Below are positions 1-64,000 of a stretch of 64,000 bases of DNA, in pieces (position 1 is the first letter of the stretch; the number at the start of each line of letters is the position of its first letter). This stretch comes from Mesorhizobium shangrilense (GTDB taxonomy: Bacteria > Pseudomonadota > Alphaproteobacteria > Rhizobiales > Rhizobiaceae). Position numbers and translations under genes: made by a program. A model generated the notes under the pieces. The model was not told the origin of the DNA. It saw only the letters and a list, made by a program, of their open reading frames with translations, and ran no database searches. The DNA lies in the NCBI RefSeq assembly GCF_028826155.1, contig NZ_JAQGPN010000004.1, forward strand, positions 62,001-126,000, read 5' to 3'.

Positions 1-84
1 GCTGCCCGAACCTTTCGAACCAGACGAACCGCTCTTGGATTCGCCGGACTTCTTGTCGCTGCTGCCTTTGGGTTTCTCTGCCAT
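1..84 (-). CDS. Ser/Gly/Lys-rich small protein, N-terminus only (partial)
   Basis: An ATG at 84-82 on the minus strand opens 28 codons that run off the window edge. A GGAGG ribosome binding site (complement of 91-95) lies seven bases upstream. The peptide begins MAEKPKGSS and continues as a low-complexity, hydrophilic run of Ser, Gly and Lys, so this end is probably disordered. No function can be assigned from 28 residues. The good ribosome binding site is the main reason to call it real. Confidence 0.5.
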   Translation of the reverse strand, partial: MAEKPKGSSDKKSGESKSGSSGSKGSGS

Positions 85-107
85 TGGTTTCCTCCAAGGG
101 CCGCGAA

Positions 108-388
108 ATGGCGTTTCTGCCGGACCTCCACCGGCTGAGGGCCTTGATCGCCCTTCGCGCGTCGGCCGATGCCGTCGAGACGGCGGAAGCAGACCTAAAC
201 CGAGCGCTCCGCTAGCTCGGGATCAGGAGTCGCCGTCATTGGAGTTGCGGGCGGCGCGCGACCTCGCATGGCTGTGGGGCGAACGCGGCGAGAGGCTGCG
301 CGCCCGCGATCTCCTCGCCCCGATCTATAGCTGGTTCACCGAAGGGTTCGCCATCCGGACCCGCAAGAGACAAAGCGTCTTATCTTAG
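108..388 (+). pseudogene. Tail of an adenylate-cyclase/AAA-type regulator, frameshifted remnant
   Basis: The second half of this stretch (about 229-388) encodes SLELRAARDLAWLWGERG followed by RDLLAPIYSWFTEGF. This matches the conserved C-terminal end of the large class III adenylate cyclase/ATPase-TPR regulators common in rhizobia (family knowledge). The preceding part of the same domain (LPDLHRLRALIAL and on to LNRALR) lies in another frame from 108 and stops at about 213-215. A one-base frameshift at about 212 joins the halves. The rest of the gene, normally over 2 kb, is absent. The other half may have been lost in the rearrangement that brought in the neighbouring cassette. Confidence 0.65.
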
Positions 389-536
389 GAAGAAGCGAGC
401 CGTCGTTTTTGCGGAACGCTAGACGTGCACCTGCGGCTGTGACGGCTCTTTGCCGTTGGCAAATCGCGAGCGTTGCACGGGCTTTTAGATGGCCTTCGAA
501 AGCACAGCCTCGCGAATGTCCACTCGAGGCGGTCCG

Positions 537-1478
537 CTAGGGGATCGAGCTGACACCTTGCCATTTGAAGCTGCCGATCAGGTCGGCGACCAGATTGCGG
601 ATTTCCTGCGCAACGATGGCGCTGGCGTCCGACGATTCTTCGGGCGGACGGGCATACAGGTAGTTGATCCGCTCGAGCCGGCAGTCGCGGATCGGAACGG
701 CGGTCCATTGCGCCGAGTTCGCGCTGCCATGGATGTTCAGGGCGGAGCGTGGCTTGATCGTGCCGCCAACGCCGCGGCCTACGCATTGCATGAGAACCGA
801 GAGCGAATCGATCTCGGCGACCGGCCGCACCTTCAGTTCGAGGCGTTCGAACTCGATGTCGATGCGCCGGCGAAGCCCGTGCGCGCGGCTGGGCAGAAGC
901 AGCGGAATGTCGGCCACCTCTCGCAAGGTAATCCCCTCTTCGTCCTGCGGCAGCAACCGTGCATCCGGCGCATGGACGAAGAACAGCTCCTCGCACAGGA
1001 GAGGCAGATGCTGCCACCCAGGGATGGCCTCGGCCGAGAACAGGACCAGCAGGTCAAGCTCTCCGGCAAAGGCCTGCGTCTGCAAGTTGCCGCTCAGGCC
1101 TTCGACGAGGTTCAGCGTGATGCCGGGGTGGCTGCGCTGCAGGCGTTCGACGATAGGCACGCCCAGCTGGCAGTTGGTGGTCGGCGGAAGGCCGAGGATG
1201 ACGTGGCCCGACACCTCGTCGCGGGTCTCCTGCGCGGCCAGAAGCGCGCGGTCGAACTGGCGAAGGATGAACTTCGCATGTCGGTATAGCGCGAGTCCCT
1301 TGGCCGTGACCGTCACTCCCCTGTTCGACCGCAGGAAAAGGGGTGCTCCGACCTCCTGTTCAAGCCGGGCAATCTGCTGGCTGAGAGCGGGCTGCGCCAC
1401 GTTCAGCTGGCGCGAGGCCATCGAGACGCTGGCGCACTCGACGATGCTGGTAAAATACTTCAGTTGCCGCGCGTCCAC
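537..1478 (-). CDS. LysR-family regulator, Nac-like
   Basis: The 313-residue protein has an N-terminal winged helix-turn-helix (about residues 4-60, QLKYFTSIVE then ASRQLNVAQPALSQQIARLE) and a periplasmic-binding-type effector domain (about 90-300). The overall look is that of the nitrogen-assimilation-control (Nac/Cbl) branch of LysR regulators. It is divergent from the aldehyde dehydrogenase/ABC importer operon starting at 1738, the classic arrangement for a LysR activator and its target. A near-palindrome with ATA-N9-TAT spacing lies between them (1612-1630) and is the likely binding site. Its ligand may be the imported compound or the aldehyde derived from it, which is inference. Confidence 0.88.
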   Translation of the reverse strand: MDARQLKYFTSIVECASVSMASRQLNVAQPALSQQIARLEQEVGAPLFLRSNRGVTVTAKGLALYRHAKFILRQFDRALLAAQETRDEVSGHVILGLPPTTNCQLGVPIVERLQRSHPGITLNLVEGLSGNLQTQAFAGELDLLVLFSAEAIPGWQHLPLLCEELFFVHAPDARLLPQDEEGITLREVADIPLLLPSRAHGLRRRIDIEFERLELKVRPVAEIDSLSVLMQCVGRGVGGTIKPRSALNIHGSANSAQWTAVPIRDCRLERINYLYARPPEESSDASAIVAQEIRNLVADLIGSFKWQGVSSIP

Positions 1479-1611
1479 CCGCCACCCCCCGTTTGGTCGT
1501 ACCGACGACTGCAGGCTATTGAAATTCCTGCTGGCCAGATTTCCTTCTCTGGCGGTTTCCTCCCGGAATCAAGGCATTTCGAAACTCGCCCCGACGAGCA
1601 TTCTCGTCCTG

Positions 1612-1630
1612 CCATACGCTAGCGTTATGG
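1612..1630. promoter_or_regulatory. Nac-type LysR operator, ATA-N9-TAT
   Basis: The sequence CCATACGCTAGCGTTATGG is an inverted repeat apart from one extra base. It contains ATA (1614-1616), nine bases, and TAT (1626-1628). ATA-N9-TAT is the known core of Nac sites. It lies between the divergent LysR gene and the ALDH gene, about 108 bp upstream of the ALDH start. Binding by this LysR protein is inferred from resemblance and position only. Confidence 0.5.
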
Positions 1631-1737
1631 ACCCCTCGCAAAACAGTATTTTCGCGTCGTGACGACGCCGGCTAGGACACCGAGCGAGGGCGGTCGCGGC
1701 GCGAGCCGTGTCGTCCGGAGCACGAACGGATACCGCC

Positions 1738-3228
1738 ATGACGATCGAGCCTTTGATCCATGCCTTCGAAACGCCGGACCCAGATGGCCTGCCGGTGTGC
1801 GGTTCCCTTCTGGCCGAGGGCTGGGTGGCCGGAGATGGGCGGCGGACCGTGGTGCTGGACAAGTATCGCCTCGAGCCGATCGCGCAGGTGGCTGCCACCT
1901 CGGCCGCACAGATCGCCCGCATGATCGACGCTGCATCTGGCGCCCGGGCGAGCAATTCCCACAGTCCGCATGACCGTGGCCGCGTCCTGGAGGAGGCGGC
2001 CCGCCTGGTCGAAGCGAAGGCTGACGCCTTCCTGGCAGTCATGCAGGCCGAAACCGGCTATGCCACGAGCGATTGCCGCAACGAGATTGCGCGCTGCGTG
2101 CAGACGCTGCGCCTTTCGGCCGAGGAGGCGCGGCGCCTTTCCGGCGAGATGGTGCCGCTGGCCGGCGCGCCGGGGCAGGGCGGACGGCTCGGCTTCACCC
2201 TCCGGGTGCCAGTCGGCGTCGTGCTTGCGGTGACGCCCTTCAATGCGCCGCTGAACACGGTCGCGCACAAGATCGGTCCCGCCCTGGCGGCGGGCAACGC
2301 AGTGCTGCTGAAGCCCGCAAGCCAGACGCCGCGCACCGCCTGCCTTCTGGCGCAGTGCCTGGACGAGGCAGGGCTGGAGACGGGCCTGCTGCAGGTGTTC
2401 CATGGCGGGGGCGAGGCTGTCTCCACCGTGCTGGCCGATCCGCGGGTGCGTTTCATCGCCTTCACTGGCTCGACCGAGGTTGGGGCGAAGATCCAGGCGC
2501 AGGCCGGGCTGCGACGCACCCAGATGGAGCTCGGCTCGATCGCCTTCACGGTGCTGTGCGACGATGCCGACCTTGACTATGCGCTGCCCCGGGTCGTGGC
2601 GGCCGCCTATCGCAAGGCGGGACAGGTCTGTACCTCAATCCAGATCCTGCTGGTCGACGAGAGAATCCGCGCGGGCGTGACGGAACGACTTGCCGCCATG
2701 GTGGCGGAACTGCCGCATGGCGACCCCGCGGCGCCGGGCTGCTTTACGGGGCCCATGATCTCGCTGGCCGAGGCCGAGCGGGTCGAACGCTGGATCGCCG
2801 CAGCCGTGGAGGCGGGCGGGCGACTGCTCGCAGGGGGGCGGCGCGAGGGCGCAGTCGTGGCGCCGACGCTTCTGGCGGGCGTGCCGCGCCGCGCCGATGT
2901 CAGCTGCCGCGAGATTTTCGGGCCCGTGATGTGCATCGAGGGCTTCTCGACGATCGATGAGGCCATCGCCCGGGTGAACGCCACGCCCTACGGACTGGCG
3001 ACGGGCCTGTTCACCAACCGGCTGGACACGGCGCTGCAGGCGGCGCGCCGGCTGGACGTCGGGGGCGTTCACATCAACGAAACCTCGTCCTCGCGCGTCG
3101 ATCTCATGCCCTACGGCGGCACCAAGGACAGCGGCTTCGGCCGGGAGGGTCCGCGCGCCGCCATCCACGAGATGACCGAGGAGCGGGTGATCAGCCTTGC
3201 CCTGCCACAGAGGCTGGCAGGAGGCTGA
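1738..3228 (+). CDS. NAD(P)-dependent aldehyde dehydrogenase
   Basis: The 496-residue protein is of normal length for the ALDH superfamily. It would oxidise an aldehyde to the carboxylate. The expected active-site residues are visible: Asn169 in TPFNAPLN, the FTGSTEVG nucleotide-binding motif near 242-249, the general base Glu264 in QMELGS, and the nucleophile Cys298 in AGQVCTS. I chose the ATG at 1738; an upstream in-frame start at 1708 would add ten unremarkable residues. The closest-looking subgroup acts on aromatic or semialdehyde substrates, but I cannot name the substrate. It heads an operon with the ABC importer that follows, so the aldehyde probably derives from the imported compound. 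Confidence 0.88.
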   Translation: MTIEPLIHAFETPDPDGLPVCGSLLAEGWVAGDGRRTVVLDKYRLEPIAQVAATSAAQIARMIDAASGARASNSHSPHDRGRVLEEAARLVEAKADAFLAVMQAETGYATSDCRNEIARCVQTLRLSAEEARRLSGEMVPLAGAPGQGGRLGFTLRVPVGVVLAVTPFNAPLNTVAHKIGPALAAGNAVLLKPASQTPRTACLLAQCLDEAGLETGLLQVFHGGGEAVSTVLADPRVRFIAFTGSTEVGAKIQAQAGLRRTQMELGSIAFTVLCDDADLDYALPRVVAAAYRKAGQVCTSIQILLVDERIRAGVTERLAAMVAELPHGDPAAPGCFTGPMISLAEAERVERWIAAAVEAGGRLLAGGRREGAVVAPTLLAGVPRRADVSCREIFGPVMCIEGFSTIDEAIARVNATPYGLATGLFTNRLDTALQAARRLDVGGVHINETSSSRVDLMPYGGTKDSGFGREGPRAAIHEMTEERVISLALPQRLAGG

Positions 3229-3288
3229 GCCATCGCCCTCTACAGGGGGTGACCGCCACTTGCGGCGGCATAACGGGAGGAGACAGCA

Positions 3289-4350
3289 ATGACGGACTTG
3301 ATCAAGAACCGAAACCTTGCGCTGGGGCGGCCCAGCCGCCGCAGCGTGCTGCAGGGGCTCGGACTCGCCGCAGGTGGAATAGCGCTGGGGGCGCCGTTCG
3401 TCTCGCGCGCACAGGCGCAGGGAGGCCCCCTCGTATGGTACGGCACCCCGTCCGTGGAATCGATGGACGGCTGGGCCAAGCAGTTCCAGGCGGCCAAGGG
3501 CATTGCCGTGGAGACCTTCCGCGCCGGCAGCATCAAGCTGACCCAGAAGTTCGAGACGGAGCTGGCTGCGGGGCAGCTGCGCTGTTCGGTGATCGACAAT
3601 GCTTCCGTCGGCATCTTCATGGACTGGGTCGATCGCGGGCTCATCGAAAAGTACGAAAGCCCCGAAGCTGCGGCCTATCCCGAAGACATCCGCGCCCCCG
3701 GCTTCTGGACCCCGGTAAAGGGGCTTTTGCCGCTGATCTCGTACAACCTGGACAGCATTCCCGCCGAGGAAGCTCCCAAAAAGTGGGAAGACATTCTCGA
3801 CCCCAAATGGCGGGGCAAGATGGTCATCGCCGACGCCACGGAAAGCGGCTCGGCCATGCACTGGTTCGCCGCGATGATGAAGCATTTCGGCAAGGACTTC
3901 ATGGTCGAACTGTCCAAGCAGGACGTGCTCATCCGCCAGAGCTCCGGCGCGGTGGCCGAGACCCTGACCTCAGGCGAGCGGCCGCTGTCGCCGATGAGCC
4001 TGGAGTACGCAAGTTTCGAGGCGATCGAGGCGGGCGCGAACCTGCAGCTGGTGATCCCGGAAGAAGGCGTGCCGATGACCTATGTCGTCATGGGCATTCC
4101 CAAGGGCGCGCCCAATCCGGAAGCCGGCAAGCAGTTTCTCGATTTCGCCCTGTCGGCCAAGGCGCAGGCCTGGTGGCAGCAGGAATTCCATACGCCGTCG
4201 ATGCGTAACGATGCGGAGCCGATGAAGCACGCGCGCGGTTGGCGTCCGATCAGCGAGATCAAGCGCATCGCGTCCAGCGTCGACGACCTGCGCGACTTCC
4301 ACGCCCGACAGTCCGAGCTTCTGGATACCTGGATCGAACTGTTCAAGTGA
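3289..4350 (+). CDS. ABC importer, substrate-binding protein (Fe3+/aminoethylphosphonate type)
   Basis: This 353-residue periplasmic binding protein carries a twin-arginine-like signal (RPSRRSVLQGLGLAAGG, cleavage near SRAQA), implying export in folded form. The mature part begins GGPLVWYGTPSVES, typical of the family 1 iron(III)/thiamine/aminoethylphosphonate binding proteins (COG1840). The start at 3289 follows GGAGG at 3279-3283. The partner permease and ATPase follow directly. Linkage to a dehydrogenase rather than to iron genes argues for an organic ligand, which is inference. Confidence 0.85.
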   Translation: MTDLIKNRNLALGRPSRRSVLQGLGLAAGGIALGAPFVSRAQAQGGPLVWYGTPSVESMDGWAKQFQAAKGIAVETFRAGSIKLTQKFETELAAGQLRCSVIDNASVGIFMDWVDRGLIEKYESPEAAAYPEDIRAPGFWTPVKGLLPLISYNLDSIPAEEAPKKWEDILDPKWRGKMVIADATESGSAMHWFAAMMKHFGKDFMVELSKQDVLIRQSSGAVAETLTSGERPLSPMSLEYASFEAIEAGANLQLVIPEEGVPMTYVVMGIPKGAPNPEAGKQFLDFALSAKAQAWWQQEFHTPSMRNDAEPMKHARGWRPISEIKRIASSVDDLRDFHARQSELLDTWIELFK

Positions 4351-4432
4351 TCCCCGCCGGACCCTGGGGTCCATCCTAGCCACGATCCCCGCGGCGGCCC
4401 GACAGGCCGCCGCAGCCTCTAGGAGCAATCCG

Positions 4433-6166
4433 ATGGCTCTTGTCCAACAAGATTCCTTGCGGCCCGCGCGCAGAGCGGGACCTTTGCGCGGCCTGCTGGC
4501 GCGGCATCCGCTGCTGCCGGTCATGGTCCTGGCGCTGATGGTCCTGGCGGTGCTGGTGCTGTATCCCGCAGCCATCCTGATCCGGGATTCGCTGACCGGG
4601 CCGGAGGGGGAATTCACCCTGCGCTGGTATGCCGAAGCCTATTCGCGCACGCGCACGCTGACGGCGCTGTGGAATACGCTGATCATCGCCTCGGCCACCG
4701 CGCTGCTGGCAACCATCTTCGGCACGCTGATGGCCTGGGCCGTCGTGCGCACCGACATGCCGATGCGCCGACTGATAGAAGCCGCGGCGCTGGTCCCCTT
4801 CATCTCGACACCGTTCATCGGCGGTCTCGCCTGGATTCTGCTGGCCAGCCCCGAGACGGGGCTGATCAACCAGGCGTGGAAGGCTGTCACCGGTCTCGGG
4901 ACGCCGCTATTCGACATCCACGGTCTCTGGGGCATCATCATGATCGAGGCCCTCTACGAGATGCCCTACGTCTTCCTGATCGTGGCCGGCGCGCTGCGAT
5001 CGATGGACCCGACGCTGGAAGAAGCCTCGTTCGCCTCCGGCGCCGGTCTCACCCGCACGACGCTGCGCGTGACGCTGCCCGTAGTGATGCCGGCCATCAT
5101 CGGCAGCGGCCTCCTCGTCTTCGTCCTGGCGGCCGAGCAGTTCGGCGTTCCGGCGGTGATCGGCGGGCCGGCGCGGATCACCGTGCTGACCACCGCGATC
5201 TGGGAAACCCAAGCCGTCTATCCGCCCCGCTACGGCCTTGGCTCGGCCCTGTCGATGACGCTTCTGGTCATCGCGATGATGGGGCTATGGGCGCAAAGGC
5301 GCATCCTGGGCGACCGCTCGTTCACCACGGTCGGCGGCAAGGGCGCGCGGCCGCGCCGCGTGGCGCTCGGACCCTGGCGGTGGGTCGCTCTGGCGCTCAG
5401 CCTCGGCTATCTCATCCTCTCGGTCGTGCTGCCCTACGCGACGATCATCCTGTCGTCGGTCCGCACGATCTGGACGCAGCATTTCGACCTGTCGCAGCTG
5501 ACGCTGGAACATTACCGGTGGGTGCTGTTCGACTATCCGATGACGCAGCGGGCGATGCTGAACAGCCTGTTGCTGGCCACCGGTGGTGCGACCGTCGGCA
5601 TACTGTTCTGTGCTGCGATCTCGTTCTTGGTTCAGCGCAGCCGGGTGCCGGGGCGGCGGGCGCTGGACTATCTGGCGGTGCTGCCCATGGCCTTTCCCGG
5701 CGTGGTGCTCGCCTATGCGCTGCTGCGCGCCTACATCACGCCGCCGCTGGTGCTGTACGGCACGATCTGGATCCTGATGATCGCCTATGTCACCCGCTAC
5801 ATCCCCTATGGCGTGCGGTCGACCTCGGCGACGCTGCTTCAGATCCATCCCGAGCTCGAGGAATCGTCGCTGTCGTCCGGCGCCAGCTGGTTCCAGACCT
5901 TCCGACGCGTGACGCTGCCGCTGCTGAAGCCAGGGCTGGTGGCGGGCTGGATCATGCTGTTCGTCTCGTTCATGCGCGAGCTCAGCGCCTCGGTCCTGCT
6001 CTACTCGCCGAGCAACGAGGTGCTGTCGGTCGCCATCTACGACCTGTGGGCACACGGCAACTTCCGCCCGCTGTCCGCGCTTGCGGTGATCCAGATCGTG
6101 CTGTGCCTGTTCATGCTGGTCCTGGTCAAGCGCCTGGCCCGGATCGACACCGACCTGAAAGTCTGA
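4433..6166 (+). CDS. ABC importer permease, two fused permease domains
   Basis: The 577-residue membrane protein contains two copies of the binding-protein-dependent transport domain, as in FbpB/SfuB and ThiP. Each half has an EAA loop that docks the ATPase: EASFASGAGLTRTTLRVTLP in the first half and EESSLSSGASWFQTFRRVTL in the second. Hydrophobic segments occur throughout, beginning with LPVMVLALMVLAVLVLYPAA. It lies 82 bases after the binding-protein gene and 7 bases before the ATPase gene, so the three form one transporter in the inner membrane. Confidence 0.88.
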   Translation: MALVQQDSLRPARRAGPLRGLLARHPLLPVMVLALMVLAVLVLYPAAILIRDSLTGPEGEFTLRWYAEAYSRTRTLTALWNTLIIASATALLATIFGTLMAWAVVRTDMPMRRLIEAAALVPFISTPFIGGLAWILLASPETGLINQAWKAVTGLGTPLFDIHGLWGIIMIEALYEMPYVFLIVAGALRSMDPTLEEASFASGAGLTRTTLRVTLPVVMPAIIGSGLLVFVLAAEQFGVPAVIGGPARITVLTTAIWETQAVYPPRYGLGSALSMTLLVIAMMGLWAQRRILGDRSFTTVGGKGARPRRVALGPWRWVALALSLGYLILSVVLPYATIILSSVRTIWTQHFDLSQLTLEHYRWVLFDYPMTQRAMLNSLLLATGGATVGILFCAAISFLVQRSRVPGRRALDYLAVLPMAFPGVVLAYALLRAYITPPLVLYGTIWILMIAYVTRYIPYGVRSTSATLLQIHPELEESSLSSGASWFQTFRRVTLPLLKPGLVAGWIMLFVSFMRELSASVLLYSPSNEVLSVAIYDLWAHGNFRPLSALAVIQIVLCLFMLVLVKRLARIDTDLKV

Positions 6167-6173
6167 GGACAAC

Positions 6174-7277
6174 ATGACCCAACAGAACCCAAAAGCGCTG
6201 AAGGTCGAGGGGCTCGAAAAGTCCTATGGGGCGGTGCGCGTCGTCCGCGACGTCAGCTTCGAGGTGGAGCCGGGCGAGTTCCTGTCCCTGCTGGGGCCGA
6301 GCGGTTGCGGCAAGACCACGACATTGCGCTGCATCGCCGGCTTCGAACGGCCGGACGAGGGGCGCATCCTCTTCGGCGACACCGCCGTGACCGACATGGC
6401 CGCAGGAATATTCGTGCCGCCGAACCGGCGCGGCTTCGGCATGGTGTTCCAGTCCTACGCGGTCTGGCCGCACATGACTGTGGCCGACAACGTGGCCTAT
6501 CCGCTTTCGGTCAAGGGCGGGATTGGGCGGTCCGAGATTGCCGGGCGCGTCGGTGCGGTGCTGGAGCTTGTCGGCCTGGGCGGACTTGATAAGCGCTATC
6601 CCAACCAGCTTTCGGGCGGTCAGCAGCAGCGCGTCGCACTGGCCCGCGCCCTGATCATGAAGCCGGGCGTGTTGCTGTTCGACGAGCCGCTGTCGAACCT
6701 GGACGCCAAGCTCCGCGAAAGGATGCGGTTCGAGCTGATCGAGCTGCAGCGCAAGATCGGCGTGCCGGCAGTCTTTGTCACCCACGACCAGGCGGAGGCC
6801 ATGGTGATCAGCCGCAGGATCCTCGTGATGGACAAGGGCCGCATCGGCCAGATCGGCAGCCCGGCCGAGATCTATGAGCGGCCGCGCAGCCGCTATGTGG
6901 CCGATTTCGTGGGGCTGACGAATTTTTTCGACGTCACCGTGACGGGACCGGCTGGCCACAACCGGCATACCGTTTCCGGTTCGCTTGGCGCGATGGAGGC
7001 GAGCGCCGACGATCAGCCTGCGGCCGGAGAACGCCGGGCCCTGGCCGTGCGGCCCGAGCGGGTGCGCATGTCCAACACGGCGCCCGACGCGCCCAACGTG
7101 TTCGAGGCGGAGCTGGTGAGTTCCTACTTCCTCGGGCCATACAGCGAGTATTTCCTGACCGTTGCAGGTCAGACGCTGCGGGCGCAGGCGACCGAGCGCC
7201 TGGCCGCGGAGCCGGGTGAGGCGCTCTACGTCCACATGCCGCCCGAAGATTGCCTGCTGCTGGATGTGGGGGAATAA
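6174..7277 (+). CDS. ABC importer ATP-binding protein (FbpC/PotA type)
   Basis: The 367-residue ATPase shows Walker A (GPSGCGKTT, about residues 42-50), the signature LSGGQQQR, Walker B (LLFDEP) and the switch histidine in VTHDQ. A C-terminal TOBE-like regulatory region follows. It starts 7 bases after the permease stop and ends the operon; a strong hairpin terminator follows within 10 bases. It energises import by the preceding binding protein and permease. Confidence 0.9.
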   Translation: MTQQNPKALKVEGLEKSYGAVRVVRDVSFEVEPGEFLSLLGPSGCGKTTTLRCIAGFERPDEGRILFGDTAVTDMAAGIFVPPNRRGFGMVFQSYAVWPHMTVADNVAYPLSVKGGIGRSEIAGRVGAVLELVGLGGLDKRYPNQLSGGQQQRVALARALIMKPGVLLFDEPLSNLDAKLRERMRFELIELQRKIGVPAVFVTHDQAEAMVISRRILVMDKGRIGQIGSPAEIYERPRSRYVADFVGLTNFFDVTVTGPAGHNRHTVSGSLGAMEASADDQPAAGERRALAVRPERVRMSNTAPDAPNVFEAELVSSYFLGPYSEYFLTVAGQTLRAQATERLAAEPGEALYVHMPPEDCLLLDVGE

Positions 7278-7280
7278 GAA

Positions 7281-7304
7281 AAAGGGGCCGGCAGCGGCCC
7301 CTTT
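7281..7304. terminator. Bidirectional intrinsic terminator
   Basis: AAAGGGGCCG, a four-base loop, and CGGCCCCTTT form a perfect 10-bp stem. The A and T runs at its ends serve both strands. It sits between the convergent ABC ATPase (stop 7277) and the SDR gene (minus strand, stop at 7331). Confidence 0.85.
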
Positions 7305-7330
7305 CGTTTAGATCGATGCGGCGCGCCACA

Positions 7331-8122
7331 TCACATTGATATGGCGACGCCGCCATCTACATGCCAGACAGCGCCGACGACGAAGCTGGCGATCGGCGAG
7401 GCAAGGAAGGTCACGACGGCCGCCACTTCCTCTGCCTTGCCCAGACGCCCCAGCGGGACCGTCCTGATCCGCTCGGCCACGACCTGATCGACGGTCTTGC
7501 CGGTCATCTCAGCCCACTTCTGCATGGTCTCTTCCTGGCGGTCGGTGTTGATCATGTGCGGCACCACGGTGTTGATGCCGATACCGCGCGGCGCGTACTG
7601 CGTGGCCAGCGCCTTCGACAGGCTGAGGACAGCCGCATTGTTCAAGTTCACCGGAATGGTGGTGACATGGGGCTGCCGCCCGCCCAGGCCGGCGATGTTC
7701 ACCACCCGGCCCGAACCGCGCGCAGCCATCCGCGGCAGCACATGGCGCAGCGCACGGGCATAGCCGAAGAGCTTCTGCTCGAATATGCCGTCACGGAAGG
7801 CGTCTTCCTCCAGTTCGAGGAAGTCTGCGGGGGTGACTGTTGCGCCGGCATTCACCAGAATGTCCGGCACGCCCAGCCGCGCCTCGACCCGCTCCACCAT
7901 CGCGCGCATGGCCTCGTCGTCGCGGAAATCGGCGGCCTCGGTCGTGACGCGGTCGCCATGGGCTTCCGCCAGGCGGGCGCGTGCCGATTCCAGCCGCCCG
8001 GGATCACGGGCCACCAACACGACGCGCGCGCCCTCGTTCAGGAGCGCCTTCGCGCAGGCATGGCCGACGCCACGGCTGCCTCCGGTGACAAGGGCCAGCT
8101 GGCCCGCCAGATTGAGGTCCAC
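7331..8122 (-). CDS. SDR-family protein lacking the Ser-Tyr-Lys catalytic residues
   Basis: The 263-residue protein has the classical SDR Rossmann fold, with TGGSRGVG at about residues 13-20 for NAD(P) and a VNAG-type motif (LVNAGAT, 89-95). The usual YxxxK motif is replaced: aligning on the following AAVLSLSK puts Val158 where Tyr belongs and Asn162 where Lys belongs. The region that normally carries the catalytic Ser reads VNIAGLGG. Ordinary ketoreduction is therefore doubtful; it may bind nucleotide for another reaction or act as a partner protein. It is the last gene of the minus-strand operon with TctC and MmgE/PrpD, 37 bases after the latter. Confidence 0.82.
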   Translation of the reverse strand: MDLNLAGQLALVTGGSRGVGHACAKALLNEGARVVLVARDPGRLESARARLAEAHGDRVTTEAADFRDDEAMRAMVERVEARLGVPDILVNAGATVTPADFLELEEDAFRDGIFEQKLFGYARALRHVLPRMAARGSGRVVNIAGLGGRQPHVTTIPVNLNNAAVLSLSKALATQYAPRGIGINTVVPHMINTDRQEETMQKWAEMTGKTVDQVVAERIRTVPLGRLGKAEEVAAVVTFLASPIASFVVGAVWHVDGGVAISM

Positions 8123-8159
8123 TTCAGTCTCTCCTTGCTGTCTTGGATGGCGACGCGGC

Positions 8160-9536
8160 TCAGACGCCGGCGAGAGCGTCGTTCAGGACGGCCGTGTCCG
8201 GCAATTCCGGCAGGCGCAGAAGCAATGCGGCGAGCCGTTGGGCCCGGTCGGCGCCGAACGCTGGCCCCGCCAGCGCGGCGCAGGCGTGGAACTTTTCCAG
8301 AAGATCGTCCCGGTTCATGCGCCGGTCTTCCTGCCACGCCGCCTTGGAACGTCTGGCGCTGAGCACTCGTCCATCGCGCAGGCTGACCTCGACGCGCGCC
8401 TCCCACTTGCCTTTCAGCGCAGGGTCGAGATTGACCGTGATGGCATCGGCCGCCGTGCGGGAGGCGGGGTCCAATGTGCGCTCCGGCGCCAGGTCCGCCA
8501 GCGAGAAGTTTTCGCGCGCGTGGATGGTGGAGAGGCAGTAGGACAGGTTGAACTGCGCATCCACCTCGGGATTGGCGCCCGGGCGGAAGGGGCGGCCGAC
8601 CATGTCGACGACGAATTTCGAGCCGTGGACGGCGATCTGCGCCACATCGTCGGGTGCGAAACCGTTTTGCAGCTGGAGGTCGCGCAGCGCGTCCATCGCG
8701 GGCTGCGCCATGCCGCAGACCGGATAGCGCTTGAAGCACACATTGTCGATTTCGTAGCGACCGTTCAACGGCGCGTTCAGCGGGGCAGGATCGTAGTCGC
8801 CGCCCTCATAGAGGCGATAGTAGCCATACTTGCCCTCGAGCGGACGGGTCGCGCCCGTGACGCCGGCCTGCGCCAGCCAGGCCGCGCGCACGCCGGCTTC
8901 GGCCACAAGGCCCGGCTGCATGCGTTTCACCAGGCCGCCGTCCTCGATGCATTGCTGGTTGCCGCTGGCCTGGGCGTAGGACAGGCCCATGGCGCGGGCG
9001 ATGCCCTCGGCATCCAGGCCGAGGAGCCGGCCCGCCACCGCCGCAGCCCCGAAGCCGGCCACCACAGCGCTCGGGTTCCAGCCGCGGAAGCCCGCGCTTC
9101 CGGTATAGCTGCCCGTCGCCCGCGCGAGGCGGCAGATCACCTCGGTCCCGGCGATGATCGCGGTCAGGATCTCGCGGCCGGTCAGGTCAGGCCGCGTTGC
9201 CGCAACGGCAAGGGCGGCCGGCACGACGACGATGCCGGAGTGAACCGGAAGGGAATCGTGCAGGTCGTCATATTCCAGCGCGTGCGCGGTGGACGAATTC
9301 ACCAATGTTGCAGCGGGCGCGGACAGGCGCTGTCCCGTGGCCCAGACCGGCGCCACGCCGCTCGCCATGCCGTCCATGACCGTGCGCAACTCGGGAATGC
9401 CGGGCGCATGCACCCCGGCAAGGGCGGATCCCACGGTATCCAACGCCAGGTGCGCGGCCGCGCCGAGGGTGGCTTCGGGGATCTCGTCGGGGTCGAGGCC
9501 CCGGACAAGGCGCGCGAGGGCAAGTGTGGCGTCCAA
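8160..9536 (-). CDS. MmgE/PrpD-family protein (2-methylcitrate dehydratase/cis-aconitate decarboxylase fold)
   Basis: The 458-residue protein has the family hallmarks: HALEYDDLHDSLPVHSG near residues 84-100, the GYDIA-like stretch AIIAGTEVICRLAR, and an FKRYPVCGMAQPAMDAL segment. Members dehydrate 2-methylcitrate, decarboxylate cis-aconitate or act on iminodisuccinate. It lies between the TctC binding protein and the divergent SDR protein, and near TcuAB, which suggests a tricarboxylic acid substrate. The exact reaction cannot be read from the sequence. Confidence 0.85.
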   Translation of the reverse strand: MDATLALARLVRGLDPDEIPEATLGAAAHLALDTVGSALAGVHAPGIPELRTVMDGMASGVAPVWATGQRLSAPAATLVNSSTAHALEYDDLHDSLPVHSGIVVVPAALAVAATRPDLTGREILTAIIAGTEVICRLARATGSYTGSAGFRGWNPSAVVAGFGAAAVAGRLLGLDAEGIARAMGLSYAQASGNQQCIEDGGLVKRMQPGLVAEAGVRAAWLAQAGVTGATRPLEGKYGYYRLYEGGDYDPAPLNAPLNGRYEIDNVCFKRYPVCGMAQPAMDALRDLQLQNGFAPDDVAQIAVHGSKFVVDMVGRPFRPGANPEVDAQFNLSYCLSTIHARENFSLADLAPERTLDPASRTAADAITVNLDPALKGKWEARVEVSLRDGRVLSARRSKAAWQEDRRMNRDDLLEKFHACAALAGPAFGADRAQRLAALLLRLPELPDTAVLNDALAGV

Positions 9537-9590
9537 GATTGTTTCTCCTGCGGGTAACGACGGGGCCGGCGTGCGCCGGCCCCGCGAAGA

Positions 9591-10550
9591 TCATTTGGCG
9601 AGGTTGAACTTTTCGACTAGCGCCTGCATCTCCTTGGTCATCGCCCCGATCAGCTCGGCCGAGCGGGCGCTATCGTGGAAGACCGGCGGCGCGCCGCCTT
9701 CGTGCATTTCCTTCTGGTAGTCGGCGTTTTCGCTGACCTTGGCGCAGACGTCGGTCCAGTAGGACATGACTTCAGGCGCGGTGCCGGGCGGGGCGGCAAG
9801 GGCGCGGTAGCGCTCGGACACGATGTCGATGCCCAGTTCCTGGAAGGTCGGTACGTCGGGAATGGTCGGATCGCGCTCGGCGGCCGCGATGGCAAGCGTG
9901 CGCATTTTGCCCTTCTGGGCCACCGCGAAGATGGCGCCGGCGACCATCATGTCGGTCGTTCCGGCCAGCGTCCCCTGCAGCGCCTGCGAGCCGCCCGTGA
10001 AGGGCACCTGGGTGAACTTCACGCCTGCCTTGTCCTCGATGAGGAGGGTGGTCATGAAATCTGCGCCGAGCGTGCCGGTGTTGGCGGCCTTGACCTTCTC
10101 GGGGTTGGCCTTGGCGTGGTCGAGCAGATCCTGCAGCGTCTTGTGAGGGCTGTCCTCGCGCACCAGGAGAACGTCGGGCACCGCTGCGAAGATGCAGATG
10201 TGCTGGAACTGATCCAGCTTGTAGCCGGTGGCCGACGGCTTGGTCAGCACCGGGATCACGTTGAACGGAGGCGTCTCCAGCGTCAGCACGTAGCCGTCGG
10301 GCGTGGCGCGAACGAATTCGGCCCACCCGATGGTGCCTCCCCCACCCGGCTTGTTGACCACGACGACCGGCTGTCCCGCCAGTTTCTCGGCATATTTGCC
10401 GAAGGTGCGCATCGAGGTGTCGGCGCCGCCGCCCGGATCGAACGGCACGATCACCTCGATGGGGCGTTCGGGATAGTCCGCTCGGGCGGCAGTCGCGGCG
10501 GCCAGCGCGGCAATGCCGGCCAGCAGCACTGGGTGCAATCTGAAAGTCAT
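9591..10550 (-). CDS. tctC: TctC/Bug-family tricarboxylate-binding protein
   Basis: The start is the ATG at 10550, preceded by GGAGGAAGAGA; upstream in-frame codons would only lengthen the N-terminus. The 319-residue protein has a Sec signal peptide (MTFRLHPVLLAGIAALAAA, cleavage after ARA) and the Bug signature YPERPIEVIVPFDPGGGAD with NKPGGGG. It is the periplasmic component of a tripartite tricarboxylate transporter. Its membrane partner is probably the fused TctA-TctB encoded at 14355. The two promoters share a motif, which supports the pairing. Confidence 0.87.
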   Translation of the reverse strand: MTFRLHPVLLAGIAALAAATAARADYPERPIEVIVPFDPGGGADTSMRTFGKYAEKLAGQPVVVVNKPGGGGTIGWAEFVRATPDGYVLTLETPPFNVIPVLTKPSATGYKLDQFQHICIFAAVPDVLLVREDSPHKTLQDLLDHAKANPEKVKAANTGTLGADFMTTLLIEDKAGVKFTQVPFTGGSQALQGTLAGTTDMMVAGAIFAVAQKGKMRTLAIAAAERDPTIPDVPTFQELGIDIVSERYRALAAPPGTAPEVMSYWTDVCAKVSENADYQKEMHEGGAPPVFHDSARSAELIGAMTKEMQALVEKFNLAK

Positions 10551-10670
10551 TCTCTTCCTCCTCCGTTGGATGGTGGCGCTGGGCTGCCTGCCCTTCGCAC
10601 AGTCCTGCGACGCTCCGTGGCGCTTCTTCGGACGCCACTTCACAAATGCGGCCTTATCGCCCTTCGCATA

Positions 10671-10725
10671 TCAGCCGATATCCCATTTATTGATCCGCAA
10701 TAGCACGATAATTGGGAGATGTGAA
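10671..10725 (-). promoter_or_regulatory. Promoter of the tctC operon with overlapping operator (site 1 of 3)
   Basis: On the minus strand, TTCACA (10725-10720), a 17-base spacer and TATTGC (10702-10697) form a sigma70-like promoter. Nine bases further on comes AATGGGATATCGGCTGA (10687-10671), which matches 14 of 17 bases of the site at 10909. The element would lie about at the transcription start, a position suited to repression. The leader to the ATG at 10550 is about 135 bases. Confidence 0.55.
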
Positions 10726-10871
10726 GACGACTCTTGGCTTGCTGGTCGCCGGTGGCACAATGGGGCAGCATCTTCTGGAGCATCCGCCGCGCTGGCCGGC
10801 TTTCTCAGCGAAAATGCATTCGCGATGCGCGCGTTGAAGGCTCCGATCGCAGAAAAGCGCTCGAATCTTTC

Positions 10872-10925
10872 TTGACAATCTCAATAGTGGCACTCATACG
10901 ATCCAATAAATGGGAAATGCGCTGA
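10872..10925 (+). promoter_or_regulatory. Promoter of the NIPSNAP operon with overlapping operator (site 2 of 3)
   Basis: TTGACA (10872-10877), 17 bases and CATACG (10895-10900) are followed eight bases later by AATGGGAAATGCGCTGA (10909-10925). The promoter-to-motif geometry is almost the same as in the divergent tctC promoter. The shared core including upstream bases is CAATAAATGGGA. A common regulator, most simply the IclR protein encoded at 13148, is inferred. Confidence 0.6.
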
Positions 10926-10979
10926 TGATCGTTCATCGCTCGCGCATCCCCAGGGCTTCATTCCCAAGAAGGGCTGCAG

Positions 10980-11294
10980 ATGATCGTCGAAGAGCGCATT
11001 TATACCGTTCGGGCCACCATGACGGGGGCCTTCCTCAAGATCGTGGAGTCGGGCGGCTACGCCATCCAGTCCGAGCATCTGGGCAAGCCCTTCGGCTACT
11101 TCTCGACGGAGTTCGGGCCGCTGAACCAGATCGTCCACATGTGGCGCTACACCGACATGGAGGACCGGGCGCGGCGTCGGGCGGCGCTCGTCGCCGATCC
11201 GCGCTGGGCCCCGATCCGCGACCAGCTGTCGGCGCTGATTGTCAGCCAGGAGAACAAGCTGCTGATTCCGGCAAAGTTCGCGCCGGTGAACTGA
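10980..11294 (+). CDS. NIPSNAP-family small protein
   Basis: The 104-residue protein opens MIVEERIYTVR and contains the family pattern with a FGYFSTEFGPLNQIVHMW segment, as in NIPSNAP/dimeric alpha-beta barrel proteins. Bacterial members are about 100-110 residues, so it is full length. These proteins often accompany catabolic operons, but the biochemical role is unsettled. It is the first gene of the plus-strand operon, behind the promoter at 10872. Confidence 0.82.
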   Translation: MIVEERIYTVRATMTGAFLKIVESGGYAIQSEHLGKPFGYFSTEFGPLNQIVHMWRYTDMEDRARRRAALVADPRWAPIRDQLSALIVSQENKLLIPAKFAPVN

Positions 11295-11333
11295 CCGAAA
11301 CGGCCGCAATACCAGATAGAGTGGAGGAAAGCG

Positions 11334-12200
11334 GTGGAGACCGTAGCATTTTTCGGACTTGGCAACATGGGCGAGCCGATGGTCGCCAATCTCCTGGCCA
11401 AGGGGTTCGCAGTGCACATCGTGCAGCACCGTAGGCCAGACGCGGTGGAGCGCCTGCGCGGCGCGGGAGCCAAGGTGTTCCCCGACGCCGCTGCGGCGGC
11501 GCAGGGCGTGAAGCTGGTCATCCTCGCGCTTCCCGGGTCTGCCGAGTCGGAGGCGCTGCTGACTGGTCCCGGTGGACTGATCGAGGCGTTGCCGCACGGG
11601 GCGGTGGTGGTTGATTGCTCGACCGGCGAGCCGCCGGTAACGCGGCGGCAGGCAAAACTGCTGTCCGGGAAGGGCATCGGGCTGGTCGACGCCGGGCTGA
11701 CCCGCGGCGTCGCCGGGGCGAAGCAGGGCAAGCTGGCCTATTTCATGGGCGGGACCGAGGCCGACATGGCCAAGGCGAAGCCAGCGCTGGACGCCATGGG
11801 CGACACCTTCTTCCATATGGGGCCGGTCGGTTCCGGGCACGAAGCCAAGAACCTGTCCAACGCGCTGAGCTATGCGACGGTCGCGCTGGCCTGCGAGACG
11901 CTGATCCTGGGGCGCAGCCTGGGCCTCGATCCAGCTCGCCTGCAGGAGGCGCTGATGGCGGGAGCCGGCAGCAAGGCGCTTGAAGCCTACGGCCCGCGCA
12001 TCGTCAGCGGCGACTATGCGCCGGTCCGCGTGTCGATCGGCAATGCCTGCGCGCATCTCCAAACGACGGAGCACATCGTGCCCGAGGGCCTGGGCCTGAA
12101 GCTTCTACCGCAGGCGCTGCAATCCTATCGGCGGGCCGACGGCCAGGGGCTGGGCGGACAGGACATCTCGGCAATTGCCGAGCTCTGGCCCCGGAGCTGA
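11334..12200 (+). CDS. 3-hydroxyisobutyrate-dehydrogenase-family oxidoreductase
   Basis: The 288-residue protein begins at a GTG preceded by GGAGG. It has the Rossmann motif GLGNMGEPM near residues 8-16, a substrate-binding GLTRGVAGAKQGKL segment near 121-134, and the catalytic Lys in GHEAKNLSN near 165-173. The family oxidises beta-hydroxyacids with NAD(P) to semialdehydes or keto acids. The next gene starts 9 bases after its stop. In this locus the substrate would be a hydroxy acid derived from the imported carboxylate, which is inference. Confidence 0.85.
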   Translation: METVAFFGLGNMGEPMVANLLAKGFAVHIVQHRRPDAVERLRGAGAKVFPDAAAAAQGVKLVILALPGSAESEALLTGPGGLIEALPHGAVVVDCSTGEPPVTRRQAKLLSGKGIGLVDAGLTRGVAGAKQGKLAYFMGGTEADMAKAKPALDAMGDTFFHMGPVGSGHEAKNLSNALSYATVALACETLILGRSLGLDPARLQEALMAGAGSKALEAYGPRIVSGDYAPVRVSIGNACAHLQTTEHIVPEGLGLKLLPQALQSYRRADGQGLGGQDISAIAELWPRS

Positions 12201-12209
12201 GGCGCGGAC

Positions 12210-13046
12210 ATGGCCGTGATCGACTTCCGCCTGCGCCCGCCGGTCGGGGGCTACCTGGACATGCTGATGTATGCCAACGCCCCTCGTCGCGACCGGGCGA
12301 CGCGGATGCACGGGATGGAGCCCGCTCCATCGGCCAGCAAGCAGTCGATCGACCTGCTGCTGGCAGACATGGACCGGGCCGGGGTGACGCTTGGCGTCAT
12401 GGTCGGTCGCTCCTCGCGGGTCTACGGCTCGGTGTCGAACGAGGACCTCAAGCGGATCGCGGCGGACTATCCGGGGTGGTTCCTCGGCATCCCGGCGCTG
12501 GACCTGTCCGACTGGCGCGCGGCGCGGCGCCAGGTCGATCAGGCCGTGTCCGACGGCTTCCGCGCGATCGGCATGGAGCCGGGCGCGGCCGAGCAGCCAC
12601 TTCATACGGACGACCGTCGCCTCTATCCGCTTTACGCCCGCATCGAGGAGGCCGGCTTGCCGGTGGTGCTGATGGCCGGCGGCGGGGCAGGGCCGGACCT
12701 TTCCTATACCGATCCGGTGCATGTCGACCGCGTGGCGGCCGATTTCCCCGATCTGCGAATCGTTATCACCCATGGCGGTTGGCCCTGGGTGCACCAGATC
12801 CTGCACGTCGCCTATCGTCGCCCGAACGTCTACCTGTCGCCCGACCAGTACATGGTCAACATGCCGGGGATGGCGGACTGGATCAGCGCGGCCGACGGCT
12901 TCCTTGCGGACCGGCTGATCTACGGAAGTTCGTATCCATTCCTGCCCGTCGACGCCTGCGCTGACTGGTTCCGCGCTCTGCCGATCCGGCCTGAGAACAT
13001 GCGTCGTGTGATGCACGACAACGCCGCGCGCCTTCTCGGATTGTAA
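12210..13046 (+). CDS. Amidohydrolase-2-family TIM-barrel hydrolase/decarboxylase
   Basis: The 278-residue protein resembles the ACMSD/PDC-type amidohydrolases. It has an N-terminal VIDFRLRPP in place of the usual DxHxH, a central VITHGGWPWVHQIL, and a C-terminal LIYGSSYPFLP where GSDYP is usual. The changes at the first metal site and the SDYP aspartate position leave metal binding uncertain. Family members decarboxylate or hydrolyse small carboxylates and lactones. It ends its operon; a 24-bp palindromic terminator follows three bases after the gene. Confidence 0.8.
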   Translation: MAVIDFRLRPPVGGYLDMLMYANAPRRDRATRMHGMEPAPSASKQSIDLLLADMDRAGVTLGVMVGRSSRVYGSVSNEDLKRIAADYPGWFLGIPALDLSDWRAARRQVDQAVSDGFRAIGMEPGAAEQPLHTDDRRLYPLYARIEEAGLPVVLMAGGGAGPDLSYTDPVHVDRVAADFPDLRIVITHGGWPWVHQILHVAYRRPNVYLSPDQYMVNMPGMADWISAADGFLADRLIYGSSYPFLPVDACADWFRALPIRPENMRRVMHDNAARLLGL

Positions 13047-13048
13047 CA

Positions 13049-13072
13049 GCAACCCCCGCATGCGGGGGTTGC
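13049..13072. terminator. Palindromic intrinsic terminator
   Basis: A perfect 24-bp palindrome, with half-site GCAACCCCCGCA at 13049-13060, follows the amidohydrolase stop. It folds into a strong GC stem with short flanking T-rich sequence, separating this operon from the IclR gene. Confidence 0.7.
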
Positions 13073-13147
13073 CCATCGCATGGCAAATGGTGTGTTGTCT
13101 GGCGCGATTGCCCCCCGGGGCGCTGCATGAAACGGAGCGACGGAACG

Positions 13148-14056
13148 ATGGCCCGGAAAGCGAAACCGGCTGATGGAGGAGATGCGAACGCGCTCATGGC
13201 GGCCGATCCCGAGTCGGCAACGGGCGAACTCTTCGCACCCAGCCCACATGACGGCCCGCTGGACCGGCGAGAGTTCGGCTCGGCCCTCGGGCGGGCGCTC
13301 GACATGCTGGAAACCGTACTGGAAACCGATGGTTCGCTGGGCATGCAGGAGATCTGCACCCGTCTCGACCTGCCCCGGCAGTCGGCGCACCGCATCCTCA
13401 ACCAGTTGCTCGACCTGAAGCTTCTGCAGCGCCATGTGGCGCGAGAGCAATTCACCATCGGCCCGCGGCTGAAGGTCCTGTCGTTGAAGGCCAGTTTCAG
13501 TTCGCATCGCACCGGGCCTTGGCATGTGCTGTTGCAGGATCTCGCCATGAAGACCCGCGAGACCTGCCACCTCGGCATCCTCGATCAGGACAGGGTCCTC
13601 CTGATCGACCGCATCGAATCGGAATTCGCGCTGCGGGTGAACTCGGAAATCGGCCGCCGGCTGGAGCCGCATTCCTCGTCGATCGGAAAGCTGCTGATGG
13701 CGCACCTGCCCAGGGCGCGCCGGCAGGCCTTGCTGCAGAACGCCATGCCGCTCAAGCAGTACACGCCCTACACGCTGACCGATCTCGACGCGCTGGAAAA
13801 AGACTTCACCCAGATCCGCCGCCGTGGGTTCTCCTATTCCGACCAGGGCACGATGCTGGGCATGTTCAGCCTTGCCGCCCCCGTCAAGGACGCGCAGGGG
13901 CGGGTCATGGCCGGCGTGGGTGTGCAGGCCCCCTTCGTTCGCACCACGCTCGAACGCGGGCTCGAAGAGTTTGCTCCGACCCTGATGGACTGCGCCGCCC
14001 GCATGTCCGCCCTCCTGCAGCAGGAAGAAGCCGAAGCGGCCGCCAAACCGGTTTGA
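13148..14056 (+). CDS. IclR-family transcriptional regulator
   Basis: I chose the ATG at 13148 because GGAG (13134-13137) lies at a suitable distance; 13127 is an alternative. The 302-residue protein has a 30-40 residue acidic leader, a winged helix-turn-helix (ALDMLETVLE, then IC..LDLPRQSAHRILNQLL), and an IclR effector domain ending in the FAPTLMD region. It sits amid the tricarboxylate genes and is monocistronic, with a terminator on each side. Motifs shared by three promoters around it (10681, 10909, 14168) make it the likely local regulator. Confidence 0.87.
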   Translation: MARKAKPADGGDANALMAADPESATGELFAPSPHDGPLDRREFGSALGRALDMLETVLETDGSLGMQEICTRLDLPRQSAHRILNQLLDLKLLQRHVAREQFTIGPRLKVLSLKASFSSHRTGPWHVLLQDLAMKTRETCHLGILDQDRVLLIDRIESEFALRVNSEIGRRLEPHSSSIGKLLMAHLPRARRQALLQNAMPLKQYTPYTLTDLDALEKDFTQIRRRGFSYSDQGTMLGMFSLAAPVKDAQGRVMAGVGVQAPFVRTTLERGLEEFAPTLMDCAARMSALLQQEEAEAAAKPV

Positions 14057-14079
14057 TCCCGCCGTTTGGCGATCGCGAC

Positions 14080-14103
14080 GCCCGGTCCTTGGCCGGGCTT
14101 TCA
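14080..14103 (+). terminator. Intrinsic terminator after the IclR gene
   Basis: GCCCGG (14080-14085) and CCGGGC (14093-14098) form a six-pair stem with a seven-base loop, followed by TTTC. It lies 24 bases after the IclR stop. Confidence 0.6.
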
Positions 14104-14130
14104 GGTGCAAGTATGCGTCGCCTATAAGTA

Positions 14131-14184
14131 TTATATTTCCCGAAATAAGAATTGAATATTTGCGCAAAATGGGAAATGCGAATA
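14131..14184 (+). promoter_or_regulatory. AT-rich promoter of the tctAB fusion gene with operator (site 3 of 3)
   Basis: An AT-rich island in an otherwise GC-rich sequence holds TTATAT (14131-14136), 17 bases and GAATAT (14154-14159), a weak promoter by comparison with the consensus. AATGGGAAATGCG at 14168-14180 is identical over 13 bases to the site at 10909. An additional inverted arm ATTTCCC (14135-14141) faces GGGAAAT (14171-14177). The leader to the ATG at 14355 is about 180 bases. Confidence 0.5.
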
Positions 14185-14354
14185 ATATCCGTGTGAAGGG
14201 CTTGGAGGAGACGAACCGATCCACCCGACAAATGGTTCGCGACAGGCTGGGCCAGATCCAGCCTCAACGGAGGGGAGCCGGCGCCCGGCTGACGCGCTGA
14301 CGTAGGGCGGTTGCCTTGCGCGGCGGCAGGCGGGGAGCGCAGGCAGAAGACAAC

Positions 14355-16343
14355 ATGATCGATGCATTGCTTGAGGGATTGGCTGCGAACCTGCAGCTGA
14401 CGAGCCTGACCGTGGTGCTGATCGGCACGCTGGCCGGAACGATCATCGGGGCATTGCCCGGACTTTCGGCGGTCAGCGGCGTGGCGCTGCTTTTGCCCTT
14501 CACCTTCACCATGGAGCCGGCCCAGGGCCTGATCATGCTCGCCTCGGTCTACATGGCCGCGGAATATGGGGGGTCGATCTCGGCCATCCTGATCAACACG
14601 CCCGGCACGTCAGGCGCGGCCTGTACGGTGCTGGACGGCTATCAGCTGACCCGCCAAGGCAAGGCGCGGCAGGCGCTGTATCTGTCGCTGTTCGCCGGCA
14701 CCGTGGGCGGCCTGATCGGTGCGCTGGTGCTGATCTTCTTCACGCCCGCCCTCGCCGAAGCGTCTCTGCTGCTTGGTCCGCCCGAGATCTTCTGGATCGC
14801 GGTGGCGGGGCTGGCGCTGGTGGCAAGCTTGTCGGCAGGGCACGTGGTCAAGGGTCTGATCGGCGTGCTGATCGGCATCGGCATCACGCTGATCGGCCAG
14901 GATTTCACCACCGGCGAGATGCGCTATACCTTCGGCGATTACCGGCTGGCCGGCGGGATTCCGCTGGTGCCGATCCTCCTGGGGCTTTTCGCGGTCTCCA
15001 GCATCCTTGCCCTTCTCGAGCAGCCGAACCGCCCGGTGGCTCCGCTACCGCCTTCGCCGAATGCGCTGCGCGAGGCCTTGACGGCGATGCTGGGCATGAA
15101 ACGGCTGACGGCCATCAGCGGCGTGATTGGCACCCTGGTCGGCATCCTTCCCGGCGCTGGCGCCTCGGTCAGCGCCTTTGTCGCCTACGCCCAGGCCAAG
15201 CGCATGTCGAAACGCCCCGAGCAGTTCGGCAAGGGCAGCTATGAAGGCGTCGTCGCGCCGGAGTCGGCCAACAACGCAGTGGTTGGCGGATCGATGGTGC
15301 CGCTGCTTGCGCTTGGCATCCCGGGGTCGGGTTCGGCAGCCGTGATGTTCGGCGCGCTGACCGTGCATGGCATCATCCCCGGCCCGCGGCTGTTCACCGA
15401 ACGGGCCGACATAGTGAACGCATTCTCGGTCGGCCTCCTCTTCTCGGTGCTGGCGATGCTGATCCTCGGCCTGCTGACCATCCGCTGGTCCAGCCTGATC
15501 GTGAGGGCGCCCCGCAAGGCCATGATTCCGGGCGTGCTGATGCTGTCGGTCGTGGGCACTTATGGACTGTCGAACAATCTGCTCGACGTCTACGTCCTGC
15601 TGATCGCCGGCTTTCTGGGCTACTTCTTCGAAAAGCTGCATGTCGCGCCCGTCACCATCGCGCTGGGCGCCGTGCTGGGCCGCATCATGGAGGGCAGCTT
15701 CCAGCAGGCGGTCATCGTCGGCCGGGTCGAGTCCGGTTCGACGCTGATGTATTTCCTGTCGCGACCGATCTCCCTGGCGCTGATGGCGCTGGCGCTCTTC
15801 GTGCTGGTCTCGGGCGTGGCGCAGGCGCTGCGCAGCCGCAAGGCTGATGAAGGCGAGGTCGTGGCAGCCGGCCCGGACCGGGGGCCATCGGGACGCCAGC
15901 TGAACCTCGCGCTCGGCGCGGTGATCGTGGCGCTTGGCGTTGCCGTGCTGGCAGGGGCTACCGAATTCTCCGCGCAGTCCGGACTGTTCCCGCGGATCGT
16001 CGGCGTGGCGCTTGCGATTTGTGGCGCTGTCCAGCTGGCGACGGCCTTTCGTCCCGGCGAAGTTTCGGCGCAGGAGAAGCCTTTCGCCGAAGTGCCCTGG
16101 GTCCTTGCCGTCAGCATCGCGGCTGGTTGCGTGCTGGTGGCCTATGCGACCCCGCGGCTTGGCTACTACGAAGCCGCCTTCGTGTTCGTCGGCTTGGTCT
16201 ACTGGGCGCTCTCGACGGGCGTCGCTTCGCGCCTGCACCGCATCGGCGCAAGCGTGGCGTTCGCCGCCGCCTTCGTCGCGCTGCTCTACATGGTCTTCGG
16301 GCTGGTGCTGCGGATACCCACGCCGCCGGGCCTGCTTCTGTGA
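14355..16343 (+). CDS. Fused TctA-TctB tricarboxylate transporter membrane protein
   Basis: The 662-residue protein joins two subunits that are normally separate. Residues about 1-495 are TctA: GTLAGTIIGALPGLSAVSG, the GGSISAILINTPGT loop and VVGGSMVPLLALGIPGSG are signatures of the large permease. After a charged linker (near residues 495-515), residues about 515-662 are TctB: the first segment LNLALGAVIVALGVAVLAGA leads into the SGLFPRIVG motif. With TctC (9591) it would form a complete Na+- or H+-coupled tricarboxylate importer. The start at 14355 follows GCAGAAGACAAC, a weak ribosome binding site. Confidence 0.87.
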   Translation: MIDALLEGLAANLQLTSLTVVLIGTLAGTIIGALPGLSAVSGVALLLPFTFTMEPAQGLIMLASVYMAAEYGGSISAILINTPGTSGAACTVLDGYQLTRQGKARQALYLSLFAGTVGGLIGALVLIFFTPALAEASLLLGPPEIFWIAVAGLALVASLSAGHVVKGLIGVLIGIGITLIGQDFTTGEMRYTFGDYRLAGGIPLVPILLGLFAVSSILALLEQPNRPVAPLPPSPNALREALTAMLGMKRLTAISGVIGTLVGILPGAGASVSAFVAYAQAKRMSKRPEQFGKGSYEGVVAPESANNAVVGGSMVPLLALGIPGSGSAAVMFGALTVHGIIPGPRLFTERADIVNAFSVGLLFSVLAMLILGLLTIRWSSLIVRAPRKAMIPGVLMLSVVGTYGLSNNLLDVYVLLIAGFLGYFFEKLHVAPVTIALGAVLGRIMEGSFQQAVIVGRVESGSTLMYFLSRPISLALMALALFVLVSGVAQALRSRKADEGEVVAAGPDRGPSGRQLNLALGAVIVALGVAVLAGATEFSAQSGLFPRIVGVALAICGAVQLATAFRPGEVSAQEKPFAEVPWVLAVSIAAGCVLVAYATPRLGYYEAAFVFVGLVYWALSTGVASRLHRIGASVAFAAAFVALLYMVFGLVLRIPTPPGLLL

Positions 16344-16497
16344 CCGGTCGGAGGCCGGCGGCCCCATCCCGCTCCCGGCTTCGAAACAGATAGCGATCGG
16401 CATTGCCCGATCATTCCAGTCGCGGTTTCTGGGCGCCGTTTCACGCCGGAGCCCGCCCGCCAATCAACGCACACATCTTTTTGGAAGGAGCCGTCGG

Positions 16498-18276
16498 ATG
16501 TCGAAGAGGAAGGGAGGCGAGATCATCGCTTCGGGGTTGGTGAAGGAGGGGATCGACCATGTTTTCGGGATCTGCGGTCACGGGAACATCGGCCTTCTGG
16601 ACTGTCTCTACGAAGTCCGCGACAAGGTTCGGCTGGTGTCTCCGCGGCATGAACAGACGGCTGTGCACATGGCGGACGGCTATTTCCGCGTGTCGCACCG
16701 ACCTGCGGCCACGCTGACCTCGACGGGACCGGGCTCGGCCAACCAGATCATGGGCCTGGCGGTCGCGCAGACCGATTCGTCGGCGGTCCTGTCGATCACG
16801 GCCAACGTGCCCACCTCGCAGTTCAACCGCGGTCCGTTCCAGGAGCTGAACCAGCACAACCAGGCCGATTTCAACAACGTCGTCCGTCCGGTGGTGAAGC
16901 GCAGCTTCCAGCCTACGCGGGTCGAGATGCTGCCGCTGGCCATCCGCCAGGCCTGCTCGACGATGACCACAGGCCGGCCTGGACCGGTGAATCTCGATAT
17001 CCCCTACAACCTGTTCCAGGAAAGCGCCGAAGTCGCCGACGAACCCGTGGGCAGCTCTTTCGGCCAGCGCCGCAGCGGGGCGAGCGGCGAGGACGTGAAC
17101 ACCGTGGCCGACTGGCTTTTGGCCGCCGAACGACCGGTTATCTTCGTGGGTCATGGCGTGGCGCTGTCCGAAGCGGGACGGGAGCTCACCGCGCTTGCCC
17201 ACCGGTTGTCGGTGCCCGTCATCTCCAGCCCCAACGGCATGGGCACCATCGATATGAAGGACCCCTTGTCGCTGGGCTTCATCGGGCGCAACGGCGCCTA
17301 TCAGGCCAATCAGGCCGGGCGCCACGCCGACCTTGTGTTGGCTGTCGGCGTTCGCTTCGATGACCGCTCGGCTTCGTCCTGGATACCGGGCTATTCGTGG
17401 AATTTCCCCACCACCCGTCTGGTTCATGTCGATCTGGACCATGCCGAGATCGGGCGGAACTACCGTCCGGATCTTGGCATCCTGGCCGATGCGCGCGCCT
17501 TCCTCCGCCAGATCCTCGCCGAGATGGACCGCCGTAGCGTCGGGCAAGGGGGCCGTCTGGCTGGCTGGCAAGCGCAGATCGCCGGCTGGCGGGCTGAGTG
17601 GGAGGCCTATCTTGCGCCCAACTGGGGCCAGCACTCTACTCCGATTTCGCCCTGGCGCATCGTCGAGGACTGTTTGAAGGTGCTGCCCGAGGACGCCATC
17701 CTGTCGCTGGATTCGGGCGTGCATCACAATTGGTACATGCAGTACTGGCAGGCGCGGCGGCCGCAGAGCATGTTGAACACCTGGGGCTATTCGGGGATGG
17801 GTTTTGGGCCTTCGTCGATCCTGGGCGCTAAGCTGGCCGCGCCGGACCGGGTTTGCGTCTCGGTCTGCGGCGACGGCGGCTTCACCATGGTGCCGCATGT
17901 TCTGTGCACGGCGGTGGAGTACGACATCCCGGTCGTGTGGGTGGTCTGGAACAATTTCGCCTGGGGCGCCATCCGCGACCTGCAGTACGCCTATTTCGAC
18001 GGGCGCGAATACGGGACCGGCTTCTACCAGGGCGAGAACCGCGAGCCCTACAACCCGGATTTCGCAGTCTGGGCGCGGGCGGCGGGCGTGGCGGGCTTTA
18101 CCGTTACGCGATCTGAGGATTTCGCGGCGACGCTGGAAGAGGCGATCCGCCTGAACCGCCCGGCGCTGATCGACGTCCATGTCGACGCGAACATCCGCCC
18201 CCCGGGAACGGGTTCCTGGGAACTCCCGCCCCTGAAGCCCAAAGAGCCCGTCTTCGGCAAGCCCTGGCGTCCCTGA
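16498..18276 (+). CDS. Thiamine-diphosphate-dependent enzyme, acetolactate-synthase-like
   Basis: The 592-residue protein has the three-domain layout of the ThDP family. The N-terminal domain carries the cofactor-activating glutamate (RHEQTAVHMADGY, Glu52). A central domain includes GRPGPVNLDIPYN. The C-terminal ThDP domain has CGDGGFTM (near 456) and ends its motif at VVWNNF. The ATG at 16498 follows GGAAGGAG. Members include acetolactate synthase, glyoxylate carboligase and oxalyl-CoA decarboxylase; nothing here settles which. It lies between the TctAB fusion and an AbrB-type membrane protein, 6 bases before the latter. Confidence 0.85.
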   Translation: MSKRKGGEIIASGLVKEGIDHVFGICGHGNIGLLDCLYEVRDKVRLVSPRHEQTAVHMADGYFRVSHRPAATLTSTGPGSANQIMGLAVAQTDSSAVLSITANVPTSQFNRGPFQELNQHNQADFNNVVRPVVKRSFQPTRVEMLPLAIRQACSTMTTGRPGPVNLDIPYNLFQESAEVADEPVGSSFGQRRSGASGEDVNTVADWLLAAERPVIFVGHGVALSEAGRELTALAHRLSVPVISSPNGMGTIDMKDPLSLGFIGRNGAYQANQAGRHADLVLAVGVRFDDRSASSWIPGYSWNFPTTRLVHVDLDHAEIGRNYRPDLGILADARAFLRQILAEMDRRSVGQGGRLAGWQAQIAGWRAEWEAYLAPNWGQHSTPISPWRIVEDCLKVLPEDAILSLDSGVHHNWYMQYWQARRPQSMLNTWGYSGMGFGPSSILGAKLAAPDRVCVSVCGDGGFTMVPHVLCTAVEYDIPVVWVVWNNFAWGAIRDLQYAYFDGREYGTGFYQGENREPYNPDFAVWARAAGVAGFTVTRSEDFAATLEEAIRLNRPALIDVHVDANIRPPGTGSWELPPLKPKEPVFGKPWRP

Positions 18277-18282
18277 AACCTG

Positions 18283-19371
18283 ATGCTTGAAGGAAGGAAG
18301 GCCCGGGCAAGGGCCATCGGGCTGGCCGCGCTCGCGGCGACCATCCTCATCGGCGCCGCCGGTGGGGCGGGCGCTGGCCTCGCCGGCCTGCCTATCCCCT
18401 TCCTGCTGGGCTCTCTCATCGTCACCGCGGTGCTTGCTCTGGCAGGCGTCAAACCTCTCGGGCGCGCGGCCTACGTACCCCCGCAGTTGCGCTCGCTCGC
18501 CATGTCCGTGATCGGGGTATCGATCGGCGGGACGATCACGCCGCAGGTCGCCGGCCAGATCACCAACTGGGCGCCTACGCTTCTGGTGCTTCTGGTCTTT
18601 CTCCCGGTCACCCAGGCCGCGGGATATGGCCTCTTTCGATTGGGCGGCATCCCGCGGGCCGAAGCCTGGTTCGGCTCGGTTCCGGGCGGCGTCATCGAGA
18701 GCGTGCAGATGGCGGAGGAGGCGGGCGTCGAGACCCGCACCGTCATGGTGTTGCAGTTCCTGCGCCTGATCCTGTCGGTGATGGCGGTGCCGCTGATATT
18801 CATGGCGGTCACCGGCAATGCCGTCGGTTCAGCCGCCGGCGTACAGCTTCCTGGCGCGACGGACGACGCGGGATTGCCGAGGCTTGCCGCTCTTCTCGCC
18901 CTTGGCGGGCTCGGCGCATGGGGCGCAGGACGGTTGGGTCTTCCGGCTGCGCCGATGCTCGGGCCGATGCTGCTGTCCGCCCTGGCGCATGGTTTCGACA
19001 TGCCGCTCTCGCACCCGCCCGGCTGGCTGATCGGCGCAACGCAGGTCGTGATCGGCTGCGCGTTGGGAGCGCGCTTTGCGGGTATCCCGCGTTCGGCGCT
19101 GTTCCGGGCCGCGGGCCTTGCGGTCGCCAATACGGCACTTTCGCTGTCGATCGCGCTGATGTTCGCGCTGGGGTTGCGGCCCTGGACCGACCAATCGCTG
19201 CAGGCCGTCTTTCTGGCTTACGCGCCCGGTGGATTGGCCGAGATGAGCCTCGTTGCGCTGAGCCTGCACATCGAAGTGGTTTTCGTCTCCATCCACCACC
19301 TCGCGCGCATCTCGCTCGCGGTAATGACGGCGCGGTTCGGCGCCGCCTTCCTCAAGCGCAGGCCGGGTTGA
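18283..19371 (+). CDS. AbrB-family membrane protein
   Basis: The 362-residue protein is highly hydrophobic, with two repeated halves of the AbrB duplication (PF05145 type). VPPQLRSLAMSVIGVSIGGTITPQV and GSVPGGVIESVQMAEE lie in the first half, and the second ends ALGLRPWTDQSLQAVFLAYAPGG. Family members are annotated as ammonia-monooxygenase-like or AbrB regulators, but the sequence is that of an integral membrane transporter. It starts 6 bases after the ThDP enzyme, so it could export or import a product of that reaction. This is context-based inference. Confidence 0.8.
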   Translation: MLEGRKARARAIGLAALAATILIGAAGGAGAGLAGLPIPFLLGSLIVTAVLALAGVKPLGRAAYVPPQLRSLAMSVIGVSIGGTITPQVAGQITNWAPTLLVLLVFLPVTQAAGYGLFRLGGIPRAEAWFGSVPGGVIESVQMAEEAGVETRTVMVLQFLRLILSVMAVPLIFMAVTGNAVGSAAGVQLPGATDDAGLPRLAALLALGGLGAWGAGRLGLPAAPMLGPMLLSALAHGFDMPLSHPPGWLIGATQVVIGCALGARFAGIPRSALFRAAGLAVANTALSLSIALMFALGLRPWTDQSLQAVFLAYAPGGLAEMSLVALSLHIEVVFVSIHHLARISLAVMTARFGAAFLKRRPG

Positions 19372-19390
19372 CCGGGCATCGTCCCCGGTC
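19370..19390 (+). terminator. Possible terminator hairpin after the AbrB-family gene
   Basis: GACCGGG (19370-19376) and CCCGGTC (19384-19390) make a seven-pair stem with a seven-base loop overlapping the stop codon. No T run follows, so termination would be weak or Rho-assisted. Confidence 0.35.
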
Positions 19391-19467
19391 TCCCGACCGG
19401 CGTCAACTCGAATGAAACTTCACCCCTACGAGCAGGATTGACCGCGAGAGAATCCGATCGTATCCAG

Positions 19468-19478
19468 ATGTATACAAG
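19468..19478. promoter_or_regulatory. Likely GntR/FCD operator
   Basis: ATGTATACAAG contains the GTATAC core with flanking AT/AAG typical of FCD-type GntR sites, which are often TTGTATACAA-like. It lies 11 bases upstream of the GntR start codon, a position that suggests autoregulation of the gntR-tcuAB operon. Confidence 0.5.
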
Positions 19479-19489
19479 AGGCCTGAGTG

Positions 19490-20182
19490 ATGACCGAAAC
19501 CTCCGATCCCAACCCGCAAGGCCAGATCGCCTATGCCCGCCTGATCGACGAGATCCGCCGGGGAAGCTTGCCGCCGGGCAGCCGGCTTCGCGAGACGGAA
19601 CTGGCCGAACGGTTCGAAATTTCGCGCACTCCGATCCGCGAGGCGCTGCGGATGCTGGAGGCGGACGGGCTGGTGGTCCATCAGCCAAGGCTTGGCGCCG
19701 TGGTGCGCAGCCTCGACTACGCGGAGGTGATCGAACTCTATGAAATGCGCGCCGTGCTGGAAGGCACTGCTGCCCGGCTGGCCGCCCGCACCGCCTCCGA
19801 CGTGGAGCTGGCGGACTTGCAGGCGCTGAACGAAGAGTTCGGCCAGGTCCTGCATGATCCGTCGCAATCAGCCGAGGTGAACCGTCAGTTCCACGCGGCG
19901 CTGATGAACGCCGCACGCAACCGGTTTCTGAGCAAGTCGGTGGCGGGGCTGGCCAAGACGATGTTCATCCTTGGCCGCTCGACCCTGATGGAGGCAGAGC
20001 GGGCCGAGGTGGCCTATGCCGAACATGCCCATGTCCTGGCCGCCCTGGCCGCTCGCGACGGGGTCGCTGCCGAGGCAGCCATGCGCGCGCATATCGAGGC
20101 TGCCCAGCGATCACGCCTGAAGGTGCTGCGCCTGCAGGAGCGGGAGGCCGAAGCCAGGTTGGAGATTTCAGATGGCGAATGA
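19490..20182 (+). CDS. GntR-family (FCD) transcriptional regulator
   Basis: The 230-residue protein has a GntR winged helix (LRETELAERFEISRTPIREAL then RMLEADGLV, about residues 28-68) and an all-helical FCD effector domain with an AEHAHVLAALAARDG end. FCD regulators bind carboxylic acids. The ATG at 19490 is preferred over the GTG immediately before it. Its stop overlaps tcuA by 11 bases, so it is cotranscribed with, and probably controls, the tricarballylate-oxidising genes. Confidence 0.88.
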   Translation: MTETSDPNPQGQIAYARLIDEIRRGSLPPGSRLRETELAERFEISRTPIREALRMLEADGLVVHQPRLGAVVRSLDYAEVIELYEMRAVLEGTAARLAARTASDVELADLQALNEEFGQVLHDPSQSAEVNRQFHAALMNAARNRFLSKSVAGLAKTMFILGRSTLMEAERAEVAYAEHAHVLAALAARDGVAAEAAMRAHIEAAQRSRLKVLRLQEREAEARLEISDGE

Positions 20183-21596
20183 CCTGCAGGGCCCCTGGGA
20201 CGTGATCGTCGTGGGCGGGGGCAATGCCGCGCTTTGCGCGGCGATCACCGCAGCCGAGGCCGGCGCCCGCGTGCTGATCCTCGAGGGTGCGCCAAAGCCC
20301 TATCGCGGTGGCAACTCGCGCCACACCCGCAACTTTCGCTGCATGCACCGCGGGCCGCTGTCGGTCCTGACCGGCAGCTATGCCGAGGACGAGTATTTCG
20401 ACGACCTGCTGCTGGTCACCAAGGGAAAGACGGACGAGGCACTGGCGCGCTTTGTCATCCGCAGCTCGGAGGAATGCCTGCCCTGGATGGAGGCGCATGG
20501 CGTGCGCTTCCAGCCCTCGCTGTCCGGCACGTTGAGCCTGTCGCGGACCAACGCCTTCTTCCTCGGCGGCGGCAAGGCGCTGGTCAATGCCTACTACAAT
20601 ATGGCGCAGGACCTTGGGGTGACGGTCGTCTACGAAGCGCAGGTTACCCACGTGGTGCTCGAGGGCGACAGGTTCACCCATGTCGAGGTTTCGGTCGCCA
20701 GTGGCCCGACGGAGTGCGTCTCCGGCAAGTCGGTGGTGCTGGCCTCGGGAGGGTTCCAGTCCGACGTCGACTGGCTGGCGCGCGCCTGGGGGCCGGCGGC
20801 GCGGAACTTCCTGATCCGCGGCACCCCCTACAATCGGGGCGTCGTGCTGCGCGACATGCTTGACCAGGGATGTGAAAGCGTCGGCGATCCGACACAGTGC
20901 CACGCCGTCGCCATCGACGGCAGGGCGCCGAAATACGACGGCGGCATCGTCACGCGGCTGGACTGCGTGCCGTTCGCCGTGGTGGTGAACAAGCACTGCG
21001 AACGCTTCTACGACGAAGGCGAAGATGTCTGGCCGAAGCGCTATGCGATCTGGGGCAGGCTGGTTGCGGCGCAGCCCGGTCAGGTTGGCTATGCGCTGAT
21101 CGACGCCAAATCCTACAACCTCTTCATGCCGTCGGTATTTCCGCCGGTGAAAGCCGACACGATCGGGGAACTGGGCCAGAAGCTTGGCCTCGACCCGGCG
21201 AAACTGTCGGCGACCGTCGGCGCCTTCAATGACGCCTGCCGCCCCGGCAAGTTTCACCCGACCGAACGCGACGGCCTGGCGACCGAAGGCCTGACCCCTC
21301 CCAAGACCAACTGGGCCCGTCCGCTGGAGACGCCCCCCTTCTACGGCTACCAGCTGCGCCCCGGCGTGACCTTCACCTATCTGGGCCTGCGGGTGACGCA
21401 GGATGCGGCAGTGCAGACGCGGTCCGGCCCGCTGCGCAACGTCTGGGCGGCGGGAGAAATGATTGCGGGCTCCATTCTGGGGCAGGGCTACCTGGCCGGG
21501 TTCGGAATGACCATCGGTACGGTTTTCGGCCGCGTCGCGGGACGCCAGGCCGCCGCCCATGCCCTGACCAAGAAGGAAACACTTCGTGTCGCTTGA
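20172..21596 (+). CDS. tcuA: FAD-dependent tricarballylate dehydrogenase
   Basis: The 474-residue flavoprotein begins with the FAD motif VIVVGGGNAALCAAITAAEA and continues GNSRHTRNFRCMH, characteristic of TcuA/CobZ. A C-terminal AAGEMIAGSILGQGYLAGFG completes the fumarate-reductase-like fold. In Salmonella, TcuA oxidises tricarballylate to cis-aconitate and TcuB reoxidises its flavin. Gene order tcuA-tcuB with an 11-base overlap is the same here. The true substrate could be a related propane-tricarboxylate. Confidence 0.87.
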   Translation: MANDLQGPWDVIVVGGGNAALCAAITAAEAGARVLILEGAPKPYRGGNSRHTRNFRCMHRGPLSVLTGSYAEDEYFDDLLLVTKGKTDEALARFVIRSSEECLPWMEAHGVRFQPSLSGTLSLSRTNAFFLGGGKALVNAYYNMAQDLGVTVVYEAQVTHVVLEGDRFTHVEVSVASGPTECVSGKSVVLASGGFQSDVDWLARAWGPAARNFLIRGTPYNRGVVLRDMLDQGCESVGDPTQCHAVAIDGRAPKYDGGIVTRLDCVPFAVVVNKHCERFYDEGEDVWPKRYAIWGRLVAAQPGQVGYALIDAKSYNLFMPSVFPPVKADTIGELGQKLGLDPAKLSATVGAFNDACRPGKFHPTERDGLATEGLTPPKTNWARPLETPPFYGYQLRPGVTFTYLGLRVTQDAAVQTRSGPLRNVWAAGEMIAGSILGQGYLAGFGMTIGTVFGRVAGRQAAAHALTKKETLRVA

Positions 21597-22692
21597 CCTC
21601 TCTGCGCACCTGACCGCCACCGCCGAAGCGCGCCGCCAGATCGAGATCTGCAACGCCTGCCGCTATTGCGAAGGGTTCTGCGCGGTCTTTCCCGCAATGA
21701 CCCGCGAAAAGGCCTTTGCTGACGGCGACCTCACGCACCTGGCGAACCTGTGCCACAACTGCCGGGGATGCTACTATTCCTGCCAGTACACGGAGCCCCA
21801 CGAGTTTGCGCTGAACATTCCGGCAGCCCTCGCCGAAGTGCGACAGGAAAGCTGGGAGCGGCTGGTCGGACCCGCTGCGTTCTCGCGTGCCTTCCATGAA
21901 AACGGGGTGGCCATGGCGGGGGCCATGGTTCTGGGCATCGCGGCCCTGTTCGGCCTGATAGCCACGTTGCCCGAGGGGGAGGGCGCGGGCTTCTACGCCT
22001 TCATGTCCCACAACGCCATGGTCGCGCTGTTCCTGCCGGCGTTCCTTCTGCCGCTGGCTGCCGTCGGGGTCGGTGTCGGCCGCTACTGGCGCGAGGTCGG
22101 CGCTGGACGCGCGACCCTGGGTGACCTGACAGCGGCGCTGCTGGCGGCGGGGCGGATGAAGAACCTCTCGGGCGGCCAGGGCCAAGGCTGCAACTTCGAG
22201 CGCGAGGACCGCTATTCCGACGCCCGGCGTCATTGCCATCAGGCGGTGATGTGGGGATTCCTGCTGTGCTTCGCCGCAACGTCGACGGCCACGCTGATGC
22301 ATTATCTCCTGGCCTGGCCCGCTCCCTATCCGCCGCTCAGCCCTCCCAAGCTGCTGGGTGTCCCGGGCGGGGTGCTCATGGTGGCCGGCGCGCTGGGTCT
22401 CGTCTGGCTGAAGACCCGCGCCGACCGTGCGCTTGGCGCCGCCCGCGTCTGGGGTGGGGAAATGGCCTTCATCCTGCTCCTGGCCTTCGTCGCCGCATCG
22501 GGCCTTGCGCTTTATGCCGTCTCCGGGACTGCGGCCGTTCCAGTGCTTCTGGCCCTCCACCTCGGCAGCGTGCTGACCTTGTTCCTATTGCTGCCCTACA
22601 CCAAGATGGTGCACGGCTTCTTCCGCCTCGCGGCGCTAGTCGCGGAAGAAGCGATGAAGCGCAGGACCCCCGTCAGTTCAGGAGGCGAGTAG
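21586..22692 (+). CDS. tcuB: TcuB iron-sulfur/heme membrane electron-transfer protein
   Basis: The 368-residue protein starts at a GTG within the end of tcuA. The N-terminal region carries two cysteine clusters (CNACRYCEGFC and CHNCRGCYYSC) expected for 4Fe-4S centres. Hydrophobic helices follow, with conserved histidines such as CHQAVMWGF and ATLMHYLLAWP, as in the CitB/TcuB family. It would pass electrons from reduced TcuA to the quinone pool at the inner membrane. Confidence 0.87.
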   Translation: MSLDLSAHLTATAEARRQIEICNACRYCEGFCAVFPAMTREKAFADGDLTHLANLCHNCRGCYYSCQYTEPHEFALNIPAALAEVRQESWERLVGPAAFSRAFHENGVAMAGAMVLGIAALFGLIATLPEGEGAGFYAFMSHNAMVALFLPAFLLPLAAVGVGVGRYWREVGAGRATLGDLTAALLAAGRMKNLSGGQGQGCNFEREDRYSDARRHCHQAVMWGFLLCFAATSTATLMHYLLAWPAPYPPLSPPKLLGVPGGVLMVAGALGLVWLKTRADRALGAARVWGGEMAFILLLAFVAASGLALYAVSGTAAVPVLLALHLGSVLTLFLLLPYTKMVHGFFRLAALVAEEAMKRRTPVSSGGE

Positions 22693-22938
22693 CCACAGGG
22701 ACGCCGGGCCGAACCGCATTGACTGCGGAGAAACGTACCGGCGTCGCCCACGGTACCTGCTGCGAGGCGACATGGGCGGCGGCGCCGTTCCCTCACACCA
22801 CCGCCGGGCCGTCGTCCTGTCCGCACCAAGACGACGCGATCGCAATGCGCAGCCGGCTTCGATCGCAAATCCCGATGAACTCAATCGTCCAATTTCGTTG
22901 GATCGCGGAAGAAAAATGATCCTAACACTCGGGAGCAA

Positions 22939-23714
22939 AAGAGAACGAGGAGCGGCACGGCGTCAGGCTCTTCGAGCGGACCGGCCGCAGGATCGTGCTG
23001 ACCGGCGAGGGCAGGCTGTTCCTGCCGAAGGCCGCGGCAGCCTTGGTCAGCGCACGCAGCGCCGAGCAGATGCTGGATGATCTGAGCGGCACCGCGCTCG
23101 GCTCGATCGCCATATACAGCAGCCAGACCATCGCCACCCAGTGGCTCCCGCGCCGCCTGGTGGTCCTTTGGCGACGCCTATCCCAGGATCACGCTCGGCT
23201 TGCATGTCGGCAATACGGAACAATGCGTCGCCGCCGTGCAGGGCGGCACCTGCGACATTGCGTTCATCGAGGCGACCGTTCACACGCCCGCTCTGGAACA
23301 AACCGTCGTGGGCAGCGATCGGTTGTGCCTCGTAGCAGGAACCCGGCATCCGTGGCGCGACCGGACACCACTCAGTTTCCGCGAACTGGCCGGTTCGCAA
23401 AGGATCCTTCGCGAAGCCGGGTCCGGAACCCGCAGCACGTTCGAGGCCGCGCTGGAAGCGAACGGGCTGTCGCTGAAGGATCTGAACATTTTTCTGGAAC
23501 TGCCGTCGAACGAGGCAATTTGCGCGGCGATCGGCGAAACAGATCTCTTGTCGGTCGTGTCGCGGTTGGTGGCCGAACCTACATCCTCGCCGGCCGACTG
23601 GCGGAGCTTCCGCTGCCCGTCGCAGAGCGGCCATTCTACATGATCCGCAACCCTGCCCGCCATCAGACCCGTGCGCTTCGTGCGCTGGCGAAGCTGATAG
23701 GCGAAATGGCCTGA
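22939..23714 (+). pseudogene. LysR-family regulator remnant (HTH lost, two frameshifts)
   Basis: The reading starts mid-helix at ENEERHGVRLFERTGRRIVL, so the DNA-binding half is missing. The effector domain continues to QTIATQWLPRRL. It then changes frame at about 23160 to FGDAYPRITLGLHVGNTEQC, and returns at about 23575 to TYILAGRLAELPLPV through LRALAKLIGEMA. All three pieces are one LysR domain in the right order. Salmonella tcuAB is controlled by a LysR protein, so this may be the remains of such a regulator, replaced by GntR. That last point is inference. Confidence 0.75.
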
Positions 23715-24294
23715 CAGAACACTGGGACGCTATGAGAGGGAGAGAGGGTGCCCCCATCCCTGCGCAGGGCTGACGTCCCCGCCGATTTCCTGTGACTAAC
23801 GCCGCAGGAAGGTTCCGAGGCGCAATGGTGGCTATCGTCCCGAGGGGCTGCCACGTCACTTAATGCAGAGCGATCTTGCCACGCCGCGACGGCATCATCC
23901 TCCGCGCCAAATTTCACAAATCCAGCAGCACAATCGATCGGCCCTCGCTCAGCCGTGAGCAGCCCCGCCAGTTCCCCGCAAAGCTCGTTGGGCACGGTGA
24001 ACCGCACTTCCACTAGCTGACCAGGCTAGACGACAGCCCTGCCAACCATGCGGCCAGGCACGGACGCCATCCCCCGTGGTTGGATACGCGACCATCGTCG
24101 CATGCAGGCAAGCATTCGCTGCAAAATGTTCTGACCAACAGGCAGAAAAAAACAAAACAAGTTCAATGGCTTGTCCAGCAATTGTGCGCGCAAGGCCAGG
24201 TCATATTGACAGGTCATGGATGGTGGTAGTAGCTATACATACTAACAGGCTTAGTTATGCCTGCTACTACCGATCCCAACGGAAGGAAAAGCCG
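23715..24294. other. Intergenic region upstream of the second TTT locus
   Basis: In this 580-bp gap, 23715-24180 shows no gene I can support. A minus-strand frame at 23663-24013 (starting MEVRFTVPNELCGEL) has no recognised family and partly overlaps the LysR remnant. The final 120 bp are less GC-rich and contain a TTGACA box (24206-24211) and a large imperfect palindrome (24225-24271), annotated separately. Confidence 0.55.
24225..24271. promoter_or_regulatory. Large imperfect palindrome in the leader of the PrpD-PrpF-Tct operon
   Basis: Outer arms GGTAGTAGC (24225-24233) and GCTACTACC (24263-24271) match perfectly over nine bases. Inside them CATACTAA and TTAGTTATG pair apart from one extra base, around a CAGGC centre. 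TTGACA lies 13 bases upstream. The symmetry suits a dimeric repressor such as the TrmB-type protein encoded at 31705, or an RNA hairpin in the leader. The start codon is 23 bases further on. Confidence 0.5.
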
Positions 24295-25701
24295 ATGAAC
24301 GTACATACCCGAGACACCGCGGATCTTGAGGGCCTGACGCGCCGCTTCGCCAAAATGGCGGCGAAGCTCCGCTATGAAGACCTGCCGGCCGCGGTGCAGG
24401 AGAAAGCCAAGCTCATCATCCGAGACGGTGTTGGCAACCAGATTGCCGCCTCCGCCATCAGCGAGGCCGCCATCGCAATCACCCAACTTGTTCAGGAATG
24501 GGGCGGCAAGCCCGAGAGCACGATCATCGGTTTTGGCGACAAGGTGCCGGCGCCGCTCGCCGCATTCTGCAATGGCGCGATGGGTCACGGCGTGGAATTG
24601 GACGACGCGCATGGCTCCGGGCTCATCAAGGCTGGCTCGGTTCTCATCCCATCGGCCTTCGCGGCCGCCGAAATCAGCCACGCGAAGGGCGATGACGTGG
24701 TGGCCGCAGTTGTGGCGGGCTATGAGATAGCCGTCCGGGTGGCCAAGGCAATCAATCCCGGACACCGGCACCGCGGCTACCATACGACCTCGACCGTTTC
24801 GCTGATGGGCGCCGCAGTCATCACCGCAAAACTGCTCGGGTGTGACGAGGAAGGCATTGCAAATGCGATCGGTCTTGCGGCGATGCAGTCAAGCGGCATC
24901 CAGTCCTACCTCGATGATCCGTGCATGGCCAAGCCGTTCGGTCCCGGTAAGGGGGCATTCAACGGCGTGCTGGCCGGCATCATGGCGAGCCGCAACTTCA
25001 CCGGTCCGAAGAAGGTGCTGGAGTCCAAGGAGGGCTTTTTCAACGCATTCACCGACAGTGTGCGCATCCCCGACCTGGTAGACGGCTTCGGCACCGATTT
25101 CGCGATCATGGAAGTCGGATTCAAGCCACACGCCGCGTGCCGCTACGCGCACGGCCCGATCGATCTTGCGCAGGTCTTCCACAATGAGGGTGTGAAGCTT
25201 GAGAATGTCACGTCAATCACCGTGAAGATGAGCGGCCTTGCCATCCGGCAGGCCTCGAAGTTCCCTTGCACCAGCCTGAACGCTGCGATGGGCAGCACGC
25301 AATTCGGCGTCGCGCTCGCGCTGGCCCGCGGTGGCAACGGGCTTCGCGACTATTGGGACGGATATGCCGACCGCGCGATTCACGATTTGGCGGCTCGCGT
25401 TGTCCTGGAGACGGAGCCCGAGTTCGGCGTCGGCGGCCGCCAGGCCGTGGTTTCGCTGGGACTGGATGACGGCCGCACACTCACGCATCGCAGCGAAGAG
25501 CCGCGCGGCGAGCCGACGAATCCGCTCAGCGCGGAGGAACTGGAGCGCAAGTTCATGACGACCGCCGGCCTCGTACTTGACAATGCAACAATAGCCGCCA
25601 TCAGTCGTCGCCTGATGGCGCTGGACAAGGAAGCGGACGCCGCCGTCATCCCGGCGATGACCGTAGCGCCCGATCGCAAGCCCGCGCTGCGCGCGGCGTA
25701 A
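24295..25701 (+). CDS. MmgE/PrpD-family protein
   Basis: The 468-residue protein has the PrpD fold signatures: GHGVELDDAHGSGLIKAGSV near residues 97-116, the GYEIAVRVAKAINP segment, HTTSTVSLMGAA, and MEVGFKPHAACRYAHGPID. The start at 24295 follows GGAAGGAAAA. It is the second MmgE/PrpD protein in the window but is only distantly similar to the first. Its partner PrpF begins 8 bases downstream. Together these families handle methylcitrate/aconitate-type acids in the AcnD-PrpF route of propionate metabolism. Without prpB/prpC genes a different tricarboxylate is likely. Confidence 0.87.
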   Translation: MNVHTRDTADLEGLTRRFAKMAAKLRYEDLPAAVQEKAKLIIRDGVGNQIAASAISEAAIAITQLVQEWGGKPESTIIGFGDKVPAPLAAFCNGAMGHGVELDDAHGSGLIKAGSVLIPSAFAAAEISHAKGDDVVAAVVAGYEIAVRVAKAINPGHRHRGYHTTSTVSLMGAAVITAKLLGCDEEGIANAIGLAAMQSSGIQSYLDDPCMAKPFGPGKGAFNGVLAGIMASRNFTGPKKVLESKEGFFNAFTDSVRIPDLVDGFGTDFAIMEVGFKPHAACRYAHGPIDLAQVFHNEGVKLENVTSITVKMSGLAIRQASKFPCTSLNAAMGSTQFGVALALARGGNGLRDYWDGYADRAIHDLAARVVLETEPEFGVGGRQAVVSLGLDDGRTLTHRSEEPRGEPTNPLSAEELERKFMTTAGLVLDNATIAAISRRLMALDKEADAAVIPAMTVAPDRKPALRAA

Positions 25702-25708
25702 TCCAGCC

Positions 25709-26917
25709 ATGCTGCACGTTCCCGCCCAAAAGACGGCGAACCTGGTGAGCGACCCGCAGCAGGTCTCGGTCCGCGCCCTCTTCATGAGGGGTGGATCGAG
25801 CCGTGGGGCCGTCTTCCTCGAGGAAGACCTGCCCTCGGACCCGCAGGAGCGCGCCGCGCTTCTGCTGGCTTGCTACGGCTCGCCCGACCGGCGCCAGATC
25901 GACGGGATCGGAGGCTCCGATCCCTTGACAAGCAAGGCGGCCGTCGTCGGCCGCTCTTCCCGCCCCGATGCGGATCTCGACTACACTTTCCTGCAGATCG
26001 GCATCGATCGGGCCATGGTCTCCTCAGGTGGAAACTGCGGCAACATGCTCGCGGCGGTTGGTCCATTCGGCGTGCTGCGCGGTCTGATAGAGCCGCAGGA
26101 GCCTGAGACCTCGGTTCGCATTCATACCACCAACACCGGACAGGTGGTCACCGCCCGTTTCCGAGTGGCCGGAGGCTACCCCTGCGTTGACGGTGAAGCG
26201 CGAGTGCCCGGAGTACCTGGAACGGGTTCATCTATCGCGCTCGATTTCGGCGACTGCGCGGGGGCTGTGAGCGGAAAACTGCTACCGACCGGATCGGTGC
26301 GCGATCTCGTCCGCTTGGGCAACCGCGAGGTGTCGGTTTCCTTGGTCGATGCTGCAACCCCTTTCGTCTTCGTTCCGGCCTACGCCCTGGGTGCGACAGG
26401 TGCCGAGACGCCGGCTGAAATTCTCGCCAATTCAACGCTCATGCCGGAGCTGGAGGCGCTCCGCGGCTGGGCGGCCACGGTACTCGGCTTGGTAGAGCGG
26501 CGGGAAGATGCGGGGCGCGTTTCACCAAACGTTCCGCGCGTCATCATGGTCGGTTCGCCGCAGAACTACGACAGCCAAGACGGACCGGTGAGGGCCGACG
26601 CAATGGATGTGTGCGTTCGCCAGATGGCGATGCAGAAGCCGCACAACACGCTGGCGGTGACCGGCGCGGTCTGTGCGGCGGTGGCAAGCCGTCTTCAAGG
26701 CAGCGTGGTGGCCGAACTGTCACAGGGGAAGGGTGAGCGGACGCGGCTCGGGCATCCGGCGGGTGTGCTGGGGGTTTCGGCCCGTGTCGCGACCGACGGA
26801 GACGGGTGGCGGATCGAACGGGCAGCTGTAGAGCGCACAGCGCGGCTGCTGATGGCGGGTGAATTGCTCGTGTCACGTCGCAGGCTCGACGAGGTGCGCG
26901 GCATACTGGAGCACTGA
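25709..26917 (+). CDS. PrpF-family isomerase (aconitate/oxalomesaconate type)
   Basis: The 402-residue protein shows the PrpF signatures FMRGGSSRGAVF near residues 28-39 and SSGGNCGNMLAAVGPFG near 104-120, plus SPQNYDSQDG and a C-terminal HPAGVL. These match the two-domain diaminopimelate-epimerase fold. Family members isomerise 2-methyl-trans-aconitate to the cis form or tautomerise 4-oxalomesaconate. It probably shifts a double bond in an unsaturated tricarboxylate made or used by its neighbours. Which acid is unknown. Confidence 0.87.
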   Translation: MLHVPAQKTANLVSDPQQVSVRALFMRGGSSRGAVFLEEDLPSDPQERAALLLACYGSPDRRQIDGIGGSDPLTSKAAVVGRSSRPDADLDYTFLQIGIDRAMVSSGGNCGNMLAAVGPFGVLRGLIEPQEPETSVRIHTTNTGQVVTARFRVAGGYPCVDGEARVPGVPGTGSSIALDFGDCAGAVSGKLLPTGSVRDLVRLGNREVSVSLVDAATPFVFVPAYALGATGAETPAEILANSTLMPELEALRGWAATVLGLVERREDAGRVSPNVPRVIMVGSPQNYDSQDGPVRADAMDVCVRQMAMQKPHNTLAVTGAVCAAVASRLQGSVVAELSQGKGERTRLGHPAGVLGVSARVATDGDGWRIERAAVERTARLLMAGELLVSRRRLDEVRGILEH

Positions 26918-26974
26918 AAGAACATAGCAACGGAAGTCCGGCAAAGAGGGCTGAGACAGCTTCGGGAGGATCGA

Positions 26975-28672
26975 GTGGAAATATCGAAGGCGGCACGGAA
27001 GCGCGCCGATGTTGTCGTGGTGGGTTCGGGTTTGGCGGGCCTCGTCGCTGCGCTTACAGCGAGCGATGAGGGGGCAAGCGTGACGCTTGTCGCGCAGGGC
27101 GAAATCGGCAAGGCTTCCAACAGTTGGTTGGCAAGCGGCGGTCTTGCCGCCGTTACTGGAGTTGATCCCCACGATTCTCCCGAGATTCACCTGCAGGATA
27201 TTCGGCGCCAAGCGCGTGGCCTGATGCTGGATGACATTGGTCGAACCTTCGTAGCTGAGGCAGGTCCCTCGATCCGCAGGCTGGAAGAGTTTGGAGTGCG
27301 TTTCCACAAGCGCGACGGCCAGCTCGCGCTGTTCCCCGCGCCGGGACATGCCCGTGCCCGCTCCGTGCGCTGCGAGGGCGGCGGTGCAGTGGCGATGATG
27401 ACGACGCTGATCGATCGAGTCGCTGAACGCGGGGTTGAGATGATCGGCGGCGCCACGGCGATCGAGGTGCTAAAGGATGCCTCCGGCGCCGCCTGCGGCC
27501 TACTTTGCCGGAAGGACAACGGCTGGCTTGTGGTCGAGGCGAAGGTGATTGTGCTGGCGTGTGGCGGGATGGGCCAGCTCTTTCCGGTTACCAGCAATCA
27601 CGCGTTGGCCGAGGGCAGCGGCTACTACCTCGCGCTGAAGGCCGGGGCAACGCTGACGGATCTCGAGTTCGTGCAGTTCACACCCACCTCGCTTGCATGG
27701 CCGCCGGAGGTCCGCGGCACCAGCACAGGCGGCGGGCTGATGGCCCAGCCCGGTGTGAAGCTTCTTAACGCGAATGGCGAGCGCTTCATGTATCGCTACG
27801 ACGCCGAACGGATGGAGGCCGCCACCCGCGACGTGCTGGCGCGCGCCATCTTCCGCGAAGTGAGCGAGGGCCGCGGCACCGAGCACAATGCCGTCTATGT
27901 CGACATTTCCGAAACCGATCGCGCTGCGGTGGCGCAGGTTTCGGGCCGCTTCCTGAGGGCGATCGCCGCCGTGGGAATAGACCCGTACAAGGACCGCGTC
28001 GAGGTAGCCCCCGACGTGCATTTTGCGATGGGTGGCGTGGCCGTCGATGTGAACGGACGCACCGGCGTCCCAAATCTGTTCGCCGCCGGCGAAATCACTG
28101 CCGGCCTGCATGGTGCGACAAGGCTGAACAGCAATGGACTGACTGAGGCTGCGGTCTTCGGCATCCGCGCGGGGCGGGCCGCCGCAACTGAAGCTGCTGC
28201 CGCGGTGCCACGCCGGGGCGAAAACCGCGTTCCCGAACGAATGATCCGATCGCTGATTGCGGCCGATCCGCGGCGTCTGAACGGGCAGCCGCGGACGGAT
28301 GTTTTGCGAACCCAGGCGCCGGCTCCCGATGGTCGGGGTGGGGCCGACGTGGCCGCGCTCAAGAACGAAATCCGTGCAATCCTTGTCGACGGCGCCGGAA
28401 TTGAGCGCAGCGGGGAAAATACGGCTCGAGCGCTGGCGCGACACGAATCGCTGTCTCCCCAGATCCTGACGGCAGTCGCGGGGGGCGGTCCCGAGGAAGC
28501 CTTCACACTGGAGGCGATGTATGTACTGTCGCGCCTGATTCTCCAGGCGAGCGGCGCCAGACGAGAGTCTCGCGGAGCGCATTTCCGCACTGACTCTCCC
28601 GCTCAGGACGCTGGATGGGAGCACCACATCGCTTTCGTCAGCGAGCCAATTTCCCAGACAATCCAGGACTGA
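26975..28672 (+). CDS. FAD-dependent oxidoreductase, fumarate-reductase/aspartate-oxidase type
   Basis: The 565-residue protein starts at a GTG preceded by GGGAGGA. It has the FAD motif VVVVGSGLAGLVAALTAS, the capping-domain signature NSWLASGGLAAV, ACGGMGQLFPVTSNH and the C-terminal FAD contact GATRLNSNGLTEA. A helical extension resembling the C-terminal domain of NadB/SdhA follows. In an operon with PrpD, PrpF and a TTT importer, it most likely introduces or removes a double bond in a tri- or dicarboxylate, the step TcuA performs in the other locus. No dedicated electron-transfer partner is encoded beside it. Confidence 0.83.
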   Translation: MEISKAARKRADVVVVGSGLAGLVAALTASDEGASVTLVAQGEIGKASNSWLASGGLAAVTGVDPHDSPEIHLQDIRRQARGLMLDDIGRTFVAEAGPSIRRLEEFGVRFHKRDGQLALFPAPGHARARSVRCEGGGAVAMMTTLIDRVAERGVEMIGGATAIEVLKDASGAACGLLCRKDNGWLVVEAKVIVLACGGMGQLFPVTSNHALAEGSGYYLALKAGATLTDLEFVQFTPTSLAWPPEVRGTSTGGGLMAQPGVKLLNANGERFMYRYDAERMEAATRDVLARAIFREVSEGRGTEHNAVYVDISETDRAAVAQVSGRFLRAIAAVGIDPYKDRVEVAPDVHFAMGGVAVDVNGRTGVPNLFAAGEITAGLHGATRLNSNGLTEAAVFGIRAGRAAATEAAAAVPRRGENRVPERMIRSLIAADPRRLNGQPRTDVLRTQAPAPDGRGGADVAALKNEIRAILVDGAGIERSGENTARALARHESLSPQILTAVAGGGPEEAFTLEAMYVLSRLILQASGARRESRGAHFRTDSPAQDAGWEHHIAFVSEPISQTIQD

Positions 28673-28684
28673 TGAGGACAGACA

Positions 28685-29158
28685 ATGCTCCAGATGCTCA
28701 GTCTCGATCGCCTGATCGCGCTGATCTGCATTTTGATCGCCGCCATCTACCTATCCGCCTCGTTCTCCATAGTGCAGGGTAGCTTCGGCGACCCGATGGG
28801 CCCGCGAGTATTCCCGGAGATCCTCGGTACGCTGCTGATCCTTTTGTCCGTCGTCATGCTTGTGAATGCAGCGCCGGAGCAGGAAGAGGAACCGCAGCGG
28901 CAGGAGGGAATGCCGAGGCGCACAGTGATCGCCATCGCCGTCTGCGTCGGGCTGGTCGTCGGCTTCATCGTGTTGCTACCGCTGATCGGCTATCCCTTGA
29001 CAACGTTCATTGTCACGCTGGGCTTCCTCCTGGCTCTGCGCGAGCGACTGATCCACGCGTTCGGCTATGCCTCCGGGCTGACAGCGCTCTTCTACGTCGT
29101 CTTCGACCTGCTGCTTCGGACGCCGTTTCCAAAGTCCGCGATCGGAGGACTATTCTGA
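28685..29158 (+). CDS. tctB: TctB, small membrane subunit of a tripartite tricarboxylate transporter
   Basis: The 157-residue protein has about four hydrophobic segments (ALICILIAAIYLSASF at the start, IAIAVCVGLVVGFIVLLPLI in the middle) and the GPRVFPEILGTLLI motif typical of TctB. Its stop overlaps the tctA start in TGATG, indicating translational coupling. It forms the membrane complex with the TctA that follows and is fed by the TctC encoded at 30713. Confidence 0.85.
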   Translation: MLQMLSLDRLIALICILIAAIYLSASFSIVQGSFGDPMGPRVFPEILGTLLILLSVVMLVNAAPEQEEEPQRQEGMPRRTVIAIAVCVGLVVGFIVLLPLIGYPLTTFIVTLGFLLALRERLIHAFGYASGLTALFYVVFDLLLRTPFPKSAIGGLF

Positions 29159-30690
29159 TGGAGACTGTCGACTTTCTTGCTTCCGGCATCGCCACCGCTT
29201 TCACTGGCTGGAATTTTGCCTATGTCGTCATCGGCGCCTTTGTCGGCACCTGGATCGGAATGCTGCCTGGCCTGGGCCCCTCAACCGGCATCGCCTTGCT
29301 CCTGCCTCTGACGTACGGACTGGATCCGACGGGGGGCATGATCATGCTCTGCGGCATTTATTTCGGCTCCATGTATGGGGGCTCGATTTCATCGATCCTG
29401 CTCAACACGCCGGGCGACGTCTCGTCGGTGATTACCATGCTCGACGGCAATCCCATGGCGCGGCGCGGGCGTGGCGGAGCGGCGCTGTTCTGCTCCGCCG
29501 TTGCCTCGTTCATCGGCGGCACTGTGGGCCTGATCGGTTTGACTTTTCTCGCGGAGCCCATCGCCCGCTTCGCCTTGCGCTTCGGCCCGGCGGAATATTT
29601 CGCACTGATGACATTCGCCCTCATCGCGACAGCCACTCTTCTGCAGGGCGCTGTCGTGAAAGGGCTCATTGCCACCGTGATCGGCCTGATGGTCGCCACC
29701 GTCGGCATCGATCTACAGAGTGGGTCGCCGCGTTTTACAATGGGCTCCCCCGACCTGTTCGACGGCATCAGCCTGATCGCGGTCATTATCGGCCTCTTCG
29801 GCATATCCGAGGTCTTCTCCAACATCCAAGAGATCATGGCCCGACGCTGGGGCAAGGTGCAGACAACGGGTCGACTGTGGATGGACGCGACCGAATGGTG
29901 GCGCTGCCGTTTCGCCTTCTTCCGCGGCTCCGTGATCGGCTTCATCGTTGGTGTGGTGCCGGGGGCCGGCGGCGCTGTCGCCACGCTGCTCTCCTATGCG
30001 GCCGAGAAACGCAGCAGCCGCCATCCCGAAGAGTTCGGTAAGGGTGCAATCGAGGGAGTTGCGGGACCGGAAGCAGCGAACAACGCAAGTGTAGGCGGCG
30101 CGTTGATTCCGCTCTTCACCCTTGGGCTGCCTGGCTCCTCGGCCACCGCAATTCTGCTGGGCGCCCTGATGATATTCGGCATCCAGCCGGGGCCGCGGCT
30201 GTTCGTCGAAAACCCCGGCCTCGTCTGGGGCATCATCGGCAGCCTCTATGTTGCGAACGTCGTGCTGGTGATTCTCAACATCCCCTTCATAGGCATCTTC
30301 GTACGCATGCTTATGGTGCCGGGGGCGCCGCTGAACGCGATCATCCTGCTCTTGGCGATGACGGGCGCCTATTCGCTAAACAACAACCTCTTTGACGTTC
30401 AGGTGGCGCTGATCTTCGGCGGGATCGGCTTCCTTCTTCGCAAGGCGCACGTGCCATTGGCTCCGCTTGTGCTGGCCGTGGCACTCGGCGGCAATCTCGA
30501 ACAATCGCTGCGGCAGGCCCTCTCGCTCTCGGATGGATCCCCGCTAGGGCTCCTGCCGAGTGCCATTGCCGGCGTTTTCCTTGGGTTGAGCGCCATTCTC
30601 GTGCTGATGGCGACGCTGCTGCCCGCGCTCCGCTCGATGCGGCAACGCTCGGCTCCCGCCCTGGAGCGCGGGCGTGCAAACAACCTATGA
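29158..30690 (+). CDS. tctA: TctA, large permease subunit of a tripartite tricarboxylate transporter
   Basis: The 510-residue protein has the TctA signatures GTWIGMLPGLGPSTGIALLL, YGGSISSILLNTPGD and VGGALIPLFTLGLPGSSA, with ten or more transmembrane stretches. It is of standard length and unfused, unlike the TctA-TctB protein at 14355. It lies between overlapping tctB and the tctC gene 22 bases downstream. Confidence 0.9.
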   Translation: METVDFLASGIATAFTGWNFAYVVIGAFVGTWIGMLPGLGPSTGIALLLPLTYGLDPTGGMIMLCGIYFGSMYGGSISSILLNTPGDVSSVITMLDGNPMARRGRGGAALFCSAVASFIGGTVGLIGLTFLAEPIARFALRFGPAEYFALMTFALIATATLLQGAVVKGLIATVIGLMVATVGIDLQSGSPRFTMGSPDLFDGISLIAVIIGLFGISEVFSNIQEIMARRWGKVQTTGRLWMDATEWWRCRFAFFRGSVIGFIVGVVPGAGGAVATLLSYAAEKRSSRHPEEFGKGAIEGVAGPEAANNASVGGALIPLFTLGLPGSSATAILLGALMIFGIQPGPRLFVENPGLVWGIIGSLYVANVVLVILNIPFIGIFVRMLMVPGAPLNAIILLLAMTGAYSLNNNLFDVQVALIFGGIGFLLRKAHVPLAPLVLAVALGGNLEQSLRQALSLSDGSPLGLLPSAIAGVFLGLSAILVLMATLLPALRSMRQRSAPALERGRANNL

Positions 30691-30712
30691 CCAAGAAACA
30701 AAGGAGGAGAAT

Positions 30713-31684
30713 ATGACTTCAACAGGCCGCTTCCTCGCTCTTGCCTTCGCGGCACTTGCGAGTGTCACTGCCGCTCCGGCCGCCGAGCCCGAACGGATGA
30801 TCGAAATCATCGTTGGCGCCTCTCCTGGAGGCGGCTTCGATCGCACGGCCCGCGCTATGGAGCGAGTTCTGGAAGGGGGAATCGTCTCTCAACCGATCAA
30901 CGTCACCAACCAGCCCGGGGCAGGAGGCGCGGTGGGCCTGGCTTCGATGAACCGTCACAAGGCGGACATGCACTACATCTCGATTACTTCGCCAAACATT
31001 CTCACCGACGAACTGCGCGGCACCTCGCCCCTGACCTTCGAGACGCTGACACCCATCGCTACACTGGTTTCGGAATATCTTTGCTTTGCCGTCAATGCCA
31101 ATGGCTCGCTGCAGTCGGCCGATGATCTGGTCAAGGCACTCCAAACTCGCCCACAGGAACTGCGTTTCGGCTTCGCCACCACGCCCGGCAACCACAACCA
31201 CGTCGCATTCGCCCAACTCGCGAAGGCCGTGGGCTTTGACGTCATGTCGCCCAAAACGGTGGTCTTCAAAGGGGCCTCCGAGTCCGTGACGGCATTGCTC
31301 GGCCAGCACATTGACTTCTCAATCGCCCCGGCTGCGAGCTTTGCCGAATATGCGCGGTCGGGTGACCTGAAGTGCCTCGCCGTCAGCGCACCCAAGCGCC
31401 TCGGTGGTGCGTTTGCAGAGGTCCCCACTTGGACCGAGCTGGGATACGAGGTGGTTTACGGTCCGTTTCGCGGCGTAATAGGACCCGAAGGTATGGCACC
31501 CGAGCAGGTCGCCTACTGGGAAGAAGCGCTGCGTGCGATGACGGAAACCGAGATCTGGAAAAAGGAGATCGAGGACAATTACTGGACGGAGAATTTCAAG
31601 ACTCGCGAGGAGACCATGAAGTTCCTCGCCGCTGAACGCGATACTCTGAAGGCGTCGCTCGCCGATCTCGGCCTGCTGGAATAA
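30713..31684 (+). CDS. tctC: TctC/Bug-family binding protein of the second TTT system
   Basis: The ATG at 30713 follows AAGGAGGAGA; an upstream in-frame start at 30674 lies inside tctA. The 323-residue protein has a Sec signal (LALAFAALASVTAAPAAE) and the Bug features MIEIIVGASPGGGFDRTAR and NQPGAGGAVGLA. It delivers the carboxylate ligand to TctBA. It ends the operon at a hairpin shared with the convergent regulator gene. Confidence 0.88.
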   Translation: MTSTGRFLALAFAALASVTAAPAAEPERMIEIIVGASPGGGFDRTARAMERVLEGGIVSQPINVTNQPGAGGAVGLASMNRHKADMHYISITSPNILTDELRGTSPLTFETLTPIATLVSEYLCFAVNANGSLQSADDLVKALQTRPQELRFGFATTPGNHNHVAFAQLAKAVGFDVMSPKTVVFKGASESVTALLGQHIDFSIAPAASFAEYARSGDLKCLAVSAPKRLGGAFAEVPTWTELGYEVVYGPFRGVIGPEGMAPEQVAYWEEALRAMTETEIWKKEIEDNYWTENFKTREETMKFLAAERDTLKASLADLGLLE

Positions 31685-31692
31685 TTTCGGCT

Positions 31693-31720
31693 GGGAGCGG
31701 AGGTTTAGATCTCCGCTTCC
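31693..31720. terminator. Hairpin between convergent tctC and the TrmB-type regulator
   Basis: GGGAGCGGAG (31693-31702) pairs at nine of ten positions with CTCCGCTTCC (31711-31720) around an eight-base loop. It overlaps the last codons of the regulator gene. It would terminate or block read-through in both directions, although a long T run is missing. Confidence 0.5.
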
Positions 31721-32574
31721 GCCTTCCCGACGAGCGCCCTCAGCGACTCGACATGGACGCGAGGCAGATACTTTTTTCTAAGCTCGAACAAGGCGGGGCC
31801 GAAGCGGCTCTGAATCTCCTCCCCAAAGACCGCGAAGATCTCGCAGAAGTAGATCTCGTGGCGGATGAGGCTGTCGAAAATGTTCACGACCGGCTTGTTG
31901 CGGGTGTAGGCACCGTAGGGTTGATCGCCGAGTTCGGCGACAAGCGCCTCCTCGAAGTCGCGTGTCATGCTTACGAGATACGGTGCCATCGCCACAGGGA
32001 TGCCGTTGCCCTCGTGCAGCATGACTGTGATCGTTCCGTCGAAGGAGAAGTGCTCGACCTTCGTGCCGAACAGCACGATGAGAATTTCCACCCCCCGGTC
32101 GGCCGCCGCCTTCAGCCGGTCTCGATGGGACTCGAGGTGGTTTTCCGCCCCCTTGATCCAAAGGTGGGTCGTCGAGGCATCGATCATCTGAGATATGCGG
32201 TTGTTGATCGCGTGGGCGCCCGTCATCGACCAGACAAACTCGTGCTGCGGTACGTCGCCGAGTCGGTTCAACCCCTCTTTGAGGCGGGCTGCTCGCCGTT
32301 CCGTCGCTTGGACGATGCCAGAAAGCAGAACCTCCGGCGGCGTCGCCATGTAGCGTACCGGGCCCTCCGAGACGGGCTGGACGGCTTCCTTTCGACTAAG
32401 GCTTTCCAGAACGGAATAGGAGTTCGCTTTGGGAAGTCCTGCCTCCTTAGCCACTTCGTAGGCGGTGGCCGGTTGGACCTTCAACAGCGCAAGATAGGCC
32501 CGCGACTCGTAGTCGCTGAAATGCAGGCCCTGAAGGTCGGCAAGCAATTGCTGCTGCGGATCTGCGGTCTCCAC
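31705..32574 (-). CDS. TrmB-family transcriptional regulator
   Basis: The 289-residue protein starts at a GTG preceded by GAGGAGAAA. The N-terminal winged helix (LHFSDYESRAYLALLKVQPA, then AYEVAKEAGLPKANSYSVL) is the TrmB type. A coiled stretch (ATERRAARLKEGLNRL) and a phospholipase-D-like effector domain (THLWIKGAENHLESHRDRL) follow. TrmB regulators are best known from archaea, where they sense sugars. Here it converges on a TTT/PrpD/PrpF operon, so a carboxylate signal is likely. The palindrome at 24225-24271 is a candidate target. Confidence 0.83.
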   Translation of the reverse strand: METADPQQQLLADLQGLHFSDYESRAYLALLKVQPATAYEVAKEAGLPKANSYSVLESLSRKEAVQPVSEGPVRYMATPPEVLLSGIVQATERRAARLKEGLNRLGDVPQHEFVWSMTGAHAINNRISQMIDASTTHLWIKGAENHLESHRDRLKAAADRGVEILIVLFGTKVEHFSFDGTITVMLHEGNGIPVAMAPYLVSMTRDFEEALVAELGDQPYGAYTRNKPVVNIFDSLIRHEIYFCEIFAVFGEEIQSRFGPALFELRKKYLPRVHVESLRALVGKAEAEI

Positions 32575-33205
32575 GTCGCTTTCTCCTCTTATCCCACCAG
32601 CGGTTCGTGCTGGCAGTTAAAGCAGCTACCATCGATCAAGATCGAAAACAATTCTCCGGAAGGCGGCCAATCCGACTCAGGCGACGGCCTCAATGGGGCC
32701 GAACCAGCACCGCCAAGAGTATCGTGCCGGCTAGTAGAAACAGTGCCGCTTCCAGCCGAGCGGGGTGAGGTCCTGGACCAATGTCCGGGCTCCGACGTCC
32801 GCTAAGCGGACCGAATCGCGTGGTCGAGCCTCGTTCGTAACCTTCCAGCGAGCGTTGCACGTACCCGTTTGAAGGGTTGCGGGCTTCTCATTTGCCTGCT
32901 CGGCTTGGCGAGGTCTTCGAAGGGCGGAACGCGGCAGTTTTGACAACGGAGGGGCTGCAAACGATGGTATCAATTCCTCTGCGCGAGCCGAGAACAATGC
33001 GCGTCAGATTCCGCGATCGTCGCACTGGAAATCCTCACACTTCTGGAATTGTTTGGATGGGGCAGGACCCTACATCGGCGTTTGGATCTCAACGGTCCGC
33101 TATCTTGCTTCCATGACCAAAAAGCGGACCCACTTCTTCCGGCCCCAAGCGGCGAGTGCCCTGCACCGTTGCTCCTTCGGCCAATCACGGCCGAGGAGAA
33201 CTCAC
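32575..33205. other. Gene-poor region upstream of the integrase remnant
   Basis: This 631-bp stretch holds the presumed promoter of the TrmB-type gene at its left end and no gene I can support. A minus-strand frame ends LVQDLTPLGWKRHCFY (stop near 32731), faintly like the C-terminus of Tn3-family transposases, but it has no other support. Together with the integrase remnant it looks like a scar of past mobile DNA. Confidence 0.5.
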
Positions 33206-33701
33206 ATGGGCCATTCTCAATTCGATGATGCCATCCGCGAGCGCGCAGCTTGGAATCCCGGAAAGAAGGTCGGCACCAAGCGTGTGGTCGCAGGACCGGA
33301 AATCAGAACCCGAGCGATCGTTGTTCAGCGGAAGACCGCTCGTCCCGTCCAGTTCGAGATCACGAGCGACGTGAGAGCCAGCCTTCTCTCACTTGGCTCG
33401 AATGGCGTGGCGGCACGGTCGAGGATTATGCATTTCCGAGTCGGATCCATTACGCGCACCACATGAGCACAAGGCAGTACGCCCGCCTGGTCGACGAGTG
33501 GGTGACCGCGATCGGTCTGCGCCCAGAGGAATATGGAACTCACTCGCTTCGCCGCACGAAAGCATAGATGATCTACAAGGCGACGGGCAACATCCGCGCC
33601 ATCCAGATACTGCCCGGTCACTCCAAGATCGAGAACACGGTCCGATATCTTGGTGTCACGTGGAGGACGCGCTGCTCTTGGCGGAGCGAACCGAAATTTG
33701 A
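33206..33701 (+). pseudogene. Tyrosine recombinase/integrase remnant
   Basis: GAGGAGAA and an ATG open MGHSQFDDAIRERAAWNPGK, the start of a tyrosine integrase family common in Hyphomicrobiales. After about 20 residues an internal deletion jumps to VAGPEIRTRAIVVQ, removing the segment with the first catalytic Arg. A frameshift near 33393 leads to VEDYAFPSRIHYAHHMSTR and the catalytic box GTHSLRRTKA. An in-frame TAG at 33565-33567 interrupts it, IYKATG then HSKIENTVRYLGV follows, and a further shift gives VEDALLLAERTEI. The enzyme is dead. Confidence 0.82.
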
Positions 33702-33792
33702 CGTTGACCGGGCATCCGACGCAGCGCGGATGGCCACTTAGTCGCGGGCGATGCCTTGCGTGCTCTGTCCGTCGGGGGTGGTTTTCTGTCCG

Positions 33793-34491
33793 TCAGCTTT
33801 TGGACAAGCCATTCTCTGGATTGCCAGCTTTGGCCGATGGTCCACGCTCACTTAAGGCACTGCTTGGGCGGCGAACGGCTCTCACTTTTCCACTGTTCCC
33901 GCCTCCGCAGAAAAAGCGTTCCCTGCCATCGGATTCAAGCCCAGAAACGCCGATTCCGGCCGGCATGTCGAGTCGCTCGAGCACTTCGCCCGTTTCGGGA
34001 TCGATGCGGCGGAGATCGCTCCCGCTGTCTTCCCAGGTCCCATGCCAAAGCTCGCCATCGACCCAGGTGACGCCGGTGACGAATCGATCGGATTCAATCG
34101 TGCGCAGCACTTTTCCGGTCTCAGGGTCCACCTGATGGATCTTGCGGCCACGATGCTGCCCGACCCAGAGCGACCCCTCCGCCCAGGCCAGCCCCGAGTC
34201 GCCGCCATCCCCGGGCGCCGGGATTGCGGCGATCACCTCGCCGGTCTTGGGATTGATCTTGCGGATCACGGCATCCCCGATCTGGAACAGGTGCTCACCG
34301 TCGAATGCGGTTCCCGCATGGGCGGCGACGTCCAACGATCGCAAGATCTCTCCGCTTTCGGGATCGAGGGCATTCAGCTTTTCGCCGGTTGCGAACCAGA
34401 CTTGATTGCCGTCGAAGCTGACCCCGGCCACGTCGTCTACATCGGGAAAGGGACCATATTCTCGGATGATTTCGGCGGTTGAATGTTTCAT
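33793..34491 (-). CDS. Glutamine-cyclotransferase-like beta-propeller protein
   Basis: The 232-residue protein is built from repeats of about 40 residues, each with a variant of 'ID/NPKTGEVLRTI' (examples DPESGEILRSL, NPKTGEVIAAI, DPETGKVLRTI, DPETGEVLERL), as in glutaminyl-cyclase and SMP-30-like propellers. No signal peptide is seen, so it is probably cytoplasmic. After GKVRAVRRP the last 24 residues (SSALSERGPSA onward) look unlike the rest and may be sequence gained at the junction with the integrase remnant. It lies 9 bases after the regulator gene upstream and probably shares its transcript. Confidence 0.72.
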   Translation of the reverse strand: MKHSTAEIIREYGPFPDVDDVAGVSFDGNQVWFATGEKLNALDPESGEILRSLDVAAHAGTAFDGEHLFQIGDAVIRKINPKTGEVIAAIPAPGDGGDSGLAWAEGSLWVGQHRGRKIHQVDPETGKVLRTIESDRFVTGVTWVDGELWHGTWEDSGSDLRRIDPETGEVLERLDMPAGIGVSGLESDGRERFFCGGGNSGKVRAVRRPSSALSERGPSAKAGNPENGLSKS

Positions 34492-34500
34492 GTCCTCATA

Positions 34501-35721
34501 CTAGCCGGAAATGCCCGTGGCGGGGAGCAACAAGCTTGTCGGGAATCCGGGCACGCTCGACGCTATCCAACGGCAGGCCCGCCCGCGCCCGAAGGCCTCG
34601 ACCTTGCCGTCATGGGCAAGCTCTTCGAGCGCCCGCTGTACCGTCCGCGGGCTCACGCTCAACGCGAGCGCCAATGCCGAACTCGACCAGGCTTCGCCGT
34701 CGCCGAGCAGAGCGAGCACTTCGCCGTGATCGCTTTCGACGGGCGGCGCCAGCACGGCAACACCACTCGTGGCGTGAGGCCGCAGAACGAAACCTTGCTG
34801 GGTCGCGCTCAGCGCCGCCAGCGGCTTGATCGCCTCGCGCAGCCGGGCGATTTCGACGCGCAGTCGCGCACGGTGCGACTCGTCGGCATGCCGTGCCCGG
34901 AAAGCGCGTTTGAGAAGCGTTTCGCGCGCTACATCTTCCGGCCATGCCTCCGCGAGGGCACGCATGAGTGCGAGTAATACCGGACGGGTGGCGAGCGGAA
35001 CCATCTTTTTCCCTGCACGCACCATGTTGCGGCAGGCGTCCACGATAAGCGTTTCGGAGGCCAACAGTTTTTCGACCTCTTCGAGATGGAGGAGCCGCCC
35101 GACGTCGCGGGTGACGAAGCGCGCCGCCGGCGCCCCGAATGCTCGCACTGCCTGGTCGACCTCGGCCGCGAGCGCTGGAATGCGCGCGTCTTCCGCCGCT
35201 CGTCTTGCCCGTTCCAGAGCGATTCTCGCTAGCTCCGTCTTGATGCGTCGGATGGCTATGCCCGCCACCACCAATTCGCGCCCGACCAGCGAAGCGGGCG
35301 GCAGAGCGCCGGCATCGAACTCATCGAGCACCCGTTCGGCTTCATCGAGACGGCCGATCAGGAGAAGGTGCCGGGCTTCGAGATAGCCGGCGTGGGCGGC
35401 ATTCCTTCGGTCACCGGACGCTTCGAGTACCGTCCGTGCTGCATTGAGCGTTTGCAAGGATCGGCCCAGATCACGCGAAACAAGCGCGATTTCGGCTTCC
35501 GCGACGGCACAACGCGCACGGGCCATAGGCTCTTTCGGGCCGAAGGTACGCGCCGCGCTTCGCAGAAGCTCCCTGGCGCGCGTGAGGTCGCCAAGTTGCG
35601 CCATCGCGATGCCACGCAACGCCAGTGCCGGTGGGTCATCGCGCAATGCGACCCATTTCAGCGCGGCGAGGGGGGCGCCAGCCGAGAGAGCGTGTGCGGC
35701 GGCAGTGATCAGCGAGTCCAT
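34501..35721 (-). CDS. Winged-helix regulator with TPR-like N-terminal region
   Basis: The ATG at 35721 gives 406 residues; an upstream frame to 35916 would overlap the divergent gene. The N-terminal two thirds is alpha-helical with TPR-like repeats (ALALRGIAMAQLGDLTRARELL and similar). The C-terminal region holds a winged-helix DNA-binding domain (WSSSALALALSVSPRTVQRAL then EELAHDGKVEAFG). It resembles HTH proteins often seen beside DUF899 genes. It is divergent from the small membrane protein and DUF899 gene and upstream of the propeller gene, so it likely controls both. Its signal is unknown. Confidence 0.7.
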   Translation of the reverse strand: MDSLITAAAHALSAGAPLAALKWVALRDDPPALALRGIAMAQLGDLTRARELLRSAARTFGPKEPMARARCAVAEAEIALVSRDLGRSLQTLNAARTVLEASGDRRNAAHAGYLEARHLLLIGRLDEAERVLDEFDAGALPPASLVGRELVVAGIAIRRIKTELARIALERARRAAEDARIPALAAEVDQAVRAFGAPAARFVTRDVGRLLHLEEVEKLLASETLIVDACRNMVRAGKKMVPLATRPVLLALMRALAEAWPEDVARETLLKRAFRARHADESHRARLRVEIARLREAIKPLAALSATQQGFVLRPHATSGVAVLAPPVESDHGEVLALLGDGEAWSSSALALALSVSPRTVQRALEELAHDGKVEAFGRGRACRWIASSVPGFPTSLLLPATGISG

Positions 35722-35822
35722 TGAAATCCCGTCACACTTGTAACTCTCACCCGATCCTGTGCTCGAGCTAGCCTCTTCGTATCGCAGCCGCTGAAACGGC
35801 GAATTCGATGAGAGGCCCGGAA

Positions 35823-36116
35823 ATGACGATGCGCACAGCAACAGAAAAGCTCGCTTCGTCGCCCAAGGCGACGATCGATGCGGCCGATCGGCTTGGGCTC
35901 GCCGTTGCTCCGACATTCGCGCTGATGGCCTGGATTTCTGCTGTCGGCTCGCCCGGCATAACGATGTGCTCAGCAGCCTCGGCTTTCGCGCCGATCAACG
36001 AAATGGCCCTCATGTACGTGCTGATGAGCCTCTTTCACCTATCGCCGTGGATGAAGCTCCTTTCTACCCGTTCGCGGCGCCCTAGTATCCCCGTCACCCA
36101 ATCCGAAGGAGACTAA
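35823..36116 (+). CDS. Small membrane protein, unknown function
   Basis: The 97-residue protein has two hydrophobic segments (LGLAVAPTFALMAWISAV and EMALMYVLMSLFHLSPWMKL) flanked by charged ends. The pattern AADRLGLAVAPTFALMAW and a cysteine in the loop recall small proteins found next to DUF899 genes. It ends two bases before the DUF899 start, so the two are cotranscribed. No function is known to me. Confidence 0.65.
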   Translation: MTMRTATEKLASSPKATIDAADRLGLAVAPTFALMAWISAVGSPGITMCSAASAFAPINEMALMYVLMSLFHLSPWMKLLSTRSRRPSIPVTQSEGD

Positions 36117-36118
36117 CA

Positions 36119-36838
36119 ATGCAACACGCTGTTGCTTCGCGCGATGACTGGCTGACCGCCCGCCGAGACCTCCTGAAAGCGGAGAAGGAACTCACGCGTC
36201 TCCGCGACAAGGTCGCCCGTGAGCGGCTCGCCCTACCTTGGGTGCGCATCGACAAGGAATACGTGTTCGATACGCCGGAGGGTCCGCGCACTCTGGCTAA
36301 TCTCTTCGACGGCCGATCGCAACTTATGGTGCAGCATTTCATGTTCGCGCCGGGGTGGAAGGAAGGCTGCCCCAGCTGCTCCTACATGGCCGATCACACA
36401 GATGGCATGAACAAGCATCTGGCGCACCACGACGTCACAATGATCGCCGTCTCGCGCGCGCCGCTTGCACAGATCGAGCGCTACCGCAAACGCATGGGCT
36501 GGCAGTTCAAATGGGTGTCGTCCTTCGGCAACGACTTCAACTACGACTTCCGCGTCAGCTTCACACCCGAGGAGGTCGCCAGCGGACATATCGACTACAA
36601 CTTCGGCGAATGGCGGGAAACCGGCGAGGAATGGCCCGGCGTCAGCGCCTTCTACAAGGACGACACGGGCGAGCTCTTCCGCACCTACTCCACCTACGGA
36701 CGCGGCGTCGAGGTGATGATGGGCGCCTACAGCATGCTCGATCTTGCTCCGAAGGGGCGCAACGAGTCCGAGGGAATGGACTGGGTGCGCCGCCACGATC
36801 GCTACGAGCAATCGCCCCAGAGCGAAGTGGCACGATGA
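36119..36838 (+). CDS. DUF899-family thioredoxin-like protein
   Basis: The 239-residue protein has the DUF899 layout: an N-terminal helix with RRDLLKAEKELTRLRD, then LPWVRIDKEYVFDTPEGP and a thioredoxin-like core with CPSCSYMAD (CxxC near residues 83-86). The motif DYNFGEW and the C-terminal DLAPKGRNE segment follow. It is full length. Family members are predicted disulfide or peroxiredoxin-like proteins of undetermined chemistry. The operon with the preceding membrane protein ends at a strong terminator. Confidence 0.85.
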   Translation: MQHAVASRDDWLTARRDLLKAEKELTRLRDKVARERLALPWVRIDKEYVFDTPEGPRTLANLFDGRSQLMVQHFMFAPGWKEGCPSCSYMADHTDGMNKHLAHHDVTMIAVSRAPLAQIERYRKRMGWQFKWVSSFGNDFNYDFRVSFTPEEVASGHIDYNFGEWRETGEEWPGVSAFYKDDTGELFRTYSTYGRGVEVMMGAYSMLDLAPKGRNESEGMDWVRRHDRYEQSPQSEVAR

Positions 36839-37341
36839 CCGGATGGCAGCGAGGTGATCGCCGGACTCCTTCGGGATCCGGCAATTGCCTTTTTCGTTTC
36901 TGTGAAGCCGTGGCTCGGTCTTGTCCAGCAGTCGCTACGACGTGCAGGCGGGACATGATCTGGCTCCTGCGGATGCAGTCAGCAATCGGTGCCAGCACGA
37001 TCTGCCACGTGGCAGGACGATCGAATGCGGTGTAACAGCTATGGTTAGCGTAGTCGTCGAGTCCGCTTCCAAGAAACAGCGATACGATCTCGACGTCCGA
37101 CATCGGATCGGATGCTGAACGTCGGCTTGTTTGCATATCCTGACCGAAAGCCGACCGTCCGGTGACGGCCCCGAAGCTACCGTTATGTCCGATTCGCGCC
37201 ACCATGTCGGTCATGAACCAGGCGTCGACAGGCTCCAACGGCAGCCTTTCCGCAGTTCAAGCCTTATGAGCTTCACGGCAGGCGAGGAATGCTGAGCCTA
37301 CCGGCCTACTTACGCTATCGTGCGAAGGTCGTGGCAATTCT
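36839..37341. other. Intergenic region after the DUF899 gene
   Basis: This 503-bp gap starts with a terminator (36860-36895). The remainder has open frames without ribosome binding sites or recognisable families, and no tRNA-like or repeat structure that I can see. The gap separates two convergent transcription units. Confidence 0.55.
36860..36895 (+). terminator. Intrinsic terminator with UUCG tetraloop
   Basis: GCCGGA (36860-36865) pairs with TCCGGC (36877-36882). Inside, TCC (36867-36869) pairs with GGA (36874-36876) around a TTCG loop, with one bulged C. A T run (36890-36894) follows. It ends the DUF899 operon. Confidence 0.8.
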
Positions 37342-38064
37342 TCACACCAGTTCGCAGGCTTTGATCTTCGAAATCAGGCCCTTTGCCGACGGAACCACCC
37401 GTCCGAAGTTAAGCGCGAAGGAGCGAAGCGTCGCTTCGTGGATCGACGCTTCGTAGTCGGCCGTGGCATCTTCGACCACCACGCAGTCGTACCCGCGATC
37501 AGCCGCATCCCTGGCCGTCACGTCGATGCACGCGCTTGTGATCACCCCGGTTATGATCAGGCTGGCTATGCCCATGCGCTGCAGGATCGAATCCAGCGCG
37601 CTCCCGTTGAATGCCCCGTTCGTCGTCTTCTGGACGACGGTCTCCCCGGCGAGAGGACGCAGTTCCTCCAATATCTGGAAATCGGGATTCTGGGACCACC
37701 AGATGTCCTGGACGCCCGCCGCGCGCTCCAGATTGCGTGTCCAGGTCCGGAACCTCGGCGGACAGTCGCGCAGATCGCGATAGTCTGATCCGAGGGTCAG
37801 GTGGATCACCTGCATTTCCTCAGACCGGAAGAACTCCAGCAATTCCTTGATCGCGGGCACGGTCTGCGTGCGGAGCCGGTTCGAATAGTAGTCCATCGAA
37901 CCCGGCGAGATCCGCTCGAAGGCGAGCGTCAGGCCGTGGTCCGGAGAGGCGTCGTGGTACTGCATGTCGATGATCAGCAGCGCAAGCCGCTCCCGCGCCG
38001 ACAGGTCCACCGAGGGCACGAGGTCGCTGAACTCTATCGTCGCGGTCTTGTCGGAATGGTTCAT
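37342..38064 (-). CDS. Isochorismatase-family cysteine hydrolase
   Basis: The 240-residue protein shows the family triad: Asp33 in LLIIDMQ, Lys146 in VVQKTTNGAF and Cys179 in TSACIDV. A cis-peptide region precedes the cysteine (GVITSACI). Members hydrolyse amides or carbamates such as nicotinamide, N-carbamoylsarcosine and ureidoacrylate. It is the last gene of the minus-strand operon and its start overlaps the permease stop by four bases. It probably hydrolyses the amide imported by the ABC system. Confidence 0.85.
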   Translation of the reverse strand: MNHSDKTATIEFSDLVPSVDLSARERLALLIIDMQYHDASPDHGLTLAFERISPGSMDYYSNRLRTQTVPAIKELLEFFRSEEMQVIHLTLGSDYRDLRDCPPRFRTWTRNLERAAGVQDIWWSQNPDFQILEELRPLAGETVVQKTTNGAFNGSALDSILQRMGIASLIITGVITSACIDVTARDAADRGYDCVVVEDATADYEASIHEATLRSFALNFGRVVPSAKGLISKIKACELV

Positions 38065-38855
38065 CGTAGTTCCTCCGTTCTGTCACGCATCAGAAGCCGC
38101 GTGCCAATGAGAACGAGGCAGATCGACAGGCCGACGGTGATTGTGGCGATGGCATTGATCTCGGGCGTGATGCCGGTCCTGAGCATGGACCAGATGTGCA
38201 TCGACAGCGTGTTCTGCGCCCCGGTGAGGAAGATTGTGACGGGAAGTTCGTCGAAAGACAGCGTGAAAACCAGAAGGGCGCTGCCGATCACCGAGGTGCG
38301 GATCAGCGGCAGCGTGACGAGGAAGAACGTCTGCAACCGGTTGGCGCCCAGGTCGTGGCTAGCTTTCTCCAGGTTCTGATCCATCCGCGTCAGACGCGCA
38401 TGCACCTGGGTCACCACGATCGGCATCCATACCAAGCTTTGACCAGCGACGATGGTTGCAAGCGAGAGTTGGACGCCGAGCCGGTTGAAGGCCACGAGCA
38501 GCGCCAGGCCGGTGATCATCTGCGGCACGATCAGCGGGAGCAGGAACGTCCGCTCCAGAAAGCGCCCGAACGCTCCCCTCATCACGCGCAGCCCCAGCGC
38601 CAACGGGACGCCGACGCACACGGTCACGCATACGCAGGACGTGGCGACGATCAGGCTGTTGATGATCGCCTGCTGGATTTCGTGGTTGGCGGCCAGTTGC
38701 CGGTACCAGTGCAGCGACCAGTCGCCGAGCGGCCAGGCGAGGACGCGGCTACTCTGGAACGAAAACACGACGAGCACGGCGATGGGAAGGTAGAGGAAAA
38801 GAAAGATCAGGCCCGCCGCCAGGCCGAAAATCCGTGCTGGCCAGCGCCTGCTCAT
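38061..38855 (-). CDS. ABC importer permease, PotC-like
   Basis: The 264-residue inner-membrane protein has about six hydrophobic segments, starting IFGLAAGLIFLFLYLPIAVL, and the EAA loop KASHDLGANRLQTFFLVTLP. It resembles the second permease of spermidine/putrescine importers. I chose the ATG at 38855, which overlaps the preceding permease stop in ATGA. It also overlaps the hydrolase start by four bases, showing tight translational coupling. Confidence 0.87.
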   Translation of the reverse strand: MSRRWPARIFGLAAGLIFLFLYLPIAVLVVFSFQSSRVLAWPLGDWSLHWYRQLAANHEIQQAIINSLIVATSCVCVTVCVGVPLALGLRVMRGAFGRFLERTFLLPLIVPQMITGLALLVAFNRLGVQLSLATIVAGQSLVWMPIVVTQVHARLTRMDQNLEKASHDLGANRLQTFFLVTLPLIRTSVIGSALLVFTLSFDELPVTIFLTGAQNTLSMHIWSMLRTGITPEINAIATITVGLSICLVLIGTRLLMRDRTEELR

Positions 38856-39736
38856 TCTCCGCTCCGTGCTCTGCCGGCCATATTCCCGAGCCGTTGCGAG
38901 AACGTCACCAGCGCCACCACCACACACAGCACGCCGATGGCGAGCGCGCTGCCGAACGGCCAGTCGAAGGCCGCGCCGAACTGGGAGATGACGACATTGG
39001 CGATCATGATGTCGTCGCTTCCGCCGAGGAGCGCCGGGGTGATGAAATCTCCGAAAGACAAGCAGAACACGATCGTCACGCCGGATAAAAGGGCGGGAAC
39101 GCTGAGCGGGAACACGACGTGGAAGAAGGTGGCCAGGGGAGGCGCCCCGAGATCGCCGCTGGCCTCGACATATTCCCGGGGAATCCGCTCCAGCGCCGCG
39201 TAGACCGGCAAGGCGACGAAGGGCAGGAAAATGTATGTCAGCGCGAGACAGATTGAAAACTGGTTGTAGAGAAGGAACGACAGCGGCTGTTCAATGACGC
39301 CGGCAGCCATCATCGCCGTGTTGAGGATGCCGTTGCGCCCGAGGATGATCTTCCAGATATAGGCGCGCAGGAGGAAGCTGGTCCAAAGCGGAATCATGAG
39401 CAGCGCTAGGAGTAGGAACTGCCACCGTCGCGCATAGGTCGCCATGAAGTAGGCCAGCAGGTAGCCGAGCACCGACGAGGCCAGGGTGACATAGGCCGCC
39501 GTCGCCAAGGAGTTGGAGACGACCTGCGAATAGACGCTGCGGGCGAAGATTCGTTCGTAATTGGTGAAGGAGAAGGCCGGACGTATCGAATAAAGGTCTT
39601 TCTCCCAGAAGCTCATCACGCCGACATTGGCGTAGGGCAGCGCGATGAAAAGGAGGGCATAGGCGGCGACGGCCACCGCCGACAACCATCCGATGCGCGC
39701 TTGCGAGAACAGGCCCTGGCCCTGCATGCTGCTCAT
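38852..39736 (-). CDS. ABC importer permease, PotB-like
   Basis: The 294-residue protein has six hydrophobic stretches, beginning WLSAVAVAAYALLFIALPYA, and the EAA loop EASGDLGAPPLATFFHVVFP. It is the first permease of a polyamine-type (PotABCD/PotFGHI) importer. It overlaps both the ATPase gene upstream and the PotC-like gene downstream by four bases. Confidence 0.88.
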   Translation of the reverse strand: MSSMQGQGLFSQARIGWLSAVAVAAYALLFIALPYANVGVMSFWEKDLYSIRPAFSFTNYERIFARSVYSQVVSNSLATAAYVTLASSVLGYLLAYFMATYARRWQFLLLALLMIPLWTSFLLRAYIWKIILGRNGILNTAMMAAGVIEQPLSFLLYNQFSICLALTYIFLPFVALPVYAALERIPREYVEASGDLGAPPLATFFHVVFPLSVPALLSGVTIVFCLSFGDFITPALLGGSDDIMIANVVISQFGAAFDWPFGSALAIGVLCVVVALVTFSQRLGNMAGRARSGE

Positions 39737-40833
39737 TGCCGCGCGGGGTTGGCGAACACCGGCGCTGAAACCGGAACCCTGATCGCGACCGGACGTCCGA
39801 CGTGATCTGAAATTCCGCCAGGAAGGCGGTCGTGGCGCTCGTCGATGTCGATCCTCTGACCGTCCGCCAGAGTCAGTATTAGCTTGTGACTCTCGCCGAG
39901 GAACAGGATCTCGTCGAGGACGCCCGTGAGTTCGTTCGCGGCGCCGGCTGGCTGGAGCGCTATCTCCAGCGTCCCCGGTCGGACGACGATCCTAACCCGC
40001 TGCCCGGTCGTCATGCTCCCGGTCGGGGGATCGAGGCTTAGTCGCTCGCCGTTGGCCGTCTCCACGACCAAGGCGTCCCGCCCCGATTGCACGACCGTGC
40101 CTTCCAGCCTCACGGACGCGCCGACGAACTCCGCCACGAACAACGATGCGGGTTGCGAGAATATCTCGGCAGGAGTGCCGATCTGCATCACGGAGCCCGA
40201 TTCCATCACGGCGATGCGGTCGCTCATGACCATCGCCTCGTCCTGGTCGTGCGTGACGAATACGAAGGTTGTGCCGGTCTCCCGCTGCGTGCGCTTCAGT
40301 TCCAATTGCAGGCTCTTGCGGAGTTTGGCGTCGAGCGCCGACAGCGGCTCGTCCAGAAGTAGGACCTGCGGCTGCTTGATCAAGGCGCGGGCCAGGGCCA
40401 CGCGCTGCATCTGGCCGCCGGACAGAACGGTGGGTTTGGCGGAAAACCTGTCGGCCAATCCGACGCGCGCGAGCATCTCTTCCGCGCGCTTCAACCGGAC
40501 AGGCTTGGCGACGCCATCGAATCTGAGACCGTAGGCGACGTTCTCGCCGATCGTCATGTGGGGGAACAATGCATAGCTTTGGAACACGGTGTTGACGTTG
40601 CGCTTGTGCGCCGGGACGCCATTCATGCGGCGGCCGTCGATATAGACGTCGCCCTCGGTGGGCTCCTCGAAGCCGCTCACGATGCGCAGCGTGGATGTCT
40701 TTCCGCACCCGCTGCCCCCGAGCAGGGTGAGAAACTCACCCTGCTCGACGTCAAGGTCCAGCCCATCGAGCGCGGTGACCGCGCCGTGGCTTTTCCGGAT
40801 GCCGACCAGCCGGACAACCGCGTCGGAGGTCAT
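39733..40833 (-). CDS. ABC importer ATP-binding protein, PotA-like
   Basis: The 366-residue ATPase has Walker A (GGSGCGKTS), signature LSGGQMQR, Walker B (LLLDEP), the D-loop SALDAKLR and the switch VTHDQDE. A C-terminal TOBE domain follows (about residues 270-350). Its start overlaps the binding-protein stop by four bases and its stop overlaps the PotB-like start. It powers uptake by the operon's importer. Confidence 0.9.
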   Translation of the reverse strand: MTSDAVVRLVGIRKSHGAVTALDGLDLDVEQGEFLTLLGGSGCGKTSTLRIVSGFEEPTEGDVYIDGRRMNGVPAHKRNVNTVFQSYALFPHMTIGENVAYGLRFDGVAKPVRLKRAEEMLARVGLADRFSAKPTVLSGGQMQRVALARALIKQPQVLLLDEPLSALDAKLRKSLQLELKRTQRETGTTFVFVTHDQDEAMVMSDRIAVMESGSVMQIGTPAEIFSQPASLFVAEFVGASVRLEGTVVQSGRDALVVETANGERLSLDPPTGSMTTGQRVRIVVRPGTLEIALQPAGAANELTGVLDEILFLGESHKLILTLADGQRIDIDERHDRLPGGISDHVGRPVAIRVPVSAPVFANPARQ

Positions 40834-41888
40834 TCGGCGGCCGCCGCCTTGATCTCGTTGAAAACCTCCAAGTATTTCCCGCGTTCCGGAATCTCTTCCC
40901 AGAACCGGATGGAGTTACGGAACTCGGTATCGCTTTCCATGATCGTGCCCTGCAGCGCGCCCGCCGGCAGGTGATCCTTGATGGCGGGCACGGTGACGCC
41001 AAAACCGCTTTTCTGCTGCAGTTGCGCGAGCACGTCCGGTCGAAGCATGTAGTTGAGGAATTCATGCGCCAGATCCATGTTCCGGCTACCCTTCACGATG
41101 AAATGCGAGTCGACCCAGCCATTCGGATTTTTCGGCGCGCATTGGGACGCGGCGACTCCTTCGGCCTTGAGCGCCTGCGTGACGTAGCTCCATGAGTTCG
41201 TCGCAACGACTTCGCCGCTCGTGAAGAGTTCAATGATCTCGCCGCCCGTCGACCAATAGCGGCGAATGAGCGGCTTCTGTTCGAGCATCTTCGCCTTTAC
41301 GCGGGCAAGCTCCTCGTCCGTCATCGTCCAGATGTTCTCGATGCCGAGATAGGTGGCGACGTCTCCAAGCGTCGACACGTCGTCCCACATCGCGATCCGT
41401 GCCTTGTATTGCGGATCGAACAGCAGGTCGAAACTGCATTCCTTGACCACGTCGGTGTTGAAGGTAATCGGCTGGATATCCCAGAATGTAGGCACGCCGA
41501 ACTGCTTGTCTCCCGACTTCAGAAACGCGACATTGGCGAATTCCGAATAGATGTTCGAGAAATTGGGAAGCTTCGAAAGATCGAGAGCTTCCACGAAACC
41601 CGCGTTGATGGCGGTTTCAGCAAGCGAGGATACGATGACGACCGTGTCGTAGCCGCTGTTGCCCGCCGCGAGCGCAGCCATGTATTCGTCGTTGGACCCG
41701 ACATAGGTGCGCTTGACGGTTACGCCGTGCTCTTCCTCAAACGGCTTGATCCATGCGTCGTCGGCAAGGCCTTCCCAGGTCAGTATGCGAAGCTCCGCGG
41801 CTCCCGCCTGGAGGCTTCCCAGGCAAAGCGCAAGCCCTGCTGCGCAGCCGGCGAGGAACCGACGCATTGCGCCCGCCTTGTTTGTCAT
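40830..41888 (-). CDS. ABC importer substrate-binding protein, PotD/PotF-like
   Basis: The start is the ATG at 41888, with AAGGGG seven bases upstream. The 352-residue protein has a Sec signal peptide (FLAGCAAGLALCLGSLQAGA) and the family opening ELRILTWEGLADDAWIKPFE. Spermidine/putrescine-binding proteins share this form, but relatives bind other cationic or amide ligands. The hydrolase at the end of the operon hints at an amide-containing ligand, which is inference. It is the first gene of the operon. Confidence 0.87.
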   Translation of the reverse strand: MTNKAGAMRRFLAGCAAGLALCLGSLQAGAAELRILTWEGLADDAWIKPFEEEHGVTVKRTYVGSNDEYMAALAAGNSGYDTVVIVSSLAETAINAGFVEALDLSKLPNFSNIYSEFANVAFLKSGDKQFGVPTFWDIQPITFNTDVVKECSFDLLFDPQYKARIAMWDDVSTLGDVATYLGIENIWTMTDEELARVKAKMLEQKPLIRRYWSTGGEIIELFTSGEVVATNSWSYVTQALKAEGVAASQCAPKNPNGWVDSHFIVKGSRNMDLAHEFLNYMLRPDVLAQLQQKSGFGVTVPAIKDHLPAGALQGTIMESDTEFRNSIRFWEEIPERGKYLEVFNEIKAAAAE

Positions 41889-41928
41889 CGAGATCCCCTT
41901 CTTGTTGTCAGACCTGAGTCGCCCCGAT

Positions 41929-41940
41929 GGTCGCACGACC
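41929..41940. promoter_or_regulatory. Palindrome between the PotD-like gene and the XRE regulator
   Basis: GGTCGCACGACC has perfect GGTCG/CGACC arms around a two-base centre. It lies 41 bases upstream of the binding-protein start and 78 bases upstream of the regulator start. This is a plausible operator for the divergent XRE-type protein; evidence is symmetry and position only. Confidence 0.35.
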
Positions 41941-42017
41941 CAAATACCCTCACAATGAAGATGACAGGCGTGCGGTGACGTGATCTGGTGCAAGGAAAGC
42001 GACAAAGAGCGACACAC

Positions 42018-42827
42018 ATGGCATCAAGCGATCTCCCTGCCAACCTGAAGCTTCTATGCAGCTACGCCCCGTCGATCAAAGCGGCATGCGCCCGCATGGG
42101 CATGAACCGGCAGCAATTCCATCGCTATTTGTCCGGCGACGCGGAGCCGTCCCTGCAGGGCCTGCGCAAAATCGCCGACCATTTCGGCCTCGACGACGCG
42201 GAGCTGCTCTACGATCACGAACGGTTCCGGCAACTCGTCGCCATCAAGCGGCCGATCAGCGGAGCCTTTTCGTCGGTTTCAGCGCGGGCCCGGGAAATCC
42301 TGATGCTGAATGCCGAAAGCCGGGAACGGCTGATCCATCACACAGGCTACTACCATAACTATTTCTGCCCAGCGGAATATCCGGGGATGATCCTGCGAGG
42401 GCTGATCCGCGTCTTCGAGGAGGACGGCATCGTTTTCAGTCGCAACTTCGAACGCTATCCGAGCGATAGGAGCCGCTACACCAAGAAATTCAACGGCATC
42501 TTCGTGCATTCGGGCGACCGCGTCCTGATGTTCGAACGCGAAATGGCGGTCGGTAAGATGGCTTGGCTGACCGTGCTCTACCCGCATGACCGGGACCAGC
42601 CGTCGCTTCTGACGGGCCTGTCGCTCGGCATCACAAGCTCATCGCAGCGCGACATCGCCTGCTACCGCGTGATCTTGCAGCACCTGGGGGAGCGGATAGA
42701 CATGCGAACCGCATTAGGCCGATGTGGTCTCTACGATAAGGATGACTCTAGAATAGATCCAGCAATTGCAACCCGCGTCCGCAACGAGATGAGGCCCGAC
42801 GAGTTCGCATTCTCCGTTCGAGCTTGA
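42018..42827 (+). CDS. XRE-type helix-turn-helix regulator with sensing C-terminus
   Basis: The ATG at 42018 gives 269 residues; an in-frame GTG at 41988 is possible. The N-terminal XRE helix-turn-helix (IKAACARMGMNRQQFHRYLSG then GLRKIADHFGLDD, about residues 14-55) is followed by a 200-residue region that I do not recognise. That region contains HTGYYHNYFCPAEYPGM and may bind a ligand. It is divergent from the polyamine-type importer operon, which it probably regulates. Confidence 0.78.
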   Translation: MASSDLPANLKLLCSYAPSIKAACARMGMNRQQFHRYLSGDAEPSLQGLRKIADHFGLDDAELLYDHERFRQLVAIKRPISGAFSSVSARAREILMLNAESRERLIHHTGYYHNYFCPAEYPGMILRGLIRVFEEDGIVFSRNFERYPSDRSRYTKKFNGIFVHSGDRVLMFEREMAVGKMAWLTVLYPHDRDQPSLLTGLSLGITSSSQRDIACYRVILQHLGERIDMRTALGRCGLYDKDDSRIDPAIATRVRNEMRPDEFAFSVRA

Positions 42828-43196
42828 TCGTAAGGTCGAACCAACAGGGATTTTGAGATAGACAACTCAAGGAGATCTGCTCGGACTTCTCCGGCCTGTT
42901 GGCGCGACCGCATGCAACTTCACGACCCCAGCCAGTGGCTTCTACATTCATTTATCGCACAGAAAGGGCCCCCTCGACAGTTGACCGAATTGTCCTGTGC
43001 CGCTGATGTACTGCCACGATCCGCCGTCCTCAGTCCGTTTCGGGGGGATTTCCGCCGAACAACCAACGAACCGCTTACGGCGCATCCTCTGCTTGGCCGC
43101 CATGTCAGAGCGGAAATTTGGAGGCTGACCGAAGCTAAGCGGCTATTCGGTCCAGGCGTTGTGGCGCATCGGAGCGTCACTCCTGCTCACGTCTGA
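42828..43196. other. Intergenic region with a structured RNA-like element
   Basis: This 369-bp gap contains a predicted three-way RNA junction near its start (42841-42902). The rest, including an open frame at 42912-43196, has no recognisable family and no ribosome binding site in a useful place. Confidence 0.5.
42841..42902 (+). other. Predicted three-way-junction RNA downstream of the XRE gene
   Basis: Outer arms CCAACAGG (42841-42848) and CCTGTTGG (42895-42902) pair perfectly. Within them stem TTGAG/CTCAA (42853-42857 with 42866-42870) directly abuts stem GGAGA/TCTCC (42871-42875 with 42888-42892). Such nested complementarity is unusual by chance. It could be a 3' processing or termination element of the regulator mRNA. 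I recognise no known riboswitch class. Confidence 0.35.
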
Positions 43197-43721
43197 TTAG
43201 CTGGGTCGGCGATAAGCGCTCCAGAACCCGATGTGAGGCTTTCTTGCCTCCTCCTCCAGGAGTGGGCCGGTGACAGCAGTCTCATGCGATCCACCGGCAG
43301 CAAACACTTCTCTGCAGGACAGTTTGAGCACGGCCGGATTTTCGCGGCCCTGGGTCGTGATGCCATAGAGCCCCTCCTCGGAGAGCCCGTAGACGACGGT
43401 CCGAATCCCCGCCCAGAACGTCGCGCCGGCGCACATCGCGCAAGGTTCGGTGCTCGCATACATCACGGTCTGCCGACGCTCCTCAGCGCTAAACCGCCTG
43501 CATGCCTCGCTGATCAGGTTCAACTCCGCATGGGAAGTCTCGTCGTTGTCTTCCGTGACCGTGTTCTCGGCTTCCAGGATGATGGTTCCGTTCCGATCGA
43601 CCAGGATGGCCCCAAACGGGTGGTTGCCCTTTTCTCGCGCATTTTGGGATAGATCGATTGCCCGGCGCAACAGTGCGGCGTGATCGAGATCGGACAAGAC
43701 GTCTTCGCTTGGGTTCTGCAT
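43197..43721 (-). CDS. Zinc-dependent nucleoside/base deaminase (CDA superfamily)
   Basis: The 174-residue protein has the deaminase zinc motif HAE (His64, catalytic Glu66) and PCAMC (Cys94, Cys97), and the opening NHPFGAILVD typical of guanine deaminase, TadA and adenine-type enzymes. It would deaminate a purine or pyrimidine ring amino group. It is the last gene of the importer operon, 76 bases after the binding-protein gene. The nearby 6-oxopurine-type MtnP protein makes a purine or purine nucleoside the likeliest substrate (inference). Confidence 0.83.
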   Translation of the reverse strand: MQNPSEDVLSDLDHAALLRRAIDLSQNAREKGNHPFGAILVDRNGTIILEAENTVTEDNDETSHAELNLISEACRRFSAEERRQTVMYASTEPCAMCAGATFWAGIRTVVYGLSEEGLYGITTQGRENPAVLKLSCREVFAAGGSHETAVTGPLLEEEARKPHIGFWSAYRRPS

Positions 43722-43797
43722 GGGTTGGTCTCCGCACAGCGTTGGATCAGACCTTGTGGATGATGTGGGCGCCGGCTGAAGACGACGCCCATCCGGC

Positions 43798-44823
43798 CTA
43801 TTTGGACTTCACGCCGGGATTGAAGTCGTTGGTCATCACTTCCGACGCTGGGATGACGCGCGGGACCTGGCCATTCTCGTGGTAGAACCGCATCTGCTGT
43901 TCCCAGACCTCCGGCTGCATCCAGAGAAAGCCCTTCTCCTGGGTGTCTGCGCTGGCGTTCAAGCCGTTCTGGACCTGCAAGCTCCAAGCGAGCTTGTCGA
44001 TCGTGTCCAGCTGTCCCTCATACGCCGCGGACAGCTTCGCGGTTTCCTCTGGATTCTCCTGCATGAATTGGAGTCCGCGAGCGACCGCCCTGAGGAATTT
44101 GCGAGTAAGTTCCGGCTTCTCCTTGAGGGTGGCGTTGGTCGCGAAAATAAGATCGTTGTAGGAGGGAACGCCATGGTCCGATAGAAGCAGGGCTTTCCAG
44201 GTCTTGCCCTTCAGGTTCTCGGGCGCGTCCGGCTTTGCTGCTTCCAGTTCGAATTGATAGGGCTGATTGTGCACATGGCCGGAGATGAAGTCGACGGCGC
44301 CTGTCAGCAACGGTTCAAGCCCGCCCTGCACAACCTGGATATTCATCTTCGACATATCGAGATGATTTTTCTCTGCGACGCCCTTCAAGAATATCTCGCC
44401 GTCGGTCTGGATACCGATGGTCTTTCCTTCCATGTCCTTCGGCGTCGGATCCGGGTCCGTGGAATTGACGAGCGTGATGTAGGCATAGGGCGATTTCTGG
44501 CGAATTGCACCGATCGCCACCACATCGACGGGATCGGGCGCAACCCGAGCCGAGAAGATGAAGGTGCCTCCAGTGATGCCAAAGTCGGCCTGCCCTGCGC
44601 CGACTGTCGACACTGGATTCTTGCCCGGACCACCGTCGAGCAATTGGAGCTTCAGGCCCTCGTCCTTGAAGTAGCCATTGACATCGGCCGCATACAGCGG
44701 AGCGTATTGCGCGTTGCGCAGCCATCCGAGCGAGACCGTTACTTCGGTATCAGCGGATGCAATGCTGACCGATGCGGCGAGTGAAGCCGCGGCGACCATG
44801 GATGCAAGCCAGTGCCTTGTCAT
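43798..44823 (-). CDS. NMT1/THI5-type ABC substrate-binding protein
   Basis: The 341-residue protein has a Sec signal (ASMVAAASLAASVSIASA) and the NMT1/THI5 features VSLGWLRNAQYAPLYAADVN, GYFKDEGL and GAGQADFGITGG. Relatives bind pyrimidines, purines, riboflavin precursors, nitrate or taurine. The family binds planar rings in many cases, compatible with a nucleoside or base ligand suggested by the regulon. It is the third gene of the minus-strand operon, 42 bases after the permease. Confidence 0.85.
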   Translation of the reverse strand: MTRHWLASMVAAASLAASVSIASADTEVTVSLGWLRNAQYAPLYAADVNGYFKDEGLKLQLLDGGPGKNPVSTVGAGQADFGITGGTFIFSARVAPDPVDVVAIGAIRQKSPYAYITLVNSTDPDPTPKDMEGKTIGIQTDGEIFLKGVAEKNHLDMSKMNIQVVQGGLEPLLTGAVDFISGHVHNQPYQFELEAAKPDAPENLKGKTWKALLLSDHGVPSYNDLIFATNATLKEKPELTRKFLRAVARGLQFMQENPEETAKLSAAYEGQLDTIDKLAWSLQVQNGLNASADTQEKGFLWMQPEVWEQQMRFYHENGQVPRVIPASEVMTNDFNPGVKSK

Positions 44824-44865
44824 TTCATTCCTCCCGTTGTTGATTTCCGCTATCGTGCAGCGACA

Positions 44866-45699
44866 TCACCTCCTCGTGCTGGAATTGCTCTCCCAGTCGA
44901 GGCGTGAGCCGAAATGGTGGATGAGGGTGTAGGCGCCGAAGGACATGAGCGCAGCGGTCAGCGCCACCGCATAGACCAGGTCTCCCCGATACTGCATCAT
45001 GCCCTGGTTGATCACATAGCCGAGGCCGGTCCTGGAAATCATCCACTCGACCGCGATCGCGACCACGATGCTTGCGCTGCCGGTGATCTCCTGGGCAGCG
45101 ACGATGTACGGAATCGAATAGGGAAACCGCACCTTCGAGAAAACCTGCCACCAGGATGCGTCGAGGATGCGCATGCGGTCCAGCACGATGGTGTCGACCG
45201 CAAGCAGGCCCCGATAGGTGTTCACCAGCACAGGAAAGAAACCGGCGAGCGTCACCACAACGATCTTCGTGGCGATGCCGTCGCCCATGGCCAGCGCCAG
45301 CACAGTCACCAATGCCACGTAGGGAATATTTCGCAGCGTGATGGCAGCCGGCATGACGATCAGCCGCCCGACCGGAAAGCTGACGAACAGGATCGCCAGC
45401 CCGATGCCGACGACATTGGCCATGATAAAGCCGATGACCGCAACTTGCAGTGTGTACATCAGATGCAAGCCGATGAGCTGCCAGTCTCCGATCAATGCCT
45501 GCAGCACGCGCTCGGGGCGCGGCAGGACGAAGGCTGGCAGGCCCGACGAGTAGATCGCCAGGTACCAGATGCCTAGGATCGAAAGGATGGGCAGCGCGAC
45601 CCGGATGGCGATGCCGAAGACCCGCCGCCAGATACTACCGGTTTCCCGAATGTTCGGCATGGTGGTTGCAACTGCGGACTGTTCCTCTACGGCGCTCAT
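44866..45699 (-). CDS. ABC importer permease, SsuC/TauC type
   Basis: The 277-residue inner-membrane protein has about six hydrophobic segments (VALPILSILGIWYLAIYS near the start) and the conserved RILDASWWQVFSKVRFPYSI docking loop of the nitrate/sulfonate/THI5 permease family. Its start overlaps the ATPase stop by four bases. Confidence 0.87.
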   Translation of the reverse strand: MSAVEEQSAVATTMPNIRETGSIWRRVFGIAIRVALPILSILGIWYLAIYSSGLPAFVLPRPERVLQALIGDWQLIGLHLMYTLQVAVIGFIMANVVGIGLAILFVSFPVGRLIVMPAAITLRNIPYVALVTVLALAMGDGIATKIVVVTLAGFFPVLVNTYRGLLAVDTIVLDRMRILDASWWQVFSKVRFPYSIPYIVAAQEITGSASIVVAIAVEWMISRTGLGYVINQGMMQYRGDLVYAVALTAALMSFGAYTLIHHFGSRLDWESNSSTRR

Positions 45700-46451
45700 G
45701 CGGCTGCTCCCTGGCGTTCGAAAAGCAATCCACGCAGATGCGTCGTGATGTCGACGAAGAGTGGATCGCTGCGGAAGCTGCTTCGGCGCGGCCGCGGCAC
45801 CGGGATGACGACGTCCTCTCGGATGCGGCCGGGAGCAGCGGAAAAAACAATGACGCGATCGGCCAAAAGCACCGCCTCGTCGATGTGGTGGGTAACGAAC
45901 AGCACGGTCCGCGGCCGCACACTGAGTTCACGGCTGAACCATTCGCCAAGTTCTTCGCGCTTCAACTCGTCGAGCGCCGAGAAGGGCTCGTCCATCAGGA
46001 GAAGCGCTGGATCATGGGCGATTGCGCTGGCGCAATTGACGCGCTGCAGCATCCCTCCGGAAAGCTGCGACGGCCGCTTCATTTCGTGCCCGGCGAGGCC
46101 AAAGTCGTCCAGGAGCTTTTCGGCCGGCAGACCGGCCTTTCCTGCGATGCGCTGAGTGAAACGAACGTCATCCAGCGCGCGCTTCCAGGGAAGGACCGCC
46201 GGTCGCTGGGATACGAGACCGAACATCTTCTTGCGCCTGGCCTGCAACGGGGGCTCTCCTCCCACGAGGACGGAACCTGTGCTCGGCGTCTCGAGATCAG
46301 CGACGATCCGCAACAGTGTGGTCTTGCCGCATCCCGACGGGCCGACCAAGGCGATGAACTGCCCAGCCTCGATGTCGAGGTCTACGGTTGAGAGAGCCGT
46401 GGTGGGGCCGAACGACCGGCTTACCCCGCGGATAGAGATCGGAACAGACAT
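45696..46451 (-). CDS. ABC importer ATP-binding protein, SsuB/TauB type
   Basis: The 251-residue ATPase shows Walker A (GPSGCGKTT), signature LSGGMLQR, Walker B (LLMDEP) and the switch VTHHIDEA, and lacks a TOBE domain, as usual for this importer class. It is the first gene of the operon. The 37-bp element at 46590-46626 lies 139 bases upstream of its start, mirroring the arrangement at 50301-50337. Confidence 0.9.
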   Translation of the reverse strand: MSVPISIRGVSRSFGPTTALSTVDLDIEAGQFIALVGPSGCGKTTLLRIVADLETPSTGSVLVGGEPPLQARRKKMFGLVSQRPAVLPWKRALDDVRFTQRIAGKAGLPAEKLLDDFGLAGHEMKRPSQLSGGMLQRVNCASAIAHDPALLLMDEPFSALDELKREELGEWFSRELSVRPRTVLFVTHHIDEAVLLADRVIVFSAAPGRIREDVVIPVPRPRRSSFRSDPLFVDITTHLRGLLFERQGAAA

Positions 46452-46589
46452 TGCGCTGGCTCCCGGTTGGGGCGGAATGAGCCGTTCCCGAGGCCCTCAT
46501 TCTCCGCCGGACATGGTGGATCGCGTTTCAGCTTGCCGTGGACTCGGGCTGTCGGACCATCTCTTTCGAAAACTATTGCCTAAAGAGGT

Positions 46590-46626
46590 CGTTGCCGATA
46601 GTGCTATTTAATCGACATCTTGTTGC
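46590..46626 (+). promoter_or_regulatory. 37-bp repeated regulatory element, copy 1
   Basis: CGTTGCCGATAGTGCTATTT begins the element and CGACAT and GTTGC end it. It matches the copy at 50301-50337 at 32 of 37 positions, in the same orientation. It contains the ATAG-TG-CTAT inverted repeat. It lies 139 bp upstream of the minus-strand importer operon (start 46451) and 41 bp upstream of the divergent LysR gene. It is the probable LysR binding site. Confidence 0.65.
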
Positions 46627-46666
46627 TATTTTTGGATCGGCTCCCTCCAGAGAGCAAGGACAGGCG

Positions 46667-47614
46667 ATGAAGGTGGAACTTTCGCCCGCGCGGATGGCGG
46701 AGGCGATCTATTCGCGATCGCTGATCTATTTCGCATCTGTCGCCGAAACGGGTTCGATCCGGGAAACGTCGCGCCGGCTGAATGTCGCCCCTTCTGCCGT
46801 CAGCCGCCAGCTTGTCCACCTTCAGGAGCGGCTCGGGGTCAAGCTGTTCGACAATCTGGGACATTCACTTCGCCTTGCCCCGGCCGGACAAGAATTGCTC
46901 CAATACTATCGGTCGATCGTCGAGAATCTCGACGTCACGGTGGGGGCTATCAGCGCTCTGCACGGTTATCGGACCGGAACCGTGCGTATTGCCACGGTGG
47001 ACAGCTTCGCAACAGGCGCGCTCGCACAACTCATTGGCGAATTTTCGGCTGCCTTTCCGTCGATCCAGATTTCGTTGTCGATCCACTCGGCCGTCGATGT
47101 GGCAGCCCATGTAACCGACGGGCTGGCCGATATCGGATTCACATTCAACCTGCGCAGCCGCGAAACGCTGGATGCGCTGTTCAAGGCGGACTGTCCGATG
47201 GGGGTCATCGTGGCGGCGAGCCATCCCCTCGCGTCCAAGGCGATCGTGACCTACGAGGAATGCGTTGCCTATCCTATAGGACTGTTGAAACCGGGTTCAT
47301 CGATCCGCTCGGCATTGGAGCGCGCATCGGCATCGGCTGCCATGCCTTGGCCGAAATATGTCGAGGCCACGTCGATGCGGTTTCTGGAGGAACTGGCAAG
47401 AACTGGGCGTTTTGTCACCTTCCAACCGCGTTACCGCTTCATGTCTGACTTCCGGAAAGGAACGCTCGTTTTCGTGCCGATTGACGACACAACCAAGGAT
47501 AGCGACGAATTCGTCATGGTGATCGATCGCCGACTCAACCTGCGGCCGGCGCCTGCCGAGTTCGCCCGATTCGCAGGGCGTTATCTTGCGGAGCTCGCCG
47601 CAATGGCCGGATGA
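46667..47614 (+). CDS. LysR-family regulator of the nucleoside-salvage regulon
   Basis: The ATG at 46667, preceded by AAGGAC, gives 315 residues. The winged helix-turn-helix (about 16-75: YFASVAETGSIRETSRRLNV, then PSAVSRQLVHLQERLG) and a LysR effector domain (about 100-300) are both intact. It is divergent from the NMT1-type importer operon and convergent with the aldolase operon. A near-identical 37-bp element precedes both operons, so this protein probably controls both. Its inducer may be the imported nucleoside or a sugar-phosphate product (inference). Confidence 0.85.
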   Translation: MKVELSPARMAEAIYSRSLIYFASVAETGSIRETSRRLNVAPSAVSRQLVHLQERLGVKLFDNLGHSLRLAPAGQELLQYYRSIVENLDVTVGAISALHGYRTGTVRIATVDSFATGALAQLIGEFSAAFPSIQISLSIHSAVDVAAHVTDGLADIGFTFNLRSRETLDALFKADCPMGVIVAASHPLASKAIVTYEECVAYPIGLLKPGSSIRSALERASASAAMPWPKYVEATSMRFLEELARTGRFVTFQPRYRFMSDFRKGTLVFVPIDDTTKDSDEFVMVIDRRLNLRPAPAEFARFAGRYLAELAAMAG

Positions 47615-47644
47615 CGTTCCATCGGCATGGAGGTCAGGCCGGTC

Positions 47645-48307
47645 TCAGCACTGCGGCAAGGGCTTCTGCTGTCCGTAGGTTCGATGCTTCTCGATGACCT
47701 CGGCAATAGCCTCTGGGGAAAGGCGCGGCGGATCGCCCATCGGTAGACACAGAAGATAGAGCGTCGCCAACTCCTCGACGATTTCCGCCATGCTAAGAGC
47801 GCCGGCCAGGTTGGCATGAGCGGCAATCACGCCGTGATGGGCGAGCAGGCAGGCTTGCCGACCCTCCATCGCCTCCACTGCCAAGTCGGCCAACTGCTGC
47901 GTTCCGAAGGTGGCATAGCCCGCGCAGCGGATGTTTGGGCCGTGGGCAGCGGCGATCCGGTAATGAATGGGCGGGATTTCGTGGCCCAGGATGGAGACCG
48001 CCGTCGCCTTCAGCGAATGGGTGTGGACGATGGCGTTGAGATCGTCGCGGCGGTTCAGGATATCCCGATGGAATCGCCATTCGCTGGACGGCAGCATGTC
48101 GCCGTCGAAACTGCCGTCCCAGCGCATGCGGACGACCTGCTCCGGTTGCAGCGTTTCGTAGGCAACGCCTGTCGGTGAAATCAGGAAGCCATCCTCCACA
48201 CGAACACTGACATTCCCGGACGTGCCCTTGGCGAGGCCCTTCTGCTGCATACCGCGGCATGTCTCGACGAGAGCACGGCGCAGTTCCATTTCGTCAATGC
48301 TTGTCAT
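47645..48307 (-). CDS. Class II aldolase (fuculose-phosphate/deoxyribulose-phosphate type)
   Basis: The 220-residue protein has the class II aldolase motifs: phosphate-binding GTSGNVSVR near 28-36, catalytic Glu in SSEWRFH, the zinc ligands VHTHS and the downstream LLAHHGV. With MtnA- and MtnP-like neighbours it matches the aldolase (Ald2) of the DHAP shunt, which cleaves 5-deoxy- or 5-methylthioribulose-1-phosphate to dihydroxyacetone phosphate and an aldehyde. It is the last gene of its operon, 48 bases after the phosphorylase. Confidence 0.82.
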   Translation of the reverse strand: MTSIDEMELRRALVETCRGMQQKGLAKGTSGNVSVRVEDGFLISPTGVAYETLQPEQVVRMRWDGSFDGDMLPSSEWRFHRDILNRRDDLNAIVHTHSLKATAVSILGHEIPPIHYRIAAAHGPNIRCAGYATFGTQQLADLAVEAMEGRQACLLAHHGVIAAHANLAGALSMAEIVEELATLYLLCLPMGDPPRLSPEAIAEVIEKHRTYGQQKPLPQC

Positions 48308-48355
48308 GCTTGGCGCCTCGTCTCCCGTTTGGTGTTTCCAGCGTGCTAGGCGAGT

Positions 48356-49111
48356 TCAGGCGCCCACGCTGGGCTGAGCGGCAAAAACCGCGAGGATTTT
48401 CACGACACGCTCGAACGCAACGAGACGGGTCCGAGTGATCTCTTCGCGGCTGATTGCGTGCTTGCTGTCTCCCAGGCCGGCCGCGGGGTTGACGATCGGG
48501 CAGATCGCTGCGTACTCGATCCCGAGCTCGCGCGCGAGCGCCGCCTCCGGCATGCCGGTCTGGCCGACCAGGTCGCAGCCATCCTTCGCAAGCCGCGCAA
48601 TCTCCGCTGCAGTTTCCAGCCGCGGCCCGTTGAAACAGCCGTAGCAGCCACCGTCATGGACCTTCTCCCCTGCAGCCTCGGCAGCCGCGATGATACGCCG
48701 ACGCACCACCTCCGAATAAGGCGCCGTGAAATCGATATGGCGCACCGGTTCACCGTTGGTGCCGTCGAAATAGGTGCTCTCCCGATCGTAGGTGTAGTCA
48801 ATGATCTGGTCCGGTACGACAAACACGCCCGCCCCGAACTCCTGACGGATACCGCCGCTGGTCGCGATCGAGAGAATGTGAGTGACGCCAAGTTCCTTAA
48901 GCGCCCAGATGTTGGCGCGGTAGTTGATCTTGTGCGGTGCGAGTGCGTGCGGGTTGCCATGTCTCGGGAGGAAAGCAATCTCCCTGCCGCCGCACAGGCC
49001 GATCGAGACGGGGCCGGAGGGATCGCCGAATGGCGTGGACACCTTTTCCTCGCGTATCGATTCCATGTTCGGCAAGCTGGTGAGTTGGGTGCCGCCAATG
49101 ACTGCGTCCAT
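48356..49111 (-). CDS. MtnP/MTIP-like purine nucleoside phosphorylase
   Basis: The 251-residue protein belongs to the MTA phosphorylase/purine nucleoside phosphorylase family: LPRHG (phosphate site, near 48-52), PHKINYRANIWALKELGV, DQIIDYTYDRESTYF and NGPRLETAAEI. At the position where MTA phosphorylases have the adenine-contacting Asp (TDYD), it reads VNPAAG with Asn208. That pattern is found in S-methyl-5'-thioinosine phosphorylase and PNPs that prefer 6-oxopurines. It would split a 5-deoxynucleoside into base and ribose-1-phosphate derivative, the substrate of the next enzyme. Confidence 0.82.
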   Translation of the reverse strand: MDAVIGGTQLTSLPNMESIREEKVSTPFGDPSGPVSIGLCGGREIAFLPRHGNPHALAPHKINYRANIWALKELGVTHILSIATSGGIRQEFGAGVFVVPDQIIDYTYDRESTYFDGTNGEPVRHIDFTAPYSEVVRRRIIAAAEAAGEKVHDGGCYGCFNGPRLETAAEIARLAKDGCDLVGQTGMPEAALARELGIEYAAICPIVNPAAGLGDSKHAISREEITRTRLVAFERVVKILAVFAAQPSVGA

Positions 49112-49130
49112 GCTGTGGATCTCCCTCTGT

Positions 49131-50168
49131 CTAAAGATGTTGTGCTGGAAAGCTCTGCGGCAGCGCCGCAGCTGCGAATATGCCGCGCTCGGTGACGACG
49201 CCCGAAACCAGTTCGGGCGGAGTCACGTCGAAAGCCGGGTACCAGCCTTTGGCGAGCGGACTGGCGGTGCGGATACCCAGGCAATACAGCGTTTCATCGC
49301 CGTCGCGTTCTTCGATCGGAACATCGGCCGGGGTGGGCGCCTTGGGGTCGGGCCTGAGGACCGTGGCGAAATAGGGCACCTTGAAGTGACGCGCCGCTAT
49401 GGCCGCGTTGAGCGTACCGACCTTGTTGATGACGTGACCGCTCATCGTCACCCGATCGGCCGCCGTCATCAACATGCTGACGCGGCCGCTTGCCATGGCA
49501 TGCGCGACCATGCCATCCGCGATGACCGTGGTGTCGATGCCCATCTCGGCAGCGCTGTGGGCGGTGAGGCGTGCGCCCTGCAGATAGGGTCGGGTTTCGG
49601 TGCATAGCAGTTCGATCCGCTTGCCCTCATCCTTGGCTGCGGCAAGGGTTTCGAGCAACGCGCCCTCAGACCAGCAATGGGTCAGAATGCGTTCGCCGTC
49701 CGCAACGAGCGAATTGGCGTGCCGGCCGACTGCGCGCGCCTGGCTGCGCCGCCCCTCCCACTGATCCAGCACGAATTTCTCGACAGCGTCCGCGAAACCG
49801 TTGCCGGCGGCGTGTTCCTCGGCGAATACAAGAATCGATCGGATGGCGGTGGAAATGTTGTTGTTGGTCGGGCGCGTCCTGACCAGTCTCGCACCGGCAG
49901 CCTTCATCATGTGGAGGCGGCGCACGGGATCGCGCTCGCGCTCAGCTGCACGGGCCTCGAGCACCATTCCGCCCCCCGCGGCATAGAAGGGCCCATTGCT
50001 CTGGGTCACCATCTGCTCGATTGCGATCGCGACCTCTTCATGGTTCGCGCAGACGACGAATTCTTTCGAGAAGGGAAAGACGCGACGATCCAAGATGCGC
50101 ACTGCGCCGGAGTCGAGAAGGACGCTTTCAACGTACAGGGTCGGGAGGGTCGTCTTGCGCTGCAACAT
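49131..50168 (-). CDS. MtnA-like (methylthio/deoxy)ribose-1-phosphate isomerase
   Basis: The 345-residue protein has the MtnA/eIF2B-alpha fold with the catalytic pair in place: Cys165 in ILTHCW and Asp238 in TAADRV. The substrate-binding RPTNNN and C-terminal VINKVGTLNAA also fit the family. It would convert 5-methylthio- or 5-deoxyribose-1-phosphate to the ribulose form. The usual HCNAG is HCWSEG, so substrate preference may differ from classical MtnA. It is the first gene of the operon with MtnP-like and aldolase genes, and a 37-bp element lies 133 bases upstream. Confidence 0.83.
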   Translation of the reverse strand: MLQRKTTLPTLYVESVLLDSGAVRILDRRVFPFSKEFVVCANHEEVAIAIEQMVTQSNGPFYAAGGGMVLEARAAERERDPVRRLHMMKAAGARLVRTRPTNNNISTAIRSILVFAEEHAAGNGFADAVEKFVLDQWEGRRSQARAVGRHANSLVADGERILTHCWSEGALLETLAAAKDEGKRIELLCTETRPYLQGARLTAHSAAEMGIDTTVIADGMVAHAMASGRVSMLMTAADRVTMSGHVINKVGTLNAAIAARHFKVPYFATVLRPDPKAPTPADVPIEERDGDETLYCLGIRTASPLAKGWYPAFDVTPPELVSGVVTERGIFAAAALPQSFPAQHL

Positions 50169-50300
50169 TCTTTTCCCCCAATTCGGCCGCAGGTCCGGCC
50201 CGGCCGTCCATCAAAGGCCGGCGCGATGGCTGGAAGGGCTTGTGAAGCTCGCAACAGGAGATCCCGCTTGCGAACACCTGAACCATATCGGCATCCGAGC

Positions 50301-50337
50301 CGTTGCCGATAGTGCTATTTGGCCGACATGTCGTTGC
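50301..50337 (+). promoter_or_regulatory. 37-bp repeated regulatory element, copy 2
   Basis: This repeats the 46590-46626 element at 32 of 37 bases, in the same orientation. It lies 133 bp upstream of the MtnA-like start at 50168, against 139 bp for copy 1 and its operon. The matching orientation and distance show that both operons are set up for the same regulator, most likely the LysR protein at 46667. Confidence 0.65.
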
Positions 50338-50447
50338 CAAGAAGAGGACACGAAACGGCAACACCCCGGTCTTTTTCTCGATCCTGCCGAAAGGTTGACC
50401 CGCGAGCACCAGATGCCCTTCGCAGAGGCGCCTAGTGCGCCTGACCG

Positions 50448-50900
50448 GTGGCCGAGCGCCTTGCCGATCTCACGCGCGGCGTCGATGACGTCGGCGGAGA
50501 AGGCTTGCACCTGACGACGCTTCATCCGGCTGTCCGGCCCGGGCATACCGATGGCACCGACCAGTCCGCCGCTCCCGTCGAGCAGTGCGCAAGCAACAGC
50601 CGCAATGCCTTGGCGCCACTTCCCGTGATACACTGCGGAATAGCCCTGGAGCCGATCAACTCGATATTCTTGGGGAGGTCTCCAAAAACGCCTTCGAGGT
50701 TTGCGTGAACTACTGGAAATGCCCTTCAAATCGCTCGAGGTAGTCGTCTGGCATCTGGGCGACCATTGCCTTGCCAGCCACGGCCCAAGCCGGAGCGCGA
50801 GAATCGCCACTGGTGTGCGCCCGGATATGGGCCAGGACCAGATTGCCGACCATCGCTCCTTCGTAAGCGAAGGTTCATCTCGAACGGGCCCGGTTCGGCG
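50448..50900 (-). pseudogene. IclR-family regulator remnant
   Basis: Two minus-strand pieces in different frames belong to one IclR effector domain. An upstream piece (about 50854-50713) reads MVGNLVLAHIRAHTSG, then WAVAGKAMVAQMPDDYLERF, and ends at a stop. A downstream piece (about 50650-50448) reads GIAAVACALLDGSGGLVGAI and FSADVIDAAREIGKALGH. The helix-turn-helix is not seen. Frameshifts and stops rule out a working protein. The boundaries are approximate. Confidence 0.6.
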
Positions 50901-51317
50901 CGGCTGCAAATTTCGACACGTGGTGACGATACGTGCGTTTTGCCTTCGCATGGCGTAGCAGTTGCAAGTCTGCTCACGGCATAAGTCTGCGCCCAACCCA
51001 TGCCGAACGAATGGCAATTTGGAACCATTTCCGAAGCGCTATGAGCGAGGGGCAATTGGTCGGTAGCGGAACGGCAGCTATACATTGGCTACAGCTAGAA
51101 CCGGACTGTCCGGAGACGGCCCCTGAGTTGCCGAGCAGCAACGCGCCCTCTATTGGGTCCTTCAGGACCCCTCAGCGGTTTCCTGCAAGCGGCCATTCGC
51201 CTGAAGCACGCGGAGGGACAACATGGGGCGGTTGCGTATGGGAAGCTGACGAACGTCGTTCGTGACAGCGGACAATGTTTGCCTGAACGCTTCCCTTAAC
51301 TTCGTGCTGTTGATCAT
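50901..51317. other. Intergenic region without recognisable features
   Basis: Short open frames on both strands lack ribosome binding sites and family resemblance. This is part of the decayed zone between the nucleoside regulon and the SDR genes. I see no repeats or RNA genes. Confidence 0.5.
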
Positions 51318-51722
51318 GTGCGCCGGCTAGACGGCAGGGTCGAACCGATCCCAGCTTCCCTCCGACACGACCACATGAACGCCGTCGACGGCCTTCATGG
51401 CCAGTTGGTCGTCCAAGGCATAGGCGGCAGTGGAATAGACAATATCGCGCTCGAAACCCTCAGCCGCGACATTCCGGGAGCCTAAGCTGCGGCTGCGCAT
51501 CCCACTCTGGACCTCCGCAATGATCGCGATTGCAGCCGCACTGGCCGCGTGCAAAGAGCGGGGCCGCTATCCTCCAGGGACCGATACGATCATCGCTCGA
51601 AAGCGTGGCCAGGGCGCTGACGTCAACGCCAGAGAGCTTTTCGAGCCCTGCCGGGGTCATAATTTCCGGCAATGTCGTCTACAACGCCGGAAAGATCGCG
51701 GATTGAGCCATCAGCGGCGAGG
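51318..51722 (-). pseudogene. Unidentified gene remnant
   Basis: Minus-strand frames 51672-51460 (GLEKLSGVDVSALATLSSDD) and 51554-51327 (AASAAAIAIIAEVQSGMRS through VSEGSWDRFDPAV) have protein-like composition and meet end to end in different frames. They look like the C-terminal half of one frameshifted protein upstream of a stop at 51327. I do not recognise the family, and it could be chance. Confidence 0.3.
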
Positions 51723-51795
51723 AGTGCAGGCTATTCAGCGCCCTTGCCGCCGACACGCGGCAGTTTCATGCAAGATCTCCCGAGGAAATCGAGCC

Positions 51796-52514
51796 TTAGG
51801 CGGTCCAGCCGCCGTCGATGATGTGGACTTGGCCGGTCGTATAGGTTGCGTTGGCCAGATAGACGGCGAGATCAGCGACTTCTTCCGCTCGCGCAATGCG
51901 ACCGATCGGTTGCCGGGCAATGAAGGCCTGCCTTGCCGCTTCGAAGTCGCCGGTGGCGTACCATCTTCGTGCAGGCTGGGGCTGTCCACTGTGCCGGGAC
52001 ATATCGCGTTCACGCGGATATTGCTGGCCGTATAGTCCGCAGCGAGCGACTTGGTCAGTCCGATGACAGCGGCCTTGGAGATGGAATAGGCAGCCCGATT
52101 GGGTACGGCCTTCAGCGAAGACGCCACCGTCGCCATGTTGATGATGCTGCCGTCCCGGCGTTCAAGCATCTGCGGCAGGACGTGTCTTATCGTGCGCACC
52201 TGCGCCTTGACGTTGAGATCTAGCGCAAAGTCCAGATCGGCATCGCTCATCTCGAGTACGGTCCCACTGTGCACGACCCCGGCGCAGTTGAAGAGCACGT
52301 CAATGCGGCCGATCTCGGCAATCGTTTCGCCGACTGCCGCGTCGGACAGAACATCGAGGGCTCGTGTTGCAATGTTGGGCATGCCCAACTCGCTGAGCTT
52401 TTCGAGGTTGACGTCCGTCGCGACGACACTGGCTCCAGCTTTTGCAAATGCCAAGGCAGCGGCCCGGCCAATACCTTGCGCAGCGGCGGTTATCAGAACC
52501 ACTTTCCCGTGCAT
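51796..52514 (-). pseudogene. SDR-family oxidoreductase with one frameshift
   Basis: From the ATG at 52514 the protein shows KVVLITAAAQGIGRAAALAF (NAD motif near residues 4-20), FNCAG, a catalytic NMATVASSL serine region and YSISK (Tyr/Lys). It ends sensibly at PGTVDSPSLHE. At about 51960 the frame must shift by one base to continue ATGDFEAARQAFIARQPIGR and GQVHIIDGGWTA, the normal SDR C-terminus, which stops at 51796. Everything else is intact, so this is a recent lesion or a sequencing error. Similar SDRs oxidise sugar acids such as 2-keto-3-deoxyfuconate. Confidence 0.7.
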
Positions 52515-52674
52515 TAATCTCACTCCCTTGACGCCCTGTGCCCTGCAAACAGTTGTTTATATCTGATAACTCAGTTCCGCCTATGAAAATTTTTTTGCAT
52601 GACGATTTGGCCGATTGGACTGAAAATCAGGCTTTCCGGCCACTTGAAGTAACTTTCGCTTACAAAAGTTGGTG

Positions 52675-52704
52675 TTGACAGGTGATATCACCTATGCTGA
52701 TCAT
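52675..52704 (+). promoter_or_regulatory. Promoter with palindromic operator for the D-amino-acid operon
   Basis: TTGACA (52675-52680) is followed by the perfect 12-bp palindrome GGTGATATCACC (52681-52692). GATCAT (52699-52704), 18 bases after the -35 box, is the best -10 match. A palindrome filling the spacer is a typical repressor site. Its likely ligand is the IclR protein encoded at 63120, or another regulator acting on the SDR pair (inference). Confidence 0.45.
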
Positions 52705-52727
52705 GGAGGTGCGAATAGGGGGCGGAG

Positions 52728-53466
52728 TTGGAAAAGACACACGCTGGACAGGTTGCGGTCATCAACGGTGGAGCTGCGGGCACAGGATTGGCCGTCACCA
52801 AAAAGCTCGCCGAATGCGACGCCAAGCTTTCCATCTGGGACCTCAGCGAGAAGGCCAATGCTGAAGCCCGCGCCATTTTTCCTGACGCACCGTTTCTGCA
52901 GGTCACTCTCGCTGACTACGCGTCCGTCGAGGCTGCCACCAACGCCACCGAGAGCCATTGTGGCCGCATCGATATCGTCGTGAACTCGGCCGGCATCGCT
53001 GGCAAGAACACCCCCTCGATGAGTATGAGCTCGCCGAATGGCAGCGGGTTATCGATATCGATCTCACCGGCGCGTTCCACGTCAACCGTGCCGTGCTGCC
53101 GGGAATGAAGGCGCGGGACCACGGCCGCATCGTCAACATTGCCTCCATCGCCGGTAAAGAGGGCAATCCCAATGCCAGCGCCTATGCGGCCGCGAAAGCT
53201 GGCGTGATCGCCACGACCAAGGCGGTCGGCAAGGGATGCGCGAAGTACAATATCTCATCAACGCCGTGGCGCCCGCGACAGCCAAGACGGGCATCCTCAA
53301 CGAGCTCAAGCCCGAATTCATCGACTACATGCTCAGCCGTATCCCGCGGGGCCGTTTCCTTGAGGTCGAGGAGGCCGCCAGCATGATCGCGTGGCTCGTC
53401 AGCGCCGAAAACAGCTTTACCACCGCCTCGGTCTTTGACCTGTCCGGCGGCTGCGCAACCTACTGA
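52728..53466 (+). pseudogene. SDR-family oxidoreductase with two frameshifts, first gene of the operon
   Basis: From a TTG at 52728 the product starts GQVAVINGGAAGTGLAVTKK and reaches [11 protein letters not shown] shift at about 53011-53015, in a run of five Cs where six are needed, leads to [26 protein letters not shown] and YAAAK (catalytic residues present). A second shift at about 53243 leads to [14 protein letters not shown] and SVFDLSGGCATY, ending at 53466. All SDR parts are present in order, so it is a recent pseudogene or reflects sequence errors. The next gene starts 14 bases later. Confidence 0.72.
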
Positions 53467-53480
53467 GCTAGAGAGCAACC

Positions 53481-54533
53481 ATGGGCGCCGTCAGCATTCA
53501 ATCCATCACCAAGGTTTACAACAAGCTGACGGTCATCCCCGACCTGTCGCTCGAGATCAACGACGGTGAATTCCTCGTGCTGGTTGGGCCATCCGGCTGC
53601 GGCAAGTCGACCCTTCTGCGCATGATCGCGGGCCTCGAAGACATTAGCGGCGGGACGATCTCCATCGCCGGGCGCGTGATCAATGAGGTGGCCCCGAAGG
53701 ATCGCGACATCGCCATGGTGTTCCAGTCCTACGCCCTCTACCCGCATATGACGGTTGAGCAGAACATGAGCTTTGCTCTGCGGCTCAAGGGTGTTCCCAA
53801 GGAAGCACGGGATGTTCGGGTGGCCAAGGCTGCCGAAATTCTGGGGCTGACATCTCTCCTTCAGCGGCTGCCACGCCAGCTTTCGGGCGGTCAGCGCCAG
53901 CGCGTCGCGATGGGGCGCGCTATTGTCCGAGATCCCTCGGTCTACTTGTTTGACGAGCCTCTCTCAAATCTCGATGCCAAGCTGCGCGTGCAGATGCGCA
54001 GCGAGATCAAGCTCAACCACGCTCGTCTCAAGACCACGACGGTTTACGTCACGCACGACCAGATCGAAGCGATGACCATGGCCGATCGGATTGTCGTCAT
54101 GCAGTCCGGACGTATTGAACAGGTCGGCACGCCACTGGAGCTCTATGACCGCCCCGCAAACACGTTCGTCGCAGGCTTTATAGGCTCCCCAGCCATGAAC
54201 TTCCTCCCGGGTACGGTGACGGGATCTGGCGTGGCACTCGAAGATGGCACCCTGCTCCCCGGCCTGGCAACCACTGCAGCCGTCGGCACCAAGGTTACCG
54301 TTGGCATCCGGCCTGAGCACTTCGAACCCGCCGCGCATGGCCTTTCCGGCGAGGTGCTGACGATCGAGCCGACTGGGGCCGAAACCCAGGTGCTGGTGAA
54401 GTTCGCAGGCTCCGACGTGCTGGCGTCTTTCCGCGACCGCCTTGGCGTCGCCCCTCGCGACACGATCACCCTTTTGCCCCAGGCCGACAAGATTCACCTC
54501 TTCGACGCCACCTCGGGCCTCCGCATTTCCTAA
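53481..54533 (+). CDS. ABC importer ATP-binding protein, UgpC/MsmK type
   Basis: The 350-residue ATPase shows Walker A (GPSGCGKST), signature LSGGQRQR, Walker B (YLFDEP), D-loop SNLDAKLR and switch [10 protein letters not shown]-terminal TOBE/MalK-like domain follows, with GIRPEHFEP. Such ATPases serve sugar, glycerol-phosphate and related importers. It pairs with the binding protein at 54995 and permeases at 56375 and 57280. Confidence 0.9.
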
Positions 54534-54545
54534 CGAGGAACACAC

Positions 54546-54896
54546 ATGGATATCTCGCGTATTGAACCCGGTCAGCACTTTGCAGCGGCCGTTGTCGGTG
54601 GTGGTCACCTCTATATCTCGGGCACGATTGCAAAGTCGGTTGACGCTTCGATCGAGGTGCAAACCCGCGAAGTGCTCGAACGTCTCGACGAACTTATGAG
54701 CAAGGCCGGAACCAACAAGTCCCGCCTGCTCTCGGTCACCATCTACCTGCCCCACATTCGCGATTTTGAAGCGATGAACCGCGTGTGGGACACGTGGGTC
54801 GACCCCCAGAATAAGCCAGCCCGCGCCACTGTTGAGGCGCGATTGGCTATCGAAAGCCTGCGTGTGGAGATCGCCGCAGTGGCGTTGGTGCCTTAG
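54546..54896 (+). CDS. RidA-family enamine/imine deaminase
   Basis: The 116-residue protein fits the YjgF/RidA family: HLYISGTIAKS near residues 22-32, an internal TIYLPHIRDFEAMNRVW, and PARATVEARLAIESLRVEI with the conserved Arg (near 98). RidA proteins hydrolyse reactive enamines such as 2-aminoacrylate released by PLP-dependent dehydratases. A PLP enzyme of that kind is encoded later in the same operon (60838), which gives this protein a natural role. Confidence 0.85.
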   Translation: MDISRIEPGQHFAAAVVGGGHLYISGTIAKSVDASIEVQTREVLERLDELMSKAGTNKSRLLSVTIYLPHIRDFEAMNRVWDTWVDPQNKPARATVEARLAIESLRVEIAAVALVP

Positions 54897-54994
54897 GCCC
54901 AGCGCGAGCTGCTGGCGGAGCTGCAGACGGGGTGAGGGAACGCTCGGAGGAACGACAGCTTCGACGGCCCTGATAATGTCACGGAGGGAAAATC

Positions 54995-56332
54995 ATGACA
55001 CATATCGACAAGACGACCACCATCGGGATGAGCAGGCGCTCGTTCCTTCGTGGTGCAACTGCCACGGCAATCGGCGTCGCAACTCTGCCGGGCCTGATGT
55101 CGAGCACTGCATATGCAGCCTTCGACGGCACCCTTGAGATGCTGGCCTGGGATCACCGGCCGGACATGATCAAGACGCTTGTGGAATCCTGGACTGCCGC
55201 GGGCAATGCCCCGGTCGACCTGGCCGTCATCCCCAACCTGGGTTATTCCCCAGCCCTGCAGACGCGTCTGCGCGGCGGCGACAAGATCGACCTCTATTAT
55301 AACTTCGCCTACAACAGCCAGAAGTTCGTCAACGAAGGTTGGGCCGGTAAGCTCAACGGACTTCCCGGTGTTGATGATCTGATCGGGGAAATGTTCGAAA
55401 GCGCTCGCGGCCGGCACGTGAATGCCGATGGCGACATCATCTCGATCCCGTATTTCTCGGCAGTCCACACCCTGCAGTATAACGAGCAGTACCTCGCTGA
55501 CGCTGGCGTCGAGAAGGTTCCGGGAACCCTGAGTGAGATCTATGAAGCGTCCGTCAAGATCAAGGAAGCGGGTCTCACTCCGTCGCCCTACGTTGCCTAC
55601 TGGGTCAAGGAATTCTGCGAAGAATACCTCCACACCTATCTTCTGAACGAAGGCATTGAAGCATTCGACGCTTCGGGCAAGCCCATCTTTGCAGACGACC
55701 CGCGTACCGCTGGCGTCTTCGAATGGTGGCAGAAGATGTATCGCGAGGGCCTGGTGCCCGCTTCCGTTCTGACCGACGACCCCGGCAAACTGGCCAACGA
55801 GATGGCGCAGGGTAATGCCGCCTTCTACGTGCTGCACCACTACTTCCTGACCTCCATCCGCTCGCTCGAAGGCCCGCAGTCGGCCAACGTCAAGCAGGCT
55901 CCGATTGGCGGCGAGAACTATACCCTCCAGATCGGTGAAGTGCTGCAGCTCGGTCAGATCGACGATGAAGAGCGTCGCCTCTCGGCATGGGACTTGGCAA
56001 AGTACTATGGTTGGAAGGATAACACGGGCAAGTTCACCGTGTTCCGCGCCTGGGCAGAGTCGGCGGGCCTTGCAGCTCCCTACCCTGGCTTCTTCACCGA
56101 TCCTGACGTCGTTGCAGCGTTCCCGGACTATTACGACCTCCCTGCACTTTCGAAGATTTTCGAGACGGGATCGAAGGTCGTGCCGGCTCGTACGCTTCCT
56201 TGGTACCCGGACTTCCAGGCACGCGTTGGTGATGTGATCCACGCACTGCTTCTGGGTCAGGCAACGCCGCAGGAAACGGTTGACGCGCTCACTCAGGCCG
56301 CTCTTGCCGCACAGGATGGCCCGAGCCTCTAA
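54995..56332 (+). CDS. ABC importer substrate-binding protein, UgpB/MalE-like family 1
   Basis: The 445-residue protein begins with a twin-arginine signal (SRRSFLRGATATAIGVATLP, cleavage near AYA), and the mature part starts FDGTLEMLAWDHRPDM. It has the two-lobe family 1 architecture of sugar- and glycerol-phosphate-type binding proteins. GGAGG precedes the ATG at 54995. Tat export of the binding protein recalls the one at 3289. The operon's downstream enzymes suggest an N-acyl amino acid or amino sugar ligand (inference). Confidence 0.87.
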   Translation: MTHIDKTTTIGMSRRSFLRGATATAIGVATLPGLMSSTAYAAFDGTLEMLAWDHRPDMIKTLVESWTAAGNAPVDLAVIPNLGYSPALQTRLRGGDKIDLYYNFAYNSQKFVNEGWAGKLNGLPGVDDLIGEMFESARGRHVNADGDIISIPYFSAVHTLQYNEQYLADAGVEKVPGTLSEIYEASVKIKEAGLTPSPYVAYWVKEFCEEYLHTYLLNEGIEAFDASGKPIFADDPRTAGVFEWWQKMYREGLVPASVLTDDPGKLANEMAQGNAAFYVLHHYFLTSIRSLEGPQSANVKQAPIGGENYTLQIGEVLQLGQIDDEERRLSAWDLAKYYGWKDNTGKFTVFRAWAESAGLAAPYPGFFTDPDVVAAFPDYYDLPALSKIFETGSKVVPARTLPWYPDFQARVGDVIHALLLGQATPQETVDALTQAALAAQDGPSL

Positions 56333-56374
56333 CCAAGAGCCCCAGACGGCCAACGGCCCGTACGGAATAACAAA

Positions 56375-57283
56375 ATGACAGCATCATTTAAAAACGGGTC
56401 GTTGGCGCGTTCAGATGCCTGGTTCGGCTTAAAGATGACCACAGTGGCCGCGATCATGATGGCTGTTCTGTTGCTCGTCCCATCGGCCCTCACAGTCATC
56501 TACTCCCTTCATAATGTGCCCGCGAATGGCTCCAGTTTCGGAGAGTTCGTAGGGTTCAGGAACTACCAGATCATCTTTGGAAGCGCCGTGTTCTGGCGCT
56601 CCGTCTGGGTGACACTCTGGTTTTCTCTCGGTTTTGTCGTTCTTTCGACACTGATCGGCTTTGCCATGGCCTTGCTCCTGAACCAGGAGTTTTTCGGCCG
56701 CGGCCTCGCTCGTGCGCTGCTGATCGTGCCGTGGGCTACCCCATGGCTGGTCATCGGCATTCTCTGGAAATGGTATGCAGATGGCAGCGTCGGCGGCCTC
56801 AATGCCCTGCTCGTCGGCCTCGGCATAACCAGTGACTACCAGAACTTCCTTGCGGACCCCAATTCCGCGCTGATGATCACTATCATCGCCGCTGCCTGGC
56901 GCCAGGCCAGCTTTGCCGGGATCCTGCTTCTGGCGGGCCTGCAGACGCTGCCAAGCGAGCTTTATGAAGCGGCCGAACTCGACGGCGCCAACTGGTGGCA
57001 GCGATTGCAGAACGTGACCATTCCTTGGCTTCGCCCGGTGCTGGTGACCGTTACCGTCCTCAACATTATCTACGCCTTCCTGCAGTTCGACGTGATCTTC
57101 GCGATGACGCAGGGCGGACCGGGCGACGCAACCCAGGTGCTGTCGATCCTGATCTACCGCCAGCTTTTCGTGGTCACCCAGATTGGTCTCGGGTCGGCAC
57201 TTGCCGTCGTTCTGGGCGTCGCCGCGCTGATCGGCGGACTGGTGACTGTAAAACTGCTCTATCGTGGGGAGGCTGCAAATTGA
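56375..57283 (+). CDS. ABC importer permease, UgpA/MalF type
   Basis: The 302-residue protein has six hydrophobic segments (IMMAVLLLVPSALTVIYSL first) and the EAA loop EAAELDGANWWQRLQNVTIP. A FQFDVIF-like segment near residue 230 matches the family. Its stop overlaps the next permease's TTG start. Confidence 0.9.
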   Translation: MTASFKNGSLARSDAWFGLKMTTVAAIMMAVLLLVPSALTVIYSLHNVPANGSSFGEFVGFRNYQIIFGSAVFWRSVWVTLWFSLGFVVLSTLIGFAMALLLNQEFFGRGLARALLIVPWATPWLVIGILWKWYADGSVGGLNALLVGLGITSDYQNFLADPNSALMITIIAAAWRQASFAGILLLAGLQTLPSELYEAAELDGANWWQRLQNVTIPWLRPVLVTVTVLNIIYAFLQFDVIFAMTQGGPGDATQVLSILIYRQLFVVTQIGLGSALAVVLGVAALIGGLVTVKLLYRGEAAN

Positions 57284-58179
57284 CCGCTTTGCGCAAATTC
57301 TTCGTCAGACCAGCTGGCCGCGGCTCGCGTAGTCCTCTGCAAACGATCGCACTTTACGCTGCCGTCGTCGTCTTCGCCCTCTGGGTCCTGCTGCCGGTTT
57401 GGTATCTCGTCGTCTCGAGTCTGATTACGCCGCAGCAATTGGGCTCGCGATCGTTCACCTATTTCCCAACCTCGATCACCTTCGACAATTACCTTTCCAT
57501 TCTCACCGGCAGCACCGCCAGTGCAGGGTTTGGTACGACGGATGTCGGTGCTCGACTCGTGCCCGCAATCGCCCAGAGTTTCCTGGTTTCGACGGTGCTG
57601 GTGGTTCTCAACCTCATCATCGCCGGCTCGGCTGCTTACGCGCTGTCGCGCTACCCCTTCCCGGGCTCGCGCCAGTTTGAGCTCGCGGTCATCGCTACCC
57701 GCGTCGTGCCGGCAATTGCCATTGTAGGCCCGTTCTTCGTGGCCTTCCGCGTGATCGGGGTTCTGAATTCGCCCTGGGCGCTGATCATCAGCTACAACGT
57801 CTTCACCCTGCCGCTAGCGGTCATGATCCTCAAGAACTACTTTGATCAGTTGCCGCAAGAGATCGAGGAGGCGGCCAAGATCGACGGCGCGGGACGCTTG
57901 CTGACCCTTGCCATCATCATCCTGCCGATTGCCAAGCCGGGGCTGGTCGCCGCAGGGGTTCTGATCTTCCTCGAAGCCTGGAGCGAGTTCTTCTATTCCC
58001 TCGTGCTGACCAACCAGCTCACCGTTCCCCCGCTCCTTGCGGGCTTCCAGTCGGTACAGCAGTTCAATTGGAACGCACTCGCGGCCGCCACGGTCATTTC
58101 GATGATCCCGCCTGTACTGCTCGTCATGATTTTCCAGCGCAACGTTGTTGGCTCCCTCACCGCAGGTGTCGGCAAATGA
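57280..58179 (+). CDS. ABC importer permease, UgpE/MalG type
   Basis: The 299-residue protein starts at a TTG overlapping the previous stop (TTGA), with GGGGAGG upstream. It has six hydrophobic segments and the EAA loop EEAAKIDGAGRLLTLAIIIL. It completes the membrane channel. Its stop overlaps the next start in ATGA. Confidence 0.87.
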   Translation: MTALRKFFVRPAGRGSRSPLQTIALYAAVVVFALWVLLPVWYLVVSSLITPQQLGSRSFTYFPTSITFDNYLSILTGSTASAGFGTTDVGARLVPAIAQSFLVSTVLVVLNLIIAGSAAYALSRYPFPGSRQFELAVIATRVVPAIAIVGPFFVAFRVIGVLNSPWALIISYNVFTLPLAVMILKNYFDQLPQEIEEAAKIDGAGRLLTLAIIILPIAKPGLVAAGVLIFLEAWSEFFYSLVLTNQLTVPPLLAGFQSVQQFNWNALAAATVISMIPPVLLVMIFQRNVVGSLTAGVGK

Positions 58180-59225
58180 CAAAGATCAAAGCCGTTGCCC
58201 TCAGCGCTGGCGCATGGTCCCAGTCCAGTCACCTCCCTGCACTCGCGGAAGATCCCGAGGTTGAGATTGTTTGCATCACGAGCCCTGATGCGCAAAGCGC
58301 CCGGCGCTCGGCCGAAGCATTTGGCGCGCTGAACTGGTCGACCGACTGGCGCGATGCGCTGAAATATGCGCCGGACATTGCGGTCGTATCTTCCCCTCCC
58401 GTCGCCCACGAGGAGATGGTTACTGGCGCCCTGCAGGCTGGGGCACATGTCCTCGTTGAGAAACCCTTCGCGCTTCATGCTCAGTCTGCTGCGCTTATGC
58501 GCGATGCCGCCAAAGCTGCAGACCGGCATTTGCTGATCGGATTTGGCTGGCCAGCCGCTCCGATCTTCGCAAAGGCCAAAGAGCTGATCGCCATTGGCGA
58601 GATTGGCCTGGTCGAACACGTCAACTTCCACCTTGCCGTCAATACGCGTGCTCTGCTCTCGGGCAGCACCGATGGCGGCTGGGGCGGCGAGACGGCGTCC
58701 GACACCTCCACCTATACCGATCCACGCATTTCAGCGGGCGGCTCAGCTGCCGTGTCGATGTCCCACCAATTGGGGCTGATTGAGTGGCTCACCCAAGATG
58801 AAATCGTCGCGGTGCACGCCAATACCTATCCGGCTGGTGCGCCAATTGATCTCCACGCGGCGGTCAATGCCCGATTTGCCGGCGGCGGCTCTGGAGTGAT
58901 CTCCAGCGCCTCGACGCATCCCTACCTTGCTCGCCCACAGTGGCATCTCGCCCTTTATGGGGACAGAGGGCAGATCTGGCTCGACTCGATCTCCGATCAC
59001 CTTCGCCTGATCCGTGCGGACGGCGATGTAGTTACGTTCGACGGAAGTGAAGCCTCTGGGGTCTACGATGCAGGAGCTCCTACGAAGACGCTGATCGCTT
59101 GCGCTCGTGGCGCAGTAGCCCCGGCGGGTGTCTCCGCACATCTGGCGACGCGTGTCGTTGCCATTACCGACGCAATTTACGAAAGCGCCCAAAGCGGCAG
59201 CCAAGTTCGGATTTCCAACCCATGA
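58176..59225 (+). CDS. Gfo/Idh/MocA-family oxidoreductase
   Basis: The 349-residue protein has an N-terminal Rossmann domain with the EKPFAL motif near residues 93-98, where the Lys serves as the catalytic residue, and a C-terminal alpha/beta domain. The family oxidises or epimerises sugars and inositols with NAD(P). In the opening VALSAGAWSQSSHLPAL the usual GxGxxG dinucleotide motif is degenerate. It is coupled to the permease gene upstream and the deacylase gene downstream by ATGA overlaps. A sugar part in the substrate is suggested. Confidence 0.83.
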   Translation: MTKIKAVALSAGAWSQSSHLPALAEDPEVEIVCITSPDAQSARRSAEAFGALNWSTDWRDALKYAPDIAVVSSPPVAHEEMVTGALQAGAHVLVEKPFALHAQSAALMRDAAKAADRHLLIGFGWPAAPIFAKAKELIAIGEIGLVEHVNFHLAVNTRALLSGSTDGGWGGETASDTSTYTDPRISAGGSAAVSMSHQLGLIEWLTQDEIVAVHANTYPAGAPIDLHAAVNARFAGGGSGVISSASTHPYLARPQWHLALYGDRGQIWLDSISDHLRLIRADGDVVTFDGSEASGVYDAGAPTKTLIACARGAVAPAGVSAHLATRVVAITDAIYESAQSGSQVRISNP

Positions 59226-60826
59226 CCACGAGCATCCTCTTCGCCGGCGGCACGATCGTCGACGGCTCCGGCAACGTCCCCTTCCGCGGCGACGTGCTGG
59301 TCGAAGGTGACAAGATCACACGCGTCACTGACGGCGCCGTCTCGCTGACCGCCGATCGCGTCATCGACATCTCCGGGCTGACCATTGCGCCGGGATTCAT
59401 CGACATGCACACGCACTCTGACCTGCAAGTGCTGTGTACGCCTGACCATACTTCAAAGCTTTCGCAGGGCGTGACCACCGAAGTGCTCGGTCAGGACGGG
59501 CTTTCCTACGCACCGGTCAACGACGAAACTCTTCTCGAACTGCGTGCCCAGATCAAAGGCTGGAATGACGACCCGGCCGGCTTCGACTGGAACTGGCGCA
59601 CCGTTGCCGAATATCTGCAGCGTCTCGACGGCAAGACGGCGACGAACTGCGCCTATCTCGTGCCGCATGGCAACCTGCGCATGATGGTAATGGGCAATGC
59701 CGCGCGCCTGGCGATGCCTGACGAACTTGAACAGATGAAGTCGCTGCTGCGGCAGGCGATGGAGGAAGGCGGCGTCGGCCTTTCGACGGGCCTGACATAT
59801 GTCCCCGCCATGTATTCTGATACCGACGAACTGGTCGCCTTGTGCGAAGTGGTTGCGGAGCATGGCGGGTTTTACTGCCCCCACCACCGCAACTATGGTG
59901 CCGATGCCCTCGGTGGATATCGCGAGTGCTTCGAGATCGCGCGGCGTTCCGGCGTTGCTCTCCACCTGGCGCATACCCACCTCAGCTTCGACTGCAACAA
60001 GGGTAAGCTCCCCGAGCTCATCTCGATGATCGACGAAGCCATTGCCGATGGTGTCGACGTCAGCTTCGACAGCTACCCCTACCTCGCCGGAATGACCACA
60101 CTCTTGTCCCAGCTTCCGAGCTGGGCGCTCTCAGGCACCGGTGAAGAACAGATGGCCCGCCTGAGGGACCCTGAAATGCGGGAACGCATCATTGACGCTC
60201 TCGATGTCACTGGTTCTGACGGCCATCAAGGCCTGACGGTCAACTGGAGTAATGTCCATATCGCCGGCCTGCCGGGTGCTCCCGAGCTTGAATGGCTTAT
60301 GGATGACAATCTCGCAGTCTGCGCCGAAAAGATTGGCAAGCGTCCCGCCGAACTCGCGCTTGATGTTCTCATCTCCACCGACCGCGCGGCGCCGTGCGTG
60401 TTCTTTATCGGCATCGAGGACCATGTTCGCACCCTCATGCAGCATCCAGTTCATACCGTCGGCAGTGACGGCATTCTGGTTGGCGAACGCCCCCATCCCC
60501 GCAGCTGGGGAACTTTCCCGCGGATGCTCGAAACTTACGTGCGGATCGAAAAGGTCCTCACGCTGACTGAGTGCGTCCGTCATATGACAAGCTCCGCAGC
60601 GCGCCGTTTGCGCCTCACCGATCGGGGATTGGTCGCCGAAGGCATGCTGGCCGATCTGGTGGTCTTCGATCCAGTAACCGTGTCCGAAAAGGCCACCTAC
60701 GCAACCCCGCGCCAAGCGGCGACGGGCATCAATCATGTCATGGTCAATGGCGTTTTCGCCCTCTGGGATGGCCAGGTATCCGGCGATCGTTCGGGCCGTG
60801 TCATCCGTCTCGGCTCCCTCAACTAA
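59222..60826 (+). CDS. N-acyl-D-amino-acid deacylase-like amidohydrolase
   Basis: The 534-residue protein is close to D-aminoacylases/dihydroorotase-like amidohydrolases. The DMHTHSD metal motif (His63, His65) follows APGFI, with VTTEVLGQDGLSYAP, HLAHTHLS and a C-terminal beta-sandwich TDRGLVAEGMLADLVVFDP. Such enzymes remove the acyl group from N-acyl-D-amino acids. The ATG at 59222 overlaps the previous stop. It fits with the D-amino-acid-type PLP enzyme that follows 11 bases downstream. Confidence 0.83.
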   Translation: MTTSILFAGGTIVDGSGNVPFRGDVLVEGDKITRVTDGAVSLTADRVIDISGLTIAPGFIDMHTHSDLQVLCTPDHTSKLSQGVTTEVLGQDGLSYAPVNDETLLELRAQIKGWNDDPAGFDWNWRTVAEYLQRLDGKTATNCAYLVPHGNLRMMVMGNAARLAMPDELEQMKSLLRQAMEEGGVGLSTGLTYVPAMYSDTDELVALCEVVAEHGGFYCPHHRNYGADALGGYRECFEIARRSGVALHLAHTHLSFDCNKGKLPELISMIDEAIADGVDVSFDSYPYLAGMTTLLSQLPSWALSGTGEEQMARLRDPEMRERIIDALDVTGSDGHQGLTVNWSNVHIAGLPGAPELEWLMDDNLAVCAEKIGKRPAELALDVLISTDRAAPCVFFIGIEDHVRTLMQHPVHTVGSDGILVGERPHPRSWGTFPRMLETYVRIEKVLTLTECVRHMTSSAARRLRLTDRGLVAEGMLADLVVFDPVTVSEKATYATPRQAATGINHVMVNGVFALWDGQVSGDRSGRVIRLGSLN

Positions 60827-60837
60827 GGCCCGCATCT

Positions 60838-61989
60838 ATGTCTACCCAGCGCGAAACCGTTGCAGCCCGTGATTGGTCTGCTCTTCCAGTCGCCACCCCG
60901 GGCCTTGTTCTGGACCGCGATGTCTTTGACGCGAACATGAAGGAGATGGTCGACATCGCCCGCTCCGCCAATGTCGAGCTGGTGCCGCACGCAAAAACCC
61001 ATCGCATGGCCGCAGTGGGTCAGCGCCAGATTGAACTGGGAGCCACCGGACTTTGCGTGGCGAAGATCGGCGAAGCCGAGGCCTTTGCCGACGCTGGTAT
61101 TAGCTATCTCTTCGTCGCAAATCCCGTGATGGGCGAAGACAAGCTGGAGCGCGCTCTGAAGCTCTCCGCGCGTGCAAACCTCATGCTTGCCGTGGACGGC
61201 ATCGAAGCGGCGCAGGCGGCCGGCGCGCATTTCGCCAAGGCCGGAAAGACCGTGAGGCTCATGTTGGCTGTCGACTCCGGTTTGGGTCGCGAAGGCGTAA
61301 ACCCGGCGGAAGCCGCTGATGTCGGCGCTGCAATCGCTGCCCTCCATGGCGTTGAGCTCGTCGGCGTCTATACGCATGAAGGCACCACCTATGGCGCCAA
61401 GGATCAGGCCGATCTCGAAGCGCGCGCCCGTGCCGCTGGCGAACTCATGGTCAGCGTTGCTGAGAGCATTCGCGCCAAGGGCATCGCCCTTCCTATCGTC
61501 TCGCTGGGCGCTTCCGCGTCAGCGCGCGCGGTCGCCCATGTCCCCGGTGTGACGCAGATCCGCCCCGGCATCTTTGCCTTCAACGACGTCGGTCAGATCG
61601 CTCTCGGCAATGCCACACTTGAGACCACCGCGGTGCGCGTCATCGCGACTGTCACGAGCCATCCCGACCCAGACCGCGCATGCATCGACGCCGGATCAAA
61701 GTCTCTGTCGACGGATCTTGTGCCCGCTGGCGCGCATCGTGACGAGTATCCGGGCCACGGCATTCTGGTGAATGCGCCCGGCTGGGTTTTGGAGCGCATG
61801 TCGGAGGAGCATGGCTGGCTCCGCTACAAGGGCGAAGGTGAACCCACGCCGCTGCCTGTCGGGACCCGACTTGAAATCATCCCAAACCATGTTTGCATGC
61901 CTTTTGCTTTGCTGAGAAAAGCTTCTGTGCTCGCGAATGGCGAAATCGTGGCGACGTGGGAAGGCTTTGGAGCGGGCTCATCGGAGTGA
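60838..61989 (+). CDS. D-threonine aldolase/D-serine dehydratase-like PLP enzyme
   Basis: The 383-residue protein has the alanine-racemase-like fold of this family. PLP attaches to Lys53 in VPHAKTHR, and the glycine/Asp-rich RLMLAVDSGLGREG and SLGASASA lie in the barrel. The C-terminal HVC motif (His351, Cys353) matches the metal site of D-serine dehydratases and D-threonine aldolases. It would break down a beta-hydroxy-D-amino acid. With RidA in the operon, a dehydratase releasing enamines is favoured over an aldolase, but both are possible. Confidence 0.85.
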   Translation: MSTQRETVAARDWSALPVATPGLVLDRDVFDANMKEMVDIARSANVELVPHAKTHRMAAVGQRQIELGATGLCVAKIGEAEAFADAGISYLFVANPVMGEDKLERALKLSARANLMLAVDGIEAAQAAGAHFAKAGKTVRLMLAVDSGLGREGVNPAEAADVGAAIAALHGVELVGVYTHEGTTYGAKDQADLEARARAAGELMVSVAESIRAKGIALPIVSLGASASARAVAHVPGVTQIRPGIFAFNDVGQIALGNATLETTAVRVIATVTSHPDPDRACIDAGSKSLSTDLVPAGAHRDEYPGHGILVNAPGWVLERMSEEHGWLRYKGEGEPTPLPVGTRLEIIPNHVCMPFALLRKASVLANGEIVATWEGFGAGSSE

Positions 61990-61993
61990 GAGC

Positions 61994-63040
61994 ATGAGTG
62001 GCGGAATCCTAGACAATAGCGAAGTTCTCCTTGTCGCCTCGCGCGGCGCGGCCGAAGAGCATGGCCTCTGGCTGTGGACCGAAGGCGAAGGTGGTTGGAC
62101 CGGTCGGCAGATCGACACTGTCCGCCAATTGTCTTCGCTTACCGCGCATCCCAAACTGCCTGTGGTTTACGGCACGGCAGGCGTCGAAGAGGGCTGGCTC
62201 TACTCCTGGCACATCGATGCGAAGCGAGAAGAACGCCTCTCGGCGACACTCAGCATGGGCGTTGAGCCCTGCGATCTGACTGTGGATCCGAGCGGCCGCC
62301 TGCTTATTGCGACCAACTACACAACCAGCACACTGGCTCTCCAGCCGCTCGGTCCCGACGGGGCATTCGATGGCCCACTGTCCCTTTTCAGACTGTCTGG
62401 CAGCGGGCCAGAGGTTGCCCGACAAGACGATGCGCATCCGCACCAGGCCTTCTTCAGGGACGAGACACTCATCGTCATCGACTTGGGCGCAGACTGTGTA
62501 CGCGAATTCAGGCTGGACTTCTCCAAGACAGGCGCGGAGGTTCTCATCGAAATCCGGACAACGCCCGTCCCGCCGAGCACAGGTCCGCGACATGGCGTCA
62601 TTCTCGATGACGGACGTCTGGCCGTGAGCGGTGAACTGGGTGAAAATCTCATCACCGGACACCTTGGTGGATCGGCCGCGGACTGGGCGAATATCCGCAG
62701 TACGCTCTGCACCGGTCCTGCCAAAACGCGCTGGGAGCGCAATTATCCGGGCGACATCCGCCGCAGCGGCGATGGCCGGTATGTTTATTTCGCCAACCGC
62801 TCCTACGATACACTCGCCACGTTCGATGTCACCGAGGCAGAGCCGAAGCTCATTGCCGAACTCGATACGACTGTTCATTGGCCGCAGCACATCGTCGTGC
62901 GGCGCGATTGCCTGATGGTTGCTGGCTGGGATTCCTCCCGCGTTGTCACGTTGCGGCTCAGTGATGGCATACCCCAGCGGGTCGTACCGATTTTCGACTG
63001 CGCGGGCGCCGGCTGGTTGCATATTCACCAGATCCCCTGA
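61994..63040 (+). CDS. Lactonase-type seven-bladed propeller protein
   Basis: The 348-residue protein has the 6-phosphogluconolactonase (Pgl)/YkgB-type pattern: TAHPKLPVVYG in blade 2, VDPSGRLLIATNYTTSTL, HPHQAFF with the metal-site-like DDAHPHQ, and GDGRYVYFANRSYDTL in later blades. It lacks a signal peptide. A sugar lactone made by the Gfo/Idh oxidoreductase would be its natural substrate (inference). It begins 4 bases after the PLP enzyme stop. Confidence 0.8.
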   Translation: MSGGILDNSEVLLVASRGAAEEHGLWLWTEGEGGWTGRQIDTVRQLSSLTAHPKLPVVYGTAGVEEGWLYSWHIDAKREERLSATLSMGVEPCDLTVDPSGRLLIATNYTTSTLALQPLGPDGAFDGPLSLFRLSGSGPEVARQDDAHPHQAFFRDETLIVIDLGADCVREFRLDFSKTGAEVLIEIRTTPVPPSTGPRHGVILDDGRLAVSGELGENLITGHLGGSAADWANIRSTLCTGPAKTRWERNYPGDIRRSGDGRYVYFANRSYDTLATFDVTEAEPKLIAELDTTVHWPQHIVVRRDCLMVAGWDSSRVVTLRLSDGIPQRVVPIFDCAGAGWLHIHQIP

Positions 63041-63119
63041 CGCCAAGGCTCGCCAAGCGGGCAAGTACTACGCTAGGGCAATATGCAGATCGACACGAGT
63101 AAAGGGACGACTCGACCAA

Positions 63120-63998
63120 GTGACATCAGAACAGGGCAAGATCAGCACTAAAACGAATACCAATGCGGCGGCTAGAACGCGCAGAGGAAGTACAGGGGCG
63201 TCTTACTCTGTTCCCGCCTTGGAGAAGGCGCTCGATGTCCTGGAGATGATGTCGGACCTTTCCCAGCCCGTGACCCCGAGCCAGATTGCCCAGCAGCTTG
63301 GTCGGTCGCTGCAGGAAGTCTATCGCATCGTACTCGTGCTGGAGGCGAGGGGCTATATCGTGCGCCCGCCCGGCACGGAGGCCCTCGTGCTGTCGACACA
63401 GCTCTACGGCTTGGCAACGCGCTTTCCACCATTCCGTCGGGTTGTCGACGTTGCCCAGCCGATTATCAACAGCTTGGCCGTCAGCACCGGTGAGGCTGTC
63501 CATCTTGCCGTCCTCGATGGGCTTCGCATGTGCATCATGGCGCAAGTCGATAGCCCCCAGGCCATCGGTGTTCGGCTGCGCGTTGGGGCCCACAGCTCTG
63601 CAGTTTTGGGCTCTTCGGGCAGAACCCTCGTGGCGTTCCAGGCCGAAAACGTCCGTGAATGGTATCTGGATCAGGCGAAATCCCAGCTCAAGGAAGATGA
63701 GCTCACCTATCTTCACGCGCGGATCGAGACCATACTCGCCAACGGCTACGAGTTGGTTGAAGGACGCCTGTTGCCTGGCGTCGTCGACATCAGCTTCCCA
63801 ATCTTGGATAGCAATGACACAGCCCTGGCGGCAGTGACCGTTCCGTATCTCAGCAGTTACGGAACGCCCAGGCCACTGGCGGAAGTGGTCGGCATGCTCC
63901 ACGAAGCTGCGGACACAATCTGCATGGCCATGGGGGGCAAGCTCGCCCCACTCAGGAAGCCGATCCCGGCCCCCGGTCCTCGCTTGGACCCACAGTGA
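63120..63998 (+). CDS. IclR-family regulator of the D-amino-acid operon
   Basis: I chose a GTG at 63120, giving 292 residues after a low-complexity 25-residue start. The winged helix (LEKALDVLEMMSDLSQPVTP and QIAQQLGRSLQEVYRIVLVL, about residues 37-80) and IclR effector domain (PIINSLAVSTGEAVHLAVL and VEGRLLPGVVDISFPILD) are intact. The stop at 63998 lies just inside the window. It is the last gene of the operon and may bind the palindrome at 52681 in autoregulation. The start codon is the least certain part. Confidence 0.83.
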   Translation: MTSEQGKISTKTNTNAAARTRRGSTGASYSVPALEKALDVLEMMSDLSQPVTPSQIAQQLGRSLQEVYRIVLVLEARGYIVRPPGTEALVLSTQLYGLATRFPPFRRVVDVAQPIINSLAVSTGEAVHLAVLDGLRMCIMAQVDSPQAIGVRLRVGAHSSAVLGSSGRTLVAFQAENVREWYLDQAKSQLKEDELTYLHARIETILANGYELVEGRLLPGVVDISFPILDSNDTALAAVTVPYLSSYGTPRPLAEVVGMLHEAADTICMAMGGKLAPLRKPIPAPGPRLDPQ

Positions 63999-64000
63999 GT

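Follow-up and report, generated by a model that had tools for sequence, protein, structure and literature searches.

A putative LysR regulon of two plasmid operons for uptake and breakdown of external purine nucleosides

Two neighbouring operons and a LysR-type gene, all plasmid-borne, appear to form one regulon, and we consider it rather probable that this regulon serves the uptake and breakdown of external purine nucleosides. In the proposed mechanism, the NMT1-type ABC importer of the first operon would bring in an external purine nucleoside, and a ring deaminase would be made alongside. The phosphorylase of the second operon would split a 6-oxopurine nucleoside into the base and a pentose-1-phosphate, the MtnA-like isomerase would convert the pentose-1-phosphate to a ketopentose-1-phosphate, and the class II aldolase would cleave this compound into DHAP and a two-carbon aldehyde. 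In other words, a nucleoside would reach DHAP and a C2 aldehyde through pentose-1-phosphate without phosphopentomutase or a kinase. This nucleoside probably bears a polar 5′ group (5′-hydroxyl or other), not a methylthio or methyl group. LysR would sense a compound of the pathway and act at a near-identical site before both operons. The gene families, the shared site, its occurrence at orthologous LysR loci and the repeated association with importers were computed directly; we infer the ligand, the reactions and their order, and the binding by LysR. A guess on two neighbouring operons thereby becomes a regulon that can be tested, with candidate binding sites given by position.

Table 1. Genes and putative operators of the two operons (positions in the window, the 64,000-nucleotide stretch of DNA analysed here)
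Feature	Position	Strand	Remarks
CDA-fold ring deaminase (nucleoside/guanine deaminase-like)	43197..43721	-	PF00383; importer operon, last gene
ABC importer substrate-binding protein, NMT1/THI5-type	43798..44823	-	PF09084 NMT1, 153 bits
ABC permease	44866..45699	-	PF00528
ABC ATPase	45696..46451	-	PF00005; importer operon, first gene
Putative LysR operator 1	46591..46626	+	Between LysR and importer operon
LysR-type regulator	46667..47614	+	PF00126 and PF03466 (scan from 46679)
Class II (FucA-like) aldolase	47645..48307	-	PF00596, 172 bits
MTI-phosphorylase-like (MtnP-like) nucleoside phosphorylase	48356..49111	-	PF01048; NCBIfam PRK09136
MtnA-like pentose-1-phosphate isomerase, divergent member	49131..50168	-	PF01008; enzyme operon, first gene
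Putative LysR operator 2	50302..50337	+	133 bp upstream of MtnA-like start

The gene content, order and strands given by the initial annotation were borne out: the reading frames of all eight genes are open, and the products match the families listed in Table 1. The ATPase and permease genes overlap by 4 bases. The coordinates also agree with the placement described for the LysR gene, which diverges from the importer operon and converges on the enzyme operon at its aldolase end. Canonical methionine salvage was ruled out for the window genes, as MtnB, MtnC and MtnD are absent among the operon genes.

Both operons are preceded by a 36-bp site that is nearly the same in the two places. The first copy is separated from the ATPase start by 139 bp and from the LysR ATG by 40 bp, and both copies have the same orientation to their own target operon at a similar distance. 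The 36-bp site gave two matches in the window versus none in 100 shuffles. Its 23-bp core, at up to 3 mismatches, gave two matches in the whole 5.5-Mb genome and no third one, and the backwards control gave none; a chance origin of the shared site was ruled out by the shuffles and this control. Two further genomes have LysR orthologues (70% and 72% identity) next to the same enzyme genes. At the orthologous locus of Rhizobiales 65-79, one site was found before mtnA, and at that of a Rhodobacterales MAG, two distinct sites were found, one before mtnP and one between LysR and mtnA. A third site in this MAG was discarded as a duplicate, because its contig begins with 137 bases that also form the end of the other contig. 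Across the five sites from the window and these two genomes, 20 of the 36 columns are invariant. The site before the importer operon was seen in the window only; in the other importer-bearing genome, the contig ends inside the ATPase gene. Because the site is shared, and is present at orthologous LysR loci as well, we read the two operons as one LysR regulon, a conclusion which is supported at the level of sequence, with the two copies as putative operators. Thus, the shared LysR control claimed at the outset stands on firmer ground than was argued for it. The text of the initial annotation is silent on the shared site, yet the interval that it gives ends, at 50337, exactly with the second copy.

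The MtnA-like protein exceeds the NCBIfam cut-offs of PRK05720 and TIGR00524 and falls under the equivalog cut-off of TIGR00512. It has a loop 7 residues shorter than that of solved MtnA and keeps Cys and Asp at the positions that we presume to be catalytic. The genome encodes a second MtnA, a canonical one (over TIGR00512), whose neighbours on contig C1 are a Bmp-type importer, an amidohydrolase and a PNP. In the MtnA tree, the row of this C1 copy, which represents a wrong reading frame, is disregarded, the row of L018 was entered with a stop as X, and the Polaromonas row is a fragment. The nearest solved chains of the aldolase are L-fuculose-1-phosphate aldolases, although the protein is below the fucA cut-offs. 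The aldolase matches FucA chains better (206 bits) than 6btd (156 bits), which we take to be DrdA, and in this differs from the DrdK/DrdI/DrdA clusters for 5-deoxyribose.

The phosphorylase scored 341 bits against the NCBIfam model of MTI phosphorylase (PRK09136; cut-off, 223). Its residues Glu166 and Asn208 form a pair which, following the PNP literature, we take to denote 6-oxopurine specificity; all 120 homologues listed, out of 2244 found, share this pair. The best solved relative, 3ozb, was deposited as a methylthioadenosine phosphorylase and is, we assume, the methylthioinosine phosphorylase of Pseudomonas aeruginosa. It has the same Glu and Asn, but possesses Met at the positions of both Arg222 and Gln184 of the window enzyme. 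Arg222 presumably corresponds to Val233 of human MTAP. In the published alignment and description, Val233 contacts methylthioribose, human PNP has Lys254 at this pocket position, and the position varies among MTAPs, with Ala in two parasite enzymes (PMC5738077). Among the 125 phosphorylases compared, PNPs aside, 75 possess Arg, two His and one a gap at the Arg222 position, and these 78 form one clade, which is recovered even without the diagnostic columns. The remaining 47, outside this clade, have Val, Leu or Met and, in two cases, Tyr. At the Gln184 position, the listed relatives outside the clade mostly have Met. The window enzyme thus carries Arg222 where a methylthio pocket would be expected to have a hydrophobic residue. 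Because of the 6-oxopurine pair and the Arg at the position that contacts methylthioribose in human MTAP, MTA and 5′-deoxyadenosine themselves are unlikely substrates, which weakens the initial proposal that these compounds are scavenged: the Glu/Asn pair points to a 6-oxopurine, not to adenine. The better candidate is a 6-oxopurine nucleoside whose 5′ group is polar; it may simply be guanosine or inosine.

The first narrower version of the proposal takes guanosine or inosine as the substrate, with ribose-1-phosphate converted to ribulose-1-phosphate and then to DHAP and glycolaldehyde, and perhaps guanine to xanthine. We regard this version as plausible, while leaning slightly against it. The polar residue at the 5′ pocket (Arg, or His in two clade members) together with the 6-oxopurine pair argues for it, as does the Lys of human PNP. 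Relatives of the MtnA-like protein are also found in suitable company: in Brevibacterium with NupC, an aldolase and a PNP that exceeds its cut-offs, and in Pseudooceanicola with a uridine-phosphorylase-like enzyme. However, ribose-1-phosphate isomerase activity is not known in the MtnA family, a gene for handling glycolaldehyde is absent from the two operons, and guanine may not be the substrate of the deaminase. A comparable route is described in haloarchaea, where the non-carboxylating pentose bisphosphate pathway uses a guanosine phosphorylase, an isomerase of the same superfamily and a FucA-like ribulose-1-phosphate aldolase to form DHAP from guanosine; in contrast to the route considered here, it requires a ribose-1-phosphate kinase and a RuBP phosphatase (PMC9700705). 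Neither of these two enzymes was found among the seven operon genes. A full scheme, in which imported guanosine or inosine would pass through ribose-1-phosphate and, by an MtnA-family enzyme, ribulose-1-phosphate to DHAP and glycolaldehyde under one LysR switch, bypassing phosphopentomutase, kinase and phosphatase, is offered tentatively. If a polar 5′ pocket does signify plain nucleosides as substrates, this would be a bacterial short cut from ribose-1-phosphate to DHAP, masked by annotation as methionine salvage, and the Arg-type phosphorylase clade would be a marker of the plain-nucleoside route in other genomes.

The second narrower version, which we find rather doubtful, is a DHAP shunt of the phosphorylase type in which the regulon scavenges 5′-methylthio- or 5′-deoxy-purine nucleosides in the inosine form. 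The score over the MTI phosphorylase cut-off and the FucA-like aldolase agree with it, and so do actinobacterial relatives of the MtnA-like protein (49-52% identical) that stand with MtnC and MtnB and therefore probably serve methionine salvage. Arg222 and Gln184 do not, as the listed relatives outside the clade mostly have Val, Leu or Met and Met, respectively, at these positions; moreover, a canonical MtnA is already present on contig C1, and an adenosine-type amidohydrolase is absent among the genes of the regulon. There is a precedent in Escherichia coli: with a DHAP shunt, it grows on external 5′-deoxynucleosides, and the operon includes a putative transporter (PMC10986504, 2024; PMC12632272, 2025). 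In E. coli ATCC 25922, the shunt (mtnK-mtnA-ald2) is controlled by MtnR and CRP (PMC10986504, PMC12632272). The two systems have in common an MtnA-type isomerase, a class II aldolase, external nucleosides, a transporter gene and a dedicated regulator. However, the E. coli system uses nucleosidase and kinase entry, a regulator of the deoxyribonucleoside-repressor family, one operon and a putative permease, whereas the window has phosphorylase entry, LysR, an ABC importer in a second operon and a ring deaminase. In 2018, clusters carrying transporters were noted and uptake of outside 5-deoxyribose was proposed (PMC6079011). These DrdK/DrdI/DrdA clusters share an isomerase and a FucA-like aldolase with the window, and some are phosphorylase-first or possess transporters; the latter are called sugar transporters, and LysR is absent from the main text (PMC6079011). 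Thus, scavenging by a DHAP shunt, which had been thought new, is already published. Literature searches aimed at this combination of importer, deaminase and shunt found no description.

The tie between import and the MtnA and aldolase route was also supported by recurring gene neighbourhoods, in which MtnA-family genes pair with importers of unrelated kinds (NMT1-type, Bmp-type and NupC). In Pseudooceanicola, a Rhizobiaceae MAG and a Polaromonas plasmid, the genes around MtnA include NMT1-type binding proteins. In actinobacteria, Bmp-type and NupC importers adjoin MtnA relatives with 50-52% identity. In three operons resembling methionine salvage (L012, L013 and L015), a Bmp nucleoside-type importer is in line with such a relative, as in our proposal, but is followed by a nucleoside hydrolase, MtnC and MtnB (with MtnK in line in L013), not by a phosphorylase and an aldolase. 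A search for the gene set in other genomes, as the initial annotation had suggested, found the same functional set, deaminase included, on the plasmid of Polaromonas, a Betaproteobacterium: a binding protein of an importer, a deaminase, MtnP and an aldolase, with an unrelated LysR. The PF00383 protein of this cluster is 49% identical to the window deaminase.

The enzymes of the second operon are rare. MtnA matches at E ≤ 1e-70 were confined to one of 385 genomes of the class, the window's own. MtnP matches were found in 2 of 394 genomes of the family at E ≤ 1e-60. For the family of the Rhodobacterales MAG, the count at E ≤ 1e-70 was likewise 2 of 394, one being the MAG itself. Orthologues of the binding protein (E ≤ 1e-70) occur in 2 of the 394 family genomes, one of them the window's own, and these are exactly the genomes with the phosphorylase (E ≤ 1e-60). 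In Rhizobiales 65-79, the other of these two genomes, the importer genes break off at the end of one contig and LysR at the end of another, as would follow from a split of the gene order seen in the window; on the contig stretch with the importer, a search (limit, 1e-5) did not find the deaminase. No importer orthologue was detected at E ≤ 1e-25 in the Rhodobacterales MAG that bears LysR and the site (its completeness is not stated), and a plasmid search with the binding protein gave no match at 1e-40. A binding-protein fragment of 16% coverage in Pseudorhodobacter (L057) was left uncounted.

The N-terminus of the binding protein is signal-peptide-like by eye, and its solved relatives by sequence include binders of pyrimidine precursors. 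In the deaminase, HAE and PCxxC motifs are visible; its best solved relatives are, as named, zinc deaminases of the CMP/dCMP type, followed by guanine deaminases. The top NCBIfam match is TadA, far below the cut-off (63.6 versus 150 bits), and relatives from protein searches, where named, are mostly TadA or nucleoside deaminase. It is improbable that the operons are merely adjacent, with an importer and deaminase for thiamine pyrimidine, cytosine or guanine base beside enzymes for endogenous by-products, since the pyrimidine-precursor relatives, the broad deaminase family and the MAG with LysR but no importer found are set against a control site unique to the two promoters, the matched presence in 2 of 394 genomes and the Polaromonas set under a different LysR. 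Matches of the binding protein and the phosphorylase share longest-contig values of 12278 and 27445, and those of the binding protein and the deaminase share 5220 and 3400; short values could coincide, and the equal values suggest further contigs with such pairs.

The initial annotation had placed the importer operon and the enzyme operon in one LysR regulon, and all eight genes named in it are open, in the order and on the strands claimed. In family searches, the MtnP-like protein scored 341 bits against the S-methyl-5'-thioinosine phosphorylase family (cut-off 223). The MtnA-like protein was above two broad cut-offs, PRK05720 and TIGR00524, and below that of the TIGR00512 equivalog; the aldolase resembles FucA, yet scored below the fucA cut-offs. 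Because the contig is about 164 kb and bears a RepC replication protein, we take it to be a plasmid.

Features of the two operons and their surroundings (window coordinates)
Feature	Position	Strand or direction	Remark
Polyamine-type ABC importer, isochorismatase-family gene, divergent helix-turn-helix gene	37342-42827		adjoins importer operon; control site not found there at <=3 mismatches
Importer operon: ATPase, permease, NMT1-type binding protein, ring deaminase	46451 to 43197	leftward	family searches agree
Site copy 1	46591-46626	opposite to importer operon	139 bp before start codon
LysR gene	between both operons	opposite to both operons	divergent from importer operon, convergent with enzyme operon
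Enzyme operon: MtnA-like, MtnP-like, class II aldolase	50168 to 47645	leftward	family searches agree
Frame with partial IclR C-terminal domain (28.7 bits)	50211-51017	-	just upstream of enzyme operon; overlaps site copy 2; looks like a decayed regulator
Site copy 2	50302-50337	opposite to enzyme operon	133 bp before start codon
Short-chain dehydrogenase divided between two overlapping frames	52728-53386	+	probably a broken gene or sequencing error

The upstream stretches of both operons contain one 36-bp sequence, consisting of GTTGCCGATAGTGCTATTT, 3 free bases, CGACAT, 3 free bases and GTTGC. This pattern matched twice in the window and never in 100 shuffles, and its 23-bp core gave just the two known copies in the whole 5.5-Mb genome at <=3 mismatches. 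We next searched five genomes with a relaxed pattern built on the sites found so far; the backwards control gave 0 matches in every one. In Rhizobiales bacterium 65-79 (G131), one site was found 70 bp before mtnA. The Rhodobacterales MAG G778, whose LysR is 72% identical to that of the window, has two distinct sites, one before mtnP and the other between the LysR gene and mtnA; a third match was rejected as a repeat of one of these, since two contig ends overlap there. No site was found with this pattern in genomes G870 and G779, in whose fetched cluster stretches no relative of the window's LysR was found either. Over the five sites, 20 of the 36 columns are invariant. Since the site is present with LysR orthologues and absent from G870 and G779, the LysR protein is the likely binder of the putative operator. 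The claim of one regulon is strengthened by a site that both operons share and that recurs at LysR-orthologue loci.

In an evenly drawn sample of the window's family (394 genomes out of a larger group), two genomes contained the phosphorylase (E<=1e-60), and the same two contained the binding protein (E<=1e-70): the window's own and G131. The mtnA, mtnP, ald2 and LysR products of G131 are 80, 85, 79 and 70% identical to those of the window, on a contig that ends inside the LysR gene. Its binding protein, permease and ATPase (66, 69 and 85% identical) are encoded on another contig, which ends inside the ATPase gene; the window's gene order would bring the two contig ends together. The deaminase was not found on the 9.7-kb importer stretch of G131. 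In G778, a MAG that may be incomplete, no orthologue of the importer was found at E<=1e-25, so the importer may be dispensable.

The substrates proposed for the regulon, MTA and 5'-deoxyadenosine, are doubtful in view of three phosphorylase residues, Glu166, Asn208 and Arg222. Among solved structures, the phosphorylase aligned best with 3ozb, which we take to be the P. aeruginosa MTI phosphorylase. Glu166 and Asn208 stand where archaeal MTAPs in the same structure comparison have Ser and Asp. Purine nucleoside phosphorylases carry Glu and Asn, the pair expected for 6-oxopurines, at these two positions. The pair is common to all 120 homologues listed (the best 120 of 2244). With this pair, MTA and 5'-deoxyadenosine would be unlikely substrates unless first deaminated. 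Residue 222, which probably corresponds to Val233 of human MTAP, is Arg in the window's protein and Met in 3ozb; in the archaeal MTAPs of the structure comparison, we read it as Ala. According to one report, Val233 touches methylthioribose, and at its position two parasite MTAPs have Ala and human PNP has Lys254 (PMC5738077). Therefore, this position varies, and the compared PNP is polar there.

We compared 127 phosphorylase sequences: 120 database proteins, the window's, four from other loci and two PNPs as outgroup. Outside the outgroup, the Val233 position is Arg in 75, His in two, a gap in one and hydrophobic or Tyr in 47. With the three diagnostic columns removed, a single clade of 78 (FastTree support 0.954) contains all the Arg, His and gap rows and no other row; Gln184 accompanies Arg in most, not all, of its members. 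The MtnA genes beside Arg-type phosphorylases in the window, loci L004 and L066 and Polaromonas group together (92/94); that of locus L007 does not. A polar 5' pocket, as predicted from these residues, argues against a methylthio or methyl group and for a 5'-hydroxyl or another polar group. Guanosine would be a natural candidate if guanine or guanosine is what the deaminase acts on, but the names of this deaminase's relatives are mixed: among the 120 listed, those with names are mostly TadA or nucleoside deaminases, and one is a guanine deaminase. Two points speak against plain nucleosides as substrate: in actinobacteria, relatives of MtnA belong to methionine salvage-like operons, and we know of no MtnA-family ribose-1-phosphate isomerase.

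A search with the window's MtnA-like protein gave 31 loci, several of them short, whose fetched stretches were queried with a protein set; key loci were confirmed by family searches. An NMT1-type or nucleoside-type importer protein was present in six of the 31: NMT1-type in L009 and L010, Bmp-type in L012, L013 and L015, and NupC in L014. An ald2-type class II aldolase was found in 12, MtnB in six and an MtnP relative in nine. The Pseudooceanicola locus combines an NMT1-type importer, a uridine-phosphorylase-like enzyme, MtnA, an amidohydrolase and an aldolase, and that of Brevibacterium album has MtnA, NupC, a PNP above its cut-offs and an aldolase. In Planotetraspora (L012), Sphaerisporangium (L013) and Microtetraspora (L015), a Bmp-type importer, MtnA, a nucleoside hydrolase, MtnC and MtnB form methionine salvage-like operons carrying their own importer; Sphaerisporangium also has MtnK in line, and all three have an MtnK-like gene on the opposite strand. 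Genes annotated in the record of the Polaromonas P1-6 plasmid are those for a nucleoside deaminase, an S-methyl-5'-thioinosine phosphorylase, a LysR protein and an ABC importer with a binding protein of the NMT1 type; tblastn added an aldolase and MtnA, each in two pieces. This plasmid combines importer, deaminase, phosphorylase, MtnA and aldolase. Because its LysR is 25% identical to the window's across part of the length, it is not an orthologue. Pairing of an MtnA-like isomerase with unrelated importers has thus happened more than once. This recurrence supports nucleoside import generally; by itself it names no ligand.

The idea of scavenging by the DHAP shunt is not new in principle. Two reports describe how E. 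coli uses the shunt to grow on external 5'-deoxynucleosides; the operon includes a putative transporter and is controlled by MtnR and CRP (PMC12632272, PMC10986504). A 2018 study had already pointed to shunt clusters that contain a phosphorylase or sugar transporters, and to a possible uptake of 5-deoxyribose from outside (PMC6079011). MTA deamination precedes phosphorolysis in P. aeruginosa (PMC6302742), and haloarchaea convert guanosine to DHAP via a kinase, R15P isomerase, a phosphatase and ribulose-1-phosphate aldolase (PMC9700705). Our search of the open-access literature, outside which most subscription journals lie, turned up no account of one LysR controlling an ABC importer, a ring deaminase and a phosphorylase-type shunt together.

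Two related loci are present in the window's own genome. L037 (C5:78000-97500, a second RepC-bearing contig) encodes at 6769-17165 an MtnK-like kinase, GntR, an MtnA-like protein 59% identical to the window's, class I and class III CoA-transferases, a class II aldolase and a TPP enzyme. A large part of this set was found again in Paenochrobactrum, Sulfitobacter and Pseudorhodobacter loci, and in G870 such a set adjoins an mtnA-mtnP-ald2 set. The TPP enzyme (L037, 15615-17165; Polaromonas locus L056, 16675-17430; 64% identical over the matched part) comes after the NMT1 importer in Polaromonas and after the CoA-transferase cluster in the window's genome, and thus links the two cluster types. 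The other, L038 (C1:927500-946500), has at 1518-10585 a Bmp-type importer (PF02608), an amidohydrolase, a PNP, an SDR-like frame and a canonical MtnA in a row, and is another nucleoside/MtnA locus.
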